Below are positions 1-64,000 of a stretch of DNA of 64,000 nt, in pieces. The stretch spans positions 62,001 through 126,000 of the forward strand of contig NZ_JAPWDU010000008.1 of NCBI RefSeq assembly GCF_027257155.1, in the 5' to 3' direction. The translations under genes were made by a program, and so were the position numbers. The number at the start of each line of letters is the position of its first letter. The first letter of the stretch is position 1. This DNA comes from Cerasicoccus sp. TK19100. GTDB taxonomy: Bacteria > Verrucomicrobiota > Verrucomicrobiia > Opitutales > Cerasicoccaceae. The notes beneath the pieces are model-generated. The model was not told where the DNA came from, made no database searches, and was given only the letters and a program-made list of their open reading frames with translations.

Positions 1-762
1 GCTCGTCACCCTCAGTTTCCCGGGGCCAACCGCGTCCTGCCACTGCGCTTTGAGTAAAGGGCGTCGCGACCACAGTGCGCCCTGATAAGCAAACGCCCCG
101 CAGTTGACCGTGCGTGGCAGGGCCACCGTCAGCGCATCCCAATCCTGACCGGCGCGGAACAGCCAAGGCCCCTTTTCCATCTCGGCGTAGGCCAGGCGCA
201 TGCGCAGGGTCGGCGTCGAGCTACTGTAGTCGCCATAAAAATCCGTTTCGACACGGGCACCGGTCCGCCAGCCATCCCACTGCGGGCCGTTAATCTTCAA
301 GCCGAGCCGCGTCTCGCGCGCAGTAAAGCTCAGTTGACTGTCGCTGGAGGGCCCCTCGGGATAAACGTAGCGCACGAAGTCGCCATTAAAAACGCCATGC
401 GTGTCGTAAGCCATATCCAGCTTCACAAAGCCATACACTTCAAACTGCCAATCGTGGTGCGTAAAGCTGAGGTCCGGGTCAACGGGCGGCGGTTCGGGGG
501 GTGGCAGTTGCTCATTGGCGGCGACTTCCACACTCGGGTTGGTGGGCGGCTCCACGGCGACATACCCTTCCCGCACCGAGCCCAGCTCTCCCCGCAACGA
601 CTTCACCTCCTGCGACAGCTCATCGATCATTTGCTGCTGCGCCTTCAGCATTGCCCGCAGCTCCGCCATCTCCTGTGCACTGTCATCCGCCACCAGCGAA
701 CCCACACCACCGGCCAACAACAGCGCCATCAGCCCAGCCATTCTCTTGCGTGTACTCCACAT
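1..762 (-). CDS. Porin-like outer-membrane protein, 3' end cut by window edge
   Basis: An open frame runs on the minus strand from ATG at 760-762 to the window edge (254 codons). The translation begins with a signal-peptide-like segment (MAGLMALLLAGGVGSLVADD), followed by a heptad-like coiled-coil stretch (residues about 28-65, rich in E, L, Q and K), a proline-rich linker, and then a beta-rich region opening with WQFEVYGFVKLDMAYDT and continuing with RETRLGLKINGP and GARVETDFYGDY. This order of coiled coil and beta-barrel opening strands is typical of DcaP/OprP-like trimeric porins. Such a protein would admit oligosaccharides through the outer membrane, but the substrate cannot be read from the sequence. 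An internal ATG at 739-741, preceded by AAGAGA, is an alternative start. The missing C-terminus lowers certainty. Confidence 0.7.
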   Translation of the reverse strand, partial: MWSTRKRMAGLMALLLAGGVGSLVADDSAQEMAELRAMLKAQQQMIDELSQEVKSLRGELGSVREGYVAVEPPTNPSVEVAANEQLPPPEPPPVDPDLSFTHHDWQFEVYGFVKLDMAYDTHGVFNGDFVRYVYPEGPSSDSQLSFTARETRLGLKINGPQWDGWRTGARVETDFYGDYSSSTPTLRMRLAYAEMEKGPWLFRAGQDWDALTVALPRTVNCGAFAYQGALWSRRPLLKAQWQDAVGPGKLRVTS

Positions 763-956
763 AGAGAACGAAACATAATCTTATCCAAAGAAAACAAAAG
801 ATTAGCTTAGCTCATCTCAGTTTTTTGAAGCAAAGCCAATGCTACTTGTTAGCAGCGCTTTTAGATGACGCCGTTAAATTTAATGGCGCGGATAAAGCTA
901 TTGCCTTCTGGCTCATTCGGATTATCCCAAATCACAACAACACGTATTAAACTGCT

Positions 957-1532
957 ATGCTTAAAAACATCGCCATCGGCTGTGCCGTTCTCTTTTTCGG
1001 TTTTATCGGACTCATCCTCGTGGGCCTTTTCGGCTTGGGCTACGCGATCGAGAAGGGCTACATGCCTGACGCCACCGCGTTGGCCAAGGGAGACATCAAC
1101 CCGCGCTACATCAGCAAGCTGCAAGAGGCCAACATCATCGACGCCGACGAGCAGGTTTACTACATTTACATGGGCGGTTTCCTCTCCGTGCTCGAAGACG
1201 GCAATCTCTTCACCGACAAGCGCGTGATCTCCTACGAGAGCTTCGATGGCCAACTGGATGTTTATGAGGCCACTTATCCCGAGATTCAGTCCCTGGACTT
1301 CGAGCCGGGCGAGTCGTGGATCGATGACTCCATCATCACTGTAAATATGAAGGACGGCGATTGGTTTATCCTGATTGTCAGCGCCGACGGCGGCGACAAG
1401 TCTTTCTACAATAAGCTGGAGGAAACCTGGAAGGCCAAGCGCGGCGAAGACTTCGATGAGGCAGCACCCACTCCTGAAGCCCCCGCTATCGAACCCACCT
1501 CCGAGCCGTCCATGCGCTCGACGGGTTCCTAG
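957..1532 (+). CDS. Hypothetical single-pass membrane protein
   Basis: A 191-residue protein starts at ATG 957. Residues 5-30 form one very hydrophobic segment, so it is a membrane-anchored or lipid-facing protein. The middle (about residues 60-150) alternates short strands, including a YIYMGGFLSVLEDG stretch followed by TDKRVISYE, which resembles the fold of bacterial PH-like (bPH) domains that often follow a membrane anchor. That fold is a guess from the pattern only. The last 25 residues are acidic and proline-rich and probably disordered. It stands alone between divergent and convergent neighbours, and no function can be assigned. Confidence 0.7.
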   Translation: MLKNIAIGCAVLFFGFIGLILVGLFGLGYAIEKGYMPDATALAKGDINPRYISKLQEANIIDADEQVYYIYMGGFLSVLEDGNLFTDKRVISYESFDGQLDVYEATYPEIQSLDFEPGESWIDDSIITVNMKDGDWFILIVSADGGDKSFYNKLEETWKAKRGEDFDEAAPTPEAPAIEPTSEPSMRSTGS

Positions 1533-1557
1533 AGCACTTTTTAACTAACTTAGCCGA

Positions 1558-1983
1558 TCAGGCCGCCAGAGTCCGGATCGTGCGGCTGACGGTGTCGCGC
1601 AAAGCATCCGCCAACGTCGACGAGGCTTGCTCAAATTGCGCGACGAGCTGCTTCGGCGGACGCAGTGGCGCGCCATTGACCTGCAACACCGCGACGGAGT
1701 AACCCACGCGCCCTGCATCTTCATTGATTCCGTTGCCAACCGTCACGTGCGACCAGTAGCCATTGGTATTCCACGTGAGCGCGCGATCGCGGTAACAGAG
1801 CTGAAAGCCGGTCAGCTGCTCCTCATCGTCAAACCAGGCGGTCAACTCCAAGCCGTCGCCACCCCACCAGCGGCGTTTGCCGGGGCCGGGCTCCTGCTTA
1901 ACGTGCTTAAACTCCCGCAACATAATACCGGGCAAACTACCCAGATACCGCCAAAAACGCAATCCATCGGTGATAGGAATCAC
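1558..1983 (-). CDS. Hypothetical protein downstream of ftsB-like gene
   Basis: A 141-residue soluble protein with no signal peptide or membrane segment. The N-terminus (MIPITDGLRFWRYLGSLPG) is followed by a basic, tryptophan-containing stretch and a region with many Trp, Tyr and Phe residues; the C-terminus looks helical. I recognise no family. It lies 31 bp downstream of the FtsB/DivIC-like gene on the same strand, so the two may be cotranscribed. The opposite-strand frame over the same bases is less convincing because it starts inside and runs through without family features. Confidence 0.6.
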   Translation of the reverse strand: MIPITDGLRFWRYLGSLPGIMLREFKHVKQEPGPGKRRWWGGDGLELTAWFDDEEQLTGFQLCYRDRALTWNTNGYWSHVTVGNGINEDAGRVGYSVAVLQVNGAPLRPPKQLVAQFEQASSTLADALRDTVSRTIRTLAA

Positions 1984-2014
1984 CGGTTTTCACAAACCGT
2001 AAACAATCCCCGAA

Positions 2015-2305
2015 TCAGCGGTCGAATTTGAAGATCAGCTCGCCCTCGCGGGAGTAGCCGAGGCGCTCGCGGGCGGCGCGTTCCACCATGTCCGGATTGC
2101 TCTGCAGCTCGGTCAGGTAGGCCTGTTGCGCGGCGTTGTTTTCCTTGAGCTCGATCAGGCGGGCGTGGGCAGCTTCATTGCGCTCCTGGAAAGCCTGATG
2201 TTCGCGCCAGCTCTGCATCAACACCACGCCAAACACCGCACAAGCGCCCGCCAGGGCAACCGCCAAAGCAGGAAGGATGAGTTGATATTTGCGCATTACG
2301 TTCAT
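2015..2305 (-). CDS. FtsB/DivIC-like septum formation protein
   Basis: With the start at ATG 2303-2305 this gives about 96 residues: a short basic N-terminus, one membrane span (LILPALAVALAGACAVFGVV), a coiled-coil (HQAFQERNEAAHARLIELKENNAAQ broken by alanines), and the family-typical ending in which a bitopic protein carries an 'ER.AR..LGY...GE..F' motif (here VERAARERLGYSREGELIF). That architecture is that of the DivIC/FtsB family, bitopic proteins that hold FtsL and FtsQ together in the divisome. A longer frame to 2383 exists, but it adds 26 residues of poor composition ahead of the membrane span. ATG 2294-2296 is another possible start. Confidence 0.8.
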   Translation of the reverse strand: MNVMRKYQLILPALAVALAGACAVFGVVLMQSWREHQAFQERNEAAHARLIELKENNAAQQAYLTELQSNPDMVERAARERLGYSREGELIFKFDR

Positions 2306-2579
2306 AACAGAGCCATTTACGACTGGCTGACTTTGTAAAACAAAGCATCCATTGCCAAGGAAAAAACCCTCGCGTTTATGCATTGTATGACTACCCCTAA
2401 TGACTTCCCGGGCGCACCGCTGCTACCACTACGCGCTCACAACCTGAATGTCGCCATTATTGAAAATTTTGGAAAAAAACTACGCGCTATTGTGCTCGGT
2501 GGGAAATTTCGCTTTAACAGCGCCTAGTTAAGACACCGCTTGGCGACAACCAAGACCGCTAACGACACACGCCAAACTC

Positions 2580-3395
2580 ATGTATCAGGAATTTTTCGGA
2601 CTCAGCGAAATGCCGTTCAACGTGACGCCGGACCCGAAGTTTCTCTACTTGAGTCCCACGCACCAGGACGCGCTGGCGCATTTACGCTATGGGATTCAGG
2701 AGAAAAAAGGCTTCATCGTGCTCACGGGTGAGGTCGGCTGCGGCAAGACCACCCTCTGCCGCACCCTACTGGGCGAGCTCGACGACAAGCCCGAAGTCGA
2801 AACCATCCTCATCCTCAATCCGCGTATTTCCGAGCAGCAGTTGCTCTATAATATCCTGCACGAGCTTGGCGAAAAGATCCCCGAAAGCAGCAATGTCGAC
2901 CTGACGGCCCGCCTCAACGAAGCACTCCTGCAGCGCATTCTGAGCGGCAAAGAAATCGTCATGATTATCGACGAGGCTCAGAATTTATCCTTCGAGGTCA
3001 TGGAGCAGCTCCGCTTGTTGTCCAACCTCGAAACCCACGACCAAAAGCTGCTGCAAATCATCCTCATGGGCCAGCCGGAGCTCAACGAGAAGCTCCGCGA
3101 AAAACGTCTGCGTCAGTTCCGCCAGCGCGTGCTCGTTTACTACGATTTGAGCCAACTGGACCGCACCGAAACGCAGGACTACATTCGCCACCGCCTGACC
3201 ACCGCCGGCAGCAATGGCCGCCCGCGCTTCACCTGGTGGGCCCAGTGGCGCATCCACCGCTACACCCGCGGCACGCCGCGCCTCATCAACAATCTGTGTG
3301 ACAAAGCGCTACTGGCCGCCTATATTCGCGATTCGGAAGAAATCGGCTTTGGCGATGTATCGCGCGCCATCAAAGACCTTAAACGCCTCGGCTAA
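2580..3395 (+). CDS. GspA/ExeA-like AAA ATPase
   Basis: A 271-residue ATPase that opens with MYQEFFGLSEMPFNVTPDP, the hallmark start of the ExeA/GspA family. The Walker A motif is GEVGCGKTT (residues about 51-59), Walker B is IVMIIDEAQNL (about 125-135), and a sensor region follows at LRLLSNLETHDQKLLQIILMGQPEL. Family members power insertion of the type II secretion secretin through peptidoglycan together with GspB/ExeB. This protein ends after the AAA module; the periplasmic peptidoglycan-binding half of Aeromonas ExeA is absent. The GspB-like gene follows after 9 bp, so the two form an operon. Confidence 0.85.
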   Translation: MYQEFFGLSEMPFNVTPDPKFLYLSPTHQDALAHLRYGIQEKKGFIVLTGEVGCGKTTLCRTLLGELDDKPEVETILILNPRISEQQLLYNILHELGEKIPESSNVDLTARLNEALLQRILSGKEIVMIIDEAQNLSFEVMEQLRLLSNLETHDQKLLQIILMGQPELNEKLREKRLRQFRQRVLVYYDLSQLDRTETQDYIRHRLTTAGSNGRPRFTWWAQWRIHRYTRGTPRLINNLCDKALLAAYIRDSEEIGFGDVSRAIKDLKRLG

Positions 3396-3404
3396 CCAAA
3401 CGTC

Positions 3405-4595
3405 ATGTCCCTCATTAACGATGCATTGAAAAAGGCCCAGCGCGAACGCGAGGGCGGCGATAAACCAGCCAAGCAGGACATCCCCAGCGTCGGCGGCAGT
3501 AAGCCACCCCGCCGCAGCGGCAATCCGGCAGACAAGCCCAGCTTTAAAATCGTCCGCGCACTCGTCGTTGGCGGCATGGTGCTGTCGGTGCTGATCGCGT
3601 CGATCGGTATCCTGGTCAACGCGCTCAAGAAAAGCCCACCGCCAGAAGAGCCGCAGATCACCGAAGTGCCCGTCACCATCGTGCCATCGCCCAATTCCGG
3701 CCAGCCGAGCACTGCAACCCCAGCTGCGCCACCGGCGAAGCCAAACGAATCCACCCGCACCGCAGATCGCCTGACTCCGGCCCCCACGCCAGTCACGCCC
3801 CGCATTGAGGCACCGGTCATTGCCCCGCCAAAGGATCAAACAGTCGCCAACATCAACCCGCAAGCCACACCCGCGCCTCAACCCCAATCCGTTGCCCCCA
3901 AGCCTGCCCCCGCACCGGTGCCATCACCGGTTGCCGCGCAACCTACGCCAAAGCCAAGCGCTGTCACCGAGGCGAAGTCTGAGCCCGCGCCGGAGCCAAC
4001 TATCGCCCAAGCAAAACCGGAACCCCCGCCCGCGCCGCAGCCCGTTGCTCCCGCACCCAAGCCTGTCGCCGCTCAACCCGTTTCCACCCCGGCACCCACA
4101 CCCGTTGCCGCAGCTCCGCAGCCGCAGCCAACCCCGGCACCTGCGCCGGAACCCACCACCGTCGCCGCGACAACGCCCCAGCCCGCGCCAGCCGCAACAG
4201 CACCGGTGCCGACACCCAAGCCCGCAGCACCAGTCATCATCCCCCAGGAGCCGATGACGCTAAACCTCGACAGCCAGCCTGCGCCCGAACCCGAGCTACA
4301 GCCAATGCCGCAACAGCCGGTCACCACCACTGCCGAGCCCGAGCCCGCAGCGCCTCAACCGGCCGCCGTCGAGCAGGAGGCGAATCCGAAAATCATTGCC
4401 TTCCTGGAAGCTTCACGCATAACAGGCATCAAGGTTGCAGGAAGCAAAAGCCGCGTGCTGATGAATAATCAAGTGTTCAAGGTGGGCTCGATTGTTGAAG
4501 CCAGCAGCCAACTAAAAATCACCGCTATCAAAACTAACGAAATTCAGTTCGTCGATGAGTCAGGAGTCGAATACCGGAAACAGTTCCAGCGGTAA
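3405..4595 (+). CDS. GspB/ExeB-like proline-rich membrane protein
   Basis: The N-terminus MSLINDALKKAQREREGG is the signature of GspB-type proteins. A membrane span follows at about residues 48-68 (IVRALVVGGMVLSVLIASIG), then roughly 240 residues of proline/alanine/valine-rich low complexity spanning the periplasm, and a folded C-terminal domain of about 70 residues (ITGIKVAGSKSRVLMNNQVF, then VGSIVE). In GspB proteins this last domain contacts the secretin or the GspC-like periplasmic machinery. It lies 9 bp after the ATPase gene, consistent with a GspAB pair. The C-terminal domain is clearly related to that of the next gene product. Confidence 0.75.
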   Translation: MSLINDALKKAQREREGGDKPAKQDIPSVGGSKPPRRSGNPADKPSFKIVRALVVGGMVLSVLIASIGILVNALKKSPPPEEPQITEVPVTIVPSPNSGQPSTATPAAPPAKPNESTRTADRLTPAPTPVTPRIEAPVIAPPKDQTVANINPQATPAPQPQSVAPKPAPAPVPSPVAAQPTPKPSAVTEAKSEPAPEPTIAQAKPEPPPAPQPVAPAPKPVAAQPVSTPAPTPVAAAPQPQPTPAPAPEPTTVAATTPQPAPAATAPVPTPKPAAPVIIPQEPMTLNLDSQPAPEPELQPMPQQPVTTTAEPEPAAPQPAAVEQEANPKIIAFLEASRITGIKVAGSKSRVLMNNQVFKVGSIVEASSQLKITAIKTNEIQFVDESGVEYRKQFQR

Positions 4596-6036
4596 AAAGA
4601 AGCTGGTTCTCCGCAAAAAAGGAGAGTCCAAATCGCCTGAGCCCGCCGCCGAAGAACCGGCGGAAAAGAAGCCCATTCGCATGAGCCTCAAGCGCTCGCC
4701 GGATGAGATCAAGCAGCAGGATGCAGAGCCCGCCAAGGAGCACACGCCTCCCATCGCCCCGGTCTCGACCGACGATGCGCAGCCGCCCATTCCCCCCGCG
4801 GCCCCGGCCGCACCCGAGCCTGAACCGGAGCCGGAAAAGCCCAAGATGAAGCTCGGCCTCAAGCGTGATTCCGAGCCCGAACCGGAGCAAGCTGCGCCCG
4901 AGGAACCGGAACCACCCACCGCTCCCAAGCCACCCGCCCGCCGAACCCCACCGCCTGCCGCGGAGCCCGAAGCCACTGAGCAACCGAAGAAAAAGATAAA
5001 GCTCGGCCTCAAACGCGGTGCCTCCAATGAATCTACCGAGCCGACCCCGCCCAAGGATGACATGAGCTGGGGTCTCTCCGAAGAGGAGCAAAGCGCCTCC
5101 GAAGACATTCCTTCTGCCGGTCCGGCCGTTCCGCAAGCTGGCCCGCCACCGCCGGTTGCCAGATCGAGCACGCCCCCCATGGGTGCTCCCCCCCTGCCTC
5201 CGGCCGCCACCAGTGGGCCTCCCTCTCCTCCTTCGGGTGGGCCTCCGCCACCTCCGGGCACGCCGCCTCCTCCCCCCACTGCTGTTGGCGGGCCACCACC
5301 GCCACCACCAGGCGTTTCGGCACCGCCGATTCCAGGCGTTTCGGCACCGCCGATTCCAGGCGCCGGTGCTCCTCCGCCACCACCGCCCACCGGAGCCAAG
5401 GCTCCACCTCCCATTAAAAAAGCGGCACCGGACTTGGTGGACCAGGAGCTCAGCCAGAAGTCCAGCCACACCAAGCACATCCTGATTGCGGCCGGCATTT
5501 TAATTTTTCTGCTCGTGGCCATTGTCGCAGTGGGTGTCATGCTCTTTTCCGGTGGTAACGATGACGCCACGCCCAAGCAAATCGCGGCGGAAACCACCGA
5601 GGCGAAGAAGCCCGAGCGCATTGCCGACATTCCCAAGAGTTCCATTGATCAGGCCAAGGCCGTCGTTGCCCAAGTAAACGAGAAATCCAGCACCGATGAG
5701 ATTCTCGGCGGCAGCGAGGCAGCCACCACCACCAAAGCAACCACGGAGACGCCTGCCGCACCCACACCGGTAACCGTAGTGCCTGAGCCTGCGCCAATGA
5801 TAGAAGGTCCGCGCGCCGTCGTCTATGATCAGCAGGACCCGGAAGTGCTCGACTGGGTTGAGAATCTTAGCGGTATACAGTTTGGTCGCGGTAAAATGAT
5901 TCTCAACGGCCAAACCTATCAAGCCGGAGCCATCGTCGAGCCGACCATGCAAATACGCTGGATCGGTGAGGACAAGGCGCTCGGCCTGTTGTATTTCGAA
6001 GACGCCAACGGCGTGAAATACGAGAAGGAGTTTTAA
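4555..6036 (+). CDS. Proline-rich bitopic protein, paralogue of preceding GspB-like C-terminus
   Basis: A 493-residue protein. Residues 1-300 are low complexity: short basic blocks KMKLGLKRD, KIKLGLKRG and IRMSLKRS recur as a motif (xLGLKR) between acidic and proline-rich linkers, followed by a polyproline stretch. A membrane span lies at about 305-325 (HILIAAGILIFLLVAIVAVG). The final 65 residues (IQFGRGKMILNGQTYQAGAI...ANGVKYEKEF) match the C-terminus of the preceding protein in layout (VLMNNQVFKVGSIVE...SGVEYRKQFQ). Its start overlaps the previous gene by 41 bp, which suggests translational coupling. It probably works with the GspAB-like pair in envelope secretion, but the long cytoplasmic half is unlike known GspB proteins. 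Confidence 0.65.
   Translation: MSQESNTGNSSSGKKKLVLRKKGESKSPEPAAEEPAEKKPIRMSLKRSPDEIKQQDAEPAKEHTPPIAPVSTDDAQPPIPPAAPAAPEPEPEPEKPKMKLGLKRDSEPEPEQAAPEEPEPPTAPKPPARRTPPPAAEPEATEQPKKKIKLGLKRGASNESTEPTPPKDDMSWGLSEEEQSASEDIPSAGPAVPQAGPPPPVARSSTPPMGAPPLPPAATSGPPSPPSGGPPPPPGTPPPPPTAVGGPPPPPPGVSAPPIPGVSAPPIPGAGAPPPPPPTGAKAPPPIKKAAPDLVDQELSQKSSHTKHILIAAGILIFLLVAIVAVGVMLFSGGNDDATPKQIAAETTEAKKPERIADIPKSSIDQAKAVVAQVNEKSSTDEILGGSEAATTTKATTETPAAPTPVTVVPEPAPMIEGPRAVVYDQQDPEVLDWVENLSGIQFGRGKMILNGQTYQAGAIVEPTMQIRWIGEDKALGLLYFEDANGVKYEKEF
5311..5358 (+). repeat. Exact 24-bp tandem duplication in proline-rich coding region
   Basis: The 24 bases at 5311-5334 are repeated exactly at 5335-5358, each encoding GVSAPPIP. 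The repeat keeps the reading frame and lengthens the polyproline linker ahead of the membrane span. It looks like a recent slippage event and could vary in number between strains. Confidence 0.9.
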
Positions 6037-6071
6037 CGCTGGTCAACCACCGCGTTGCGTCAGCTAGCACC

Positions 6072-6608
6072 TTACTTGGCCAGCGTGTAAGTTTCCACCA
6101 GCTCGGCTGCCAGTTGCACGGAGTCTAAATTGTCGCCATCCACCACGCGGCAGTCTGGCTCATCCGCGCCGGGTATTTCGAGGTCGCGGTATTGCCCATC
6201 GAGCAGCTTGGGATACTTCGCCGGCTGGAAGAAATGCTCCTGGTCTTCCATGAGTCGGCGGGCCGCCCGCAGCTCCGCCAACACACGCGGGATCATTAAA
6301 AAAATAAACTGGCACTCGCCATGGCTACGTAGCGTATCGCGCGTATAGCGGGTCAACGCCGAGCAGGTGATTACCCGCAGCCGGTCGGATGGCCGCTGGG
6401 CAATGCGCACGCCAACGCGGTCGCGCCACACCTGGCGATCCTCTTCGTCGAGCGGCTCGCCGGCCCGCATCTTGGCAATGGCGACGGAGGTATGCATCTC
6501 GTCGCCCTCCAGCACCTGCACGCGAAAGTCCGCCTGCCGCTCGATCTCTTTAGCCAAGGTAGTCTTACCCGTCAGGCAGACCCCACCGATGATCAACGCT
6601 GGCAACAT
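6072..6608 (-). CDS. Gluconokinase-like P-loop carbohydrate kinase
   Basis: A 178-residue P-loop kinase. The Walker A is GGVCLTGKTTLA near residue 8-19. Downstream hallmarks of the gluconokinase family are all present: a KMRAGEPLDEEDRQVW stretch (the usual 'KM..G.PL.D.DR..W'), VITCSALTRYTRDTLR (the 'CSALKR.YRD.LR' motif), and an EHFF segment late in the protein. Gluconokinases phosphorylate D-gluconate to 6-phosphogluconate in the cytoplasm. The usual GVSGSGKST loop is changed to GVCLTGKTT, so the substrate may differ. Its start overlaps the end of the upstream GH57 gene by 16 bp, implying cotranscription with alpha-glucan metabolism. Confidence 0.7.
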   Translation of the reverse strand: MLPALIIGGVCLTGKTTLAKEIERQADFRVQVLEGDEMHTSVAIAKMRAGEPLDEEDRQVWRDRVGVRIAQRPSDRLRVITCSALTRYTRDTLRSHGECQFIFLMIPRVLAELRAARRLMEDQEHFFQPAKYPKLLDGQYRDLEIPGADEPDCRVVDGDNLDSVQLAAELVETYTLAK

Positions 6609-8698
6609 CTGGCGAGATAAACGCGCTCCAACGCGGACTGGCTGACGTTCCCCTTCTGGTCAGTCGCGGTAATGAAGTAACGGCAGTCACCAGCACCAAC
6701 GGGCAGATCGAACACGACGTGATCCGCCGTGCGCGCGGGACCCGTTTCCGAGTGATACGGCGCTTGCTTGCTCGGCTTGATCGTCTTGGCCTTCTTACCT
6801 TTGCATCGCAAAGTAAGCTTCACCTCTTTAAGGCCGGACAAGTCGTAAACGAAGGTGTGGACCTGCGCTTCACGCGGGGCATCAGTCAGGCAGTGGTTAC
6901 CCCAAGTCTTGCCACCCGGATTTTCCGGCATTACCCATGGTGCGAAAATGGTCGGGCCGGTCGAGTCACTTTGCGATACAGAGTTGAGCGCATCGCCGAT
7001 CAAGTGGAGCGCTTTGTTGGCTGCGTTCGTGACCTGCTGGTCCCAATTTTGCTGGCCAGTCCAATACCAATAACAGCTCGTTTCGGCGGTCAGCATGAGG
7101 CGCTGCGCCTCACCAAGCGAAGAGTGGTCGGGCTGTGAATCTTCCAGCGCATGCACGCAGTTTTGCAGCGCAGTCAGCACGGCCCAGCTATTCAAGTCGG
7201 GCGAGTATTGCTGGTCATAGCGGCTGAACCACTTCATGAACTGCGGGTCGCCGTTGTCGGCACCAGCCCAGCTACCGGGCTCCACGTGCACGGCGTTCTT
7301 TGGGTCGGGCGGGAATTGCTCCAGGTAGTCCTTGACCGTGCACAGTTCAAAGCGCGGATCGTTCTGCAGCCACTCCACCATTTGGCGCGTGTTGTGGTCG
7401 TAGTAGCTGTCGGTGCCGCCGCCGTAGTTATCGCCATCGCTATGCAGCAGGAAGAACGGCGGGTGCTCGGGATCGAAGGTGCCGAGCTCGACCATCTGGT
7501 CGTGAATCTGCCCCAGGATGGACGGATATTGCAGCGCACCAAAGCCGCCGCGCGCATCTTCGTTGCCGATGTAGCGCTCAGCCGGGACGCCGATGATCTT
7601 GTGCTCCTTGCCATCCGGGTCGGTGTAAACGATGTACTCCGGGCGCAGCAATGAGGGGCTGATTTTACTCGCCGCCCAGATGTTGTTGAGCTGCTGCCAG
7701 TCGTCGACCGGCGGGTTCACTTGCTCGCTCTGGTTCGGCGGCAGCATGCCCTCCTCGAAGCCGGCGTAGGGATACTCCTGGCAGGCGCGGAAGCGGTGAA
7801 TGCTATCGTAGATGACGGCCTTTATGCCCGCCTCGTTCAGCGCCGGAATCATGCGCACGTGAAACGCCGTCTCCGGCGGGAAAAGCACCTCACTGGCCGG
7901 AGCGCCAAAGGTGGACTCGATCAGCCCACGGTGCCACTCGATCTGTTTGACAATGTTGCGACCCGGGGTGAGCGCCATGAGTGGATGGAAAAAACCGAAA
8001 GCCGTGAAGTCGCAACGCGGATTGCCGAGCGTGGTCTTTTCCTGCGCCACTTCGCGCAATTGATCGGCCCAACCGGGGAAGCCGCCCTTGCCGTTGAGCT
8101 GCTCGATCAGCGAGCCGCTCCAACTGGTGGACAGGCCACCGTGAGGCAAACCGCCATTAATGTAGTGGCGAATCGCCGTGGGAATAAAACTCGAATAAGC
8201 ACCGCGACGCGTACCGAAGATTTCGCCTTTCTCGCCGTCCCAATAATCGGGGTTGGCGGCGTCATAATACGGCTGATGCATATGCTTGTGGATGCCGTAG
8301 AAGATCTTGACCGCGTTCTTGTCGCTAGTTTTAGCGCGTGGCCGCGGCGCAGGCGTTACCTCGAAGTGGCCGAAAGCCTTGATCCAGTCATCGCCACCGG
8401 ACTTGCGCCAGTTGACCTTGCGACAGCCCTCGAACTGCACCTCATAGCGACCCACACCCAGCTTACCCGCGGGCACTTCCAGCTTGTAGACGCCCTTAAT
8501 GTCGTCGCCGGTCAGCTCCTCGCCATTGAAGACGATCTCACCCGCCGGCCCACGCACAATGATCTGTGGAAACGGCACCGCGCCATCCGCCGTGAAAGAA
8601 AGCTCCACCGCCGGCGCGCGACGCGTGTCAGCAGCGGCCTGTACGGACTCCGGCAACTCGGTGGAAACGATGTTCGAGAAAGTGGTTATGGTGCTCAT
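6593..8698 (-). CDS. GH57 family glycoside hydrolase with N-terminal beta domain
   Basis: A 701-residue protein without signal peptide, so likely cytoplasmic. The first 120 residues form a beta-sandwich-like module; the GH57 barrel begins at IFYGIHKHMHQPYYD (conserved region 1, HQP). The motif VLFPPETAFH supplies the expected glutamate nucleophile and LLHSDGDNYGGG the aspartate acid/base region. The helical part near the end carries ETSCYWYWTGQQNWDQ, which the second GH57 of the locus shares in form (ETSCNLYWGKAWVQ). Known GH57 activities are alpha-amylase, 4-alpha-glucanotransferase, amylopullulanase and branching enzyme; the exact reaction cannot be told here. It ends inside the kinase gene start. 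Confidence 0.85.
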   Translation of the reverse strand: MSTITTFSNIVSTELPESVQAAADTRRAPAVELSFTADGAVPFPQIIVRGPAGEIVFNGEELTGDDIKGVYKLEVPAGKLGVGRYEVQFEGCRKVNWRKSGGDDWIKAFGHFEVTPAPRPRAKTSDKNAVKIFYGIHKHMHQPYYDAANPDYWDGEKGEIFGTRRGAYSSFIPTAIRHYINGGLPHGGLSTSWSGSLIEQLNGKGGFPGWADQLREVAQEKTTLGNPRCDFTAFGFFHPLMALTPGRNIVKQIEWHRGLIESTFGAPASEVLFPPETAFHVRMIPALNEAGIKAVIYDSIHRFRACQEYPYAGFEEGMLPPNQSEQVNPPVDDWQQLNNIWAASKISPSLLRPEYIVYTDPDGKEHKIIGVPAERYIGNEDARGGFGALQYPSILGQIHDQMVELGTFDPEHPPFFLLHSDGDNYGGGTDSYYDHNTRQMVEWLQNDPRFELCTVKDYLEQFPPDPKNAVHVEPGSWAGADNGDPQFMKWFSRYDQQYSPDLNSWAVLTALQNCVHALEDSQPDHSSLGEAQRLMLTAETSCYWYWTGQQNWDQQVTNAANKALHLIGDALNSVSQSDSTGPTIFAPWVMPENPGGKTWGNHCLTDAPREAQVHTFVYDLSGLKEVKLTLRCKGKKAKTIKPSKQAPYHSETGPARTADHVVFDLPVGAGDCRYFITATDQKGNVSQSALERVYLARCCQR

Positions 8699-8821
8699 GG
8701 TCTTTAAAAATTGCGCACCAAAGTAATGCCTTCCCGTGGTGAGAGGAAGTCTGGAGTTTGCCCCGGGCGACTTTAGCCAGCGCCGCCGCTAGCCAAGGAA
8801 TTGCGCAATATATTCGCGAAT

Positions 8822-10078
8822 TTATTCCGCTGTGCGCTTCCTGACCAGCTGTTTACGGCGACGCCACTCAATGAAGCCCAACGCGCCGACCAGCACTCCG
8901 CCCATCGCATAAGTCGAGGGCTCGGGAAGGATGACATATCCTGGAACAATTTCCATCATGCCCGGGTAAGTCGGGCTGGCGATGATTTTTGAACTCCATA
9001 TCATGCCGTCGAGGCTGAACGTGATATTCGTGAAATGGTTTCCTACGCTCACAGTCGAGCCCTGGTTCTCCAACTGGGCAAAGATGAATTGGTCCGTGCC
9101 GCCACCCGTGTTCATTGTGCCGTTCCAGTTCGTGATCAGAAGATTTTCGGAGATGCTGCTGGAAGCCGAGTTGGTATCGACAAAGCTAATTTCCCCACCG
9201 CCGACATCATCGCCAAATTGGACCACCGAATCAGTGGTCAACGTCAAGGCCCGCAAGAAGGAAGCCTGGCGCACGTTACTGTCCTCCGCGGTGAAACCAA
9301 AAGTGCCGCCTTCCAATTGCAGACGCGTCCCGCGGGCGTCGTTATCGGAGTCCTGAATCAGGTCAACCCCCGACGGGCCATCGAGCAGCATCGTGCCACC
9401 ACGCACGCCAACACCATGCAAACCCGCATTACCGCCCTGTATCCCGAGCGTGCCGCTGATGTAAACCGTCGAGTCGTCGGATGCATAAACGATCGTGCTG
9501 GAGCCCGTGGTGTTCGCAATCGAGACCCCACCGTCAAAGTTAAACTCACCGCCTTCGAGCGAGAGGTTCTTCGCCTTGTTCGCAAAGGAAACAGTCTCGT
9601 TGAAGAGAAGGCCTCCCGTGCCCGCATCCCAGATATTCTCATCAAAGCCAGAATTACTGTTCTGCGAAATCGCCACGTTAAAAGTCACCAAACTACCACT
9701 GGAGTTAACGATCGTGCGACCGTCATTCGCCAATCCATTTGTAATGTAGCTGTAGTTGCTGTTCAGGGCATTGAACGTGTAGCCGCTGCCACCGGTGATA
9801 TTGAAAAAGGCAACATTTTGCTGTGTCACGCCGCCACTGGACTTGCCCTGATTCAAGAGCACGGTGTAATCCGGCGAACCGCCTGATTCGGTGCCAAAGG
9901 TAAGGATTAAATTTTCCGAGCCATTGCCGGTAATCGGCACGCCACCGCTGGACCAGTTGCCAGCGTTGTTAAAGTTGTTGTTTGCCGCGCCACTCCAAGT
10001 CGAGTTTGCATAGCCGACATTCGAGACAAACTGTAATACAGTAAATGCCCCGGCAAATAATAAAGCCAATTTCCTCAT
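8822..10078 (-). CDS. PEP-CTERM sorting domain protein, beta-helix-like
   Basis: With the start at ATG 10076-10078 (AAGGG about 11 bp ahead) the protein has 418 residues. It has a signal peptide (MRKLALLFAGAFTVLQFVS), then a Gly/Asn/Ser-rich repetitive body that begins STWSGAANNNFNNAGNW, a signature of autotransporter-like 'NWS' passenger repeats. It ends with the PEP-CTERM tripartite signal: LPEPSTYAM, a hydrophobic span (GGVLVGALGF) and a basic tail (EWRRRKQLVRKR). Such proteins are recognised by an exosortase and attached to the outer surface. Its place between two GH57 genes suggests a surface role during starch growth. An upstream in-frame ATG at 10105 is less likely. Confidence 0.8.
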   Translation of the reverse strand: MRKLALLFAGAFTVLQFVSNVGYANSTWSGAANNNFNNAGNWSSGGVPITGNGSENLILTFGTESGGSPDYTVLLNQGKSSGGVTQQNVAFFNITGGSGYTFNALNSNYSYITNGLANDGRTIVNSSGSLVTFNVAISQNSNSGFDENIWDAGTGGLLFNETVSFANKAKNLSLEGGEFNFDGGVSIANTTGSSTIVYASDDSTVYISGTLGIQGGNAGLHGVGVRGGTMLLDGPSGVDLIQDSDNDARGTRLQLEGGTFGFTAEDSNVRQASFLRALTLTTDSVVQFGDDVGGGEISFVDTNSASSSISENLLITNWNGTMNTGGGTDQFIFAQLENQGSTVSVGNHFTNITFSLDGMIWSSKIIASPTYPGMMEIVPGYVILPEPSTYAMGGVLVGALGFIEWRRRKQLVRKRTAE

Positions 10079-10237
10079 TCGATAATACACCCTTAAGCGT
10101 ATCATCGCATAGAAATCCCCAAAATTAATACGGCCAACAGGGTCTTATTTATACCCTACCCGCCCCCGGCCAGAAGATAGAAGCTTATCATCAAGGATTA
10201 GGTAAATACCGCCCAAACAGGCGCGACAACCAAAGCA

Positions 10238-11437
10238 CTAAAAACCGCGGCGGGCGTTATCTAGTTCGGCACAGGAGGCATCGAGGTCGTCGTGGACTTT
10301 CTGCACCCAGGCCTTGCCCCAGTATAGGTTGCAGCTGGTTTCCGCGCGCAGGAGTCGCCAGTAGGCCTCACCAAAATGGTAGTCCACATGCTCCGGGTTG
10401 CGCGGAGAGCTGTCCTTGCGTTGCGATTTCACAAAGTGCAAGGCATCGCTGATCTCGTGGATGCGAGCCAGGGCGTCCTTTTGCTCCTGCGTGCCGGTCC
10501 ACTGGGTGAAGTCATCACCGTAGTGCATCTCGGTGTTCCAGGCTCCCTTTTTTACCTTCACCTTGCCGCCCACGCCATGCTTGGTGATGTAGTCCTCGAT
10601 GTAGGTCGGCATGACTTCGCCTGTGAGGCGCGCCTTGTTTAGAAATGGCTGGTAGAACGCGTGCCAGAAGTTGGACTCCTCAGTGTAATTGCGGAACCAG
10701 CCGCCGTTGTCACCGTCGGACGCCGTGGTGACGAGCGGCTCGAAGTCGCAAAATTTGGTGCGTTCCTTGACCTCGTTTTCAAACCAATCGGGGTCCATAC
10801 CGGAAAGCTGCGCATTAGAAAGCTCACGCTCACGGGGAATCACGATGATCTCCTCTCCCCCAAACTCCGCCACGTGTGGACGGTAGCGCAGCTCAGGCCA
10901 GGACATTTCCCCCTCGGCTGGCTCCAGATAAACATCGTCCACCAGCACGTAGCGGTAGCCCATGCGCTTGAGCAAGGGGATCAGCTCCTCGGTGAACCCC
11001 ATTTCCGGCGGCCAAAAACCGCCAAAATCTTCGCGCCAGAACAAATGCTGTGCCAGACCGCGCCAGCGCGACAGCTGCTCCTGCCAGTCTTCCTTCGGGA
11101 TCAGAGGTAGCACCGGGTGATAATAGCCTGTGCCCAGGATCTCGAAGAGCCGGGTGTTCTGCAGTTGCCAGAGCAAGTCACCCACCTTGACGACGCCATA
11201 CACCTTTTCCTGAAATTCCGGCGAGGACAGTGTTTCCAGCAAGGTGCCCGACATCGACAGGTGCACGCGGGCCACATCCTCATAGCCCCACAACGCGCGA
11301 GGCATGCGATCCATCGCAAACAGAATTTCCTTAACCTCCCACGGATTCGTTTCGAGCAGGTCGTCTAGATTATTGGGCGGCTGGTGAAAGTTTAGAACAA
11401 GGGCGTGATGAATTGGCATAGGGATAAATCTCGCCAT
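10238..11437 (-). CDS. GH57 family glycoside hydrolase (amylase/glucanotransferase type)
   Basis: A compact 399-residue GH57 enzyme without signal peptide. HALVLNFHQPPNN gives conserved region 1, FWPPEMGFTEELIPLL the nucleophile glutamate region, and TTASDGDNGGWF the catalytic aspartate region. KGAWNTEMHYGDDF and ETSCNLYWGKAW follow in the helical part. Substrates are expected to be alpha-1,4-glucans or maltodextrins in the cytoplasm. The size is near the minimal GH57 catalytic core. A candidate LacI-type operator lies 26 bp upstream of the start, and the MalK-type ATPase gene ends 74 bp upstream on the same strand. Confidence 0.85.
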   Translation of the reverse strand: MARFIPMPIHHALVLNFHQPPNNLDDLLETNPWEVKEILFAMDRMPRALWGYEDVARVHLSMSGTLLETLSSPEFQEKVYGVVKVGDLLWQLQNTRLFEILGTGYYHPVLPLIPKEDWQEQLSRWRGLAQHLFWREDFGGFWPPEMGFTEELIPLLKRMGYRYVLVDDVYLEPAEGEMSWPELRYRPHVAEFGGEEIIVIPRERELSNAQLSGMDPDWFENEVKERTKFCDFEPLVTTASDGDNGGWFRNYTEESNFWHAFYQPFLNKARLTGEVMPTYIEDYITKHGVGGKVKVKKGAWNTEMHYGDDFTQWTGTQEQKDALARIHEISDALHFVKSQRKDSSPRNPEHVDYHFGEAYWRLLRAETSCNLYWGKAWVQKVHDDLDASCAELDNARRGF

Positions 11438-11462
11438 AGCCCTAGCCCGAAATCACAGACTG

Positions 11463-11476
11463 TGCAAACGCTTTCT
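11463..11476. promoter_or_regulatory. Candidate LacI/cre-type operator before GH57 gene
   Basis: TGCAAACGCTTTCT matches the general LacI/CcpA-type cre pattern (TGWAANCGNTNWCA) at most positions, with the central CG and flanking AAA/TTT. It sits between the MalK-type gene and the GH57 gene, where a promoter would be expected. The regulator that would read it is not known. Confidence 0.5.
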
Positions 11477-11511
11477 GCCCAGTTAGTTGAGGAATTGCTG
11501 CCCCGCATTGC

Positions 11512-12633
11512 CTAGACCACCTGTTCAGTTTCCTGATCGAATAGCGCGATGCGCTGCGGGTCGAAACTCAGGTGAACGGAGCCGCCAACGCTAAATGCAT
11601 GGTCGGCTTCGACTCGCGCAATGAATGCATGCGGAGCGGGTGTGTTTAAATACAGGTAGGTTTCCGCGCCAATTGGTTCGGAAACGTCAATCGTGGCGGT
11701 GATGCTGCCGACACTAGATTCGCTGGTGACCTGAATATGTTCAGGTCGAATGCCGAGGACCGTGGGCCGGGCGGATTGCTTGGCGGCAGCGCTTCGCAAA
11801 CGGTCGTGCAGTTTTAATCGAAAGCCCGGCGAGCCATTCACCGGATTTTCTACAAAGAACGCGCTGCCGTTTTCGATGACACAGTGACCGTTAAAAAAAT
11901 TCATGGGCGGGCTGCCAATGAAGCCAGCGACGAATAAATTCTGCGGATGGTTATACAACGCCAGCGGCTCGTCGACTTGCATGATGTGGCCGTCCTTCAT
12001 CACGCAAATACGGTCGCCCATCGTCATCGCTTCCACTTGGTCATGGGTCACGTAGATCATCGTGGCATTGAGCCGGGTATGCAGGCGCGAAATCTCCGTG
12101 CGCATTTGCACGCGCATCTTCGCGTCGAGATTCGACAGCGGCTCATCGAATAAGAAAACATCCGGTTGCCGGACGATGGCGCGGCCGACCGCCACCCGTT
12201 GCCGTTGACCTCCGGATAACGCCTTCGGCTTACGCTCCAGCATCGTGGACAGGCCAAGAATGTCCGCGGCCTCGTCCACGCGGTGGCGGATTTGCTCGCG
12301 CGGTGTTTTTAATAACTTGAGCCCGAAGGCCATGTTGTCGAACACGCTCATGTGTGGATAGAGCGCGTAGTTTTGGAAGACCATCGCGATGCCGCGACTC
12401 TTCGGCTCCACGTCGTTCACGACGCGTTCGCCAATGCGTAGATGACCGCCGGTGATATCTTCCAAACCGGCGATCATCCGCAGCGTGGTCGACTTACCAC
12501 AGCCGGATGGACCAACGAGCACCATGAACTCCTTATCCCGGATTTCCAGGTCAATTCCTTTGACGGCGTGAAAGGAATCGCGCTTGCCGGAGTTGTAGTG
12601 TTTCTCAAGGTTATTCAGGGTGACCGTTGCCAT
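11512..12633 (-). CDS. malK: MalK/UgpC-type ABC transporter ATP-binding protein
   Basis: A 373-residue ATPase of the CUT1 sugar-import family. It has Walker [10 protein letters not shown] (about residue 42), Q-loop [11 protein letters not shown], signature [19 protein letters not shown], Walker [17 protein letters not shown] and H-loop [17 protein letters not shown]-terminal TOBE/regulatory domain follows from about residue 240 (GIRPEHIQV). It energises uptake of di- and oligosaccharides. It lies 25 bp after the secreted GH13 amylase gene, so both are probably one transcript. The matching permeases and binding protein are about 19 kb away at 31.5-34.6 kb, which fits the common shared use of a single MalK. 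Confidence 0.92.
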
Positions 12634-12658
12634 GCGACTCGTCGTAGATTTAATGTGA

Positions 12659-15553
12659 TTAAGGTTTCAGGTATGCGCCGTCGGCGCCGATCTTGCCCGG
12701 CCCGTTCAGCACGTAGACCTTCAGGTTGCCCTTACCGTTAACGCTGGCGGTCAGGCTGCCGTTACCAACGTTCTGCACATCGCCGGTGATAGCGTCGACA
12801 TAGGTGCCGTTAGGGATACCGCTAAAAGTCGCCCCGCCGCTCACGGCGACCAAGGCAAAGCTGTCGACATTGGTATCGGTGAAGCGCCGCTTAAAGGCCA
12901 TGCCGCCGCTAACGCCACTCGTGGAATACTGCCCCTTCTGCAATGCGGGCACGGCACGACGAATTTGATTCAATCGCCGAATGTGTTGTGCCAGCGGATG
13001 GCTAAGCGTAGTCGCCATCGCGCCAGTCGCATTGGAATACTCGCCAAAGTCCGACACGGACACGCTGCCTTCGATGTGGTCGCCGAAATAGGCGCGGCCC
13101 GTTTGGGAAAGCGGCGCATTCGGGCCGACGTCGATCACCAGGCCTTTCTGGAATTCGATTTCGCTGCCGTAGTAAACGCACGGAATGCCGCGGAAGGTAA
13201 ACATGAGGCTCAGGTTCTCCGCCCACACATCCTGAGGCTGGGCGAAGCGCTGATTCTCTGGCGCGCCGTCGGGAGCGTAGTCGTGCGAGTCCACGTAAGT
13301 GACGTTGTAGGTGGCGTCGTTATACCAGAGGTCACCGCCGAGCGCGACGTTGAAGGCGTCGTAGGCATTCTGGAAGTTCCAGTGCATGGGGAAATCAATC
13401 ACTGCCATGCCCGAGTTCAGCGAGTGATCCGGCGCATGATAGTCGTTGCCCACGAGCAGGTGGTTGTTGCTGGTCGGCTCGTTGTCGACGGTGTCGTTGT
13501 CTTGCCAATGTTGGAAGGTCGAGGCTTCGTTTTGCACACGCGTCCCCCACGGATAAGCCTGGGTTTCCGCCCAAGTGTAAAACGGCGTGGAGATCGCCGG
13601 GATGTTGCTGTTCCAAACCTGACGATAGCGCGTGGCCACTTCGCCGAAGATAAAGAAATCATTGCCGCCTCGCGCCTTGAAGGCCGGGACAAAGGTATTG
13701 TTAAACGTGAGCCGTGAAATGTGCTTCACCGTGTCGACGCGGAAGGCGTCCACGCCCATATCGATGTATTGGTTGTAGGCGTCGATCAGGTATTGCGCGG
13801 TTATTGGGTTCTCGGTGTTCAGGTCCACCGTATCGCCCGCAATCTGCGCAGTCTGGACCGTGTAGCCTTCCCACTGGAGTGACTTCTCGTGGTGGTAGAT
13901 GAAGTCGACGTCGGTGTAGTCTTCCTTCATCGCATCGATGCGCGCACCGTATTGGGCATTGGGCGTGAGCGTCAGGTAATTGGCGGGCAGGACGTTGTTC
14001 GGATCGGTAATGGTGACGGCGCTGTCGGCGTCTTCGTTGAAGTCGATCACTTCAGAGCGATCAAACAACGGGTAGAGATTTTCCTCGCCGTAGTTGCAGG
14101 AATGGTTGAGCACGATGTCCTGGATGACCTTGATGCCGCGGGCGTGAGCTTCGTCGATCAACGTCTGGTAGGTCACACCGGGCGACTCGTAGCGGAAGTC
14201 GACTTCGGAGTGATCAATGGCGTGGTAGCCGTGGTAGTCGTAGCCGCTGGCATTCTTCACGACCGGCGTGATCCAGATGGCGGAAAAGCCGAGCGCCTTG
14301 ATGTAATCCAGCTTTTCAATGAGGCCCTTGAAATCACCACGCCAGGCGGGATCGGAAGCCGGGTTCAGCGATCCATCCCAGCACTTCATGTTGTTCGACG
14401 CATCGCCATCAAAGAAGCGCGTGGTCATCAGGAAATATATCGTCTCCTCGCGGAAGTCGCTACCTGTAGCGCCAAGCTCGTTGACTTCGATGTTCTTCGT
14501 GACGACGTCAAAGACGATGCGGTAAGTCTTGTTGTCGGCGACTTGGTAGTCTTGCGCAGGATAGCGCTCGGTGAAATCACCATAGCGATCAATCAGGAAA
14601 CGTGCGGGCGTATCCTCGCCATTGAAGGTTGCTACGTATTCATAGAAGCCGTCGCCGATGTGGGTCATTGCGGCGGTGTTCCAACTGTTCGGTGTACCGC
14701 GAAAATACCAGGGCTCGATGACGCCGAGCTCTTCCGTGGTAATCTGCTTGGTGTCGCTGTTGAACGTGATGCGGTAAATCCGGTCGTCAGTCACCGCGTA
14801 ATCGGTCTGTGCCGGATAGCGTTCCGAGAAGTCGCCATGATGGTCAATCAGGAAACGCGCGGGTGTTTCTTCGCCATTGAAGGTCGCAATGTATTCGTAA
14901 GTGTTGGCGGATAGGCGCGTCATCGCGGAGGTATTCCAGCCGTTTGACGTGCCGCGAAAATACCACTGATCGGCTGGCCAGACTTCCTCGACCGCGATGT
15001 CCTTCGTGGCTTGGTTGAAGGTAATGCGGTAGGTCTTGTTATCCGTCACCTGATAATCCTGCGCCGGGTAGCGCTCGGAAAAATCTCCGTAATGATCGAT
15101 GAGGAAGCGCGCGGGCGATTCTTCTCCGCTAAAGGTCGCAGTGTATTCAAACATGTCCCCGCCGAGGTGAGTCATCTGCGCGGTGTTCCAGCTGTTCGAC
15201 GTGCCGCGAAAATACCACACGGCCGGATACTCGGTGACAGTGATGGCCTGCGTGCTGGTGTCGAAGCTGATCTTGTATGTTTTAAAATCGGTAACAAGGT
15301 AGTCCTGCGCGGGATAGCTTTCCGTCCAGTCATCGTAGCGGTCGATTTTAAAGCGAGCCGTTGTGTCCTCGCCGTTGAAGGTCTGAATCGTTTCGTAAGT
15401 AGTAGCATCGACTTGAGTCATCTGCGCGCTATCCCAGCCATTGGGAGTGCCACGGAAAAACCATTCTGCATGCGCGGAGGGAATGATCGATAGTAAGCCA
15501 ACGAGGCTAAGGAGCATCGTGGTAAATTTCTTTAAGGCGGTGATGGGTATCAT
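12659..15553 (-). CDS. Secreted GH13 alpha-amylase with four N-terminal tandem domains
   Basis: A 964-residue enzyme with a signal peptide ending near AHA (residue 29). Residues about 31-360 are four repeats of about 83 residues, each starting W(Y/F)FRGT(P/S)N.W and containing [10 protein letters not shown] and RYPAQDY; they look like carbohydrate-binding modules. The GH13 catalytic domain follows: [10 protein letters not shown], region I DIVLNH (D479, H484), region [14 protein letters not shown] (nucleophile D607), region III FIFGEVA (acid/base E638) and region IV VDSHD (D758). It should cleave starch outside the cytoplasm. The MalK-type gene follows in the same direction after 25 bp. A palindromic operator candidate lies upstream at 15578-15596. 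Confidence 0.9.
14474..15463 (-). repeat. Four tandem FRGT-type domain repeats in GH13 enzyme
   Basis: The protein repeats cover residues about 31-110, 112-191, 197-276 and 281-360 of the amylase. Each begins with WYFRGT.N.W.T..MT and keeps FNGE(D/E).PARF(L/K)ID(R/H).GD(F/W).E.YPAQDY. The last three units are very similar, suggesting recent duplication. A diverged version of the same opening occurs three times in the pullulanase encoded at 20-23 kb. Confidence 0.85.
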
Positions 15554-15577
15554 GAGTTTACGAGGACAGGGTTAACC

Positions 15578-15596
15578 GTTGGAAAACGCTTCCAAC
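15578..15596. promoter_or_regulatory. Palindromic LacI-type operator candidate before GH13 gene
   Basis: GTTGGAAAACGCTTCCAAC has perfect 7-bp arms around a 5-bp centre and sits 25 bp upstream of the amylase start. The inner TGGAAAACGCTTCCA resembles cre/LacI-family sites. It overlaps GTTAACCGTT (15571-15580), a weak relative of the TTAAACAGTTAAC motif seen elsewhere in the window. Confidence 0.65.
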
Positions 15597-15670
15597 ATAA
15601 TCGACTATACGCGTTGGATTGCATGTGAGTAGCGTTGCTGTGTTTTACAGTTCAACGCTCGCGCTTTGAT

Positions 15671-15703
15671 AAAAAAAGCGCGCAGCAAATCCGCTGCGCG
15701 CTT
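15671..15703 (-). terminator. Intrinsic terminator of GH31 gene
   Basis: AAGCGCGCAGC pairs with GCTGCGCGCTT across a 6-base loop (15676-15703). On the minus strand the stem is followed by a run of T. It lies about 20 bp beyond the GH31 stop, so it separates this gene from the amylase-malK unit. Confidence 0.85.
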
Positions 15704-15724
15704 GAAAGAAACCGGTAACAAATC

Positions 15725-17020
15725 TTACGGAGCGCCGGTGGACACGGTACCGTTTTCTACGGTGTAAATGCCCTTGCCGGTGATGTTGTAGTTGTTACCG
15801 CCGTTGCTATCCCAAGTGCCGTTATTGTCGTTGAAGGCGAATTCGACATTGGTCGCATCGATCGTCACAACCTTGTAGCCCGAGACTGAGCTATTGCTCA
15901 TCGCGACGCCCGGTGAGGTTGTCCATCCGCTGCTGTCTGCGTTGTAGTGGATGTTGGCGTTGGTCCACGGCGTCGAGTAGTAGATCGTCACCGCCGGATA
16001 GCCGGAGGTCACGCTGTTCGTCGACGAGTCGATGCTGTAAACGCCGGGGTTCGCGATGGTGTAGTTACTACCGCCATTGTTGTCCCAGTTGGTGCCGTCA
16101 TCGGTAAAGGCTACCTCGATGGATGTGCCTTCGATGATGATGTGCTCATAGCCAGGGAACGCCGGGTCTTCGTCCATCAGGTCGCCGGGGATCGTGGTCC
16201 AGCCGAGGCCATCCACATTGTAGTGCATGTGCGTTTGCGGGCTGAAGGCGGAGTCATAGTAGATCTCGATCCGGATGGGATTGTAGTTGGGCAACAGATT
16301 GCCACCGAAACCGACCGTGTAGAGACCTGGCTGGGTGATGCTATAGTTGTTGCCGTTGTTACTATCCCATGTGCCAGCGCCATCGTTGAAGGCGAACTCC
16401 AGCGTATCGGCGTCGATCTCAATGTATTTGAAGTTCGACATCGCGGTGGCCTGCATTTGATCACCAGGCGCGGTTGTCCATCCACTGCTGTCCGCGTTAT
16501 AGTGGATGAAGGCGTTGGTCCAGGTGGTTTCATAGAACAGCTGGATGCCCCCGGGAGGACCGCTGACGATGGAGTTATCCGTCGAGTCGATGGTGTACGT
16601 GCCAGGCGTCGTGATGGTGTAGTTGCTGCCACCATTGTTCTCCCAGTTCGTGCCGTCGTCGGTGAACGCGATCTGCGTCAACTCGTTGCCATAAACCGTC
16701 AGCTCGAAGTAATCGCTGTCGGCCGAGCTAACGCCCATGCTGGTGCCGGGGAATGCCGTCCAATCGCCGCCATTGGCGCTGTAGTGCATAAGAGCCGAAG
16801 TCCAGCCCACGGGTGGCAGGTAATGGATGGTGAACTCCTGAGGCGCGCCGCTAACGATCGTTCCTGAAACCGGATCCACAGTGTAGGTTCCGGCAGCATT
16901 GATCGTGTAGTTGCCGCCGCCGTTGTTGTCCCAGTTCGTGCCGTCGTCGGTGAAGGCAAACTCCGCGCTGGTGTCGTTGATCGTGAAGGACTTTACGCCG
17001 GGATAGATGCTGCTGCTGAG
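15725..17020 (-). repeat. Five CBM26-like tandem modules
   Basis: Five copies of a starch-binding type module fill the C-terminal third of the GH31 protein. Each contains an aromatic W near the start (GWT or DWT), a PG turn, and the motif WDNNGG.NY or a close variant (WENNGGSNY, WDSNNGNNY, WDSNGGNNY), which in CBM26 supplies aromatic and polar ligands to maltose units. Confidence 0.8.
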
Positions 17021-19894
17021 CGCCTCGCCCGGGAAGGTTGTCCACGATCCGTCAATGCCTGCATCGTAATGAATCAGGTTCGCGAAGTCGGTGATGTAAT
17101 ACAGCGTAATCTGGTTTGCCGAGTTATCTCCTGCGGTAATCGTGACCGCTTGGCTGGTCTCGTCGGTGCGGACGTAGAGGCAGCGTTCGTTGCTATCGTA
17201 GAAGTAGCCCGAAGAAGCAGCCTGCAAAGCGCCGAGGCTGCCAAACGATGATGCGGCAACGCTGTTAATTTCAACCGAGGTCGGTGCATCGATTGCGTGG
17301 CGCACCACCATGTAGTAATCATGGCCGTGGTCGTAGGTTCCCTGCTTTGCACCGATCGTGAAGGTCCACAAACCGCTCGTGGTTTGATTGGTCAGCTCGG
17401 TCAATGCATACTCGCCACTCTCGTAGTCGAAGGTTTCACCATCGTCATCGTAGAGCGTGAACGTGGTTTCGTCTTCGCTGGGCCAAGCGTGGATTGTCAG
17501 CTCTTCGGGTTGGAACTCGTTGGCGTATTGCAGCACGGGGCGCATCGGGATGATGCCGCCCTCAGCAACATACATCGGCATGACGCTGATCGGTGTGGAC
17601 TTCGTGACCGACGAACCACCGCTGTGGAAGGAATCATCGTGCCAGTAATACCAGTTTGTGCCACTCGGCAGGTAGGTGCTACGCTGCGTGGCCCCGGTTT
17701 GCGTAACGGGTGACGCCAGCAAATACGGGCCGACCATGAAGTCGTAGTCACTGCTCGCCTGGTGCGTTTGCGCATCATTCGGGAACGAGAAAAACAGCGG
17801 GTTGTTCAACGGTAAGCCCGTGGTCGATGCGCGGTAAGCCAGCGAGTAGAAATACGGCATGATCGCGGAACGCAGTTCCAGCGCCGCCTTGATTTCTGCT
17901 GAGTTGGCATAGAGCCAAGGCTCCCGCAGTTGGTCCCACTTACCGGAGTGGTTGCGGAAGAACGGCATGAGGCTGCACCACTGCGCCCAACGGGTCATCG
18001 ACTCACTAGAAACATTCCCCAGGAAACCGCCAAGGTCGTGGCCGAAGTAAACCTGACCGGAGATCATCGTGCTCAAGCCAACGCGCAAGCTCGGGCCTTG
18101 CCCGTAGGCGCCGCCAGCGCTTTCGTTAACGTTGTCACCGCTCCAGTTGAAGGCGTATCGCTGAATGCCAGGCCAGCCGGCGCGAGACAGAACAAAGGGC
18201 CGTGTGTTCGGGTATTGCTCAGCCAACGTGTCGTAGGTGTTGCTCGCCTGATAAACGTTGTAAGTGTTTTTCAGGTAGATTTGCTGGCGACGATAATCGC
18301 TCGTGCTGGAGCCGTAGCGGCCATCGGCATCATAGAGGCCATCGAGCGGGATGGGCTGCGATTGCGCAACTGTGTCGCGTTCGTCGGCTTGTTCGTTCAG
18401 GTCGTTCCAGATACCATCGAAGGCGTAAGTGCTCAGGTAATTCTTCTGCTTGGTCTTCCACCAACTTTGCGCTGCAGAGCTAGTAAAGTCCAGGTAGGAG
18501 ACATCGCCGAAGAAGAGCCAGTTGATCGATGTGCTGCCGTTGTTGTTCGAGATCAAGTGCGAGTTGTTATTCGCTTCGGTCCACAGTGGATCCGCCGTGG
18601 CGAACCAGGCTTCAATCAGCGGTACGGCCTTAACGTTGTTCGTGTGCAAATAGCTGATCAAGCTAACGCCATCCTTGAACCAATAGTTGGAATTATTAGG
18701 ATCGTCCTGAAAGGTGAGCTGGCGCATGTCGTTGTTGCCGCGATATTCATCATCCTGAAAAGTGCCGCCGGGCGGAACGATGTGCGGATCGCTGTCCATG
18801 TAATCGATGTCGAAGTAGATGGCATCCAGCGGGTAACCCTGGGAGCGGGCAGTCGCCACGATGTTGCGCATCTGGTCCTCGGTGTAGGTCCAGCGTGACA
18901 GGTGGTGGCCGAGGCCCCAGCGAGGAGGCAGTGCGGGCATACCCGTCAACTCCGAGTAACGGCTGAGCACGGCTGCCGGTGTGTGGTCATCGCCACCGCC
19001 AAAGAAGAAGTAGTCGATATAGCCTTCCGTTGCTTCAAATGAGAACTGGTCATTGACCGTGGTCAGTTGGTTACGCTGGGCACCGCCGTAGGGGCGCTCG
19101 CGCTGGAACATGAAGTTGGGACGCGCCGGGTTATTCCAGAAAACGCCGTAGGTAAAGCCCGAGTGGCTGCCGTTGGGTGTCTGCACGCCATACATGAACG
19201 GCATCGTCATATACATCGGGTTCTTCTGGTCGTTCCAATAGAAGGAGTCCGAATTCCAGCCCTGCACGACTTGGCCGCGACGGTTCAACTGGAAGGGCAC
19301 TTCGCCGAGGCCGAAATAAGACTCGTTGGCCGGGCTTTCCTTGACCACGCGCACCCGATACCAGGCAGCGATGTCGTTGCTGTTTTTCAGGAGTTGGAAA
19401 GTGGTGTCGCCGTACGGATTGTAGCCCGTGTCGTATTCCATGCGCTTGTCGCGGAGGAGGTATTGCCCGCTTTGCGTCTTGTCGACGAAGTCGATTTTGA
19501 TGTTCGGGCTCTTGGTCACTTCCACGATCAGCTCGTCAGTCTCGATCGTATAGATCGACCCATCGGTGAAGGTCGCAGTAAAGGCTGGCCAGTCACCCAG
19601 AGGCTTGGCAATGGCGACATCTTCATGCGACTCAATGCCGCCCCAATCGAACTTAACGCGGATCACGTCTGGCGCGTATGGAATGATTTCACAGACGCCG
19701 CCAGTGCTCAGTCCGAAGACCGCTTTCTGTTTACCGGATTCCGTTTGTGTGGTGGCGGACGTCACCGATCCGGCGGTCGTTGTCTGACCAAATAGAGACG
19801 TGCTCCATCCGGCAAAAAGGAGGAGCAGCAGCGCGCTCAATCTCCCGAAGTTAAAGCCCAGGCAATGCCTCAGGCGAGTTGTGTGTGGTTTCAT
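15725..19894 (-). CDS. Secreted GH31 alpha-glucosidase with five C-terminal CBM26-like modules
   Basis: A 1389-residue protein with a long signal peptide (hydrophobic core ALLLLLFAGW at residues 21-30). The GH31 fold starts near residue 60; the barrel shows DAIYFDIDYMD, the nucleophile motif GIWNDLNE (D498), VLSRAGWPGIQRY and the acid/base motif NWSGDN (D587). A beta domain follows, and from about residue 960 five modules of about 86 residues each carry (H/M)HYN....GWT..PG and (A/E)FAF.D..G(T/N)WD.NGG.NY, matching the CBM26 starch-binding family. It should release glucose or act as a transglucosidase on starch at the cell surface or outside. It is divergent from the pullulanase gene and ends at a clear terminator. 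Confidence 0.92.
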   Translation of the reverse strand: MKPHTTRLRHCLGFNFGRLSALLLLLFAGWSTSLFGQTTTAGSVTSATTQTESGKQKAVFGLSTGGVCEIIPYAPDVIRVKFDWGGIESHEDVAIAKPLGDWPAFTATFTDGSIYTIETDELIVEVTKSPNIKIDFVDKTQSGQYLLRDKRMEYDTGYNPYGDTTFQLLKNSNDIAAWYRVRVVKESPANESYFGLGEVPFQLNRRGQVVQGWNSDSFYWNDQKNPMYMTMPFMYGVQTPNGSHSGFTYGVFWNNPARPNFMFQRERPYGGAQRNQLTTVNDQFSFEATEGYIDYFFFGGGDDHTPAAVLSRYSELTGMPALPPRWGLGHHLSRWTYTEDQMRNIVATARSQGYPLDAIYFDIDYMDSDPHIVPPGGTFQDDEYRGNNDMRQLTFQDDPNNSNYWFKDGVSLISYLHTNNVKAVPLIEAWFATADPLWTEANNNSHLISNNNGSTSINWLFFGDVSYLDFTSSAAQSWWKTKQKNYLSTYAFDGIWNDLNEQADERDTVAQSQPIPLDGLYDADGRYGSSTSDYRRQQIYLKNTYNVYQASNTYDTLAEQYPNTRPFVLSRAGWPGIQRYAFNWSGDNVNESAGGAYGQGPSLRVGLSTMISGQVYFGHDLGGFLGNVSSESMTRWAQWCSLMPFFRNHSGKWDQLREPWLYANSAEIKAALELRSAIMPYFYSLAYRASTTGLPLNNPLFFSFPNDAQTHQASSDYDFMVGPYLLASPVTQTGATQRSTYLPSGTNWYYWHDDSFHSGGSSVTKSTPISVMPMYVAEGGIIPMRPVLQYANEFQPEELTIHAWPSEDETTFTLYDDDGETFDYESGEYALTELTNQTTSGLWTFTIGAKQGTYDHGHDYYMVVRHAIDAPTSVEINSVAASSFGSLGALQAASSGYFYDSNERCLYVRTDETSQAVTITAGDNSANQITLYYITDFANLIHYDAGIDGSWTTFPGEALSSSIYPGVKSFTINDTSAEFAFTDDGTNWDNNGGGNYTINAAGTYTVDPVSGTIVSGAPQEFTIHYLPPVGWTSALMHYSANGGDWTAFPGTSMGVSSADSDYFELTVYGNELTQIAFTDDGTNWENNGGSNYTITTPGTYTIDSTDNSIVSGPPGGIQLFYETTWTNAFIHYNADSSGWTTAPGDQMQATAMSNFKYIEIDADTLEFAFNDGAGTWDSNNGNNYSITQPGLYTVGFGGNLLPNYNPIRIEIYYDSAFSPQTHMHYNVDGLGWTTIPGDLMDEDPAFPGYEHIIIEGTSIEVAFTDDGTNWDNNGGSNYTIANPGVYSIDSSTNSVTSGYPAVTIYYSTPWTNANIHYNADSSGWTTSPGVAMSNSSVSGYKVVTIDATNVEFAFNDNNGTWDSNGGNNYNITGKGIYTVENGTVSTGAP

Positions 19895-20097
19895 GGCGAT
19901 ATTTTTTTGTGCGGTTTCGTTGATAAGAAGTTAATGGTTAGTTCTCAGACGCGCGCACGAATCCAGCCTGGGGACACTCTGGCTATCACAGTTAGAAGGG
20001 GCATCGTTGGGGCGGGATTCGGGGAATAAGGATGAAGCATTATCTAGCTTCGGCAGAAAACATACACGCTTGAACAGGGACATAAAGCGGTAAGCAG

Positions 20098-20158
20098 TTG
20101 GACAGTTTAACGGCTTCCCCAAATCCGTATCGGTGGCCCCGTGCATTCAACTGTCCAA
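20098..20158. promoter_or_regulatory. Inverted repeat in the GH31/pullulanase divergent promoter region
   Basis: TTGGACAGTT at 20098-20107 is repeated exactly in inverted orientation as AACTGTCCAA at 20149-20158, with 41 bp between. The intergenic region of about 380 bp separates divergently transcribed starch genes, so paired regulator sites are plausible. The core ACAGTT is shared with the TTAAACAGTTAAC motif. No other feature was seen in this gap. Confidence 0.5.
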
Positions 20159-20273
20159 AACAAAAGACATTACCAATTCCGACCACCCGCGCTATGCCCT
20201 TGAGCAGCCGCGCGCGTATTTCTCTGCCGTGGCTGACACCAAACCGCATCAATCCTCAACCCCGTTTATTCCC

Positions 20274-23159
20274 GTGAAACACTCCACCGTAGTCTATTCA
20301 ACGCTCCTGCTGGGCCTACTCGGTCCTGGCAGCCTGGCTTTCGGACAAGCCAGTAATTTTAACCAACTGCATTTCCGCGGCACCCCCAATGCCTGGGGCA
20401 CTCATCCAATGACGCTCATTGCGGATAATCTGTGGCTAACCGATGCAACCTTCAACGGACTCGGCGACGCCAATGGGCCTGATCGCTTTAAGTTCGACAG
20501 CTCATTTGACTTCTCCGGCAACTATGGCGACGACGAGCTGGACGGCATTGCAGACGCCGACGGCTTGGACATCCCAACGCCGCTTGGGGCCGGCGACTAC
20601 CGCATCACCTTCAACGACAACACGCTGCAATACGCGATCACCAAGCGTAACTACACCGAAGTTTTCTTCCGCGGCACACCGAACTCTTTTGATCTCAGCG
20701 AATCGATGCAGCTCGTGGATCATCACGTCTGGATGGCCGAGGTTACCTTCTCCGGAGACCCTTCGGATCGCTTTGTCTTTGACTACTCACGCGACTGGTC
20801 CGGCAAGCTCGGCGACACCTCGCTGGATGGCGTCAGTGAGGCCAACGGCAGTGACATTCCCATCAGTGAAGCGGGCGATTATATCATCCTGCTCAACGAC
20901 GACACCCTTGCCTACAGCGTCATCAACATGAGCGCGAAGAACTTCGACCAGGTTTATTTTCGCGGCACAATAAACGGCTGGGGTAACGCGGCGATGACTT
21001 TCGTGGGAAACCATACCTGGGAAATCGAAGCCAACTTTGTCGGCCACGCTTCGGACCGCTTCAAGTTCGACCGCTTCGGCGACTGGTCCGAATACTATGG
21101 CGACAACCAACCCGACGGCATCTCCGAGCAAGGCGGCAACGACATTACGATAGCGCCCGGCCGCTACCTAATCTCGTTCAACGACGACACCCTCGCCTAC
21201 TCGGTACAATCGCTCGGCGCGGCAGAGCAAATCCAGCTTGGGCATCACTACAGCCCGGAAGTAACCACCTTTGCCATTTGGTCTCCGGACACGAGTAACG
21301 TAAAGGTCTCCGTGGATGGCGATGTTTACAGCCTGCTCCTGCAACCCGATGGCAACGGCTACACCGATGTTTACGCCATCCAAGTTTATGGCGATCACCT
21401 GCTGTCAGAGTATCACTTTCTCATTGATGACGTGCAAGTTCGCGACCCCTATGGCCGCATGGTCATTCCGGGAACGGATACCAACATCGTCATTGATTTG
21501 GCGTTAACGGATCCCATTGGCGGACGCGTGGCCCCACCAGCGCTCAACGAGCGCGAAGACGCCGTTATCTACGAAGTCCACGTGCGCGATTTCACAATCC
21601 ACAGTTCATCGGGAGTAGACGCCAATAAGCGCGGAAAATTCCTCGGGATGGTCCAGCCCAACACGAGCTACAACGGCGTTAGCACCGGGCTTCAGCACTT
21701 GAAGGACCTGGGCGTCACCCATGTCCAGCTGTTACCTATGTATGACTACGGCACTTGCTCTGCCAAAGATCCGGAAGACGGGCCAGGCTGCTACAACTGG
21801 GGCTACGATCCGGAAAACTTCAACGTGCCCGAAGAGCGCTACGCGATCGACCCCAACGACTATCTGGGCCGCATCGAGGAATTAAAAATCATGATCGACG
21901 AGCTGCACGCCAACGGCATTCGCGTGATCATGGATGTGGTCTACAACCACACTTGGGTCATCGAAACGCAAGATGGCAATGGCAACATTCAGTTCTCTCA
22001 CCCAGAAGGCGAGCGGATGTTTTCAGACATCACGATGGACTATTTCAATGTCAATGCGCCCGGTACTTACGGTTTAGCTGGCACCGGCAATTCGATTAAC
22101 CCACGCGAAGCGATGGTAAGCCGAATGATTCGCGATTCCCTCGAATACTGGGTTGGCGAGATCGGCGTGGATGGTTTCCGCTTCGACCTGATTGGCATCT
22201 TTGATTACGAGGATGTCGCCGAATGGGCCGACTACCTCAATGCCCAATTCCCCGACCGAGACTTGCTCATCTACGGCGAGCCATGGAACGGCTACGCCAC
22301 TGATCCCGACGAGGCCGACCGCGTGCGCCTTGGCACGATTGGGCTAATCGCGGACTCGCATGTCGGTTGTTTCAATCCGAACTACCGGCAGGCCATTAAA
22401 GGGAATAACGATGACGGCGCCGGCGGCGGCTTTGCATTTAATCAAGTTGGCAATCTGTGGGAGATCCAAGTCGGCAGCCGCGGCGGCATTCGCTTTGCCT
22501 ACAACCCAAACGTGGCCGTGAACACGTGGGACTCCATGTTCGCCAACGATCCTGAGCAATGCATCAACTACGTTTCCGCGCACGATAATTTATGCCTGTG
22601 GGATAAAATCGAAGACTGGGCGGACCTCAACGGAAACAGCAGCAACACAACCTACAAGCGACGCATCTCGACCTTTGCCAACGGCATGGTGCTCACCTCG
22701 CAAGGCATTCCATTCCTGCATGGCGGTGAAGAGTTTCTCCGCACCAAACAGGGCGAGAAGAATAGCTACAAATCGCCCGACAGCATCAACCAATTCGATT
22801 GGCAGCTGAAGGTGGATAACTTCGACATCTTTGAATATTACCAGGATGTCATTAGCTATCGGCTGAATCATCCGGGCTTTCGCATGAACACCTGGCAGGA
22901 GATCGATAACAACATCAACACCTACAGCCCGGCAACCGGCGTTATGGTCAACCATATTCACGGCGCGGCCAACAATGGCGACTCGTGGAGCGAAATCTTC
23001 GTCATCTACAACTCCGGTTCCAACACCGCCATTAGCCTACCCGCGGGCGACTGGCATGTAGCCATTGAAAAAGCAGATCCGTCGGAAGGAAACGACCGCA
23101 TCGTCAACGGCAGCATTACGGCCGAGGGCACTGCCGTCACGGTGCTTTATAAGGACTAG
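20274..23159 (+). CDS. pulA: Secreted type I pullulanase with three N-terminal repeats
   Basis: The preferred start is GTG at 20274, directly ahead of a signal peptide (KHSTVVYSTLLLGLLGPGSL, cleaved near AFGQ); a frame from 20133 adds 47 residues of poor character. Three repeats of about 95 residues follow, each beginning with FRGT(P/I)N and ending FND(D/N)TL.Y(A/S). Next is a CBM48-like domain (TTFAIWSPDTSNVKV), then the pullulanase signature YNWGYDPENFNVPE. Catalytic regions are VVYNHTW, GVDGFRFDLIGIFD (nucleophile D), LLIYGEPWNG (acid/base E) and YVSAHDNLCLWD. It hydrolyses alpha-1,6 links in pullulan, amylopectin and limit dextrins, complementing the GH13 and GH31 enzymes transcribed away from it. 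Confidence 0.92.
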   Translation: MKHSTVVYSTLLLGLLGPGSLAFGQASNFNQLHFRGTPNAWGTHPMTLIADNLWLTDATFNGLGDANGPDRFKFDSSFDFSGNYGDDELDGIADADGLDIPTPLGAGDYRITFNDNTLQYAITKRNYTEVFFRGTPNSFDLSESMQLVDHHVWMAEVTFSGDPSDRFVFDYSRDWSGKLGDTSLDGVSEANGSDIPISEAGDYIILLNDDTLAYSVINMSAKNFDQVYFRGTINGWGNAAMTFVGNHTWEIEANFVGHASDRFKFDRFGDWSEYYGDNQPDGISEQGGNDITIAPGRYLISFNDDTLAYSVQSLGAAEQIQLGHHYSPEVTTFAIWSPDTSNVKVSVDGDVYSLLLQPDGNGYTDVYAIQVYGDHLLSEYHFLIDDVQVRDPYGRMVIPGTDTNIVIDLALTDPIGGRVAPPALNEREDAVIYEVHVRDFTIHSSSGVDANKRGKFLGMVQPNTSYNGVSTGLQHLKDLGVTHVQLLPMYDYGTCSAKDPEDGPGCYNWGYDPENFNVPEERYAIDPNDYLGRIEELKIMIDELHANGIRVIMDVVYNHTWVIETQDGNGNIQFSHPEGERMFSDITMDYFNVNAPGTYGLAGTGNSINPREAMVSRMIRDSLEYWVGEIGVDGFRFDLIGIFDYEDVAEWADYLNAQFPDRDLLIYGEPWNGYATDPDEADRVRLGTIGLIADSHVGCFNPNYRQAIKGNNDDGAGGGFAFNQVGNLWEIQVGSRGGIRFAYNPNVAVNTWDSMFANDPEQCINYVSAHDNLCLWDKIEDWADLNGNSSNTTYKRRISTFANGMVLTSQGIPFLHGGEEFLRTKQGEKNSYKSPDSINQFDWQLKVDNFDIFEYYQDVISYRLNHPGFRMNTWQEIDNNINTYSPATGVMVNHIHGAANNGDSWSEIFVIYNSGSNTAISLPAGDWHVAIEKADPSEGNDRIVNGSITAEGTAVTVLYKD
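20350..21215 (+). repeat. Three FRGT-type domain repeats in pullulanase
   Basis: Three modules precede the CBM48-like part. Shared landmarks are (L/V)(H/F/Y)FRGT.N, a DRF(K/V)FD....WSG or equivalent, GD..(L/P)DG, and a closing YRITFND or ISFND with TL.Y. They are the diverged cousins of the four repeats in the GH13 amylase. Coordinates are approximate. Confidence 0.7.
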
Positions 23160-23203
23160 CTATTTTTCGGCCATGTGAAAGTCCGGGGGTGGTCGACATA
23201 AAG

Positions 23204-23236
23204 AAACCTCCAGCCGATATCCGGCTGGAGGTTTTT
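23204..23236. terminator. Bidirectional intrinsic terminator between pullulanase and PEP-CTERM gene
   Basis: AAACCTCCAGCCG pairs with CGGCTGGAGGTTT around a 5-base loop, followed by TTTTT on the plus strand and preceded by an A-rich stretch. It lies between two convergent genes and can stop transcription from both. Confidence 0.9.
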
Positions 23237-23254
23237 CGTGGCAATGTAGCGAGA

Positions 23255-24019
23255 CTAGCGGCGGCGCAGGAATGCTAACCCGAGCATGCCCATGCCGAAC
23301 AGCAAAGCGTATTGGCCAGGCTCAGGAACCGTGGCGAGGTTATTGATAAAGAGCGCGTCTTCGTTTGAACCACCGGCATTCGCGTAAAGCTTAAAGCTTG
23401 TCGCGATGCCCGTGTAAGTTCCACTGTCGAGGTCAGTAACTCCGCCACTGCGAGCAATCGACCAGTTGCCACCGCTGCCAGAAGTTTGTTCGAAGGTAAG
23501 GGTGAACAAGGTATCGTCACTGTAGGCGCTGCCGATACTGCCATTGCCAGTCGCAGCACCATTCACCGTGTAGTCGTCACCACCGATGTTAAAGTTGAAT
23601 ATCGTAGCTTCTCCGGATCCGCGCATGTCGATGCCTTTGTTGCCGCCTCGGAAGTTTACCGCTAGGTCGATTGAGAAGCTCTGTCCAACGCTCAGGCCGG
23701 CCGGATCAATAAAACGAAATGCGGTTGCCTCAGCACCATTGCCGAGCATACGGAAAGACACGCCGCCGGTGTCGAGGCTGGGAGGGTTACCGCTCAGGCT
23801 ACTCACGGAAGCCACTTCATGAGTAATATCGGCACCAGGATTCAGGAACCAAATACCGTAGGCGCCAGGCCCAGTGATGGAGCCGTCGGTTCCATCCAGC
23901 CAACCACCGCTATAGGCAGTAGCGCTTGCGTTATCGGTTCCGACAACGGCGGCAGATAAGGAGGAAGTAAAAGCAACGCTGCTGATGGCGGACATTGCGA
24001 GGTAGTGTATTTTTTTCAT
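23255..24019 (-). CDS. Small PEP-CTERM surface protein
   Basis: A 254-residue protein with signal peptide (MKKIHYLAMSAISSVAFTSS) and a C-terminal sorting signal: VPEPGQYAL, a hydrophobic helix (LFGMGMLGLAFL) and RRR. The middle is a single domain with RFIDPAGLSVGQSFSIDLAV, a GIDMRGSGEATIFNFNIGGD stretch and many glycines. The same domain, without the PEP-CTERM tail, makes up the next gene product upstream (24064-24759). It is not a recognised enzyme; a surface carbohydrate-binding or structural role is only an inference from its place in the starch region. Confidence 0.85.
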   Translation of the reverse strand: MKKIHYLAMSAISSVAFTSSLSAAVVGTDNASATAYSGGWLDGTDGSITGPGAYGIWFLNPGADITHEVASVSSLSGNPPSLDTGGVSFRMLGNGAEATAFRFIDPAGLSVGQSFSIDLAVNFRGGNKGIDMRGSGEATIFNFNIGGDDYTVNGAATGNGSIGSAYSDDTLFTLTFEQTSGSGGNWSIARSGGVTDLDSGTYTGIATSFKLYANAGGSNEDALFINNLATVPEPGQYALLFGMGMLGLAFLRRR

Positions 24020-24063
24020 ATCGATATCTTGGGATTAAGATGCTTGTGGATCAGAGAAAATCG

Positions 24064-24759
24064 TCACTTGATTACCAGGCGGTTAAAGAAAAGCGCGTTC
24101 GCTACGGCACTACCTTGATCGCCAGCATAGAGCCGGATACTGCGCGCACGGCCTTGATATTGGCCACGGGCCAACACCTTGCGTCCCCCTGCTTCGGAGA
24201 TTTGCCATTCACCGCCATCGGTTTGCTGCTTAAAGCTAAGCTGAAAAAGCGCCCGCGTCTTGGCATTTAAATCCAATGCGCCGTCGCCAGACTTTGCCTT
24301 GCTCACCGTGTAAGGTTCAATGCCACCGTTAAAATTAAAAATCGTTTGGTCGTGGTCATTGCGCAGGTCCAAACCTTGATACCCGGCTTCGCCATTCACG
24401 ATCAGCTCAATCGAAAAAGTCTCGCCTGGGCTCAAACCAGCCGGATCAAAGAACCGGTAAAGCTCCACAAACTGGCCATTGCGGTCATGGAGCATAAACG
24501 CGAGTCCGTCGGTATCAATATTGTCTCCGCTCTTTCTCAGAGCAGATGTCTCGATGCCAATGTTATCGCCAAAGCGAATGGCCGACTCATCAAACACCCA
24601 GCCGCCCAATCCGTCTTCTTCGGCGGAGCCATCCTCCAGGTTTTCCCAGCCATCGGCATAGGCGGGCTGGGAAGCGTCATCGTAATCCGCGCCAAGCAAC
24701 GCAAGCGGTGCCAGCGTGAGCCATCCATACGGGATAACATGCTTACCAAAAAGCTTCAT
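24064..24759 (-). CDS. Secreted paralogue of neighbouring PEP-CTERM protein, lacking the sorting tail
   Basis: A 231-residue protein with an N-terminal hydrophobic segment (YGWLTLAPLALLGADY) consistent with a signal peptide. It aligns by eye with the protein at 23255-24019: AYADGWENLEDGS against AYSGGWLDGTDGS, RFFDPAGLSPGETFSIEL against RFIDPAGLSVGQSFSIDL, and GLDLRNDHDQTIFNFNGG against GIDMRGSGEATIFNFNIG. It stops at RLVIK with no PEP-CTERM signal, so it should be released or periplasmic. The exact motif TTAAACAGTTAAC lies 66 bp upstream, placing it in the putative regulon. It probably starts a two-gene unit, with 44 bp to the next gene. Confidence 0.75.
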   Translation of the reverse strand: MKLFGKHVIPYGWLTLAPLALLGADYDDASQPAYADGWENLEDGSAEEDGLGGWVFDESAIRFGDNIGIETSALRKSGDNIDTDGLAFMLHDRNGQFVELYRFFDPAGLSPGETFSIELIVNGEAGYQGLDLRNDHDQTIFNFNGGIEPYTVSKAKSGDGALDLNAKTRALFQLSFKQQTDGGEWQISEAGGRKVLARGQYQGRARSIRLYAGDQGSAVANALFFNRLVIK

Positions 24760-24824
24760 GAGTGGGGGAAATTTATAATAGATATAGTCTGTAGAAGGTA
24801 GTGCATTGGACCAGCACCTGTGTA

Positions 24825-24837
24825 TTAAACAGTTAAC
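24825..24837. promoter_or_regulatory. Candidate regulon operator TTAAACAGTTAAC (copy 1)
   Basis: Exact copy of the 13-bp near-palindrome, 66 bp upstream of the small secreted protein gene at 24759 and immediately past the end of the GH66-like gene. The core AAC-A-GTT is symmetric. Confidence 0.6.
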
Positions 24838-24839
24838 CC

Positions 24840-26996
24840 TTATTCACTGTAGTTAATGATGATTGTGCCGTGAACCAACAACTCGGGCACCGTGACTGTG
24901 ATGGATTGATCCTTGAGCTCGAAGTTTACCGACTTTGGCAGTTCATACTCAGTGCTATCAGGGCTGGCAAAAAACACCGCCTGCGGCGAAATGCATTGCG
25001 GCAAGGGAACATTAACGGCGACGTCCCGGCGCGGCGAGATGGAGGCCGGCGAATCGTCCCACTCTGGCTGACCGCTAAAGTTGAGCAGCTGCACGCAAAT
25101 GGCATTGCGATCCGGCGCATGGAAGCTGCGGGTAATGCCGTCGGCTAACGCAACGCGCAAATCAAGATTGGAGACATTGCCTCCGTGCGTGTATTCGTAG
25201 AGCATGGCGTCGTGCGCATAGTAGCGCTTGAGCAGCTCGGCATGGTCTTCGGGAAGCACTTGGTGGTCGGGGTAGTAAAGTGAGTTCAGCGCGTGCATTT
25301 CGCCAGCCGCTTCATCCGGCTCCCCTGCAACCATGAGCGACCCGCCACCCGTCATCGTAGCGCCAAGAACGCGCGCCAACGTCCACTTCGGCCAAGAAGT
25401 ATGCGCCGGCTCCATATCCGCCGGATAGAGCTTCAGGATGACGCGCTGCCCACTCGCGCCATGGTGGAAGTAGCAGATGTCCACGAGATCGCTCAATCGT
25501 TTGGCCTGCCAGCGCCAGATCTCCAGAAACAGAAAGTCCGTCACCTCATACATGTTCTGCACGCCAAACTCATTCACGCTATTGAATGAGACCAATCCGT
25601 GTGGTTTCACTGAATGCGTCATCGTCGCAACGTCCGCGACAAAGCCCTGCAATACCTCCGCCAACGAGGCTCCGTCATGCGGGCTACCATTGGCGTAGAA
25701 ACGCGCATCAGCTGGATCGCCATAGGTATCGATTTCAAAGCCGTCAAAAGCGACTAGATCGCCCGGATTATCTTCCAGCGTTTGCCGCAGCTCCTCCATG
25801 ATGTAAGAGCGCCACTGGGAACCTTCCGAAACATTCATCAGCCAAAACCACTTGGGTTTTCCCCGGCTTTCTGCTTCCGCCTCGGTCATGATCTCGCCAT
25901 TAAATACCTTTGGCTGACCTTCTATGTCGGTCATCGGATCAGTAATTCTGTCGTAAACACTTTTAGAAGCAGCATAGGCAGATATGTAAGCCAACGCGAG
26001 GATACCGCGTTCCTGGCAAGCCTCGATCTTCGCCTTCACATCCAGCCCATTGATGGCCACGCCAAATGGTTCAAAGGCATAGCGAGCCTCGCTCGGAGCA
26101 TAGTCGCCGTGCGCGGGAAAGTAGTCATAAAACTCAACGGCATTAATGTAGATATCTGCCAGCATCGCGGCTTTCGCAGCGTAGTCTTGCTGCCCCTCAG
26201 GATACGTCGCAAAGAAGCCATAACGCAGGTCATCAGCCGGACTATCGGTGACCGATAAAATGATCTTTTCTGCAGCAACTACTTCACCCGAACGCTTCAG
26301 CTCAACGTTCACCACATAGCCACCGGTCCAGGCAACTACGGGAAGATTAACTTCATTGCGTCCGTTTCGAGCGCTACGACTATCGCTGAAGAGTGAGCGA
26401 CCGAGCGGTGTCGATATTTGAATCGCGAGCTCTAAGCCAGACTCTGCTGAATCTACATCGATGTATAAACGGTTGCTTACCGATGGCTCGACCCATACCC
26501 GCTCCAGTGCGAGCGACAAGGACACCTCGCTCGCTGTTTTCGCCAAAGATTGATTGCTATTCATCGGCTTTAATTCACTTAAAATCGCCGCAGAATTATC
26601 CCCTGCTCGCTCCTTAACGTGCGGGTCATGCGTCCAAATCATTTGCCCATTGGCTGTCTCGACAACATAGCGATACTGGAAGTTCGGTTCCGGACGATCA
26701 ATGAACGCATACCAAACACCAGAGGGATAACTTTGCATCGCAAAGCGCGGGTTATTAACGACCCCGTTATCATTGTTAGCCCAGTTATTAAATGACCCAG
26801 CGAGGTAAACATTCTCCACTTTCAGGTCAGTGTTTGGTTCGAAGCGAAAAAGCACGCCAGACTCGTCGTACAGCGGCGGTCCTGATTGCCTTAGGGCGTT
26901 TTCAAGATCCGGATTAGCTACCGACATCTCCTCGGCACTCGCAAACATGCAGGTAGCCAGCAGAAGCAGGGTGCTAAAGACGAGACGGGTTAACAT
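24840..26996 (-). CDS. GH66 dextranase-like enzyme with N-terminal CBM48-like domain
   Basis: From ATG 26994-26996 the protein has 718 residues and a signal peptide (LTRLVFSTLLLLATCMFASA). Residues about 45-140 form a glycogen-binding-like module (VENVYLAGSFNNWAN, GVWYAFID, FQYRYVVE). The catalytic part begins with LRYGFFATYPEG and INAVEFYDYFPAHGDYAP, matching the GH66 barrel (usual 'N.IQFYDW...H'), and GDLVAFDGFEIDTYGD holds the likely nucleophile aspartate (FDG...D). GH66 enzymes cut alpha-1,6-glucan (dextran) or make cycloisomaltooligosaccharides. In a starch locus, isomalto-type branches are another plausible target. It lies 53 bp after the six-hairpin enzyme gene in the same direction. 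Confidence 0.75.
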   Translation of the reverse strand: MLTRLVFSTLLLLATCMFASAEEMSVANPDLENALRQSGPPLYDESGVLFRFEPNTDLKVENVYLAGSFNNWANNDNGVVNNPRFAMQSYPSGVWYAFIDRPEPNFQYRYVVETANGQMIWTHDPHVKERAGDNSAAILSELKPMNSNQSLAKTASEVSLSLALERVWVEPSVSNRLYIDVDSAESGLELAIQISTPLGRSLFSDSRSARNGRNEVNLPVVAWTGGYVVNVELKRSGEVVAAEKIILSVTDSPADDLRYGFFATYPEGQQDYAAKAAMLADIYINAVEFYDYFPAHGDYAPSEARYAFEPFGVAINGLDVKAKIEACQERGILALAYISAYAASKSVYDRITDPMTDIEGQPKVFNGEIMTEAEAESRGKPKWFWLMNVSEGSQWRSYIMEELRQTLEDNPGDLVAFDGFEIDTYGDPADARFYANGSPHDGASLAEVLQGFVADVATMTHSVKPHGLVSFNSVNEFGVQNMYEVTDFLFLEIWRWQAKRLSDLVDICYFHHGASGQRVILKLYPADMEPAHTSWPKWTLARVLGATMTGGGSLMVAGEPDEAAGEMHALNSLYYPDHQVLPEDHAELLKRYYAHDAMLYEYTHGGNVSNLDLRVALADGITRSFHAPDRNAICVQLLNFSGQPEWDDSPASISPRRDVAVNVPLPQCISPQAVFFASPDSTEYELPKSVNFELKDQSITVTVPELLVHGTIIINYSE

Positions 26997-27049
26997 GAGA
27001 GGAAAACAAACAGTAAATGTGAGTAACATGTGCTTAGGTTAAAATCAAT

Positions 27050-29545
27050 TTATAAAGAGCCAATATAGCCAAGATGCATCTCAGCGATATTCACGAAATT
27101 GTAGCTATCGCCACCACCACCCGCCCGGGCAGTATAGGCAATATTACTGGCGAGATAACTCATATTGCGACAGTAGGCATCCTCACTGATACGAATCGCA
27201 TATCGTCGCTCCTCCTGAAGCGATGCGACGATTCGGTTTGAAAGTAAAAAGCGTGTCCAGTCGCTCGTTTGTGGCATGATGAAATAACCCGCTCCGCAGC
27301 ATTCATTCAGGTCCGAGAAAACCTCTACCCGTTTAACTGCGCAGGTGATGCCAGTGTTGATCGGCCCGGAACCGTTGGCGTAATTCACTTGAACCGCATA
27401 TTGCCCGGACTGGCGAACACTTACATCTCGGGCGATAAGCTCATGCCAATCCAGGCCCCAATCCTCAAGATGATCATCAACCAAGCACCCGCCAACGCAC
27501 GACATCTCATCGGAGCGAATAATCTGCGTTTGCCATGGCTCTTGGTATTGTCGGCCACGTGTCGGGTGTGAGGTCAAACCACGCTGCCGACAACGCGCAA
27601 CCAATTGATAAACGTAGCGTTGATTCGGATAATTCCCAGATCGCAAGTCGAGCCAGGTATTCGCATCCTTAATCGTCGCGTGAAGCGCGCCGTTTCGATA
27701 AATATCTATTAACACCGAATCCGGATCGGGATGCCGAAAGGACAAGTGCAACAACCCACCTTGCAAACTTACGCCCGCTTCCCCATTCCACTCAGGCGGT
27801 TGTGGCGCGTAGATAGCATCCTTGCATTGCACGTCAACGAGCGGCAAAGAACAACGAGTCTGTGTCGAAACATCTGCATCCAAATAGACTTCCCAATCAT
27901 TACGGGGCTGCAGCGCATCTTGACTCACCACTTGCCCGGAAATTTCGTCACCGTTCAGTAAGACACGTTTAACAATCGCCTTCTCCGACATGAATGAATC
28001 GGCCTCAGGCAAGTGCAATGTCACTGAATGAGACGCGTTTAAAAAGGAGACATTGACCAGGCGCAGACACTTTTCATCGGCAAATAAACTGGCTCTCATC
28101 CATCGTGTAATAAACGGTTCGATACGCATGCCAGAGTCCGTCATACGCAGCCCAAACAACATATTCTGCACTAATGATATGTAGCCCGCAACGGACCACA
28201 GCTGTCGGCGGGAATTAATCGTCGGCCCCTCCTGAGTGTCAGTCTTGACGAACGCCTGCCCGGATACGAAGTCGAAATTTTCCATATTGGAAAGGTTCAC
28301 AGCGGAGAGTTTCATCAGCGATTGCACACCCGCGTCAACTACCGGCGCGTGGCCAACCTTTACCGCTGCCTTGATCCAGTAAGCAGTCACGAAAGGCCAG
28401 ATGCCTTGGTTATGGTAGATTGGTGTTTGGCGCTCCTGTGGCCAAACTACCGGCGGCCCATGCGGTCCCGTTGGGTAGCAATTCAGGATGTCGCACGCCT
28501 GTTCTTCACTCGCGATATCGAACAGAATGACTAAACAGTTACCCAGTAAATCATAGCGCGGCAGCGAGAGGTCAACATCTCCAAACTCCGACAGCACATA
28601 AGTGCGAAAAAGACCCGCCTCCGCGTCATAGAAATGATGATGAATAGCCTCACGTAGGTCTTTCGCCCAAGCACCATAGCGCTCGCATTCGGCAGTGTGC
28701 CCCATCGAGTCAGCAAAGCTTGCCGCAAGCTCCAGCAGGAAAACATTCAGCGCGTTCACGGACAGCGCCTTGGACATCGCGATCGCCAAGGTATCGTTCT
28801 CCGTCCACTGCGGGTAGGTCTGCTCACGCCAATCAAGAAACGACTGCTCGCCCCGGTACAGACCGGCAGCCGCATCGAATACCAACACGCGATCCTGCTC
28901 AATGGTATCCTGCAAATACGGATAAACCTCCGAGACAAAATCTGCGCGCTGCGTGGAAGTAAGATGGCTCATCACTTCATAAGCGCCAAGCGCCCAAACC
29001 ACGCGATCCGTCGAAACCGGGTAACTTCCGCCAGAGCCAGTGTCTTGAACGATCTGCTTTCCTAAGCCATCGCGAACGCTTTCCTTCAGCGCTGAGATTT
29101 TGAACTTCAGCGAACGCAATGCACGATCTGTATCCAGCGGAGCGAGGCCCAAATGCAGCGCGTAAGCCAAGTCACGCGTCCAAACATAATTCCACTTTTC
29201 ACCCGTTTTATAGACACAGGTTTCAATCGGTTGACCGTGGGCATAATCGGCGTCTTCGATGCTGGATACAGCGTTCAATCGCGCCTCCTCGATAGCCATC
29301 GCATAGAGGCCATCGAAGAGTGTGTTGCCTGAACGGCAACGTGCTTGATCGCTTTGCTCAGCCACTTCCAAGCGCCCCCCGGGCGGCAAATCATCGCGCA
29401 GCTCGATGTCTGTCTCGAACTCATAGACACGTGCGCCGTCTGCGGCCTCGGAGACTATCGTGACCTGTTGGCCTCGGGCATTATTCGCCTTAGAAGTTGC
29501 ACGATGCTTTGCGCCACTGAGCGGGATGAACGAAGGGGATTCCAC
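27050..29545 (-). CDS. Six-hairpin glycosidase, glycogen-debranching-like
   Basis: An 831-residue protein with no signal peptide. The section WNYVWTRDLAYALHLGLAPLD, cut here after 20 residues, is typical of the (alpha/alpha)6 barrel of amylo-alpha-1,6-glucosidase and GH15/GH63-type enzymes. Later RQTPIYHNQGIWPFVTAYW and NSRRQLWSVAGYISLVQN fit the same fold. After about residue 520 there are beta-rich accessory domains and a C-terminal region with several cysteines. It probably removes glucose or branches from imported oligosaccharides in the cytoplasm. The family assignment at clan level is firmer than the exact activity. It is divergent from the LacI regulator gene and starts a unit with the GH66-like gene. 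Confidence 0.65.
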   Translation of the reverse strand: MESPSFIPLSGAKHRATSKANNARGQQVTIVSEAADGARVYEFETDIELRDDLPPGGRLEVAEQSDQARCRSGNTLFDGLYAMAIEEARLNAVSSIEDADYAHGQPIETCVYKTGEKWNYVWTRDLAYALHLGLAPLDTDRALRSLKFKISALKESVRDGLGKQIVQDTGSGGSYPVSTDRVVWALGAYEVMSHLTSTQRADFVSEVYPYLQDTIEQDRVLVFDAAAGLYRGEQSFLDWREQTYPQWTENDTLAIAMSKALSVNALNVFLLELAASFADSMGHTAECERYGAWAKDLREAIHHHFYDAEAGLFRTYVLSEFGDVDLSLPRYDLLGNCLVILFDIASEEQACDILNCYPTGPHGPPVVWPQERQTPIYHNQGIWPFVTAYWIKAAVKVGHAPVVDAGVQSLMKLSAVNLSNMENFDFVSGQAFVKTDTQEGPTINSRRQLWSVAGYISLVQNMLFGLRMTDSGMRIEPFITRWMRASLFADEKCLRLVNVSFLNASHSVTLHLPEADSFMSEKAIVKRVLLNGDEISGQVVSQDALQPRNDWEVYLDADVSTQTRCSLPLVDVQCKDAIYAPQPPEWNGEAGVSLQGGLLHLSFRHPDPDSVLIDIYRNGALHATIKDANTWLDLRSGNYPNQRYVYQLVARCRQRGLTSHPTRGRQYQEPWQTQIIRSDEMSCVGGCLVDDHLEDWGLDWHELIARDVSVRQSGQYAVQVNYANGSGPINTGITCAVKRVEVFSDLNECCGAGYFIMPQTSDWTRFLLSNRIVASLQEERRYAIRISEDAYCRNMSYLASNIAYTARAGGGGDSYNFVNIAEMHLGYIGSL

Positions 29546-29611
29546 AGAATTATCGGGGTGTGTTAAGCGTTGTTAATGACTGATTTTCAGTTCTGCCAAA
29601 ACACGCTAAAT

Positions 29612-29622
29612 GAACTGTTAAA
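29612..29622. promoter_or_regulatory. Half-conserved reverse copy of the regulon motif
   Basis: GAACTGTTAAA is the reverse complement of TTTAACAGTTC, sharing the AACAGTT core with the TTAAACAGTTAAC motif. It lies 26 bp from the exact copy at 29638, in the divergent promoter region between the debranching-like gene and the LacI gene. Confidence 0.45.
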
Positions 29623-29637
29623 TCAAAACGTGAGCCC

Positions 29638-29650
29638 TTAAACAGTTAAC
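29638..29650. promoter_or_regulatory. Candidate regulon operator TTAAACAGTTAAC (copy 2)
   Basis: Exact copy of the motif, directly upstream of the TTGACA -35 element (29657-29662) of the LacI-type regulator. This position fits autoregulation of that regulator and control of the divergent debranching gene. Confidence 0.65.
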
Positions 29651-29656
29651 TTGCGG

Positions 29657-29686
29657 TTGACATTTTGGACTGCCTCCAATCAAAAT
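29657..29686 (+). promoter_or_regulatory. Sigma-70-like promoter of LacI gene
   Basis: TTGACA at 29657-29662 is followed after 18 bp by CAAAAT (29681-29686, 4 of 6 matches to TATAAT). The expected transcription start would fall next to the ATG at 29694, so the transcript may be leaderless. Confidence 0.5.
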
Positions 29687-29693
29687 ATATGGC

Positions 29694-30716
29694 ATGACCC
29701 CAACGATTCGTAGTGTAGCAAAGCTCGCTGGCGTGTCGCCCGCCACCGTCTCCCTCGCCTTGAGAAATGACCCCCGGATCAGCTCCCAGGTGCGTGAGCG
29801 GGTGCAAGGCATTGCCGCCAAAGAAGGCTACCGCCCCAACCCCATTGTCTCTCGGCTAATCGCTCAAGTTCGGGCGAGCAAGACCACTAATTTCAAAAGC
29901 ACGCTGGCGCTGGTTAATACCGCCGAACACTTGAAAGATGTCGAGGAGCGCACGGTTCGTTGCTGGATCGATGCCAGCGTTGAGCGCGCAACTGAGCAAG
30001 GCTACAGCGTGGATCGTTTTGTATTGGCCAAGGAGCCACTGCGCCCGGAGCGATTAATGAAAGTGCTCGATTCGCGCGGCATTGAGGGGCTCATCATCAC
30101 CGGGCCTTTTCAGGACAACACCATTGATGCCAAATACGATTTGCTCTGGCAACGGTATGCGGCGGTTGTCCTTGGCGAGCGGCCGTTTCAGCCCTCGCTC
30201 TCGTGCGTGATCAACGATCAATTTAACACCGTTCGCCAAGCAATGATTCAAGTTCGGCTGCTGGGCTACCGCAAGCCAGCCTTGTGTGTTCACCCGTATG
30301 TCGACCGCATTCTTGAGCAGCGGCTGAGTGGCGGTTTTCTCGTCGAGCAGCGCCAATTGCCCAAGCGGGACTGGATCGCGCCATACGACTATGATGAGGC
30401 GGGCCAAGAGCCGTTTCTAAAATGGTTCCAGAAGCATCAACCGGATGTCATCATCACCCTGCATCCTGAAATAAAAGGCTGGTTACAATCCATCAATGTC
30501 AGCGCGCCGGATCACATCGGGCTGGTGCATCTGGACCACGAGCCATCCCTCAAAGACTGGGCCGGCATGAATCAGAACCACGAACATGTCGGCAAGGCCG
30601 CGGTCGACATGCTCATTGGCAAGTTGAATCGGAATGAGCTGCACCTTCCGCCATTTCCCAAGTGCGTGACCATTATGAGTGAATGGACGCCGGGGCCCAG
30701 CGTTCGCGAACAATAA
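29694..30716 (+). CDS. LacI family transcriptional regulator
   Basis: A 340-residue regulator. Residues 3-50 form the LacI helix-turn-helix and hinge (IRSVAKLAGVSPATVSLALR, then RVQGIAAKEGYRPNP). The rest is a periplasmic-binding-protein-like effector domain, though somewhat diverged. The ATG at 29694 places the helix-turn-helix exactly where the family has it, and no ribosome-binding site is visible. It sits divergent from the debranching/GH66 unit and upstream of the prepilin and ABC-transporter region, all of which carry the motif TTAAACAGTTAAC. It is therefore the best candidate regulator of that set, probably responding to an alpha-gluco-oligosaccharide. Confidence 0.9.
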   Translation: MTPTIRSVAKLAGVSPATVSLALRNDPRISSQVRERVQGIAAKEGYRPNPIVSRLIAQVRASKTTNFKSTLALVNTAEHLKDVEERTVRCWIDASVERATEQGYSVDRFVLAKEPLRPERLMKVLDSRGIEGLIITGPFQDNTIDAKYDLLWQRYAAVVLGERPFQPSLSCVINDQFNTVRQAMIQVRLLGYRKPALCVHPYVDRILEQRLSGGFLVEQRQLPKRDWIAPYDYDEAGQEPFLKWFQKHQPDVIITLHPEIKGWLQSINVSAPDHIGLVHLDHEPSLKDWAGMNQNHEHVGKAAVDMLIGKLNRNELHLPPFPKCVTIMSEWTPGPSVREQ

Positions 30717-30733
30717 CCGCGCGCGAACACCGA

Positions 30734-31447
30734 TCAATACTGGCGATTCGGCGGTACCAGATCGCCCAAGTCGCCGTTGCCATAGATTTCCTCGTTGGGA
30801 AGTAACTCAACGTGTGCATCGACAAAGCCAATGTGCGCTTGTCCATTGTAGCGCGTCGTTGGCCGGTCAATAAACCATACGCAAAATGAATCATTGGGCG
30901 CATCTTCTTCATAAACCATCGCCTTCGATTCCGGGCTTGTAATGTAATTCATTTTAACCGTTCCGAGCGCCTTTTCAAAACCGCTGGGTGAAGAAGCTCC
31001 GGGCGCGATCTCACCTTTATTGATTAGAAAATTGAAAGAGTAGCTAAAATTCCGGCCGGCCTCGCCAGTCTCCGTCAACCCGTCATCACTGGGTGCCTGG
31101 ATAATTTCCTCAGCCGCGGCTGCGCTCTCCAAATAGCGGGCCAAGGCCGTGTTCTCCAATTCGGCTACGCCGTTGCGCGTGACAAAAAAGTAATCAGAAG
31201 GATCATCCAACCCAACGTTGTCCGCCGCTACTTTCGGCAAATGCCCTTGGTTGTCATTGGCATATAGTTGGGCCGCCAAACATATCTGGCGAATCTGCGT
31301 GCCGGACTTCGTGATATTTGCCCGATCTATGGCCTTGCCCACTGCCACAAAAATTAGTGCCCCCAGTATCGCAATGACGGAGATTACCGTCAGAAGTTCA
31401 ACGAGGGTGAATCCAGCTCTAGGGTGTTGGGGGGTATCGAGATTCAT
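30734..31447 (-). CDS. Prepilin-like secreted protein with N-methylation signal
   Basis: A 237-residue protein starting with a type IV prepilin leader: PRAGFTLVELLTVISVIAIL, with cleavage expected after the glycine and the conserved glutamate at +5. The globular part includes QICLAAQLYANDNQGHLP and the ending GFVDAHVELLP, a variant of the H-X9-DG type C-terminal pattern seen in large pseudopilin-like families of Planctomycetes, Verrucomicrobia and Lentisphaerae. Its function is unknown in general. Its promoter region carries CTAAACAGTTAAC, so it seems co-regulated with the sugar transporter. It follows the LacI gene tail to tail, 17 bp apart. Confidence 0.85.
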   Translation of the reverse strand: MNLDTPQHPRAGFTLVELLTVISVIAILGALIFVAVGKAIDRANITKSGTQIRQICLAAQLYANDNQGHLPKVAADNVGLDDPSDYFFVTRNGVAELENTALARYLESAAAAEEIIQAPSDDGLTETGEAGRNFSYSFNFLINKGEIAPGASSPSGFEKALGTVKMNYITSPESKAMVYEEDAPNDSFCVWFIDRPTTRYNGQAHIGFVDAHVELLPNEEIYGNGDLGDLVPPNRQY

Positions 31448-31497
31448 CTTGAAAACAATGTTTTGTGATTATCACTTAAAAGTCGAGTAAAGCAAAG

Positions 31498-31510
31498 CTA
31501 AACAGTTAAC
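31498..31510. promoter_or_regulatory. Candidate regulon operator (copy 3)
   Basis: CTAAACAGTTAAC matches 12 of 13 positions of the motif. It lies 51 bp upstream of the prepilin-like gene and just past the end of the MalG gene. Confidence 0.55.
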
Positions 31511-31524
31511 CGCAGAAAGCGCCT

Positions 31525-32367
31525 TCAACCCTTGCCGCCAGTTGTCGCAATGCCTTCCACAAAGTAGCGCTGCGTGAAAAAGAATAGCACGATCACGGGC
31601 AGGACCACCAGTGTTGATGCAGCCATCAGGTAATGCCAATCCGTGCCGCCGCCCTTGCTTTGGTAAGCCTGCAACCCTAGCGCCAGGGTGAAGTCAGCCT
31701 GGTCTGTTAAGTAGATCAGTGGCCCGAGAAAGTCATTCCACGTGGCCATAAATTGAAATAGCGCCACGACGATTAAAGCCGGCTTGGCCAGCGGCAGAAT
31801 CACCAACCAGAAGACTTGCAGTTCACTAGCGCCATCGATCTTCGCTGCCTCCTCCAAGTCTTTGGGTAATGTCAGAAAAAACTGCCGAAGCAGAAACACA
31901 TTGAACGCACCTGCGAGAAAGCTTGGAAACCAAAGTGGCTTGTAGGTGCCGATCCAACCAAACTCTCGGAACAATGTGTAGAGCGGCACCATGATAACTG
32001 GAAACGGAATCATCATCGTCGCCAAAACCAAGACGAATATTTTATCGCGCCCCCGCCATTCGATGCGCGAAAAGCCGTAGGCGGCCAATGAGCTGCTTAG
32101 CACTGTGCCAATGACTGTCATGACACAGAGAAAGGTTGTGTTCGCCGTGTAGCGCCAAAACATCTTCATTTCGTCAATGGCCTGTGGGTAGTTCTCCCAC
32201 TGCACCGTCGACGGTAACCAACGCGGCGGCATGCTCAGCGTTTCATTGAGCGGCTTCAGCGAGGTCGAAACCATCCATGCAAACGGCGCGATGAAGACGA
32301 AGGCACCGATCAACAGGATCACGTAGATGCAGATGCGCTGAACCAAACTGGCAGATTGAGAAGTCAT
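31525..32367 (-). CDS. malG: MalG-type ABC sugar transporter permease
   Basis: From ATG 32365-32367 this gives 280 residues. This start overlaps the MalF stop by four bases (ATGA), better than the longer frame to 32460. The protein has six hydrophobic spans and the EAA-type loop EEAAKIDGASELQVFWLVILP (given in part) that docks to MalK. It forms the inner-membrane channel with the MalF-type partner for di- or oligosaccharide import. There is no malK in the operon; the ATPase is likely the one at 11.5-12.6 kb. Confidence 0.9.
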   Translation of the reverse strand: MTSQSASLVQRICIYVILLIGAFVFIAPFAWMVSTSLKPLNETLSMPPRWLPSTVQWENYPQAIDEMKMFWRYTANTTFLCVMTVIGTVLSSSLAAYGFSRIEWRGRDKIFVLVLATMMIPFPVIMVPLYTLFREFGWIGTYKPLWFPSFLAGAFNVFLLRQFFLTLPKDLEEAAKIDGASELQVFWLVILPLAKPALIVVALFQFMATWNDFLGPLIYLTDQADFTLALGLQAYQSKGGGTDWHYLMAASTLVVLPVIVLFFFTQRYFVEGIATTGGKG

Positions 32368-33281
32368 TTGGCGGCGTAGTGTACATGGCGCTCGAAGACG
32401 TGCGTCGCGAGCAACGTGAGCGCCAGAATGATGATAAACAGGATCAGCGCGACGGCGCATGCATAGCCCATGCTCCAGGCCTGGAAGCCTTTGTTGAAGA
32501 CATAAGTGGCAGCAAACAGCAGCGAACGCCCGGGGCCTTCTCCACCATTGGTCATTACGTAGGGCACCGCGAAAACTTGAAATGAACCAATCAGCGACAT
32601 AATGCCGTTAAAGTAAATCACCGGCGATATGATCGGCAGCGTTACATGAAACGTCTTCTGCCAGAAGCCACAGCCATCAAGCTCCGCCGCTTCATAGAGT
32701 GAGCGCGGAACATCCTGTAGTCCTGCGAGGAATATCACGACTGCGTTGCCCACGCCCCACATGCTCGCCAATACGAGACCCAGCTTCGCGTAGGCGGGAT
32801 TCACGAGCCAATTGGGTGGTTGCAGCGAGCTTCCGAATACGTAGTTAATCGCATCGCACACTGGGGCGAGTGCTTGGTTTATCAGCCCGATCTCGCCATT
32901 GAGCATCCACTGCCAAAGCACGCCTAAACACACCATGGGCACCAGCGACGGCAGGAAATAAATGGTCCGGAAAATCTTTTTCCCCGGCAGGTCAAAATTC
33001 AGCAACACGGCCAGCAGCAAAGCCGAAACGAGGTTAATCGGAATCGACAACGCGGCGAAATAGAAGGTGTTCCAAATCGACTTCCAGAAAAGCTCATCCA
33101 CCGCCAGTCGCTCATAGTTGTCGAAGCCGATGAAGACCGGCTCAGCCAGCACGGAGTAATCGGTTAGCGACAGATAGGCGGAGCTGACCAACGGATAAAG
33201 CGTCAGCAGGATGAACCCGGCGATCCAGGGACTGATAAAACACAGCCCGACGATCATGTTGCGTTTTTCAGTTTTCGTCAT
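32364..33281 (-). CDS. malF: MalF/UgpA-type ABC sugar transporter permease
   Basis: With ATG 33279-33281 the protein has 305 residues and overlaps the stop of the binding-protein gene by four bases (ATGA). Six spans are evident, beginning IVGLCFISPWIAGFILLTLY. The EAA loop is YEAAELDGCGFWQKTFHVTLP (seen in part). It is short, as in UgpA/LacF-type permeases, without the large periplasmic loop of E. coli MalF. It pairs with the MalG-type protein encoded next. The longer start at 33293 would add four residues. Confidence 0.9.
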   Translation of the reverse strand: MTKTEKRNMIVGLCFISPWIAGFILLTLYPLVSSAYLSLTDYSVLAEPVFIGFDNYERLAVDELFWKSIWNTFYFAALSIPINLVSALLLAVLLNFDLPGKKIFRTIYFLPSLVPMVCLGVLWQWMLNGEIGLINQALAPVCDAINYVFGSSLQPPNWLVNPAYAKLGLVLASMWGVGNAVVIFLAGLQDVPRSLYEAAELDGCGFWQKTFHVTLPIISPVIYFNGIMSLIGSFQVFAVPYVMTNGGEGPGRSLLFAATYVFNKGFQAWSMGYACAVALILFIIILALTLLATHVFERHVHYAAK

Positions 33282-34630
33282 CGCTCGTCCCATTCCTTTA
33301 GCCGTGCCTCGCGCACTTTGAGCCAGCTTTCGTATTTGCGCGCGAAGAGATCTTGCTGCCGACGTTGCACTTCCTCAGCAGCCTGCGTCGCGGTCTTTTC
33401 ATCGCGCATTATTTCATCAATCGCGTTGACCATATCATTGCTGAACTCGTTAAAGGTTACCATCTGCGGGCGCATGCGGGCGTGCTCGTTTTCCGCCAAC
33501 TCACGATAAACATGGATGTGCGGATTCGGGTGCCGCTCGTAGAATTCATCACTAACTTCCCGCAGTGGGCTGAACTTTAACTGCGCCAAGCTCAACGCCT
33601 CCAACTGCTCCGGCTCCTGCAGCCACTCCATGAACGCAAAAGCTTCCTCGGGATGCGCCGCACCTTGCGGGATTACCAGGCAATCGCTCTCCACCAGACT
33701 CGCACCATAGTCTTCCTCTCGCCAAGTGGGAAACGGTGCCACGCCCCATTCGAAATCATCCGGTGCAAAATTATTGATAAAGTTAAACATCCACGGCCCC
33801 TGTAACACCATCGCGATGCGCTCACGAAAGAATGGATTCTCCGGCGAAGCGAAGACGCCACTCAGTTGGCGAAACGCCATCAACGATTCCGCGCCATAAC
33901 GCTCTGGGTAACTCTCAATCCATTCAAAAGCAGCCATGTTCGCCTCGCTATCGGCGGTCACTTTATCTTCGCCATTCCAAATATCGCCGCCAAACCAGAT
34001 GCTCCAATTCGCGCTCCACCACCCCGGCTCAATGGGCATGTGCCCCATTACTTGGATGCGTCCGGCGTCGCTGTAGCGCGTCAGCCGATCATTGAATGCC
34101 TCCAACTCTGCCATGGTGCGTGGCGGACGCTCGGGGTCCAACCCGGCCTCACGGAAGAGGCGCTTATTCCAGTGCAGGGCGATGGTTCCCGGCGTTGTTG
34201 GCAGCCCCCACACGCGATCATACACGACGACCTGTTGCCAGATCGACGGCAGGTAGTCATCGGCATTCAGTGAAGACCCAGCCAACATTTTATCGAGCGG
34301 CATCAGGGCTCCATTGGATGCAAACACGGGCAAATTCGCCGTCCATAACCCTGCAAGGTCTGGCGGATTGCCACCCGCGGTGGCCAGCATCAGCTTGCGG
34401 TCGATGTTGCTGACCGAAAGGAACTTTACAAAGACTTCGTCCTGCGAGGCGTTATACTCGTCAACGAGTTTCGCCATCGCATCGCGCTCAAAACCGGTCC
34501 ACTTCTCCCAGTACTCGATCTCAATGCGCCCATCCGCCCGCTGCGCGTCTCTCTGGTTACCGGCAAACAGCAAGTAACCAATGAGGGAAAGCGAGGCAAG
34601 TGTTAGTATCCAGGGCTTCAACGAAATCAT
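33278..34630 (-). CDS. Extracellular sugar-binding protein of ABC transporter
   Basis: The chosen start ATG 34628-34630 gives 450 residues and a clear export signal (MISLKPWILTLASLSLIGYL). No lipobox cysteine follows directly, so it may be a free periplasmic or anchored protein. The mature part has the CUT1 solute-binding fold: RIEIEYWEKWTGFERDAM, AGGNPPDLAGLWTANLPVFA, then WNKRLFREAGLDPERPP and VLQGPWMFNFI, a loop typical of maltose and sn-glycerol-3-phosphate binding proteins. It begins the operon with malF and malG through ATGA overlaps. TTAATCAGTTAAA lies 74 bp upstream. Confidence 0.9.
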   Translation of the reverse strand: MISLKPWILTLASLSLIGYLLFAGNQRDAQRADGRIEIEYWEKWTGFERDAMAKLVDEYNASQDEVFVKFLSVSNIDRKLMLATAGGNPPDLAGLWTANLPVFASNGALMPLDKMLAGSSLNADDYLPSIWQQVVVYDRVWGLPTTPGTIALHWNKRLFREAGLDPERPPRTMAELEAFNDRLTRYSDAGRIQVMGHMPIEPGWWSANWSIWFGGDIWNGEDKVTADSEANMAAFEWIESYPERYGAESLMAFRQLSGVFASPENPFFRERIAMVLQGPWMFNFINNFAPDDFEWGVAPFPTWREEDYGASLVESDCLVIPQGAAHPEEAFAFMEWLQEPEQLEALSLAQLKFSPLREVSDEFYERHPNPHIHVYRELAENEHARMRPQMVTFNEFSNDMVNAIDEIMRDEKTATQAAEEVQRRQQDLFARKYESWLKVREARLKEWDER

Positions 34631-34703
34631 GATGGGGAATGTGCCATTAAGCACATGCTTCCATCTAAGAATCAGGAACGGCTCGCGCGCGACCAACGTC
34701 TAA

Positions 34704-34716
34704 TTAATCAGTTAAA
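34704..34716. promoter_or_regulatory. Candidate regulon operator (copy 4)
   Basis: TTAATCAGTTAAA matches 11 of 13 positions of the motif and stands upstream of the transporter operon. The rest of the region 34717-35012 holds only a weak 78-codon frame and no other recognisable feature. Confidence 0.5.
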
Positions 34717-35012
34717 TAGCGACTCTCCGAAATCGACTTTGTCCAAGACAATTCGTGAAGCTCATTAGCGGATGCGGTTCGCGCTGCCTGTCGGACAATT
34801 TGACCGCTTCCCCGGTAGATTTCTGGATATGGAAAAAGTGATTTCCCTAAAAAACATAGAAGCAAATCCACATGAGAAAGCGAGAGGTGGACTGTGTGAT
34901 TTATCAATAATGCCGCAGTGCGTTACTCATACCGCAGATGTTCCATTGAATAGAGAAACAGCACTGGTAGCGTGTTTAACTCAGAAATATAAACTCACTA
35001 CCAATTAGAAAA

Positions 35013-35879
35013 ATGAATACTCCAAATACCCTAGCCATTCTTGCAGCAAGCAGCATCCTAGTTACGTCTACAGCCCAGGCGATTATCGTCCAAGAAAACT
35101 TTCTCACCGGGGCAAACCCAGCTGCCGGTGAATATACCGTGGGCTCAGTCAGTGGACAAAATCCAACTGTCACGGGATTCACAGGAGCATGGAACATTAA
35201 TGCCGGAGGTGGTCCTGTCATTGAGTCTGCTGGTCTCAGCTACTCCAATGCATCTGGAACCGTAGCCAGTTCTGGCGGAGCCATCGCAATGACGAATAAT
35301 AACTCCAGAGGTGGTCGGCAACTAACGGCCGGCCTGGATGACTCATCCAGTGGCACCTACTACCTAAGCTTCATGTATCAGCAAGCCAGTACATTCTCGG
35401 GCTATCGCGGCATCGATCTATTCGATGGTGGTACCGGCAGCACAAACCGAACCCTGGGGCTTACGCAGGATTCCACCAACGATTATGAACTCAACATCAA
35501 CGCGTTTGGAGCCACACAAGACAATATCTCAACGATTGGAACGGATGTCGTATTCTTCGTCATGCGCTTCGATATGAATTCAACAGCCGAAAGCGATACC
35601 TTTACGCTGTATATGAACCCCGATCTTGCCAACGAGCCAAGCGTCGCACTTTTCTCTGCATCCGGCTTGGACATTAGCTTCGACTACATTGGCCTTGAGC
35701 GGTACACCTCTGGAAGCAGTAACCGCACCATTTGGCTCGATGAGATTCGCATGAGCCAAGACTACAATGAAGTCACGACAGTTGCGGTTCCCGAGCCCAC
35801 CGCATCGGCAATGATTTCCGGAATTTGCATTTTAACCGGTGCCTTTGTAATACGTCGGCGACGCCAGGCCATGGCTTAA
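35013..35879 (+). CDS. PEP-CTERM lectin-like surface protein
   Basis: A 288-residue protein with signal peptide (NTLAILAASSILVTSTAQA) and a PEP-CTERM tail (VPEPTASAMISGICILTGAF then RRRRQ). The body is a single beta-sandwich-like domain with GEYTVGSVSGQNPTVTGFTG, NNNSRGGRQLTAGLDDSSSG and SGLDISFDYIGLERYT. The N-terminal domain of the giant GH5 enzyme encoded at 42.8-47.1 kb is closely similar over its whole length. A LamG/concanavalin-like sugar-binding role is suggested by that fusion, not proven. A terminator follows. Confidence 0.85.
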   Translation: MNTPNTLAILAASSILVTSTAQAIIVQENFLTGANPAAGEYTVGSVSGQNPTVTGFTGAWNINAGGGPVIESAGLSYSNASGTVASSGGAIAMTNNNSRGGRQLTAGLDDSSSGTYYLSFMYQQASTFSGYRGIDLFDGGTGSTNRTLGLTQDSTNDYELNINAFGATQDNISTIGTDVVFFVMRFDMNSTAESDTFTLYMNPDLANEPSVALFSASGLDISFDYIGLERYTSGSSNRTIWLDEIRMSQDYNEVTTVAVPEPTASAMISGICILTGAFVIRRRRQAMA

Positions 35880-35903
35880 AATTTAGTTGGTCGATTACAC
35901 AGG

Positions 35904-35936
35904 ATGCCTCTCAGTTTATGACTGGGAGGCATTTTT
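35904..35936 (+). terminator. Intrinsic terminator after PEP-CTERM gene
   Basis: ATGCCTCTCAGT pairs with ACTGGGAGGCAT (one T-G pair), followed by TTTTT. It lies 24 bp after the stop codon and before the convergent LacI gene. Confidence 0.8.
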
Positions 35937-35951
35937 CTGCACACGTTTTCT

Positions 35952-36986
35952 TCACGCCTGCGGTCGCAAAGAATCACCATCCTTCCACTTGGGAGGCGCT
36001 AAGGTAAGCTCAGGATATTCTGGAATCCCACGTTGGTTGCAATAAATCTGCGAGACTACACGATCAGTTAGACAGGCTCCAACACGGCGAGGCTGCTGGT
36101 CTATGCCACAGATCGATGGATGATTAGCCTGCACGTCCAAACTAATAAAACCGATTTCTTCAGGCACTCCGATTTTCAAGCCTTTAATGAAAGACAAACT
36201 ATCCAAATTTGAAATTAGCACATCGGGTTGCTCCGCCTTGCGCCACTGCTGGAATCGGCGCGCTTGAGTTTTAGGCGTTGATTTGACCTCAATTATTAGC
36301 GGAGAAACTGGATAAATGTCTTGGTCAAATAAATGATGCCTCAGAAAAATTTCAAGGTGCTGATGATCCACGCGACTACTCGTATTTTCTTCGAGCACTA
36401 AGCCCACGCGCCGATATCCCAGTTCTTTCAATTTTGCCAGTGCGATCGACAACCCTTCCCGATGATCAGACGCTACCCTGTGGATATGCGGCTCAAGCAA
36501 TGTAAAGCCAATCGCCGCCATGGAAAATTGCCGTAAATCCAAGTCAAAATTCCAACCCCACTTCGGAAAGGGTAGAAAACACAGTCCCTCGACCTGGCGA
36601 TAAGCCAAGGTCCGTATCACCGCTTTAGCGGCATCAGCACGTGTGGGTAAGTTAACCAATTCGGTGCGAAAACCCAACTCTTCCGCTCGCTGCGTAATGC
36701 CTGCATACCATTGTCGGGAATTTTCGTTGTCCTTGAGGCCGCTACCCACTTCCCCTGGTTGGACCACGGCCAGACAAGTATCCCTGGACGGGTGACGCTG
36801 GCGCATCTGTTGCATCCGGGCCACCACCAAGGGGTTGGGCCGATAGCCCATCTCCTTGGCAATCTTCTGGATTCTTTCTCGAGTTTCAGGCGAACAGCGC
36901 GGTTCATTTCTTAGCGCCCGACTCACTGTCATGCGACTGACGCCAGCATGATCAGCGATATCTTGTAAAGTAGGTGGGGAGCTCAT
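35952..36986 (-). CDS. LacI family transcriptional regulator
   Basis: From ATG 36984-36986 the protein has 344 residues and the helix-turn-helix stands at the normal place (TLQDIADHAGVSRMTVSRAL). The hinge RIQKIAKEMGYRPNPLVVA is typical, and the C-terminal part is a sugar-binding-protein-like effector domain. A longer frame to 37106 adds 40 residues not seen in the family. A perfect palindrome GTTACTTGTAAC lies 13 bp upstream of this start, in the region shared with the divergent prepilin-like gene. It probably controls itself and the prepilin/GH5 genes to the right. Confidence 0.9.
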   Translation of the reverse strand: MSSPPTLQDIADHAGVSRMTVSRALRNEPRCSPETRERIQKIAKEMGYRPNPLVVARMQQMRQRHPSRDTCLAVVQPGEVGSGLKDNENSRQWYAGITQRAEELGFRTELVNLPTRADAAKAVIRTLAYRQVEGLCFLPFPKWGWNFDLDLRQFSMAAIGFTLLEPHIHRVASDHREGLSIALAKLKELGYRRVGLVLEENTSSRVDHQHLEIFLRHHLFDQDIYPVSPLIIEVKSTPKTQARRFQQWRKAEQPDVLISNLDSLSFIKGLKIGVPEEIGFISLDVQANHPSICGIDQQPRRVGACLTDRVVSQIYCNQRGIPEYPELTLAPPKWKDGDSLRPQA

Positions 36987-36998
36987 TGGGGGATCAGC

Positions 36999-37010
36999 GT
37001 TACTTGTAAC
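36999..37010. promoter_or_regulatory. Palindromic operator candidate GTTACTTGTAAC
   Basis: Perfect 5-bp arms around TT, in the divergent region between the LacI gene and the prepilin-like gene. It is framed by a wider imperfect inverted pair, GGATCA at 36991-36996 and TGATCC at 37024-37029. Confidence 0.55.
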
Positions 37011-37097
37011 AAACAAAGGCGTTTGATCCATCAATACAATGGTGAAATGATAAAAATATCTCCTGAGCGAGTCATATGCCCACCAACCCCATCGAAA

Positions 37098-37733
37098 ATG
37101 AATCACCCCCAGATCACCGCATCTCCCCGTGCAAACATTGGATTCACCTTAGTCGAATTGCTGGTCTGTATTGCCATCATCGCGATTTTGGCGGCCATTC
37201 TCATACCCGTAGTGGGCAGCATACAGACCCGCGCAAATGAAGCGAAATGCGCTTCGAATGTCCGACAGATTGCCAGCGGTTTTCTCCTCTATTCGCAAGA
37301 TCACGACGGAGTATTTCCCACCTTCAAGGCTACCGGCGGCGGCAACGTGGAAAATTGGCGGCAGCAACTTTACGACTACGTAATCGACCCCGATTCCAAC
37401 CGCGACCAGCACTACATCTGGTATTGCCCGGCCAAGAGCGACAGCGATCAGGACTGGCGCGACACCGCCAGCTACGGGTCCAACTTATACCTGAGCGGCA
37501 AAAGCTTTTACAGCATTCCAAATCCATCCAGCACAATGGCGGTAATCGACTGCACCCTCTCACAGGGCCACCACGCCAAAAGCGAAAACAGCTCCGAATC
37601 TCAGATCAAAAATTGGGTCCATTTCCGCCACGGCGGTAAGGCCAACATGGCCATGCTCGATGGTCACGTGGAATCCGTGGATGAAAGTGAAATCGATGAG
37701 CGCATCATTCCGGCCTTCAATCCCAATAAATAG
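37098..37733 (+). CDS. Prepilin-like secreted protein with N-methylation signal
   Basis: Start ATG 37098 gives 211 residues with the prepilin leader RANIGFTLVELLVCIAIIAI. After the hydrophobic helix come KCASNVRQIASGFLLYSQDH, WYCPAKSD with cysteine, and the closing HFRHGGKANMAMLDGHVE, which is the H-X9-DG ending of the pseudopilin-like family common in PVC bacteria. It is a second, divergent member beside the one at 30.7-31.4 kb. It begins a run of plus-strand secreted genes (12 bp to the next) and is divergent from the LacI gene, so the two may share control. Confidence 0.88.
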   Translation: MNHPQITASPRANIGFTLVELLVCIAIIAILAAILIPVVGSIQTRANEAKCASNVRQIASGFLLYSQDHDGVFPTFKATGGGNVENWRQQLYDYVIDPDSNRDQHYIWYCPAKSDSDQDWRDTASYGSNLYLSGKSFYSIPNPSSTMAVIDCTLSQGHHAKSENSSESQIKNWVHFRHGGKANMAMLDGHVESVDESEIDERIIPAFNPNK

Positions 37734-37745
37734 TATACGAATTTT

Positions 37746-38429
37746 ATGATAAACCCATTCAAGCAAGTTCTCGGCACCGCCCTCCTCGCGGCATGTCTAG
37801 TATCCACAGCCAGCGCGGGAGAAGCGCCCGAAATCAAAGTAGGCGCGGGCAAATTGGTCTTCGACGCCAGCGGCGCGGTTGCCTACCGGTCCGATCAGGG
37901 CGAGATAAACCTCTCCGTCGAATTTTATGCCCCCGGCTGGAGCCCACGCTCTCAATGGAAGCTTGGCCCTTCCGCTTCGAGCCTCGAAAGCGAGGGCAAC
38001 AACCAGTGGGTCTGGACAAATACTTTTACACAATCCGGCGAAGTAAAGGCTGTGCTCACAGAAGAAGTGACCGCAACGGAAACCGGCGTCACCATTAGCT
38101 ACCGGCTGGAGAAGGACCCGGGCTTTCGTTTTGAGTCCGCCTCAAAGGGCCCGCACCTGGAAGCCGTCATGCCCAGCGCCAGCTCTTCCGGCCAGGGCAT
38201 TTCCGTTGCCGGCAAATCGGTGACGCTACCGGACGATAATTTTTGGGCGTATGGCGACACTGTCTTGTTTCCCGCCTGGGGCCTCGACATCACCTCCGCC
38301 GAGCGACTCTCGCTCTCGGTCTGGAAAGTCGGCGGGGGTGGCGGCAGCTCCGTAAGGTTTCCGCTGAAGGAAACCGAAACACTGGAAAACGGCGTTGTCA
38401 TTTACGAAGGCAGCTTCGCCCTCAACTAA
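37746..38429 (+). CDS. Secreted single-domain protein related to the N-terminus of the next GH5 enzyme
   Basis: A 227-residue protein with signal peptide (NPFKQVLGTALLAACLVSTA, cleavage near ASA|GE). The body is one beta-rich domain: SVEFYAPGWSPRSQWKL, ISYRLEKDPGFRFESASKGP, GKSVTLPDDNFWAYGDTVLF and LSLSVWKVGG. The same order appears in the next protein (SVDCYTPGWRRETQ, VEYRLDRPVEYEIQERSRGP, NRTVTLPISNIWGNGNQIVI, VLSVWNTSG). It has no sorting signal and no known catalytic motif. Immediate linkage (40 bp) to the GH5 gene suggests that it serves the same substrate. Confidence 0.75.
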   Translation: MINPFKQVLGTALLAACLVSTASAGEAPEIKVGAGKLVFDASGAVAYRSDQGEINLSVEFYAPGWSPRSQWKLGPSASSLESEGNNQWVWTNTFTQSGEVKAVLTEEVTATETGVTISYRLEKDPGFRFESASKGPHLEAVMPSASSSGQGISVAGKSVTLPDDNFWAYGDTVLFPAWGLDITSAERLSLSVWKVGGGGGSSVRFPLKETETLENGVVIYEGSFALN

Positions 38430-38469
38430 TTACCCGAGCGCTCGACGCTTCACCAATTTACTCGTATCC

Positions 38470-41397
38470 ATGAAGTCAATGAACTGGCATCGCACCGCCG
38501 TGTACTTAATGCTCGCCGCCGCGCAAACCGCGCTGCTGCCCCTCGCCCATGCGGCCGATGAGAAAATGCATCGCCTCGATTTCGACGGTGGGACCGTGGA
38601 CATCAAAACCAACGGCCAGCTCGTCATCACTGGTGACGATCCCGCCTGCACGGCCATGCTCTCCGTCGATTGCTACACGCCCGGCTGGCGCCGCGAAACG
38701 CAGGACGACGTGACGCCCACGCTTACGCCCGCCGCTTCCGGCGACCAGTGGCAATGGCATGGCGAGTATACGAAAGGCGGCGCCATTATGAAGTTTGAGC
38801 AGACTGTTTGGGATCGCGGCGACAAGGTAGAGGTCGAGTATCGTCTGGACCGCCCCGTCGAATACGAAATTCAGGAGCGTTCACGCGGCCCGTTCCTCAG
38901 CGTGCAGTTCGAGGGCGAGTGCTTTGACGACCGCAACATCATGATCGGCAACCGCACCGTCACGCTGCCGATCTCAAACATCTGGGGCAACGGCAACCAG
39001 ATCGTCATCCCCGGCGTCGACGCGGAAATCAAGATGACCGACTGGGCCGTCCTCTCCGTGTGGAACACCAGCGGCCGCCGCGAAGCGCGCGCCCAACTCA
39101 TTTCGCAAACCGGCAAACAGCCCGGCCCGAAGACTTACGTGCTGCGCTTCACCATCGAAAAGCAGCAGACCGAAGTTCAGGAAGAGCCCGTCGAAAAAGT
39201 GCTCTCGATCAAGCTGCGCTCCTATCCGCGCATTCTGGAAAAAGCGCCCATTGCCGGCGTGGACACCAAGCTGCCGGAGAAGTGGCTCACCGAAGCCAAC
39301 ACCGCCTTTGACGCGGATAACGAAAGCGAGGCCAAGTATCTCGTGAACCAAAGCGAAGACTGGTTCGACGCCCAGGGCCGCGTCTATGACGTGCAGGACC
39401 GCCTCACGCATTTGCAGCTATTCAACGAAATTTTCGACGGCCCCAGCACGACGGACATCGCCCAACTCCAGAGCCAAGCCGTCGCCGCATTGAACGCCGC
39501 CGAGCTCGACCGCTCGATGGAACTCAGCACCCAAGCGCGCACGGCATTAGACGAGGCCGAAACCGCCGTCCGCGAGCAATACGGCTTTGGCTATTTTCCG
39601 ATGACGGACTACAATCCGTTTAGCTGGCTCAAGGTGTTTGAGACGCTGGGCTACATCGGCCCGTCCGACGACCTAACGCCCGGCGAACCATACCCGAACG
39701 CGATCACTTGGCCCTCCGGCGGCGCGGGCGCGGAAGATTCCACGCTCTCGCTCGTGCCACAAGATGGCCCCGCCCTGCCCGACTTCGAGGTCGAGCGCAC
39801 ATGGGTCCGCAATACTTGGCGCAGCCCCGCCGGTCCGTCTTACACCTTCTCCGTGTTGACGCCGCTCATCGCCGTGGACAACATCACCGAGCTGCCGCTC
39901 AGCGGATTCCCCAGCACGCCGACCAAGCTCGCCTGGGCTGGCCAGGATGGCATGGACTTCGATCAAACGAGCAACCAGAGCATCGACTTGTCGCAAAGCA
40001 AAAGCGCCTGGTATTGGCTGCGCGGCTCGCGCTTTTCACTGCTGCTCTTTCCGACCGTTCAGCCCGCCGCCATGCATCGCGACGGCAACAACGCGACGCT
40101 CACGCTTTCGGAAAAAGGTTCCGTGTCGCTGATGCATATCCCCACCGCGTGGCTCGATGGCCAAGTGAAGACCGAAGCCGCATTCTGGGCCAGCGTCGCG
40201 GTCAAGGCGCCGAAGGATGTCGTCGACGCGCCGAAGGACGACGCCGTCACCCACCACTACCTTTACGCCGACCGCCCGAACCATCTCGACACGCCAGCAA
40301 AGGTCATTGCGCCCGTCCCACCGCTCACGGTGATGCACAATAAGGACAGCGATTGGCAGACGTCAGCCTACCGCACCAGCGCGGGTGAGTTCCGCTACGT
40401 TGAGAGCGACACACTGACGGTTCCCCTGCGCGAGCGCAACATCACGCAGCGACGCGGCATCAACGAATACCTTGCGCGTTTGAACGAACGGCGCGTGCAG
40501 GAATTTGCTGACATGGACATTGATTGGGTGCGCGTTTGCTTCGGCACGAAGGACTTTAAAGGCGATCCGCAAGAAGCTTATGACGAACTGGATGTAGTTC
40601 TAACGCGCCTCGGCAAGCACGGCATGAAGGCGCTCGTCGACCCGCACGATTTCCAGTTCAAGGTTCACGACTGGAGCAAGGGCATTCCGGAAGATCCCGA
40701 GGAGCGCCAAGCCTTCCTCGACCTGTGGAAGAACCTCGCCGAAGTTTCCATCAAGCACCCGGACGTCGTCGTTGGCTACGATCTCTACAACGAGCTCAAG
40801 GTCCGCAAGCCGCTTTGGCACACGTGGGACAAGCTCGCGACAGAAGCGATTGAAGTCATCCGCCCGATCGATCCGAACACGCCGATTTACATTTCCGGCG
40901 TCGAGATGTCGAACCCGTCGGGCTACTTCGAGGCCGCGCCCATCGAACAGGAAAACCTTGTTTACTCGTTTCACTTTTACGCGCCGCACTCATTCTCGCA
41001 CCAGAAGATTTTCCGCGCTTCGACCAACGATGCCTTCGTGTTTTACCCGGGCTGGATTCCGCAGATCGACTGGAAAAACAACGAAGTTTACGGCAAGTCC
41101 CCGCTGCAATGGTGGGACCGCTGGACCATCGCCGCGTCGATGTGGCCGGTGCTGAAATTCGCCGCCGCAAACGATGTCGCCTTCCACTGCGGCGAAGTCG
41201 CGCCAATCGGTTACTCGCGCAAAAAAGCGTCCGACAGCTCGGGCCTCTGGACGCGCGACGCGATCGACGTGCTGGAGCAACACGGTATCCCTTGGCACTT
41301 GTGGAACCAGGGATTCGGGCTGGTCATTGAGCCGGTCGCCGATGTCGCGAAGGCGCACTGGTCGGACAATTCCCTGTTGCCCGCGGACGAACGTTAA
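38470..41397 (+). CDS. Secreted GH5-type glycoside hydrolase with N-terminal accessory domain
   Basis: ATG 38470 gives 975 residues with a signal peptide ending LPLAHA. Residues about 25-245 match the solo protein encoded just upstream. A middle region (about 300-620) contains a helical section and a beta domain with SVLTPLIAVDN and VIAPVPPLTVM. The C-terminal GH5 barrel starts near residue 650 (GINEYLARLNE, DWVRVCFG) and holds YDLYNE (acid/base E775), HFYAPHSFSH and FHCGEVAPIG (nucleophile E909). GH5 enzymes act on beta-1,4-glucan or beta-mannan. The enzyme is a paralogue of the giant GH5 protein encoded convergently at 42.8-47.1 kb. Confidence 0.85.
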   Translation: MKSMNWHRTAVYLMLAAAQTALLPLAHAADEKMHRLDFDGGTVDIKTNGQLVITGDDPACTAMLSVDCYTPGWRRETQDDVTPTLTPAASGDQWQWHGEYTKGGAIMKFEQTVWDRGDKVEVEYRLDRPVEYEIQERSRGPFLSVQFEGECFDDRNIMIGNRTVTLPISNIWGNGNQIVIPGVDAEIKMTDWAVLSVWNTSGRREARAQLISQTGKQPGPKTYVLRFTIEKQQTEVQEEPVEKVLSIKLRSYPRILEKAPIAGVDTKLPEKWLTEANTAFDADNESEAKYLVNQSEDWFDAQGRVYDVQDRLTHLQLFNEIFDGPSTTDIAQLQSQAVAALNAAELDRSMELSTQARTALDEAETAVREQYGFGYFPMTDYNPFSWLKVFETLGYIGPSDDLTPGEPYPNAITWPSGGAGAEDSTLSLVPQDGPALPDFEVERTWVRNTWRSPAGPSYTFSVLTPLIAVDNITELPLSGFPSTPTKLAWAGQDGMDFDQTSNQSIDLSQSKSAWYWLRGSRFSLLLFPTVQPAAMHRDGNNATLTLSEKGSVSLMHIPTAWLDGQVKTEAAFWASVAVKAPKDVVDAPKDDAVTHHYLYADRPNHLDTPAKVIAPVPPLTVMHNKDSDWQTSAYRTSAGEFRYVESDTLTVPLRERNITQRRGINEYLARLNERRVQEFADMDIDWVRVCFGTKDFKGDPQEAYDELDVVLTRLGKHGMKALVDPHDFQFKVHDWSKGIPEDPEERQAFLDLWKNLAEVSIKHPDVVVGYDLYNELKVRKPLWHTWDKLATEAIEVIRPIDPNTPIYISGVEMSNPSGYFEAAPIEQENLVYSFHFYAPHSFSHQKIFRASTNDAFVFYPGWIPQIDWKNNEVYGKSPLQWWDRWTIAASMWPVLKFAAANDVAFHCGEVAPIGYSRKKASDSSGLWTRDAIDVLEQHGIPWHLWNQGFGLVIEPVADVAKAHWSDNSLLPADER

Positions 41398-41412
41398 GGC
41401 ACGCTCAAGAGG

Positions 41413-42474
41413 ATGCACGACGTCGAAGCCCTCACCGAGTTCGAGCAAAATTGCTACCTTGCCTACCCGCACACCAACGGCTTTCTCTCGAATGGCCAAG
41501 TGGTGTTCGGGCAGCAGGCTGGCGACGACGTCAACCTCGTGCGCTATTGCCCGGAAACGAAAACCACACAGCTGCTGCGCTCCTTCACGCCGAAAGACCG
41601 CAACCCGAGCGAACAGTTTTTGTGGTTCGATGTCGCGCGCGAAACCGACGACGTCGCGGTCAACGCTGGCCATGGTGTTTATCGGTTCTCCGGTTTGATC
41701 AATGAACCCGACACGAGCCCGCGCATCGCCGAGAACCCTGCCCCGCCCAACGGCGGACAACTGCCCAGCATCACCGACGACGGCGCGCGCATCTTGTTTG
41801 AGTCGCGGCTCGATGAGCAATTCGGCGCATGGCAAGTCGACGTCGCTTCCGGCAAAACGCAGAAGCTCGTTCAACTGCCCTGGCACGCGAACCACTTTCA
41901 CCATTGCCCGCACGACGAGCGCTGGATCGCCTTCTCGCACGAAGGCGCGGCGCCTACAATCATGGACCGCGTGTGGGGCTGGCACGGCGAAGACGCTCCC
42001 ACTGGCTGCTGCCTGTTTGATCAAACCGGCAGCAGCTTGTTGTTCGGTCACGAACGATGGTGCTTTCATCGCACGAGCTGCGTTGTTGTCGCCTACGGCG
42101 AAAGCCCCGGCGGCCCACGTGGCGTTTACTTCTGCTCACCTGGCGGCGCACAGCCGAAGCTTATCAGCGAGGGCGACCGCGACTGGCATGTCAACATCAG
42201 CACCGACGGCCAATGGCTCGTCACCGACACCACTGGCCCGCACGACGCCCCGGGCCGCGGCTGGGAAAACGCCGGCTCGACCAGCGACATCCTGCTCATC
42301 AACGCGACCACTGGCGAGCGCACCTTCGTGGCTCGCAGCCGCAAGGGCGACACCCACCCGCGCCACCCGCACCCGGCCTTTTCGCCCGACGCCCGGTGGA
42401 TCTATTTCAACGAAGCCGACGAAAGCGGCGCGCTCAATCGCGTCTGCCGCGTGCGCAATCCCTTTGTCAGTTAG
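41413..42474 (+). CDS. Beta-propeller protein, oligogalacturonate-lyase/TolB-like
   Basis: A 353-residue protein without signal peptide, starting at ATG 41413, 15 bp after the GH5 stop, so probably cotranscribed. It shows repeated propeller blades: SITDDGARILFESRLD, CPHDERWIAFSHEG, ISTDGQWLVTDTTGP and HPRHPHPAFSPDARWIYFNE. Clustered histidines (NHFHHC, HPRHPHP) recall the metal site of family PL22 oligogalacturonate lyases, which are seven-bladed propellers. That specific activity is not shown, since TolB/WD40-like proteins share the blade pattern. Third-position GC is very high here, like the preceding gene. Confidence 0.6.
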   Translation: MHDVEALTEFEQNCYLAYPHTNGFLSNGQVVFGQQAGDDVNLVRYCPETKTTQLLRSFTPKDRNPSEQFLWFDVARETDDVAVNAGHGVYRFSGLINEPDTSPRIAENPAPPNGGQLPSITDDGARILFESRLDEQFGAWQVDVASGKTQKLVQLPWHANHFHHCPHDERWIAFSHEGAAPTIMDRVWGWHGEDAPTGCCLFDQTGSSLLFGHERWCFHRTSCVVVAYGESPGGPRGVYFCSPGGAQPKLISEGDRDWHVNISTDGQWLVTDTTGPHDAPGRGWENAGSTSDILLINATTGERTFVARSRKGDTHPRHPHPAFSPDARWIYFNEADESGALNRVCRVRNPFVS

Positions 42475-42504
42475 CCGACCGGCAACCGCCAACTGGCGGC
42501 AAAA

Positions 42505-42660
42505 GTTTGCCCATACCCAAACTAATCGTTTGCCCATGCCTAAACGGATTGTTTGCCCTTGGGCAAACAGGTTGAATGCCCATAAGCAAACGATTGCAAT
42601 GCCCCGGGGCAAACGGTCGCAATACACGTAGGCAAACGCGCAGTTTGCCCATAGGGAAAC
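42505..42660. repeat. Array of seven 18-bp degenerate palindromes with exact 23-bp period
   Basis: Seven units start at 42505, 42528, 42551, 42574, 42597, 42620 and 42643. Each has 18 bp, and each pair is separated by exactly 5 bp (TAATC, GGATT, AGGTT, GATTG, GGTCG, GCGCA). The full form is GTTTGCCCTTGGGCAAAC (unit 3, a perfect palindrome). Others are GTTTGCCCATACCCAAAC, GTTTGCCCATGCCTAAAC, GAATGCCCATAAGCAAAC, CAATGCCCCGGGGCAAAC, CAATACACGTAGGCAAAC and GTTTGCCCATAGGGAAAC. The array lies in the non-coding gap between convergent genes, 30 bp after the propeller gene stop. Function unknown. Confidence 0.9.
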
Positions 42661-42778
42661 TTTTTTGGCGTGCTTGAGAGTGTCTGGAAAATCTTTTGCC
42701 TCAACGCGGCAGTTTCCTAATCCGCAGACACTGCCTAGAGCATTGGAAAAATTTGAAGCTCATCGCCCGGCCTTGGCG

Positions 42779-42815
42779 CAAAAAAAAACGGGGGAGACCA
42801 AATCGGTCTCCCCCG
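42779..42815 (-). terminator. Strong intrinsic terminator of the giant GH5 gene
   Basis: CGGGGGAGACC pairs with GGTCTCCCCCG around a 5-base loop (42789-42815). On the minus strand it is followed by at least nine T. It lies 25 bp beyond the GH5 stop. Confidence 0.92.
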
Positions 42816-42839
42816 CCCCTTACCCTTATGATATGCGCA

Positions 42840-45800
42840 TCAATTTTCGTAGATGCGTATGTTGCTGAAAACGCTGACGCCGGAACCATCCGTGTCGTCA
42901 TCGTTCACAAAGATTAGGTAGTCCATCGTGTTGGTCGTGTTGTAGAACGAACCAATCGGGATCGAGTAGATCATTTCGTCGGGCGCGAAGTTCGAATAGT
43001 TGTCCGCCGAGTTGATTGCGATGCCGCCGTTCCAACCTTGCGTGCCGTAGAGTAGTACCGCGCGGTCGTGGTCGCCATAGTAGTTATTCTCGTCCAGGCC
43101 GATGCCGTGCAGTTCGCCAATGGAGTTGCTGCTGAAGGTCACGTCGAGCATCGTGTTGGGCGTCATCGTGTAACCTTCGGGCAGCGCGAACTTATACCAG
43201 GAGTTGCCGGTCAGCGTGATGGCCCGCTTGTCGGCTGAGAGCGTGAAGTTCGCCCCATGGCCGCCTTGGCCATTTTGCCCTGAACCATACGCGGTGATGT
43301 CGGCTGCATTGAGTTGCATGCCCGTTTGCAGGCCCCAGAAGTCGATCATCTGGTCGGCCACTTCCGGGTGTTCCAGGCCCGAGCCATGGTAGGCCCAGAG
43401 CGTGGTGTCGAGCGCGAAGCGGGAGGCCCATTCGATAACGTGCTGGTTCCACACTGCGGCGCCGTCCTGCGAGCCACCAGAGCGCGAATAACCCAGCGGC
43501 GAGAACTCGCCAAGCAGGATGTCGCTGTTGTATTTGGCCAGGTATTCGAGCACCGGCATCATCGCCGCGCCCACGTTCCACTTGTCGTAGAAAGTCGGTT
43601 CGCGGTTCGAGCCATAGTGGTCGTTGCCGTGGTCGACACCAGGCACCCAGAACGGGTAATACGTGTTCGGCGCGTCGCTCGTTTGCTGCGGCACCTTTTG
43701 GTGCGTGAAGGAATACGGCGTGTAGAAGTGGAACGTCGGGCGCATCAGCGGGTCCGGCATTTCCGTATCCTGATACCATAGGCCGTCGGCGCCGCCATAG
43801 GAAATCGCCGAAACGTAGTGCAGCGTGTCGGGGTCGACATTGACAATCGCGTCGCTGACCAACTGCGCCTGCGCCACCCAGTCATCCATCAACGAACCGC
43901 GGTCCAGCGGTGGTTCGTTGTAGAAATCGTAGCCGGCAAGGATGTCCTTATAAGGCTGAGCCAGCGTAGCGAGCTCGACCCACCAGTCGATGTAGTCCTG
44001 CAACTCCTGGCCAACGAAGATGTCGTTATAACTCATGCGGTAGAGCGCGGTATGCGGATCGATGATCGCCTTGATGCCGTTGGCCTCGCACTCAGCGAGC
44101 GCGTCTTCGAACATGTCTTTCAGTGTTTGGCGATCCGTGGTCGAGGCCTGGTAGAGCCGCGCCACCTTCACACCGTAAGCCGCGAGTTCTTCGTAATCGA
44201 CAGTGCGGTCGATCGGCACATTGGCGCCGTGCAACGGCTGGTGCGTGATCGCCGGAATGTCGAAGCTCACTTGCGAGCCAGTGACGTATTCGTAGTCGCC
44301 GTAGTCTTCGCTGGTCGCGATGTTGAACGACGTGGTTTGCACACCGGTGATGCTGAGGTCCGCCAGCACCGCCAAGGCGGGAACCGGCGCAATGCGCTGC
44401 GAAGTTTCGCCGTGAACGCTGCTCGTGGTCAGGTAATTGTAGTCGTAAGTGACGGTATTCCCCTGCATGGATTCGCCGACGGAGACCGGGCAATCGAGCG
44501 CCACCGACGTCCAGAAATCCACGCGGGCCAGCATGTAGGGCCACGTGCTGGGGTTCGCGCCATCGGGCTCGTTTCCGCCCTGCAGTTTGTGGAAGGCGAA
44601 GTTCGTCGCCGACTGTGTTTCGATGATCAGCTCGCGGTCGGTGATGCTGATGTCGTCCACGTATTCGGGAATCACGATCAGGTAATAACCGTCCGTGGTT
44701 TCGAGAATCGCCTTGGCGGAGTCGATGGTCGGCAGTGTGGTCGTGCTCGGCGTGATGGCCGTGTAGCTGCCGCCGGATTGCACCCATAGCTGCTGAATGA
44801 CTTCCGGATACTCCGTCCACGAGGCAATCGGGATGCGCAGGTAGAATTCGTCGGTATTCTTAAAGAGCACGAGGGGCGTCAACACGGAGTAGATGACTTC
44901 CCAGCCATCGTCGTGCAGCCAATGCGTCGTGGTCCAGTTGCGCTCGTGAGTGAACACGTGGTTGTTCGGCACGTTATTAAAGTGCGCCTCGCTGTAGGGG
45001 ATCTGCTTAATCGTGCGCGAGAAAACATAGTCGTAAGAAGGGTCTTCGCGCAAGAAGCTGAAGTTGGACGGCTTCCAACCATCGTGCGTCTCCTCCCACA
45101 CGCTCAACCACGGGTCGGGTTCCAAGTTTTCCCCAAGGTCGGGGTGGTGGCGGAAGCCCATCGTGTCGAAGCTCTTGATCCAGCCCCAGCGATTCTCACC
45201 ACCGGTGTAGGAAACCGGCGGCGCGCCCGCAGCATCTTGCAGCGGCACGAGGTTGGCCAGCTCGGCTTTCACGCCAGCGGACTGGCTGTTGTTGATCAGC
45301 GCCAGCGCGCTGTCCAAGTAACTTTGCGCGGCAGAGTAATTTTGGCCGTGCAGCATGCGGTGGGTGTAATCCTCCTTCGCGGCATGCCAGGCGACGACGG
45401 CCGCGAACCAATTTTGCAGGTCTTCACGGTAGGCGTTGAACTCAGTGATGTTGCTGTTCAGGTAAGCCGTGTGCATCTGGTCGAAGATCGCCTTGCCCGC
45501 GCCCATTTCCAAACCTTCCGGTGACGGGTGCTCCAGCAAAATGCGGTAGCCGTCGAGGTAATCGAGAACCACGCTTTTATTCGGAATCTCGGCGCCCGCG
45601 TAAGCGCTTACGACGACGTCATCGATGCTCGCGTCGATATCACGATTGCCGGTTTGCACTTGGTGCGCGCCGATCAGGAAGACGTCGGCCACGCCGTTGT
45701 CCGCAAAGCCGGAACCGCCGCTGACGTCGATCGTCGACGCTGTGTAGCTGCCGCCGCCGTAGGGCGACTGGTCGAGCGTCAAGGTGGCGTCATTTCCGTT

Positions 45801-47069
45801 CACTTCGATGAGGACATCGATCAGTTTGTCCCGGTCGAGCCGTTCGGAAACGGTCGAGGTCAACTCCGTGCCGGTGATGCTGCCGTTACCGTCCGCCGCG
45901 GCGCCGTCGTATTGATAGACCGAGATGCTGTCCGTCGCAGTGATGTCCACCATGCGCAGATACCAGCCGCGGTTGCCCGGCAAATCGTTGCCCTGAGCGC
46001 GGGGCAGCAGCCAGAGGCCGGAACCAGCGAATGTCCACCCGTTCATTTGCGACAGGTCAAGCGTTGCCTCGATGGTGTAGTTAAGAAGCTCGTCCAGATC
46101 ACGGTCGACGTAGAAGCGCGCGCCGGCGCCGCCGGGGTCCACGCTAGTGACACGAATGGCGTCGCTATCGATGCGCACAGAATCGTCGCTGCCTTCGGTT
46201 TCGATCCAGCCTTTGCCGCGGAACGGCGTAAAGCCGAGCGCATCGTTGTCGGGGCGGTCAAAGTCATCTTCGTAAACGACGCCGGCGTAGACTACGTTGC
46301 TTGGCGTGACGTCGTCGTAGTTCGTCGCCATGCGAATTTCGTCCACCGAGAAGTCGTGCGTGTAGCTGGCGTAGGTGTAGCGTTCGAGCCCGAAGTGGTC
46401 GAAGGAGATGTCCAGCCCGCTTAAGTTGACAATGCCGCTGCCGGGCTCGGTCTCCAGGCCCGGGTTCACGTAAAGCGTAAAGCTGTCGCCGCCAGGCGTC
46501 GTGCTCATGTCAAAGCGCATAACGAAGAACACGGCGTTGTTATCGACGTCGGCAAACTCGGACACAGTATTGCCAAAGGCGCTCAGGCTGAGCTTGCCGT
46601 CGGTGCTCGAATCGGCGCCGAGGGAGAGCTCGCGATAAGAGCTGCCAACGCCGCCATCGTAGAGGCCCATCCTGCGATAGCCAGCAAGATCACTGGCTTG
46701 CTTGTAAACGAAGCTCAGGTAATACGTGCCGCTGGAGGAGTTGTCGAGCGAGGCGGACAGCTGCCGCGCGGCGCGGGAGTTGTTTGAGCCCATGATGAGC
46801 GAGCCGCCGGTGGTGTCGACGGTACCGGTGGAGTCGGCGTAGATCAGTGTGCTGCCACTGACCGCCGGGCCGCCGCCAGCGGTGATGATCCAAGGGCCGG
46901 TAAAACCAGTCACCGTCGGCGCCTGGTTGTAGACATTGTTGGTGGTGTATTCGCCAGCGCTGGCGTTGCCACCAAGCGCGAACGATTCGTCCACGAGCAG
47001 TGCGTTACCCACGAGCGGGCAACTAAGGTATGCGGTAGCCATGCAAAGCCACCTGTAGGGGGTCTTCAT
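42840..47069 (-). CDS. Giant secreted multidomain GH5-type enzyme
   Basis: A 1409-residue protein with a signal peptide (WLCMATAYLSCPLVGNA). Residues about 25-260 are a lectin-like domain nearly the same as the PEP-CTERM protein at 35.0-35.9 kb. Residues 265-500 form a second beta-sandwich opening with YEDDFDRPDNDALG. Then comes a helical linker and a beta region related to the other GH5 protein (YSVLTPLVLFKN, IAPVPALAVL). The catalytic barrel is at about 930-1260 with GYDFYNEPP (acid/base E1052), HFYTPYSFTHQK and ILLGEFSPLGYSR (nucleophile E1188). A C-terminal module starts near SGNSWYKFALPEG (first residues differ slightly) and ends in strands. It should cut a beta-glucan or beta-mannan outside the cell. 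It has no PEP-CTERM tail. Confidence 0.87.
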   Translation of the reverse strand: MKTPYRWLCMATAYLSCPLVGNALLVDESFALGGNASAGEYTTNNVYNQAPTVTGFTGPWIITAGGGPAVSGSTLIYADSTGTVDTTGGSLIMGSNNSRAARQLSASLDNSSSGTYYLSFVYKQASDLAGYRRMGLYDGGVGSSYRELSLGADSSTDGKLSLSAFGNTVSEFADVDNNAVFFVMRFDMSTTPGGDSFTLYVNPGLETEPGSGIVNLSGLDISFDHFGLERYTYASYTHDFSVDEIRMATNYDDVTPSNVVYAGVVYEDDFDRPDNDALGFTPFRGKGWIETEGSDDSVRIDSDAIRVTSVDPGGAGARFYVDRDLDELLNYTIEATLDLSQMNGWTFAGSGLWLLPRAQGNDLPGNRGWYLRMVDITATDSISVYQYDGAAADGNGSITGTELTSTVSERLDRDKLIDVLIEVNGNDATLTLDQSPYGGGSYTASTIDVSGGSGFADNGVADVFLIGAHQVQTGNRDIDASIDDVVVSAYAGAEIPNKSVVLDYLDGYRILLEHPSPEGLEMGAGKAIFDQMHTAYLNSNITEFNAYREDLQNWFAAVVAWHAAKEDYTHRMLHGQNYSAAQSYLDSALALINNSQSAGVKAELANLVPLQDAAGAPPVSYTGGENRWGWIKSFDTMGFRHHPDLGENLEPDPWLSVWEETHDGWKPSNFSFLREDPSYDYVFSRTIKQIPYSEAHFNNVPNNHVFTHERNWTTTHWLHDDGWEVIYSVLTPLVLFKNTDEFYLRIPIASWTEYPEVIQQLWVQSGGSYTAITPSTTTLPTIDSAKAILETTDGYYLIVIPEYVDDISITDRELIIETQSATNFAFHKLQGGNEPDGANPSTWPYMLARVDFWTSVALDCPVSVGESMQGNTVTYDYNYLTTSSVHGETSQRIAPVPALAVLADLSITGVQTTSFNIATSEDYGDYEYVTGSQVSFDIPAITHQPLHGANVPIDRTVDYEELAAYGVKVARLYQASTTDRQTLKDMFEDALAECEANGIKAIIDPHTALYRMSYNDIFVGQELQDYIDWWVELATLAQPYKDILAGYDFYNEPPLDRGSLMDDWVAQAQLVSDAIVNVDPDTLHYVSAISYGGADGLWYQDTEMPDPLMRPTFHFYTPYSFTHQKVPQQTSDAPNTYYPFWVPGVDHGNDHYGSNREPTFYDKWNVGAAMMPVLEYLAKYNSDILLGEFSPLGYSRSGGSQDGAAVWNQHVIEWASRFALDTTLWAYHGSGLEHPEVADQMIDFWGLQTGMQLNAADITAYGSGQNGQGGHGANFTLSADKRAITLTGNSWYKFALPEGYTMTPNTMLDVTFSSNSIGELHGIGLDENNYYGDHDRAVLLYGTQGWNGGIAINSADNYSNFAPDEMIYSIPIGSFYNTTNTMDYLIFVNDDDTDGSGVSVFSNIRIYEN

Positions 47070-47178
47070 TGGTTGATGGGGGTGTAGGTTTGGGATTGTT
47101 GGGGAAACGTAACGGCGGCTAATAGCTGCCAGTCACGGGGAAAGCTTTGGGGGGTTTGTTCCGAAGGCTATACGAGGT

Positions 47179-48060
47179 TTATAAATGCGCTTTGAGAAAT
47201 GCCAGAACAGCGGGCTTCACATCAGTCCCGGCGGCAGTCCAACCAAATGAGTGCTTGGCTTCCGGTATTTCAATGTAGGTGTGCTCGATGCCCTTTTCCT
47301 GTAGGATGGGGACCAGCTTGCGCGAGAACTTCACTGAAACAGATGGATCGCTATCGCCATGCACGATGAGGATCGGCGGCGTGTCGTCACCTAGCCATGT
47401 GGCGGGCGATGCGAGCTTCGCGTTTTCCCCCTCGGGCAAGCCAGGGATGCCGCCCTCGAACTTGGGTGCCCGATGCGGATTGTTCACCCACGCCGTGCCA
47501 TAAAAATTCACGATGCAGCTGACGTCGTTGCTCTGATCCAGGTAAAGTCCATCCTGGTTGAAACGTTCCACGTTTACCGTGCTTCCGGTCAGCAATGCCA
47601 AATGTCCTCCGGCAGACCCGCCCATCACCGCGATGCGATTCGGATCGACGCCGTAATCCTCCGCATGCGCGCGGATGTAGCGCACGGCTGTTTTGCAGTC
47701 GTAGAGGTTCTGCGGCCAAGCGACCGTTTGGCCAAGCCACTTACCGTTCTCGTCGCGGTGAAAAACGTTGAGCTTGTAGTTGATCGAGAAGACCACGTAG
47801 CCCTCTTCGGCCAGCCCGTTGCCAAAGGCTTGTTCGCGGCGATCATTTTTGTCGCCCATGCGCCAGGCTCCGCCATGGATGACGACCACCGCTGGGCGCG
47901 GTCGCTCGAAGGAATCCGGCGGCAAATAGACGTCCAGCTTTTCGCTGCGATCATCGCCCAAGTAAGCAATGTTGCGCTTCACGACGATGTCTGTTTCTGC
48001 GATGCTCATCGCTGGGCCAAACAGGATGACTAGAAATAAAGTAAGAGTTAAATTTTTCAT
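47179..48060 (-). CDS. Secreted alpha/beta-hydrolase, carbohydrate-esterase-like
   Basis: The start ATG 48058-48060 overlaps the stop of the upstream gene (ATGA) and gives 293 residues with a signal peptide (NLTLTLFLVILFGPAMSIA). The hydrolase has the oxyanion motif VVIHGGAWR, the nucleophile elbow GGSAGGH, aspartate in VHGDSDPSV and histidine in AKHSFGW. This is the BD-FAE/acetyl-esterase type of the hormone-sensitive lipase-like group that deacylates plant polysaccharides. Coupled translation with an oxidoreductase and the nearby GH5 and GH38 genes point to deacylation of a hemicellulose such as acetylated mannan or xylan. Confidence 0.85.
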   Translation of the reverse strand: MKNLTLTLFLVILFGPAMSIAETDIVVKRNIAYLGDDRSEKLDVYLPPDSFERPRPAVVVIHGGAWRMGDKNDRREQAFGNGLAEEGYVVFSINYKLNVFHRDENGKWLGQTVAWPQNLYDCKTAVRYIRAHAEDYGVDPNRIAVMGGSAGGHLALLTGSTVNVERFNQDGLYLDQSNDVSCIVNFYGTAWVNNPHRAPKFEGGIPGLPEGENAKLASPATWLGDDTPPILIVHGDSDPSVSVKFSRKLVPILQEKGIEHTYIEIPEAKHSFGWTAAGTDVKPAVLAFLKAHL

Positions 48061-49352
48061 GATGACTTTACGCAAGCAACCTTAGGCGATTGGATTAACT
48101 GAACATGGGAATGCAGATTCTCTAATTGTTCCACCGTCGCATATCCCCCTTTCTTTCCCCACGAGACGCCTTGGCTAGATGGAAAATTTCCGCTGTCTGC
48201 AAAGTGTCGTTGGCAATCCAAGATGCCATGAATATAGCGAACGGATTTCTTGTCTTTTGTCTCTGGGACAAAGGCATAATCGGTCGGTTCAAGTCGGCAA
48301 ATACCCTGGCTCGCCAAGTATGTCAGTGCATTGAGCTGAACAAACGCCTGGCAATCCTCAAGCGTAGTCGGCGGGCGTTCGAATTCACCATCCAGGTAGG
48401 CTAGAAAGTTACGGATGTTTTGCTCCAACAGCCGATCAGATGTTAGCGGAATTTTCTCCTTACGACCGTCATTCCATGTAATCTTTATGTGGTCATTCGG
48501 AGCAATGTGAATTTGCGCGTGATCAAAGTATAGTTCTTCCGAAGTGTATTCAATTTCTTTGCAGACATTGGTTACCGCGATACGCACAACCACACCGCTT
48601 TCTAAAAGCCCTTGAGCAAATACCGTATCAGGCCCTTCGATCGGTTGCACCGAATATAACTCTGATTCCAAGGACACGCATTTTGCCCAAGAATAGAGCC
48701 CACCAGTGCCACAAAAGAATAATAAGTTGTGCAAGTGGTGCGCCATTCCATTTCCAAAGCAGGAATCCAGTACTAATTGTTCGCCAAGAAGCAGACGCCC
48801 TGCCCAGGCATTACGGTGAAAATAGCCGCATGACCTGCGCCATGCGCCAACAAAGCGCGCTTGATTCAGCGCACCGAATTCACCGGCAAGGATTCGCTGC
48901 TTCAGCTCAAGCCGTTCGGTTTGACCGATGTGATTAAAACCGACTGCGGTGAACAGCTTCGCGTGCAGATCATACTTGACCATGGCATCCAACTCAAGCG
49001 GGTCCAGCGTCGGCGGTTTTTCCAAATAACAAGCCAGCCCGGCATCAATACATTGCTGATGCATCTTCGCATGAACGATGAATGGCGCAGCAATTGACGC
49101 CCAATCGTTTTGCTTGAATTCATTAGCATGCGCGGCCAGCAGCTGATCGAAGTCTGCATAAAGCGCGACCCCTCGCTCTGCGAATCGAAAAGCTTCACAG
49201 AGCTCAGTTAAACTCTCGATCTCTGGATCACAAACGGCGCGGACCTTCAACAAGCCTTCATTCTCTAACTGAAGGAGCACTTCATGATGCTTCTCAGCGA
49301 AGCCACCGATTCCAGCAACGTAGACATTTTTGGTTTCAATTCCCACTGGCAC
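48057..49352 (-). CDS. Gfo/Idh/MocA family oxidoreductase
   Basis: A 431-residue NAD(P)-dependent dehydrogenase-like protein. The Rossmann start is VYVAGIGGFAEKHHEVL (residues 10-26), the diagnostic EKPP follows at about residue 110 (CYLEKPPTLDPLELD), and the C-terminal half is the dimerising beta-sheet domain with WRRSCGYFHRNAWAG. Family members oxidise or epimerise sugars and inositols, and some remove glycosyl groups. The N-terminal glycine motif is GIGGFAEKH rather than GxGxxG, so cofactor binding may be altered. It overlaps the esterase gene by four bases. A gene-free stretch of 442 bp follows upstream. Confidence 0.85.
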   Translation of the reverse strand: MPVGIETKNVYVAGIGGFAEKHHEVLLQLENEGLLKVRAVCDPEIESLTELCEAFRFAERGVALYADFDQLLAAHANEFKQNDWASIAAPFIVHAKMHQQCIDAGLACYLEKPPTLDPLELDAMVKYDLHAKLFTAVGFNHIGQTERLELKQRILAGEFGALNQARFVGAWRRSCGYFHRNAWAGRLLLGEQLVLDSCFGNGMAHHLHNLLFFCGTGGLYSWAKCVSLESELYSVQPIEGPDTVFAQGLLESGVVVRIAVTNVCKEIEYTSEELYFDHAQIHIAPNDHIKITWNDGRKEKIPLTSDRLLEQNIRNFLAYLDGEFERPPTTLEDCQAFVQLNALTYLASQGICRLEPTDYAFVPETKDKKSVRYIHGILDCQRHFADSGNFPSSQGVSWGKKGGYATVEQLENLHSHVQLIQSPKVACVKSS

Positions 49353-49794
49353 TTTCTTTTTACTGGGCGGGAGATCATTGAGGCGATCAATGCCCGGGGT
49401 AGTTCAGATTGATGGAAAAACAATAGCACTACTTTCAGGCAGTGTCTCAACCTAGAGGTTGCGTTACCCGTATCGCGACGGGCTATAAGCATCAGAAGGA
49501 AGACTATGATTGTGGGGGTTAAATCCACGCGAAATTACAACCAGTATCTCGTAGATGATCGGCATTTCAGACAGTGAATCATAAATCTCTGTAAGTCAGC
49601 AACCTACCGGACTACCTACCTGCGCCTTCTTCAATATTGGAAAAGTTAGGATCAAGCACTGAAACGACTCAGGTCGGGAAATGGCGCGGACCAATTGTTT
49701 CTAAAAAAAACATTTTACAGTCTTACCACTTTCTTAAAGATAATCACCCATGCTGGACGTAGTGCAGACGTCTCAACCGTTCCAATAATTTATC
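49353..49794. other. Gene-free divergent intergenic region
   Basis: This stretch separates the divergent oxidoreductase and GH38 genes. No convincing gene, hairpin, repeat or strong palindrome was seen. It must hold promoters for both genes. Confidence 0.5.
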
Positions 49795-52700
49795 GTGATC
49801 ACCTCTCCAAAGACTTTGGCCAAACTGGCGCGCATCGAAGCAAATTACCGCGCTCGCATCTTTCTTCCTCAATCGGTGCTCAATTCCGAGTATTTAGAAA
49901 CCAGCGAGCACTGGCGCGCGGTCCCGGCCAAAAATTCCAACTGGCAACACGCCGATAGCGGCCTCAAGTGGGGCAGCTCGGGTAGCAGCGCCTGGTTTCT
50001 CGCTTCCTGGACCGCAGACCAGGATTACCATGAGCCCCTCTTCATCGCAGCCGACACCGGCGGCTGCGAAGCCATGTTCTGGATCAACGGCAAACCTGCA
50101 GGCATCTTCAACCATGCCGATTACAAGCATCAGCGCGGCGACCACGTCGCGCTGCTGCTGACCACATCCGCGCGCGCTGGAGAGACCTTCGAGATCGCTG
50201 TGGAGTCCTACGCCGGTCATGAAATCGTGGGCGTGCATCCCGGCGACACGCCGGAAACTCAGGACGCCTACCGCCCGCCATTCACCCGCGAATATAAAAC
50301 GATCAACCTACTCCGCCGTGACGAACAGGTCATGGACTTCGTGATTGATCTCCACTTGGCACGTACGCTGGAGGAAGGCCTGCCGGAGCGCAATTTTCGC
50401 AAGGGCGAGCTCCTCGCCGCACTGAGCGAAGTCTTCGCCACAATCTGGGAAGAACCCGACACAGTCGAAGAAAATGTCTGGCGTGAGTGCCTACGCCGGG
50501 CGTCCAAAATCCTGAAAACCGTCTTGGCCAAGCGCAATGGCGATTCAGCACCACGGGCGGGGCTCGTCGGCCACTCACACCTCGACACTGCCTGGTTGTG
50601 GACCATCGACGAAACCATCCGCAAATGCGCGCGTACTTATAGCAACGTACTGCGCCTCATGGAGCAGTATCCCGAATATCGTTTTGTTCAGAGCTCTGCA
50701 CTCCACGCAGACTTCATGCGCGAACACTACCCTGAGATCTTCGACGGCATCCAGCGACGCGCGCGCGAAGGCCGCTGGGAGCCCAATGGCGGAGCCTGGG
50801 TTGAGCCCGACGTAAACCTCGCAGGCGGCGAGGCGCTCATCCGCCAATTCATTTATGGTCAAGGCTTCACCCAAGAGCATTTCGGCTACAAGTCGGATGT
50901 GTTCTGGCTGCCCGACACTTTCGGCTACACCGCTGCCCTTCCCCAGATCCTGCTCGGCTGCGGCATCCGCTACTTCCTGACCACTAAACTGAGTTGGAAC
51001 GAGACCAACAGCTTCCCCTATGACACCTTCTGGTGGGAAGGTATCGACGGCTCAAAGGTATTTACACACTTCAACGACATCCATTGCGCTCCCGACCCCG
51101 GCACGCTGCTCAACAAGCTTGCTGGCTCTGGCCCCAAAGACTTCCGCACCACAGAAAACTGTGTGCGCCACCCTGACGTCAACCAGATGCGCCTTGTCTC
51201 CTTCGGCAAGGGCGACGGCGGCGGCGGGCCCGACTTTACCATGCTCGAGGTGGCCCGCCGTGTGGGGGACATCGACGGCTGCCCGCGTGGCGAATACACC
51301 ACCGTCTCCGACTTCATGCAGGAATTGGAAAACCACGCCGTCCGCGCCCCCCTTTATTGCGGCGAGCTTTATGTGGAGAGCCATCGCGGCGTCTTCACCC
51401 AGCAGGCCTCCATCAAGCGACTAAACCGCGCCGCAGAGTTCGCCCTACACAACCTCGAATACTGTGCCGCGCGCGCTCAATTAACCGACGTAAATGTCGA
51501 TCGCGCACGGCTCGAACGCCTTTGGAAAACTCTGCTCCTAAACCAATTTCACGACATCCTGCCAGGCACCTCAATCCCTGAAGTTCACGATCGCGCCATC
51601 CGGGAGCTCAGCGCTCTCGTCGCCGATGCACGCGCCTTCAGCACCGAGTTGCTGGATAAATTATCTGACTCCGCCACCGACGCGATCAGCCTACACAATA
51701 CCTTGAGCTGGAACAGAGAATCCGCATGGATCCCCGCCGAGTTTCCTCTTCCCGCCAACGTCGTTGCGCAAACCATCGATACGCCGTGGGGTGAGCGTCG
51801 CCACATCCTGGCCGGGCTCAATCTGCCACCGCTCGGCGCCTCCGTATTGCCAATCAACCGCATACCGCAGGATACCAACAAAGCGGCAGCCGAAACCGAT
51901 TGCCCTTTTACCTTCGACGGTTCCGTGGTCACAACGCCATACGCGAATATCCGACTCGATGAGGCCGGGTGTATCGACTCGTGGATCGACCTGGCCAGCG
52001 GACGCGAGCTGCGCGCCCCAAACCGAGGCCCACTCAACAACCTGGTCTTCGGCGAAGACATTCCAGCACAATGGGACAATTGGGACATTGACGCCGACCT
52101 CGAAAGCAAGCTCGCGCCTCTCGTATCCAAGTGCGAAATAAAGGTCGCCGCCAAGGGCTCACTGCAACTACGCCTGCGGCGCAAAGTGCAGCTGACACCA
52201 CGCTCCTGGCTGGAGCAGGATATGGTATTTCACGCCCACACCGCACGCGTCGACTTCGAAACTGCGGTCCAGTGGGAGGAGCCGCATCGCTACCTGGGGG
52301 CGGAGTTTCCACTCGCTATTCATAGCCCAACGGCGCGGCACGAAATCCAGTTTGGGCACCTGCAGCGCGGCACCCATGCAAACTTCTCCGAGGACCGTGC
52401 GCGTTTCGAAGTCAGCCAACATAAGTGGAGCGATCTGTCGGAGGCGGACTTCGGCGTCGCCTTGCTCAATGATGGTAAATACGGCCTCTCGGTTCGCGGC
52501 GGCAAGATTCGCCTGTCCCTCATGAAAGGTGGTGGACACCCGGACCCGCGCGGCGACCGCGGCTTCCACTTTTTCACCTACTCGCTGCTGCCTCATCATG
52601 GCGGTTTTTCAGTCGAGTCGGTCGTGCGGCCTGCTTATGAGCAGAATACGCCCCTGTTGATTCACACCAGCGCCACACGCGAAACGGCATCGCTAATCGA

Positions 52701-52923
52701 CAACGTCGCTCCCAATGCTGTCGTGGAAACCATCAAGCCCGCCGAGGACGGCCGAGGTATTATTGTGCGCCTTTACGACGCCGCCGGTGCTGCCTCAAAG
52801 CTCGCCTTCACGCCAGCCGCATCACTGACCCAGCAAACGGATTGCAACCTTCTTGAGGAACCGGTTGACACGCCGGAATGGCATCGCCCCTTTGGCATCC
52901 GTAGCGTCCGCCTGACTCGATAA
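49795..52923 (+). CDS. GH38 alpha-mannosidase
   Basis: A 1042-residue protein with no signal peptide, read from GTG at 49795; no suitable ATG occurs near the start. An N-terminal jelly-roll-like region precedes the GH38 catalytic domain at about residue 260: VGHSHLDTAWLW holds the first zinc ligands, ALHADFMREHYPEIF and GRWEPNGGAWVEPDVNL follow, and FWLPDTFGYTAALPQIL supplies the nucleophile aspartate and metal site. A helical bundle (NQFHDILPGTSIPEV) and the long beta-sandwich C-terminal domains complete the family layout at the usual length. It removes alpha-linked mannose in the cytoplasm. It is divergent from the oxidoreductase/esterase pair. Confidence 0.9.
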   Translation: MITSPKTLAKLARIEANYRARIFLPQSVLNSEYLETSEHWRAVPAKNSNWQHADSGLKWGSSGSSAWFLASWTADQDYHEPLFIAADTGGCEAMFWINGKPAGIFNHADYKHQRGDHVALLLTTSARAGETFEIAVESYAGHEIVGVHPGDTPETQDAYRPPFTREYKTINLLRRDEQVMDFVIDLHLARTLEEGLPERNFRKGELLAALSEVFATIWEEPDTVEENVWRECLRRASKILKTVLAKRNGDSAPRAGLVGHSHLDTAWLWTIDETIRKCARTYSNVLRLMEQYPEYRFVQSSALHADFMREHYPEIFDGIQRRAREGRWEPNGGAWVEPDVNLAGGEALIRQFIYGQGFTQEHFGYKSDVFWLPDTFGYTAALPQILLGCGIRYFLTTKLSWNETNSFPYDTFWWEGIDGSKVFTHFNDIHCAPDPGTLLNKLAGSGPKDFRTTENCVRHPDVNQMRLVSFGKGDGGGGPDFTMLEVARRVGDIDGCPRGEYTTVSDFMQELENHAVRAPLYCGELYVESHRGVFTQQASIKRLNRAAEFALHNLEYCAARAQLTDVNVDRARLERLWKTLLLNQFHDILPGTSIPEVHDRAIRELSALVADARAFSTELLDKLSDSATDAISLHNTLSWNRESAWIPAEFPLPANVVAQTIDTPWGERRHILAGLNLPPLGASVLPINRIPQDTNKAAAETDCPFTFDGSVVTTPYANIRLDEAGCIDSWIDLASGRELRAPNRGPLNNLVFGEDIPAQWDNWDIDADLESKLAPLVSKCEIKVAAKGSLQLRLRRKVQLTPRSWLEQDMVFHAHTARVDFETAVQWEEPHRYLGAEFPLAIHSPTARHEIQFGHLQRGTHANFSEDRARFEVSQHKWSDLSEADFGVALLNDGKYGLSVRGGKIRLSLMKGGGHPDPRGDRGFHFFTYSLLPHHGGFSVESVVRPAYEQNTPLLIHTSATRETASLIDNVAPNAVVETIKPAEDGRGIIVRLYDAAGAASKLAFTPAASLTQQTDCNLLEEPVDTPEWHRPFGIRSVRLTR

Positions 52924-53009
52924 AGTAAGCGACAAAAAAGGCCTGTAAACCGAACTCAGGTGTATTTGATCTGCCAGCAAATGAAGGGCTGGAGCGTCAT
53001 CACCACGGA

Positions 53010-54161
53010 TTAAGTCTCAACAGTCACAGCTTTCTTTGAAGACTCACGAATGACCAGGTGGCAGGGTAAGCGATTATTCCGGTGCTCGATCTCGACACCT
53101 TCCAGGAGCTTCACAATCAGTTCCACAGCGCGCGCGCCGCAACGACGCAAAGGTTGGTGCACACTAGTCAATGGCGGAGAAGAAACCGCCGCTTGAGGCA
53201 AATCATCAAAACCGACGATTGCCACATCTTCAGGCACGCGCCAGCCACGTTCTTTGCATCGTTTCATGGCGTTTAAAGCGATAATATCATGCAGGCAAAT
53301 AATCGCCTCTGGCGGCTCACGCATCGCCATAAAGACATCAATTTCCTGAATACCCTGTTTCTCAGGCTCGCGCTTTCCAACCGTCAGGAAATACTCCGGT
53401 GGTAAATCCAAGCCATGTTCCTTCATCGCTTCAAGGAAGCCTGCCTCGCGCTCGCAGGCAACTTCAGTCGAAAGACACGTTAGGAATGCAATGCGTCGGT
53501 ATCCTTGATCGATTAAATGATTGGTGAGGTCCACCATAGCCTCCTTATTCTGGCTCGAAACACTCACGTGTCCATCTTGCGAATAATCATCGACCAGCAC
53601 AACTTTTTGCCCGGTCTGAATAAGGGCATTCACAATGCTCTTGGTGTGCTTATGAGTTTCAGAAGTTTGCAGCGGCACGACAAGTGTGCCCGCCACTCGG
53701 AGCTCATTTAAGCGTATTACCTGATCCATTGCCGTGCTCATTTCGTTTCTGGCATTCGCGAGGATCAACTGATAACCGAGGCGAGCCGCAGCGTCCTGAG
53801 CACCACGAATCATCAAATCATACGCACCTGAAACCCCTTCATGGTGTGAAACCAGCAAAGCGAGTAGCTTCTGCTGGGACTTGCTTCGCTCAATATTGAC
53901 AAAGGTGCCTCGTCCGCGAAAACGGACCAGCAAACCCTCCTCAACCAAATCCGCGATCGCTTTGCGAACGGTTGTCCGGGACAAGTTCGTATCGCGGCAT
54001 ATCTCAAGCTCGGGCTTTAGCTGCTGGCTTTGCCCCACCTCACCACTCAGCACCATTCGCCTGATCATTGATTTTGCAGCTTGATAACGAGTGGAATCAT
54101 CACACTGAACAAAATTTGACTGACGGATAAACTCTTCCTCTTGATAATCTGAACTGCTCAT
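53010..54161 (-). CDS. GntR-type DNA-binding, LacI-type effector hybrid regulator
   Basis: A 383-residue regulator. Residues about 22-90 form a GntR winged helix (YQAAKSMIRRMVLSGEVGQS, LSRTTVRKAIADLVEEGLLV, RGRGTFV). Residues 100-380 are a LacI/periplasmic-binding-protein-like domain ending in VAIVGFDDLPQAAVSSPPLT. This is the AraR-type fusion, so the effector is probably a sugar. It follows the GH38 gene tail to tail and stands before the GH5-like and SGNH genes, which it may control. A palindromic site was not evident in the 54.16-54.43 kb gap apart from the terminator. Confidence 0.88.
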   Translation of the reverse strand: MSSSDYQEEEFIRQSNFVQCDDSTRYQAAKSMIRRMVLSGEVGQSQQLKPELEICRDTNLSRTTVRKAIADLVEEGLLVRFRGRGTFVNIERSKSQQKLLALLVSHHEGVSGAYDLMIRGAQDAAARLGYQLILANARNEMSTAMDQVIRLNELRVAGTLVVPLQTSETHKHTKSIVNALIQTGQKVVLVDDYSQDGHVSVSSQNKEAMVDLTNHLIDQGYRRIAFLTCLSTEVACEREAGFLEAMKEHGLDLPPEYFLTVGKREPEKQGIQEIDVFMAMREPPEAIICLHDIIALNAMKRCKERGWRVPEDVAIVGFDDLPQAAVSSPPLTSVHQPLRRCGARAVELIVKLLEGVEIEHRNNRLPCHLVIRESSKKAVTVET

Positions 54162-54366
54162 TGCTTTCGCGTTTTAATTGTCTATGCGTAAAAATGGACC
54201 TCGAAATTGCGTAAATATGTATCTTATAAAAACATAGCGAAGGCTGCAGTGTCAATCCTCCCCTCGGCTTAGTATCAGCACGCCACAAACTTAGCTGGTC
54301 GATTGTGCACTTAATGCTGATCCAAAGGTATATGCCGACTATCCACAGCGACGCTGATATCAATAA

Positions 54367-54407
54367 AAACTCCCGCAACCCTCATGATATGAGGATCGCA
54401 GGAGTTT
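54367..54407 (-). terminator. Intrinsic terminator of the 1286-residue enzyme gene
   Basis: AAACTCC-C-GC pairs with GC-A-GGAGTTT, with an inner stem CCTCAT/ATGAGG. On the minus strand it runs into a T-rich stretch. It lies 23 bp after the stop. Confidence 0.75.
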
Positions 54408-54429
54408 GAAATCTCACTGAACCAATAAC

Positions 54430-57400
54430 CTATTCCAAAACTAACTCCGCTCGACGCCAGGTATCAGCGCCCACAGGTAGTAGCAACTCACCCGCTGTAT
54501 AAGTGAGTGTTTGTGTGCCATCCCGGCTGTGCAATTTCCAAACTTTTTCCCCGGTTGGCTCCTTCACACCTTGCAATGACAAAGACGGCCCAGGTAGATC
54601 ATCGCCAGAACTATCGATGTAGGTCCGGCTCAAGAGCATGCGCTCGCTTTCGTCGAGATTTAGATTATCAGCCGTTACAAGCATGACCGTAGCAAAGCCC
54701 GACGTATTTCCAATCTGCAAGCACTGCAGGCCATCTGGAGCGTTTGAATCTAAAAAACCACTGAATACTTCTGCCTGATCCGCGGCTGCAGTGAGTTGTT
54801 CGCGGGTCAGGTCTTTGCGAATCTCTCCCGTATCCGAGACCAGCACATTCCCTGCTGGACTCGCCGCCATATAAGGCTCAGCAGCCTGAGATGATGGGAC
54901 GCTCCCCAGTACACGGCGAATTTCATGCTTACTCTGCCAACCCGGCGCATAAGCCTCCAACTGATTCACTGTGCCATGATAACTCGAAGACCAAGCATTA
55001 TCAGGCGAAGTAATTGTGATTGGCGCATCCGAACGCGCAAACAGCCCACGGCGGAAGATAGTTGCAGATGTAAGCATATGATCCAGCATAACCTCGTCGC
55101 AGATCAAGTCACCGAAGTCGCTCGTCTCTCGAGTTACATGGGGCCCATAGGCAGCCCCAACATTTCCGTATGAGGGACGTGTCTCAACGGAATGATTGCC
55201 ATGATTATAGGCAAACCATGCAAGTCCAGACCATCCATGCAATGAGCCATAGGTAATAAATGATGCCGGCAATAAGCTACGAATAGGATCGTCAACATCC
55301 GCATATTGCCTCACCCACACATTGGGAGAGATTTCAATTCGATCCTCGCGCAAGCCAAGTTCGCCAATGAAGTATGGCTTACCATACACTGCCATTTTAC
55401 CTGCCTTAACCAACCAATCTTCCACATTGCTAAAAATATTAGGATCTACATAGGCATGCTGCTCCATGTAATCATTCTCTTCGGCAAAAAGCTCAAATGG
55501 ACGATTTCCACGCCATAAATTCGAGAAGATGACTGGCACCTCGTCATACCCCAAGCTATTGATAAAATCGTTCATCCGCTCACTGTAATCTGCGTCCAGT
55601 TTATTTAAGAAATCGGATCGCAATTCCTTATAGCTAGTCGTCTTGATACTCCCCGGACTGCTTTGCCCAACTGATAACGCGTAGCTTTCCCACTTCGCCT
55701 GCAACTTTGCTTGGAAGTAGTTCATTCCGTCATCATCGTACCAGTTCGGATTTACAAAAGTATACTCACTTGAAAATTCATTGGAGAGCTCGAACGCAAT
55801 CACCTGATCATCGTCCCCATAGCGAAGTCCGGTATACGGGTTTACGCGACCAAGAAGATCTCTGCAGAATTCCTGATTCATCAGCTCAACCCGCTCATCA
55901 AAGACAGCCAAAGCCTTGCGCTGATCCATGCCTCCTTGCGTATTCAAGGTCGCAATATCTTGCCTCCAATCCTGATCATCCTGAGTGGACACCGATAATA
56001 TACCTACATCATCGGGCCTGTATTGGCGAAGCCATATGTTGCTGAACATAACGTTGATCCCCCGCTCACGCAGCTTCGCATTCATGTAATCAAAACGATC
56101 CCACGCAATTTCGTTGGGCTCACGTGACTCGCCATCAGTTGCGGTTCCCTCATAGGCCGCCAGACTGATCGTGCTATGCAGCAAAGGATTGGAATGAGAA
56201 TCAGACAACCCATCTTTCTGCCAATTCCAATCGTTGCTCCGGCGGAGCATATGATGCCAACGTACACAATTAACACCGAGCTCGACCAGGTGATCCGCAA
56301 AATCATCAGCGACATCGTGGCTGGGATAGAATGCAACCACATTCATCCCCCAGAACTTTACCGGCTGTTGCCCTTCATCGACATACTGATCGTCTGCTAT
56401 CGACAATGGCGCGACTCCATGGCGACGGGCGAAACCGATGTTGCTCGTCGTGATCTCCATCGCGTTCAAGTAGGTGTATTGATTATTACCACCATCTGCA
56501 GTGATGCTCAATGAGAACTCACCCAATAAATTGGGCCGTATCGATGGAATCGTGGCAGAGCGGCTGGTGTTGCTGGAGGCGTTTAACGTGGTCGATTTAA
56601 CCGTATCTCCCGCAAGTGTGTAGACAGCAGTGCGATTATCAGAAACCCCCGCTCTAGCTCCCACAAAGGTGAAGGAATAGTCTTTTTCGGGATCAAACCC
56701 GCTAAATTTGAACGTAGCCGTCACACTACTGCTCCACCAAAATCCGTCCTGGATTGCAGCGTCGGCAAAATCTGGCGACAAAGGTGCTTCGGGAGTTGTG
56801 CCACTAGTCAGTTGTCCTGCACTGCTTCCAGTCAATTGCACTGTCCAACCGGTATCAACGCCCGTGTAGAAATCGCCCAACGACACCTCAGGACCGCCAG
56901 TCGTTGCATCTGAGAAATTTGTCCACCCGTAATCTGTAGTTAAATTGGCTGTCGATCCAAAATCGATGCAAGCGTACTGATCAGACTCAACCTTGAGGGC
57001 ACCAAGGTAAAACCAGTCGCCGCGCGAACTCCTATCTTCCTGAAACTCTAAACGAATCTTACCGAGATGGTCAGGGAACACTCCTGAAAGAACCGATATG
57101 ACAGATGTATTATTCGCCGCATCCAATATCGCGGTAGTCTTTGCTTCACCATACGCAGTAACGTGCGTAGTCCGCGACGGATCCGTTGCATTACCAGTCA
57201 TCCTTGAGGCCGAAAAAGTTAACGTGTAGGATTGGTCTGGATGTAGGCCAGATAATTCAATCACTGGCCGAGTTCCGTTATTCGCATAAAATGAGTCTTT
57301 CATTGCCTCAGCAGTAAAGTCGCCGTTTGCGGCATTGCTACCACTGCTATTGATTCCGTCAAATCCACTCTGGAAGCTGAGATCAACATGACTATCGACA

Positions 57401-58290
57401 TGTGACGCGTAGTCGATCAGATCGTAATTTACGCCGATCGCACTAGTAGTGATATTATTCCAGCCAGCATCCGCGGTTGGATAACTGCTCGATCCAAAAT
57501 CGATATACAGCGTGGTCAATTGCGGAACTTGGGGCGGCAACGAACTTCCAAGCGGAACAACATCTAAAAAGCTATCTCCGATACGTAGCTCATCCATCAT
57601 CTGCTCATGAGCGCGAAAGCTAATATAGGCCTCAGAAATATTGACCAGTCCAGTGTTAGCACTGTCATTTAAACTGAAACCGCTGCCAGATGTTGGGACG
57701 GTCACACCATCAACAACTGGATTAATCCATAGCTCTCCAGCGCTCCCTAGCTTAAAACAATAAACCAGCAGAAACACATCCGCACCTACCGTCGAAAATT
57801 CGCCTCCGGGAATATTACCCAGAAATTTAGATGTATGGCTGCTGACATTGTTCCAGCTCTTACCTGCTCCATAATTCTGAACACTGCCCCATGCGTTACG
57901 CTGCAAGCGAATCCCGAATCCACATTCACTGCTAGAGCTGACTCCTCCGGGAGCCCTCAACAACATACTGACCCAAACTTCCGACTTCGCACTCAGGTCA
58001 ATATCATTGAAATCAGCCAGCAAAGATCGCGTACCGCTTCCCCAACTCGTCGTTGAGCTAGCACAACCGCCATTCACTTGTAGACTGCCATAAGTCAAAC
58101 CTGTGGGCAGATATAGTGCGTCATCATCTACAGACGCAGTACTCCAGTTTCCTGACGATGCCGCTGTTAGCTTATCCGGATCATTTCCGTACTCAAAACC
58201 TTCATAGTAGAGGAGGTCTGCCGTCATGCTTTGAAGGGTAATACACAAGCATACTAAGACACCCACAATTGATTTATTACAAATAATCAT
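54430..58290 (-). CDS. Secreted multidomain GH5-like (clan A) glycoside hydrolase
   Basis: A 1286-residue protein with a signal peptide (SIVGVLVCLCITLQSMTA). Residues about 25-255 form a LamG-like sandwich starting YYEGFEYGNDPDKL. Two copies of another beta domain follow (about 260-440 and 445-610), each with (Y/C)IDFGS, W.N and a closing (Y/T)YL.A. Residues 630-1100 are a (beta/alpha)8 enzyme: KFWGMNVVAFYPSH, GVNCVRWHHML, IAFELSNEFS (acid/base E838) and YFIGELGLRE (nucleophile E977). A C-terminal beta domain ends the protein. The exact GH family (GH5 or relative) and substrate are unsure. The region is poorer in GC than the other GH genes. The 58.29-58.46 kb upstream gap is very AT-rich and probably holds the promoter. 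Confidence 0.78.
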   Translation of the reverse strand: MIICNKSIVGVLVCLCITLQSMTADLLYYEGFEYGNDPDKLTAASSGNWSTASVDDDALYLPTGLTYGSLQVNGGCASSTTSWGSGTRSLLADFNDIDLSAKSEVWVSMLLRAPGGVSSSSECGFGIRLQRNAWGSVQNYGAGKSWNNVSSHTSKFLGNIPGGEFSTVGADVFLLVYCFKLGSAGELWINPVVDGVTVPTSGSGFSLNDSANTGLVNISEAYISFRAHEQMMDELRIGDSFLDVVPLGSSLPPQVPQLTTLYIDFGSSSYPTADAGWNNITTSAIGVNYDLIDYASHVDSHVDLSFQSGFDGINSSGSNAANGDFTAEAMKDSFYANNGTRPVIELSGLHPDQSYTLTFSASRMTGNATDPSRTTHVTAYGEAKTTAILDAANNTSVISVLSGVFPDHLGKIRLEFQEDRSSRGDWFYLGALKVESDQYACIDFGSTANLTTDYGWTNFSDATTGGPEVSLGDFYTGVDTGWTVQLTGSSAGQLTSGTTPEAPLSPDFADAAIQDGFWWSSSVTATFKFSGFDPEKDYSFTFVGARAGVSDNRTAVYTLAGDTVKSTTLNASSNTSRSATIPSIRPNLLGEFSLSITADGGNNQYTYLNAMEITTSNIGFARRHGVAPLSIADDQYVDEGQQPVKFWGMNVVAFYPSHDVADDFADHLVELGVNCVRWHHMLRRSNDWNWQKDGLSDSHSNPLLHSTISLAAYEGTATDGESREPNEIAWDRFDYMNAKLRERGINVMFSNIWLRQYRPDDVGILSVSTQDDQDWRQDIATLNTQGGMDQRKALAVFDERVELMNQEFCRDLLGRVNPYTGLRYGDDDQVIAFELSNEFSSEYTFVNPNWYDDDGMNYFQAKLQAKWESYALSVGQSSPGSIKTTSYKELRSDFLNKLDADYSERMNDFINSLGYDEVPVIFSNLWRGNRPFELFAEENDYMEQHAYVDPNIFSNVEDWLVKAGKMAVYGKPYFIGELGLREDRIEISPNVWVRQYADVDDPIRSLLPASFITYGSLHGWSGLAWFAYNHGNHSVETRPSYGNVGAAYGPHVTRETSDFGDLICDEVMLDHMLTSATIFRRGLFARSDAPITITSPDNAWSSSYHGTVNQLEAYAPGWQSKHEIRRVLGSVPSSQAAEPYMAASPAGNVLVSDTGEIRKDLTREQLTAAADQAEVFSGFLDSNAPDGLQCLQIGNTSGFATVMLVTADNLNLDESERMLLSRTYIDSSGDDLPGPSLSLQGVKEPTGEKVWKLHSRDGTQTLTYTAGELLLPVGADTWRRAELVLE

Positions 58291-58464
58291 CGCAGTTTAT
58301 TTTTGGGGGTTATGTTGTAGATATGCGCCTTCGCTCAGCTCCGGCGCAGTAGAAAATCAGACAAAAATACTTAAATAATTACTTCCCTTTTAAATATTAT
58401 TTTCGTATATGAATATACTTTATATCTTATTTGATATTAAATATAAAAGTGAGTGATGCCGGTC

Positions 58465-60867
58465 TCATTCGAGAACAAACAACCGAATGAATCGCTGAGC
58501 GCCATCTGAGAGCTTAGTATTGTCTCGTGCACAATACCTGGTTGCCGAGTCCTCGATGACAGTTACGTGCGGTCCACCTTGGTTCCAGACAGACAGGTCA
58601 CCACTTACTTGCGCTTCAAGCAAACCATGGGCACTTGGATTGCGAACCACATCGACCATCAAATAAATCGCATCCCCATCCTGGTGTAGCATAATGTCAG
58701 GCGCGGCCGAATGCGCAGAAGGATCTGTCCCAAGCTCGAACTCAATGATGTTTGCCGTGCCATCTCCATCCGGATCAGATTCGCCATCCGCATCTGCTCC
58801 AACCAGCCCATGGCGGGCCGCCCAAAAACCAAAATCACTGGCATAGGGCATCTGCTCATTAATTCTTAAAAAGCCGATATAGCCATAAGCTTGTTCAACG
58901 CCCTCGGCATCCAACGGTTCGACCAGGAGCGTTAATCCACCGAAGTCATCGACAACGATGTCGGACAAAGTCACGTAATCATCTACGTTATCACCTACAT
59001 CGATGTAAACCGATTGACCTCCCACAGAGTAGCGCGTAATACGCGGCCCAACTCCACTGCGAGACGCAAACAGATCCATTTCGATGATGGCGGTAGGATC
59101 AAGTCCTTCAATCCGCAACGCCCCCACGCCCCCACCATTAACATAAAAAGCATCACTAGTGACTTCCTGCGGCGCGAGAATTGAGCCCTGTTTGCCCGCT
59201 GTAGTAATCCCCGAGAACGCATCGATTACCTCGACCGAAACTGCTGTCGGATGAGTCGTTCCATCACTAAGGACGACCACATCCAATCGAGAGCCAGCTG
59301 CCGTTTGGGATAGTGAATTCCAGTAATGGCCACCGGAATCAGCCACCGACGCCAATAAATCGGCCGAACCCAGATCCAGCAGCCAAGTCCGACTCAGCAC
59401 CTCATTGGTCATTACCAACGCTGCCGGACTCGATATATAGGACTCCCCTTCTTCACCATAGATTCTTGCCTCATATTTTCCAGCATGACTGAGATCAACG
59501 GCATCCAAAACCAACTCAGCTGAAACTTCCCCGACTAGCTCAACGCCGTTATGATCCCAGCGGATTTGTGTGGCGAGGCCATCATACTCCACTGAAAAAG
59601 TGACGCGCTCCCCAACAAATGCCGCAACATCACGGGGGGATTTGATAATCCGCAAAGGTGGCACTTCACCTTCATAGACAATCCCCGCACCCATCCCAGC
59701 GAGGATTTCCTGAGACCAAGCGGCCCGCCCTCCGGTCCCCAAGTGGATTCCATCCGCCGAAAGCGTGTGCTGATTTTTCAGGAAATAATCATAGGCATCG
59801 ACAATGGGCTTGTTTGCCACCGAATCAAACGCGCTGGGCACAAGCTCCTCAACCAATGGATCAACAATTTGCAGATTGTAAGGCAATGATCCATTACCTT
59901 CATTGATGCCACCAAGCACGGGAGGATCGTCCTTATAATCACGAAACGTAAGTCGCATCGGTATCGGTTGTATACCAGCATCTATCAGCGTCGTGTAGAT
60001 GCGGCGCAAATTTGCCTCAATCTCCGCATTCGATTCAGAGCCCTCTACATATGGCCGATCGGCGCTAACGTCATTACCACCAAGATGCACAAAGGCATAC
60101 TTTGCCCGCGGGTGAAGTGCAATTGCCTGCTCTAGTCGATTCGGCGACCCTTGTAACCATGAGTTACTGTAGGTGCCACTAATCCCCAGGTTAAATAGAA
60201 CCGGGTCCCAAGTATCGCCGTACAGCTCCTGAACCCGCTCCTTGAACAGCCTCATATCAGTGCCCTGACTACTGATCGAAGCCCCGATCATCAGCCAGTA
60301 ATCATCCCTCCCAAGCCTATCGTAGGCATGCAGCTCTAAATTACGTATATCCATTTTGCTTACGGAAGGATTCGCAGTAATCCTCAGACGAAGCCATGCC
60401 GAGCTTTCCATGACAGGCAGTTCTACTTTCTGGGCCCGCCAGATCATATTCTCATTTTGCTGCCAAAGGGTGATTGGCAAAGGGCTCCAGCTACCATCGA
60501 CTCCGTCCTGAGAATCAGAAGACACTTCCGCCTCAACCAAGTAGTCTTTGATGGTTGCGGTAAAGGTCATGAAGCCGCCTTCTAACATCGCAGGAAGCTG
60601 CATCGTGCCAATCCACTCTTCGCCCCCCGCTATTCGAATACTTGCTGGTGTGAGACCTTCAAGCATCGCATCAGAAAAAGCACCCGCACTGTGCGTATCA
60701 TATGCTGCTAGCGGCTTCACCCGCAGACCAGTTGCCGGAGCAGCTGGACTAGACGAAGCGTAGAAAAAGACACTGATAGCGACAACAGAGAGTCGTTGAA
60801 ATATTCCCCGTTTCACAGGGAAACGCACTCTCTGCCTGATAAAAGCAAGGGGCCAGTTGAGATACAT
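58465..60867 (-). CDS. Secreted SGNH/GDSL-type esterase with Ig-like and accessory domains
   Basis: An 800-residue protein with a signal peptide ending near SSPAAPA. A beta domain comes first (to about residue 185), then an SGNH hydrolase: DDYWLMIGASIS (nucleophile serine), FNLGISGTYSNSW, VHLGGNDVS (block III) and SADGIHLGTGGR (Asp-His of block V). Next is an Ig-like domain (VTFSVEYDGLATQIRWDHNG), and then the same accessory domain found in the GH5-like neighbour and in the small PEP-CTERM protein (LLDLGSADLL, RITRYSVGGQS, GYIGFLRIN). The C-terminus carries a DADGESDPDGDGTAN-type acidic loop. It likely deacetylates a polysaccharide. It is one of three adjacent genes sharing the accessory domain. 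Confidence 0.82.
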   Translation of the reverse strand: MYLNWPLAFIRQRVRFPVKRGIFQRLSVVAISVFFYASSSPAAPATGLRVKPLAAYDTHSAGAFSDAMLEGLTPASIRIAGGEEWIGTMQLPAMLEGGFMTFTATIKDYLVEAEVSSDSQDGVDGSWSPLPITLWQQNENMIWRAQKVELPVMESSAWLRLRITANPSVSKMDIRNLELHAYDRLGRDDYWLMIGASISSQGTDMRLFKERVQELYGDTWDPVLFNLGISGTYSNSWLQGSPNRLEQAIALHPRAKYAFVHLGGNDVSADRPYVEGSESNAEIEANLRRIYTTLIDAGIQPIPMRLTFRDYKDDPPVLGGINEGNGSLPYNLQIVDPLVEELVPSAFDSVANKPIVDAYDYFLKNQHTLSADGIHLGTGGRAAWSQEILAGMGAGIVYEGEVPPLRIIKSPRDVAAFVGERVTFSVEYDGLATQIRWDHNGVELVGEVSAELVLDAVDLSHAGKYEARIYGEEGESYISSPAALVMTNEVLSRTWLLDLGSADLLASVADSGGHYWNSLSQTAAGSRLDVVVLSDGTTHPTAVSVEVIDAFSGITTAGKQGSILAPQEVTSDAFYVNGGGVGALRIEGLDPTAIIEMDLFASRSGVGPRITRYSVGGQSVYIDVGDNVDDYVTLSDIVVDDFGGLTLLVEPLDAEGVEQAYGYIGFLRINEQMPYASDFGFWAARHGLVGADADGESDPDGDGTANIIEFELGTDPSAHSAAPDIMLHQDGDAIYLMVDVVRNPSAHGLLEAQVSGDLSVWNQGGPHVTVIEDSATRYCARDNTKLSDGAQRFIRLFVLE

Positions 60868-61080
60868 TCAACTTTATGTTCTTTTTAATTACATATTAGT
60901 CAAATAAAAAACAAAACCTTGGGTCAATCCGCTCCATCACAAACCTGCAAAGCATTCTACCGGTTAGTTGAGGCGATTTCATATTTGTATTTTTTTAATT
61001 CTTTTCTTGATTTCATCGGCGACCTTCGTTTCAATTCTCGAAAAATCTAACCCTAAACTCCTCACACCAAGTAAATACCC

Positions 61081-61761
61081 ATGAAAACTCTCATCACTAC
61101 TTGCATTGCTGTAGTCGGCCTTAATTGCAGCGCATTAGCTCAGGTCGTAATGGTAAACTTTAGCAGCACTAACAGCACCTCTCCCAGTGCACCCGGCGCC
61201 GAGTGGAATAACATCACCAATTTCACAACAGCCACTAGCGATGTTGCACTCATTGACTACACCACAGGCCTTGATACTGGCTTCAGCCTGTCCATTACAG
61301 ATTCTTTTAAAGACATCGGCGGACAGTCTTTTGCGGCCTATGGCAACTTCACTTCCCAGTCCCTCAGCAGCTACTTCTACGGCGACTCAGCGGATCCGAA
61401 CGCAGCTATCGAAATCACTGGCCTCGACCCAAATACCAAATACACTTTTGATCTTGTAGCTGCACGCGATACGACTACCAACAGAACCACTGAGTATACA
61501 CTCACCGGCGATTCAGTCACTATCGTTACCAATGCCGCAGGCACGCCCTTTTCAACCGCAAACATTGCGACTGCCAGCGCCATCTCACCCGATGCCACTG
61601 GCAAGATTACGATCGACATAAAAGTTGCGAGCGACTCTAGCAGCAGTTTCTTCTATTTGAACGCCATGCAAATCACAGCGATCCCTGAGCCCAGCACGTA
61701 TGCATTGGCTGTCGGCGCTTTGGGACTGGGCATGGTAATGCTTCTCAAACGTCGCAAGTAG
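61081..61761 (+). CDS. PEP-CTERM protein made of the shared accessory domain
   Basis: A 226-residue protein with signal peptide (KTLITTCIAVVGLNCSALAQ) and PEP-CTERM tail (IPEPSTYALAVGALGLGMVM then KRRK). The body reads VNFSSTNSTSPSAPGAEWNN, LIDYTTGLDTGF, ITGLDPNTKYTFDLVAARDT, TEYTLTGDS and SFFYLNAMQIT. This is the same order as in the twin domains of the GH5-like enzyme (VDTGWTV, GFDPEKDYSFTFVGARAG, AVYTLAGD, YTYLNAMEIT). So it is the solo, surface-attached form of that domain. The AT-rich gap ahead (60868-61080) should hold divergent promoters for it and for the esterase. Confidence 0.88.
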   Translation: MKTLITTCIAVVGLNCSALAQVVMVNFSSTNSTSPSAPGAEWNNITNFTTATSDVALIDYTTGLDTGFSLSITDSFKDIGGQSFAAYGNFTSQSLSSYFYGDSADPNAAIEITGLDPNTKYTFDLVAARDTTTNRTTEYTLTGDSVTIVTNAAGTPFSTANIATASAISPDATGKITIDIKVASDSSSSFFYLNAMQITAIPEPSTYALAVGALGLGMVMLLKRRK

Positions 61762-61804
61762 CCTTTCCCAGTAAAGCCTTTAACATACTGGTGGTGAACT
61801 TTGT

Positions 61805-61839
61805 AAAGCGGGTGGATGCGAAAGCGTCCACCCGCTTTT
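61805..61839. terminator. Intrinsic terminator after PEP-CTERM gene
   Basis: AAAGCGGGTGGATGC pairs with GCGTCCACCCGCTTT (one T-G pair) around a GAAA-type loop, then TTTT. It lies 43 bp after the stop of the PEP-CTERM gene. Confidence 0.88.
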
Positions 61840-62171
61840 GCGTTCAATACAACAGTGCACGCAACGTGAGCCCTCGAAGCGTCGAACCACCAGCGCCCAT
61901 CGAACACTTGAATGCAGCGCTCACAAGCCAGTAACAGAGGGCACTTAATGAATCTTCACGACGCGCGCGATGCACATGCACCATAGCCGCCGCATCTGCC
62001 TTCATTGACGGCAAGAAAACCACACAGTACGATAGCGCCCGCCACAATACCCAGCGGTAAATCCCGTGGCCCGAAAGTCCATTAATTCAACTAAGCTGAA
62101 GAGTATCTTCTATTGAATAGCAGCGGATCCGACTCTGGAATATGTATTCCCTCAGCGACTATAAAAAAGCC
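61840..62171. other. Intergenic stretch without recognised gene
   Basis: About 330 bp between the terminator and the convergent GH130 gene. Only short frames without coding character were seen, and no further hairpin or repeat. Confidence 0.5.
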
Positions 62172-63353
62172 TTACGATCCTGGCTGGGCGTCAATTAACG
62201 AAATACGCTGCGCCACACATTCAGCCGAATAAAAAGGGTCTTCTGGCGTGTTAACACAGTAGTCTACGAGCCGATCAATAGTGCTGTAGGCCACATGCGT
62301 TCGCGTATCACCGGAAGCATAATAAATTAGAACGGAGTCATCAGCCTGCTTCACCCATCCGTTTGCAAATGTTATATTACACAAATCGCCTACACGTTCG
62401 TCTTCCCAAGCTGCGATGAAGTGCCCTGCGGGAGAATGAATCACCTTCCATGGCTCGACCAGGTCGGTCATAAAAATATAGAGCACATAACGTAAGCCAG
62501 TCGCCGTATTTCGGACGCCGTGCGCAAGGTGCAGCCAGCCCTTTGATGTTTTGATTGGCGCAGGCCCTTGCCCATTCTTGACTTCCTTAACAGTATGATA
62601 AACGCGTCTCTCCATCACACGCTCATCGTGTATGACTGCAGCGCACATGGAGTCGCAAAAACCATAGCCAATGCCACCACCAGATCCTGCATCAATAAAG
62701 CCATCCTGTGGACGTGTGTAGAGCATGTATCGCCCATCAATAAACTCAGGGTGTAGCACGACATTCCGTTGTTGAGGAGAAGGCGTGACCAGATCTGGCA
62801 ATCGCTCCCAATGTTCCAAGTCTTTAGTCCGAACGATACCGCATTGCGCTTCCGCCATGGACGTATCCCCTTCTGGAGCATTGGGGTCCTTTCGCTCAGT
62901 GCAAAACAGCCCATAAACCCAGCCATCTTCATGCTTCACCAAACGCATATCATAGACATTGGTGTCCAATCTTTCGGCGCTCGGTATGACGAGAGGCTTC
63001 TGACGGAATACGAAGCCATCAATTCCCGTTTCGGATTCCGCTAAAGCAAAGAAAGATTTTCTGTCATTCCCCTCCATCCGAACAGCCAACACAATTTTGC
63101 CATTACACAAAATCGCGCCCGCATTGAATGCGGCGTTCACCCCCTGACGCTCCAAAAGAAAAGGATTGCGCGACTGATCGAAATCATAACGCCATTCCAG
63201 TGGAGCGTGATCTGCGGTGACCACCGGATTCAGGAAGCGAAGATACACTCCATTGTCCCAACGCTCATCCACCGAGTTACGGCGTTTCAGCAAATTCTCA
63301 TGCTTAGAGCGCAAGCGTGCAGCCCTTGTTTCGAATGACTCAACTTTAAACAT
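62172..63353 (-). CDS. GH130 phosphorylase, mannosylglucose-phosphorylase-like
   Basis: A 393-residue cytoplasmic protein with the GH130 five-bladed propeller. The motifs NAAFNAGAILCNGKIVLAVR, RMEGNDRKSFFALAESETG (in part) and ERLDTNVYDMRLVKHEDGWV, and later HGVRNTATGLRYVLYIFMTD, are those of subgroup GH130_1, whose known member phosphorolyses 4-O-beta-mannosyl-glucose (EC 2.4.1.281) into mannose 1-phosphate and glucose. Length fits the family. The subgroup call rests on motif memory, so mannobiose or mannooligosaccharide phosphorylase remains possible. With the GH5, GH38 and esterase genes it points to use of mannan-type glycans. Confidence 0.8.
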   Translation of the reverse strand: MFKVESFETRAARLRSKHENLLKRRNSVDERWDNGVYLRFLNPVVTADHAPLEWRYDFDQSRNPFLLERQGVNAAFNAGAILCNGKIVLAVRMEGNDRKSFFALAESETGIDGFVFRQKPLVIPSAERLDTNVYDMRLVKHEDGWVYGLFCTERKDPNAPEGDTSMAEAQCGIVRTKDLEHWERLPDLVTPSPQQRNVVLHPEFIDGRYMLYTRPQDGFIDAGSGGGIGYGFCDSMCAAVIHDERVMERRVYHTVKEVKNGQGPAPIKTSKGWLHLAHGVRNTATGLRYVLYIFMTDLVEPWKVIHSPAGHFIAAWEDERVGDLCNITFANGWVKQADDSVLIYYASGDTRTHVAYSTIDRLVDYCVNTPEDPFYSAECVAQRISLIDAQPGS

Positions 63354-63493
63354 AGTAATTTTTAATCGATGAATTCACTTACTTATTCCCCAAACGCAGA
63401 CACACATTGTTAACAGGAAAAACACCGTGCGCATATTCGCGCCCAAGGCATGTCTGTCCCATCTAAAGACTAATACAATGTGCGCATCTCAAT

Positions 63494-64000
63494 CTACTCA
63501 TCGACTGCAGGCTGATAATCTGCCACCGAGAATATCTCAACCCGCTCTCGACGCCGCAGGCTTTCGACAATGAAGATCAAATAGCGCACGTTGGATTCTT
63601 GCGGCCACTGGCTATTATAGATGTCTTGCAACTTCTCGTTACGGATAGCGAGGATCTGTAGCTGAACGTTCTGATTCGGTTCAATATCCGGTGAAACCTT
63701 CTCACTGGTTTTCGGATCTAGGCGAAATTTGCGTTCTCCATATACTACGCCGAGAGTGCGGTCGGTTAGGTTAAAATACCACGAACTTCCGTATGGAAAG
63801 CCCTCCAATGAAACATCCATCGCATAGATTCGAATTTCACCAGTAGACGGCTGCTGGGTAAAGAGCAACAGCCACTCCTTAACATCACCACTAAGCTCTA
63901 CCGAATCGATGATCTCCGGTTCTGCGCCTGCGACTTCCGCAGGCCGGTAGAAAGTCAAAGTCGACGGCCCAAGATAGGCATATTCTTTTGACCAAAAAGA
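63494..64000 (-). CDS. Hypothetical protein, 5' end cut by window edge
   Basis: An open frame runs from the stop at 63494 to the window edge without interruption (169 codons), so the N-terminus is missing; the TTG at 63956-63958 is not a convincing start. The visible part reads SFWSKEYAYLGPSTLTFYRP, SGDVKEWLLLFTQQPSTGEI, GFPYGSSWYFNLTDRTLGVV and ESLRRRERVEIFSVADYQPA. It is mixed strand and helix, soluble, and without a recognised motif. I do not recognise the family. The GH130 gene follows about 140 bp downstream in the same direction. Confidence 0.65.
   Translation of the reverse strand, partial: SFWSKEYAYLGPSTLTFYRPAEVAGAEPEIIDSVELSGDVKEWLLLFTQQPSTGEIRIYAMDVSLEGFPYGSSWYFNLTDRTLGVVYGERKFRLDPKTSEKVSPDIEPNQNVQLQILAIRNEKLQDIYNSQWPQESNVRYLIFIVESLRRRERVEIFSVADYQPAVDE

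Follow-up and report, generated by a model that had tools for sequence, protein, structure and literature searches.

The surface glycan-binding proteins of Bacteroidota PULs are lipoproteins linked to SusC/SusD. The YxiM protein of B. subtilis (PDB 2o14), an SGNH hydrolase with an N-terminal β-sandwich, is not known to have a sorted solo twin. The function of PEP-CTERM proteins has long been an open question: according to the founding paper they typically lack discernible homology elsewhere, and fewer than 10% match Pfam (Haft 2006, PMC1569441). The locus described here, in the genome of the marine bacterium Cerasicoccus sp. TK19100, places one non-catalytic accessory module inside two larger proteins predicted to be secreted enzymes (E and S) and, alone with a PEP-CTERM tail, in a third (P). 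A search of open-access titles and abstract openings (subscription journals lay outside its scope) returned no earlier account of this pairing.

Four copies of one module in three adjacent genes

The window, the whole 64,000-nt stretch of DNA that was analysed, contains four copies of a module of about 175 residues, two in E, one in S and one in P. E (1,286 aa; 54430..58290, minus strand) opens with a signal peptide-like start, followed by a LamG-like module that is named from its look and has no Pfam match (residues 24–247; 57550..58221, minus), by the malectin-like copies E1 (residues ~261–438; 56974..57510, minus) and E2 (residues 439–617; 56440..56976, minus), both placed by alignment, and by a presumably catalytic core (residues 626–1286; 54430..56415, minus). 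S (58465..60867, minus) is an 800-aa SGNH/GDSL hydrolase with an Ig-like domain; Lipase_GDSL_2 exceeds its cut-off (35.6 versus 32.9 bits), placing S in this family, and the Ig_3 match lies below its own. The module of S spans residues 494–675 (58843..59388, minus) and that of P residues 22–200 (61144..61680, plus), each located by alignment and modelled with AlphaFold. P itself (226 aa; 61081..61761, plus) is this solo module with a PEP-CTERM sorting signal (61678..61755, plus; PF07589 20.8 bits, cut-off 20.7), and its C-terminal tail, PEPSTYALAVGALGLGMVMLLKRRK, contains the PEP motif, the hydrophobic stretch and the basic end. Judged by eye, an N-terminal signal peptide is apparent in S and P as well as in E.

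An earlier note, made from the letters of the DNA, had claimed one domain with a fixed order of motifs in these four places, and the alignments bear this out. In all six pairs of copies the local alignment score exceeded 500 of 500 composition shuffles, with Z from 6.6 for E2–S (the weakest) to 24.2 for E1–P, and the columns invariant in the four copies (S7, W17, F74, G88, P91, R103, R113, G121, G150 and Y168 in E1 numbering) agree with the motif order. A profile of the four copies detected no further copy among the window frames of at least 60 aa (next best E 0.66); across the whole genome it gave 17 matches at E ≤ 0.01, the four locus copies among them, and the genome of a relative (G004) contains 24.

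The same note had called E GH5-like, a label that did not hold up as well. The catalytic part has no glycosidase match in Pfam or NCBIfam, Cellulase PF00150 and other GH5 models included, so the assignment is unproven; when two-sequence profiles of E were compared with the window's two GH5 domains by hhalign, a weak test, the probability was 0.2. Two other proteins of the window do match GH5. NE and GEL motifs are conserved between the E core and its homologue and, we presume, resemble those of a clan GH-A enzyme. Homologues of the core elsewhere are frames of 450–730 aa, with no room for the modules as well; genomes with further E homologues are G234, G150, G061, G178 and G179.

Profile matches identify the neighbours as a GntR/LacI-type regulator (53010..54161, minus), a member of the GH38 α-mannosidase family (49795..52923, plus) and one of the GH130 mannoside phosphorylase family (62172..63353, minus). 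A second locus in the window with a solo PEP-CTERM copy of an enzyme accessory domain, also pointed out in the note, proved real: the ORF at 35013-35879 has a PEP-CTERM-type tail and shares 49.8% identity over 255 residues with the N terminus of the GH5 protein at 42840-47069.

Genome-wide, PF07589 has 105 matches, 86 of them over the cut-off, and the exosortase model TIGR02602 has 5, all below its cut-off of 105.55 bits (best 92.5). A longer module protein lies within 3 kb of three of the five solo copies of this genome, compared with 2 of 100 other PEP-CTERM places. For 44 small PEP-CTERM proteins, a larger homologue was sought in 626 kb of the genome, sampled as 30 stretches of which ten were chosen for the module itself; homologues beyond the stretches would escape this sample. 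Four have one, three of these within 12 kb; the figures for other small genes are 10 of 204 and 3 of 204. A general rule by which each PEP-CTERM protein would be twinned with an enzyme is unsupported, 40 of the 44 small ones being without a larger twin in that sample.

Predicted fold of the module

The P and S copies were modelled with AlphaFold (pLDDT 91.8 and 89.8). In both models the strands follow a similar order and the top PDB matches belong to the same groups; a single set of 22 sequences underlies the two, so that they are partly dependent on each other. For the two of four copies that were modelled, the predicted folds are thus alike rather than different, and together with the alignments this argues for an accessory module common to E, S and P. 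The best matches were to plant malectin-like domains (VIA Z 13.2 for P and 13.4 for S), to YxiM (12.7 and 12.9), to the C-terminal domain of a Bacteroides β-glucuronidase (12.2 and 13.6) and to human malectin (9.9 and 11.6), followed at VIA Z 8–9.7 by CBM35/36/61 and toxin receptor-binding domains; absence of a family from the VIA lists was not counted as exclusion. Foldseek alone ranked Cry toxin, iota toxin Ib and CBM6 domains first, with TM-scores of at most 0.47. On these best structural matches, the module is predicted to be a malectin-like β-sandwich of carbohydrate-binding type. Sequence profiles place it outside named families: Pfam and NCBIfam gave only sub-threshold matches to fn3, CBM_X2 and similar families, PF11721 (Malectin) was absent from the matches of 32 module copies at E ≤ 0.1, and a PDB sequence search with the module gave nothing credible. 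Plant malectin-like domains also take peptide ligands, so a carbohydrate-type fold does not by itself imply glycan binding.

Solo and longer copies across relatives

Going beyond the earlier note, we observed that copies standing alone with a PEP-CTERM tail are sharply set apart from those in longer proteins. Among 40 genomes of the phylum, a PEP-CTERM tail, called by a strict pattern and a hydrophobicity test, is present in 51 of 52 module proteins of up to 400 aa and in 1 of 108 longer ones (three of the 108 are cut at the 3′ end, their tails unseen). The two exceptions are a 238-aa protein without a tail (G268) and a 618-aa protein with one (G127). These counts leave out an 87-aa frame with a module end and a PEP-CTERM signal (G000:C1:301007) and, owing to HMMER filters that may have removed further proteins like it, a long protein cut at both ends whose module scores 148.7 bits (G248 C78). 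The genome scan that the note had suggested found 63 further larger proteins carrying the module, in 14 genomes; among the families of the longer proteins are SGNH/GDSL, DUF4886, sulfatase, alginate lyase, GH39 and α/β-hydrolases. The direct partners of solos in G008, G029, G268, G277 and G317 have no enzyme family match.

Solo copies lie beside longer ones more often than expected. A longer module protein occurs within 3 kb of 14 of the 51 solos, versus 0.37 expected; the other 37 have none at that distance. Locus-mates are more similar to each other than in 5,000 of 5,000 permutations, a test aided by relatedness because it crosses genomes. Ranked by similarity among 136–139 copies, the mate stands at 1–4 in 8 of the 14 pairs and at 7, 10, 15, 34, 44 and 64 in the rest; inside its own genome it ranks 1/12, 3/12, 1/10, 1/13, 2/3 and 1/2, the remaining 8 pairs having no other copy there. 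Such pairing may stem from local duplication. In same-strand pairs the solo is upstream in 10 of 11 (binomial 0.006), and in G220, G277 and G317 a single stop codon parts the two frames, with the first Met of the partner 7–24 codons on (gaps were measured between stop-to-stop frames). On the module tree, which like the similarity counts excludes domain pieces below 100–130 profile positions or 60 bits, solo and longer labels cluster (15 changes versus a mean of 39 in shuffles), without showing the direction of fusion; 37 of its 132 inner branches are starred and 59 open.

Split relatives of E and a putative operator

The N-terminal modules of E are separate genes in some relatives, which also goes beyond the note. 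In two distant relatives (G142 and G228), E corresponds to three genes: the core, a LamG-like protein of PEP-CTERM type that is 42–45% identical to E, and a malectin-like PEP-CTERM protein. The two PEP-CTERM-type genes are adjacent to each other, and the tails of the LamG-like solos score below the PF07589 cut-off. Both loci contain homologues of the GH38 α-mannosidase and of the regulator (52–54% identical). They also have a putative operator, TGTATT-N5-AATACA, 5′ of the regulator, the core and the anchored LamG-like gene; it was derived from words common to these loci, and hence selected there before being counted. The 4.4 Mb of G228 contain only two perfect sites, one preceding the regulator and the other the anchored LamG-like gene. 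Sites with a single mismatch precede, by no more than 0.3 kb, the aligned region of the E homologue in G142 and G228 and that of an E paralogue in the Cerasicoccus genome. At the locus itself, weak putative copies with two mismatches lie upstream of the regulator (54218..54234, plus) and between the divergent S and P (60986..61002, plus); such sites number 3 in the 64-kb window versus about 1.8 expected (11 in 395 kb of control regions). None was found 5′ of E at up to three mismatches, and a palindrome scan of the intergenic DNA gave nothing clear. E, S and P may be co-regulated in Cerasicoccus.

Discussion

We propose, at about even odds, that in P the glycan-binding module of E and S exists as a copy sorted to the surface by exosortase, acting as a surface glycan-binding protein. 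The module would bind a glycan, probably a mannose-containing one because the GH38 and GH130 genes adjoin, and E and S would use it to hold their substrate. Through the exosortase/PEP-CTERM pathway P would reach the outer matrix or the surface of the cell and there capture this glycan too, in the service of one common pathway.

A generic module that was duplicated locally and fused or tailed by chance, leaving solo and enzyme without a joint function, would explain why the module is so frequent (17 matches here, 24 in G004), why tree support is poor (59 of 132 inner branches open) and why 37 of 51 solos do not lie beside a longer copy. We consider such neutral shuffling unlikely, as it sits badly with a tail almost exclusive to solo copies, with the solo preceding its partner in 10 of 11 pairs on one strand, with frames one stop codon apart in three genomes, with the proximity of 3 of 5 solos but only 2 of 100 other PEP-CTERM places to a longer module protein, and with a split E that keeps its neighbours and a putative operator.

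Somewhat less probable is that solos are matrix proteins which bind exopolysaccharide made by the cell itself and form biofilm, the enzymes using the module for another ligand. PEP-CTERM/EpsH was found via exopolysaccharide loci, according to the founding paper (PMC1569441), yet the solos of the two split-E relatives lie in a locus of catabolic appearance, together with GH38 and a regulator of sugar type, and some solos elsewhere adjoin GDSL, DUF4886 and sulfatase genes. Homotypic docking, with modules pairing with themselves so that surface-sorted P holds E and S as a scaffold without cohesin or dockerin, seems to us slightly less probable still. The two copies in E, and solo and longer copies that are close together and matched in sequence beyond permutation, speak for it, and plant malectin-like domains are known in protein contacts. 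Against it, the E homologue of G142 and G228 lacks the module although the solo occupies the same locus, so docking is unneeded there.

That tailed proteins and enzyme modules can swap places in relatives hints at the role of these largely unexplained surface proteins. More tentatively, we suggest that PEP-CTERM sorting gives Verrucomicrobiota and relatives a means of capturing glycans at the surface, in which free and fused modules would be interchangeable within one pathway under one operator, one species carrying the modules fused and another an anchored set of modules beside a bare enzyme. Such a system would form an exosortase-based parallel to Sus-type binding proteins, and a first concrete job for part of the orphan PEP-CTERM proteins. 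Because the group is defined, with enzyme-module ectodomains whose fold is predicted, and with partners, a regulator and a putative operator, its binding, location and co-expression are directly testable.

The comparison with known systems is one of partial likeness. The P and S models share the fold of malectin and malectin-like domains (PF11721, CBM57; plant CrRLK1L ectodomains) at VIA Z 9.9–13.6, but the module does not match PF11721, and identity in the structural alignments is 10–19%. Like S, YxiM combines an SGNH hydrolase with such a module, although in YxiM it is N-terminal (residues 15–158 in the alignments) whereas in S it is C-terminal to the hydrolase. P is tailed like the PEP-CTERM proteins of the founding paper (PMC1569441), but its ectodomain doubles as an enzyme module. 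Its proposed role resembles that of the surface glycan-binding proteins of Bacteroidota PULs, in that a non-catalytic surface protein accompanies catabolic enzymes and a regulator; P differs from them in its PEP-CTERM sorting and in that its module also resides inside enzymes.

Module copies, predicted fold and distribution

Cerasicoccus is a marine genus of the Verrucomicrobiota. An earlier note had proposed that one domain occurs in four copies across three adjacent genes of the window: twice (E1 and E2) in E, a 1286-aa protein (54430-58290, minus strand) that also has a LamG-like module and a core; once in S, an 800-aa SGNH/GDSL hydrolase (58465-60867, minus strand); and once in P, a 226-aa protein (61081-61761, plus strand) with a PEP-CTERM tail. 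This relationship is genuine, the six pairs giving Z-scores of 6.6-24.2 against 500 shuffles. A profile search of the window frames revealed no fifth copy at E<0.1; genome-wide there are 17 matches at E≤0.01, E1, E2, S and P among them. No model in Pfam or NCBIfam covers the module.

AlphaFold models of the P and S copies, both built on one common set of 22 sequences, are chiefly beta (pLDDT 91.8 and pTM 0.89 for P; 89.8 and 0.87 for S). Consistent with the like fold expected for the copies, both of those modelled have malectin-like domains as their best matches in the VIA lists. The P model matched ANXUR1 (5y96; Z 13.2, rmsd 2.7, 150 aligned), YxiM (2o14; Z 12.7, rmsd 2.5, 133 aligned) and human malectin (Z 9.9, rmsd 3.1, 141 aligned); the S model matched 6d8g (Z 13.6), FER (13.4), YxiM (12.9) and malectin (11.6). 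Lower in VIA stood receptor-binding domains of clostridial toxins (Z up to 9.7) and, at Z of about 8-9.7, a pectate-lyase CBM and CBM35, 36 and 61. Foldseek alone was less clear: it gave 24 matches at E≤0.001 with TM-scores ≤0.47, headed by Cry toxins, iota toxin Ib and an agarase CBM6. We read the module as an undescribed family with a predicted malectin-like fold of carbohydrate-binding type.

At E≤0.001 the module occurs in 14 of 54 genomes, namely that of TK19100, eight of nine others from its genus and family (G009 has none at this threshold) and 5 of 44 from the order. Across the phylum, a different profile found it in 32 of 288 genomes at E≤1e-5. Named records add copies with PEP-CTERM-like tails from Phycisphaerales and Planctomycetales, and, with frame lengths of 611 and 618 aa, two from Bacteroidota: Lishizhenia and a Saprospiraceae MAG.

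Two kinds of module protein

Module proteins divide sharply by length. In a 14-genome set, a PEP-CTERM tail is present on all 29 proteins of ≤400 aa versus none of 63 longer ones; in a 40-genome set, on 51 of 52 versus 1 of 108 (three of these long proteins are cut at the end; Fisher 1e-39, relatedness ignored). These protein counts cover the detected module places and their surroundings, except for an 87-aa frame and one copy that a filter removed. Families among the long proteins include alpha/beta-hydrolase, DUF4886, GDSL, alginate lyase, GH39 and sulfatase. Ig/PKD domains are also numerous, and several long proteins match no recognised catalytic domain. Other arrangements include an 876-aa protein with four copies (L150:373-2652), two adjoining proteins with two copies each (L151:7998-12347) and, on contig C52 of G029 (L089-L091), three solo PEP-CTERM copies clustered with three module proteins of 1249-2584 aa.

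Solo copies also lie near longer ones. A longer module protein is encoded within 3 kb of 14 of 51 solos, where random placement predicts 0.37 and never exceeded five pairs in 200,000 simulations; several pairs are orthologous, so that the 14 represent fewer independent cases. The solo is upstream of its partner in 10 of the 11 same-strand pairs. In G220, G277 and G317 the partner frame starts right after the solo's stop codon, its first Met following 7-24 codons on. The partner carries GDSL in G220 and DUF4886 in TK19100 (contig C4), G030 and G283; direct partners in G008, G029, G268, G277 and G317 gave no enzyme-family match, and a sulfatase that itself bears the module is encoded by the next gene but one in G277 and G317. 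Within the TK19100 genome, a longer copy lies within 3 kb of three of five solos versus 2 of 100 other PEP-CTERM places, both of which are neighbours of the same solo pairs.

The E modules as separate genes

In two relatives, G142 and G228, E is split. Its core (residues 626-1286) is a gene of its own, E residues 618-1253 and 625-1285 aligning to 699-aa and 704-aa frames, respectively, as is its LamG-like part (residues 11-247 and 21-247; frames of 324 and 275 aa). The frame that holds the malectin-like module is 243 aa long in G142 and 266 aa in G228; the latter copy, below detection in the E-versus-genome search, came from another search. In both genomes the LamG-like and malectin-like genes adjoin on one strand, in the same order as in E, and their products have PEP-CTERM-type tails: PF07589 scored 30.4 bits for the malectin-like protein of G142 and, under the cut-off of 20.7, 15.7 and 19.0 bits for the two LamG-like proteins; the malectin-like tail of G228 was assigned by the tail rule alone. 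The core gene lies in the same stretch in G142 and 14 kb from the LamG-like gene in G228. Both loci encode homologues of the window's GntR/LacI-type regulator (53010-54161; 54.0 and 52.3%) and GH38 protein (49795-52923; 35.6 and 37.4%). The LamG-like module is rare: of 288 genomes, only three match at E<1e-100, TK19100 with a fused copy and G142 and G228 with solo ones; weaker matches lie in G008 (1e-40, 313-aa frame) and in G029 and G214 (near 1e-11). With the parts of E separate in these relatives, the same modules thus come in two forms, sorted proteins and N-terminal portions of the enzyme. TK19100 also has a core paralogue, 41% identical, past the window (C8:129869-131638), whose frame is too short to hold the modules.

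A putative operator, TGTATT-N5-AATACA, recurs at these loci. At ≤2 mismatches, stretch L167 (19 kb) has five sites (0.38 expected; 0 of 200 shuffles with as many) and L171 three (0.63 expected; 5 of 200 shuffles). Because the pattern was chosen from these loci, genome-wide counts weigh more: at ≤1 mismatch G228 has 21 sites, four in the locus, and G142 has 14, three in the locus, the backward control pattern giving 4 and 8. Perfect sites lie 5′ of the regulator in both genomes and 5′ of the LamG-like PEP-CTERM gene in G228 (one in G142, two in G228), and both genomes have one-mismatch sites no more than 0.3 kb 5′ of where the core aligns. One of three such sites in TK19100 (C8:131905) is likewise 5′ of the core paralogue, whose start codon is not fixed. 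Two-mismatch sites in the window, close to the regulator and in the gap separating S from P, are no more than suggestive, and no site at up to three mismatches precedes E.

A proposed role for P: surface display of the enzyme module

The simplest account, in which we infer binding, ligand and location, is that P would show at the surface the binding module borne by E and S, a display that would couple capture with cleavage of one glycan. GH38 and GH130 are families with activity on mannose-containing glycans, and the nearby genes of both (GH130, 62172-63353) point to glycans of this kind. It is possible that the enzymes dock on P, although docking is not required in G142 and G228.

Similarity between locus-mates exceeds all 5000 reassignments and holds with eight loci after removal of near-duplicates. 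The copy nearest to P in its own genome is E1 (rank 1 of 10; overall rank 4 of 137), and the tree places E1, E2 and P in one group, together with one long-branch row (SH-aLRT 92). Local duplication would give equal locus-mate similarity.

PEP-CTERM proteins at large

As the earlier note had also recognised, a second window locus repeats the arrangement with another module: a 288-aa PEP-CTERM-type protein (35013-35879) shares 49.8% identity across 255 residues with the N terminus of a 1409-aa GH5 protein (42840-47069). This GH5 protein is homologous to that at 38395-41397, whose N-terminal part resembles the 227-aa protein encoded just before it (37746-38429; 23% identity, E 1e-13). Elsewhere in the window, 6593-29545 carries alpha-glucan-type genes, with two GH57 matches, two alpha-amylase-domain proteins, a GH31 with CBM25 repeats, a GH66 and a MalK-like ABC ATPase; adjoining small homologues at 23255-24019 and 24064-24759 are 39% identical, and only one of the two has a PEP-CTERM tail.

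PEP-CTERM places number 105 in the TK19100 genome, and many of their frames span 200-350 aa. Most PEP-CTERM proteins examined do not follow the solo/enzyme-twin pattern, a larger homologue being found for just 4 of 44 small ones in the 626 kb of this genome that were covered. PEP-CTERM proteins are described as mostly lacking homology to known proteins (PMC1569441), and Akkermansia is reported to have 23 predicted PEP-CTERM proteins, nine of them detected by mass spectrometry (PMC4960237).
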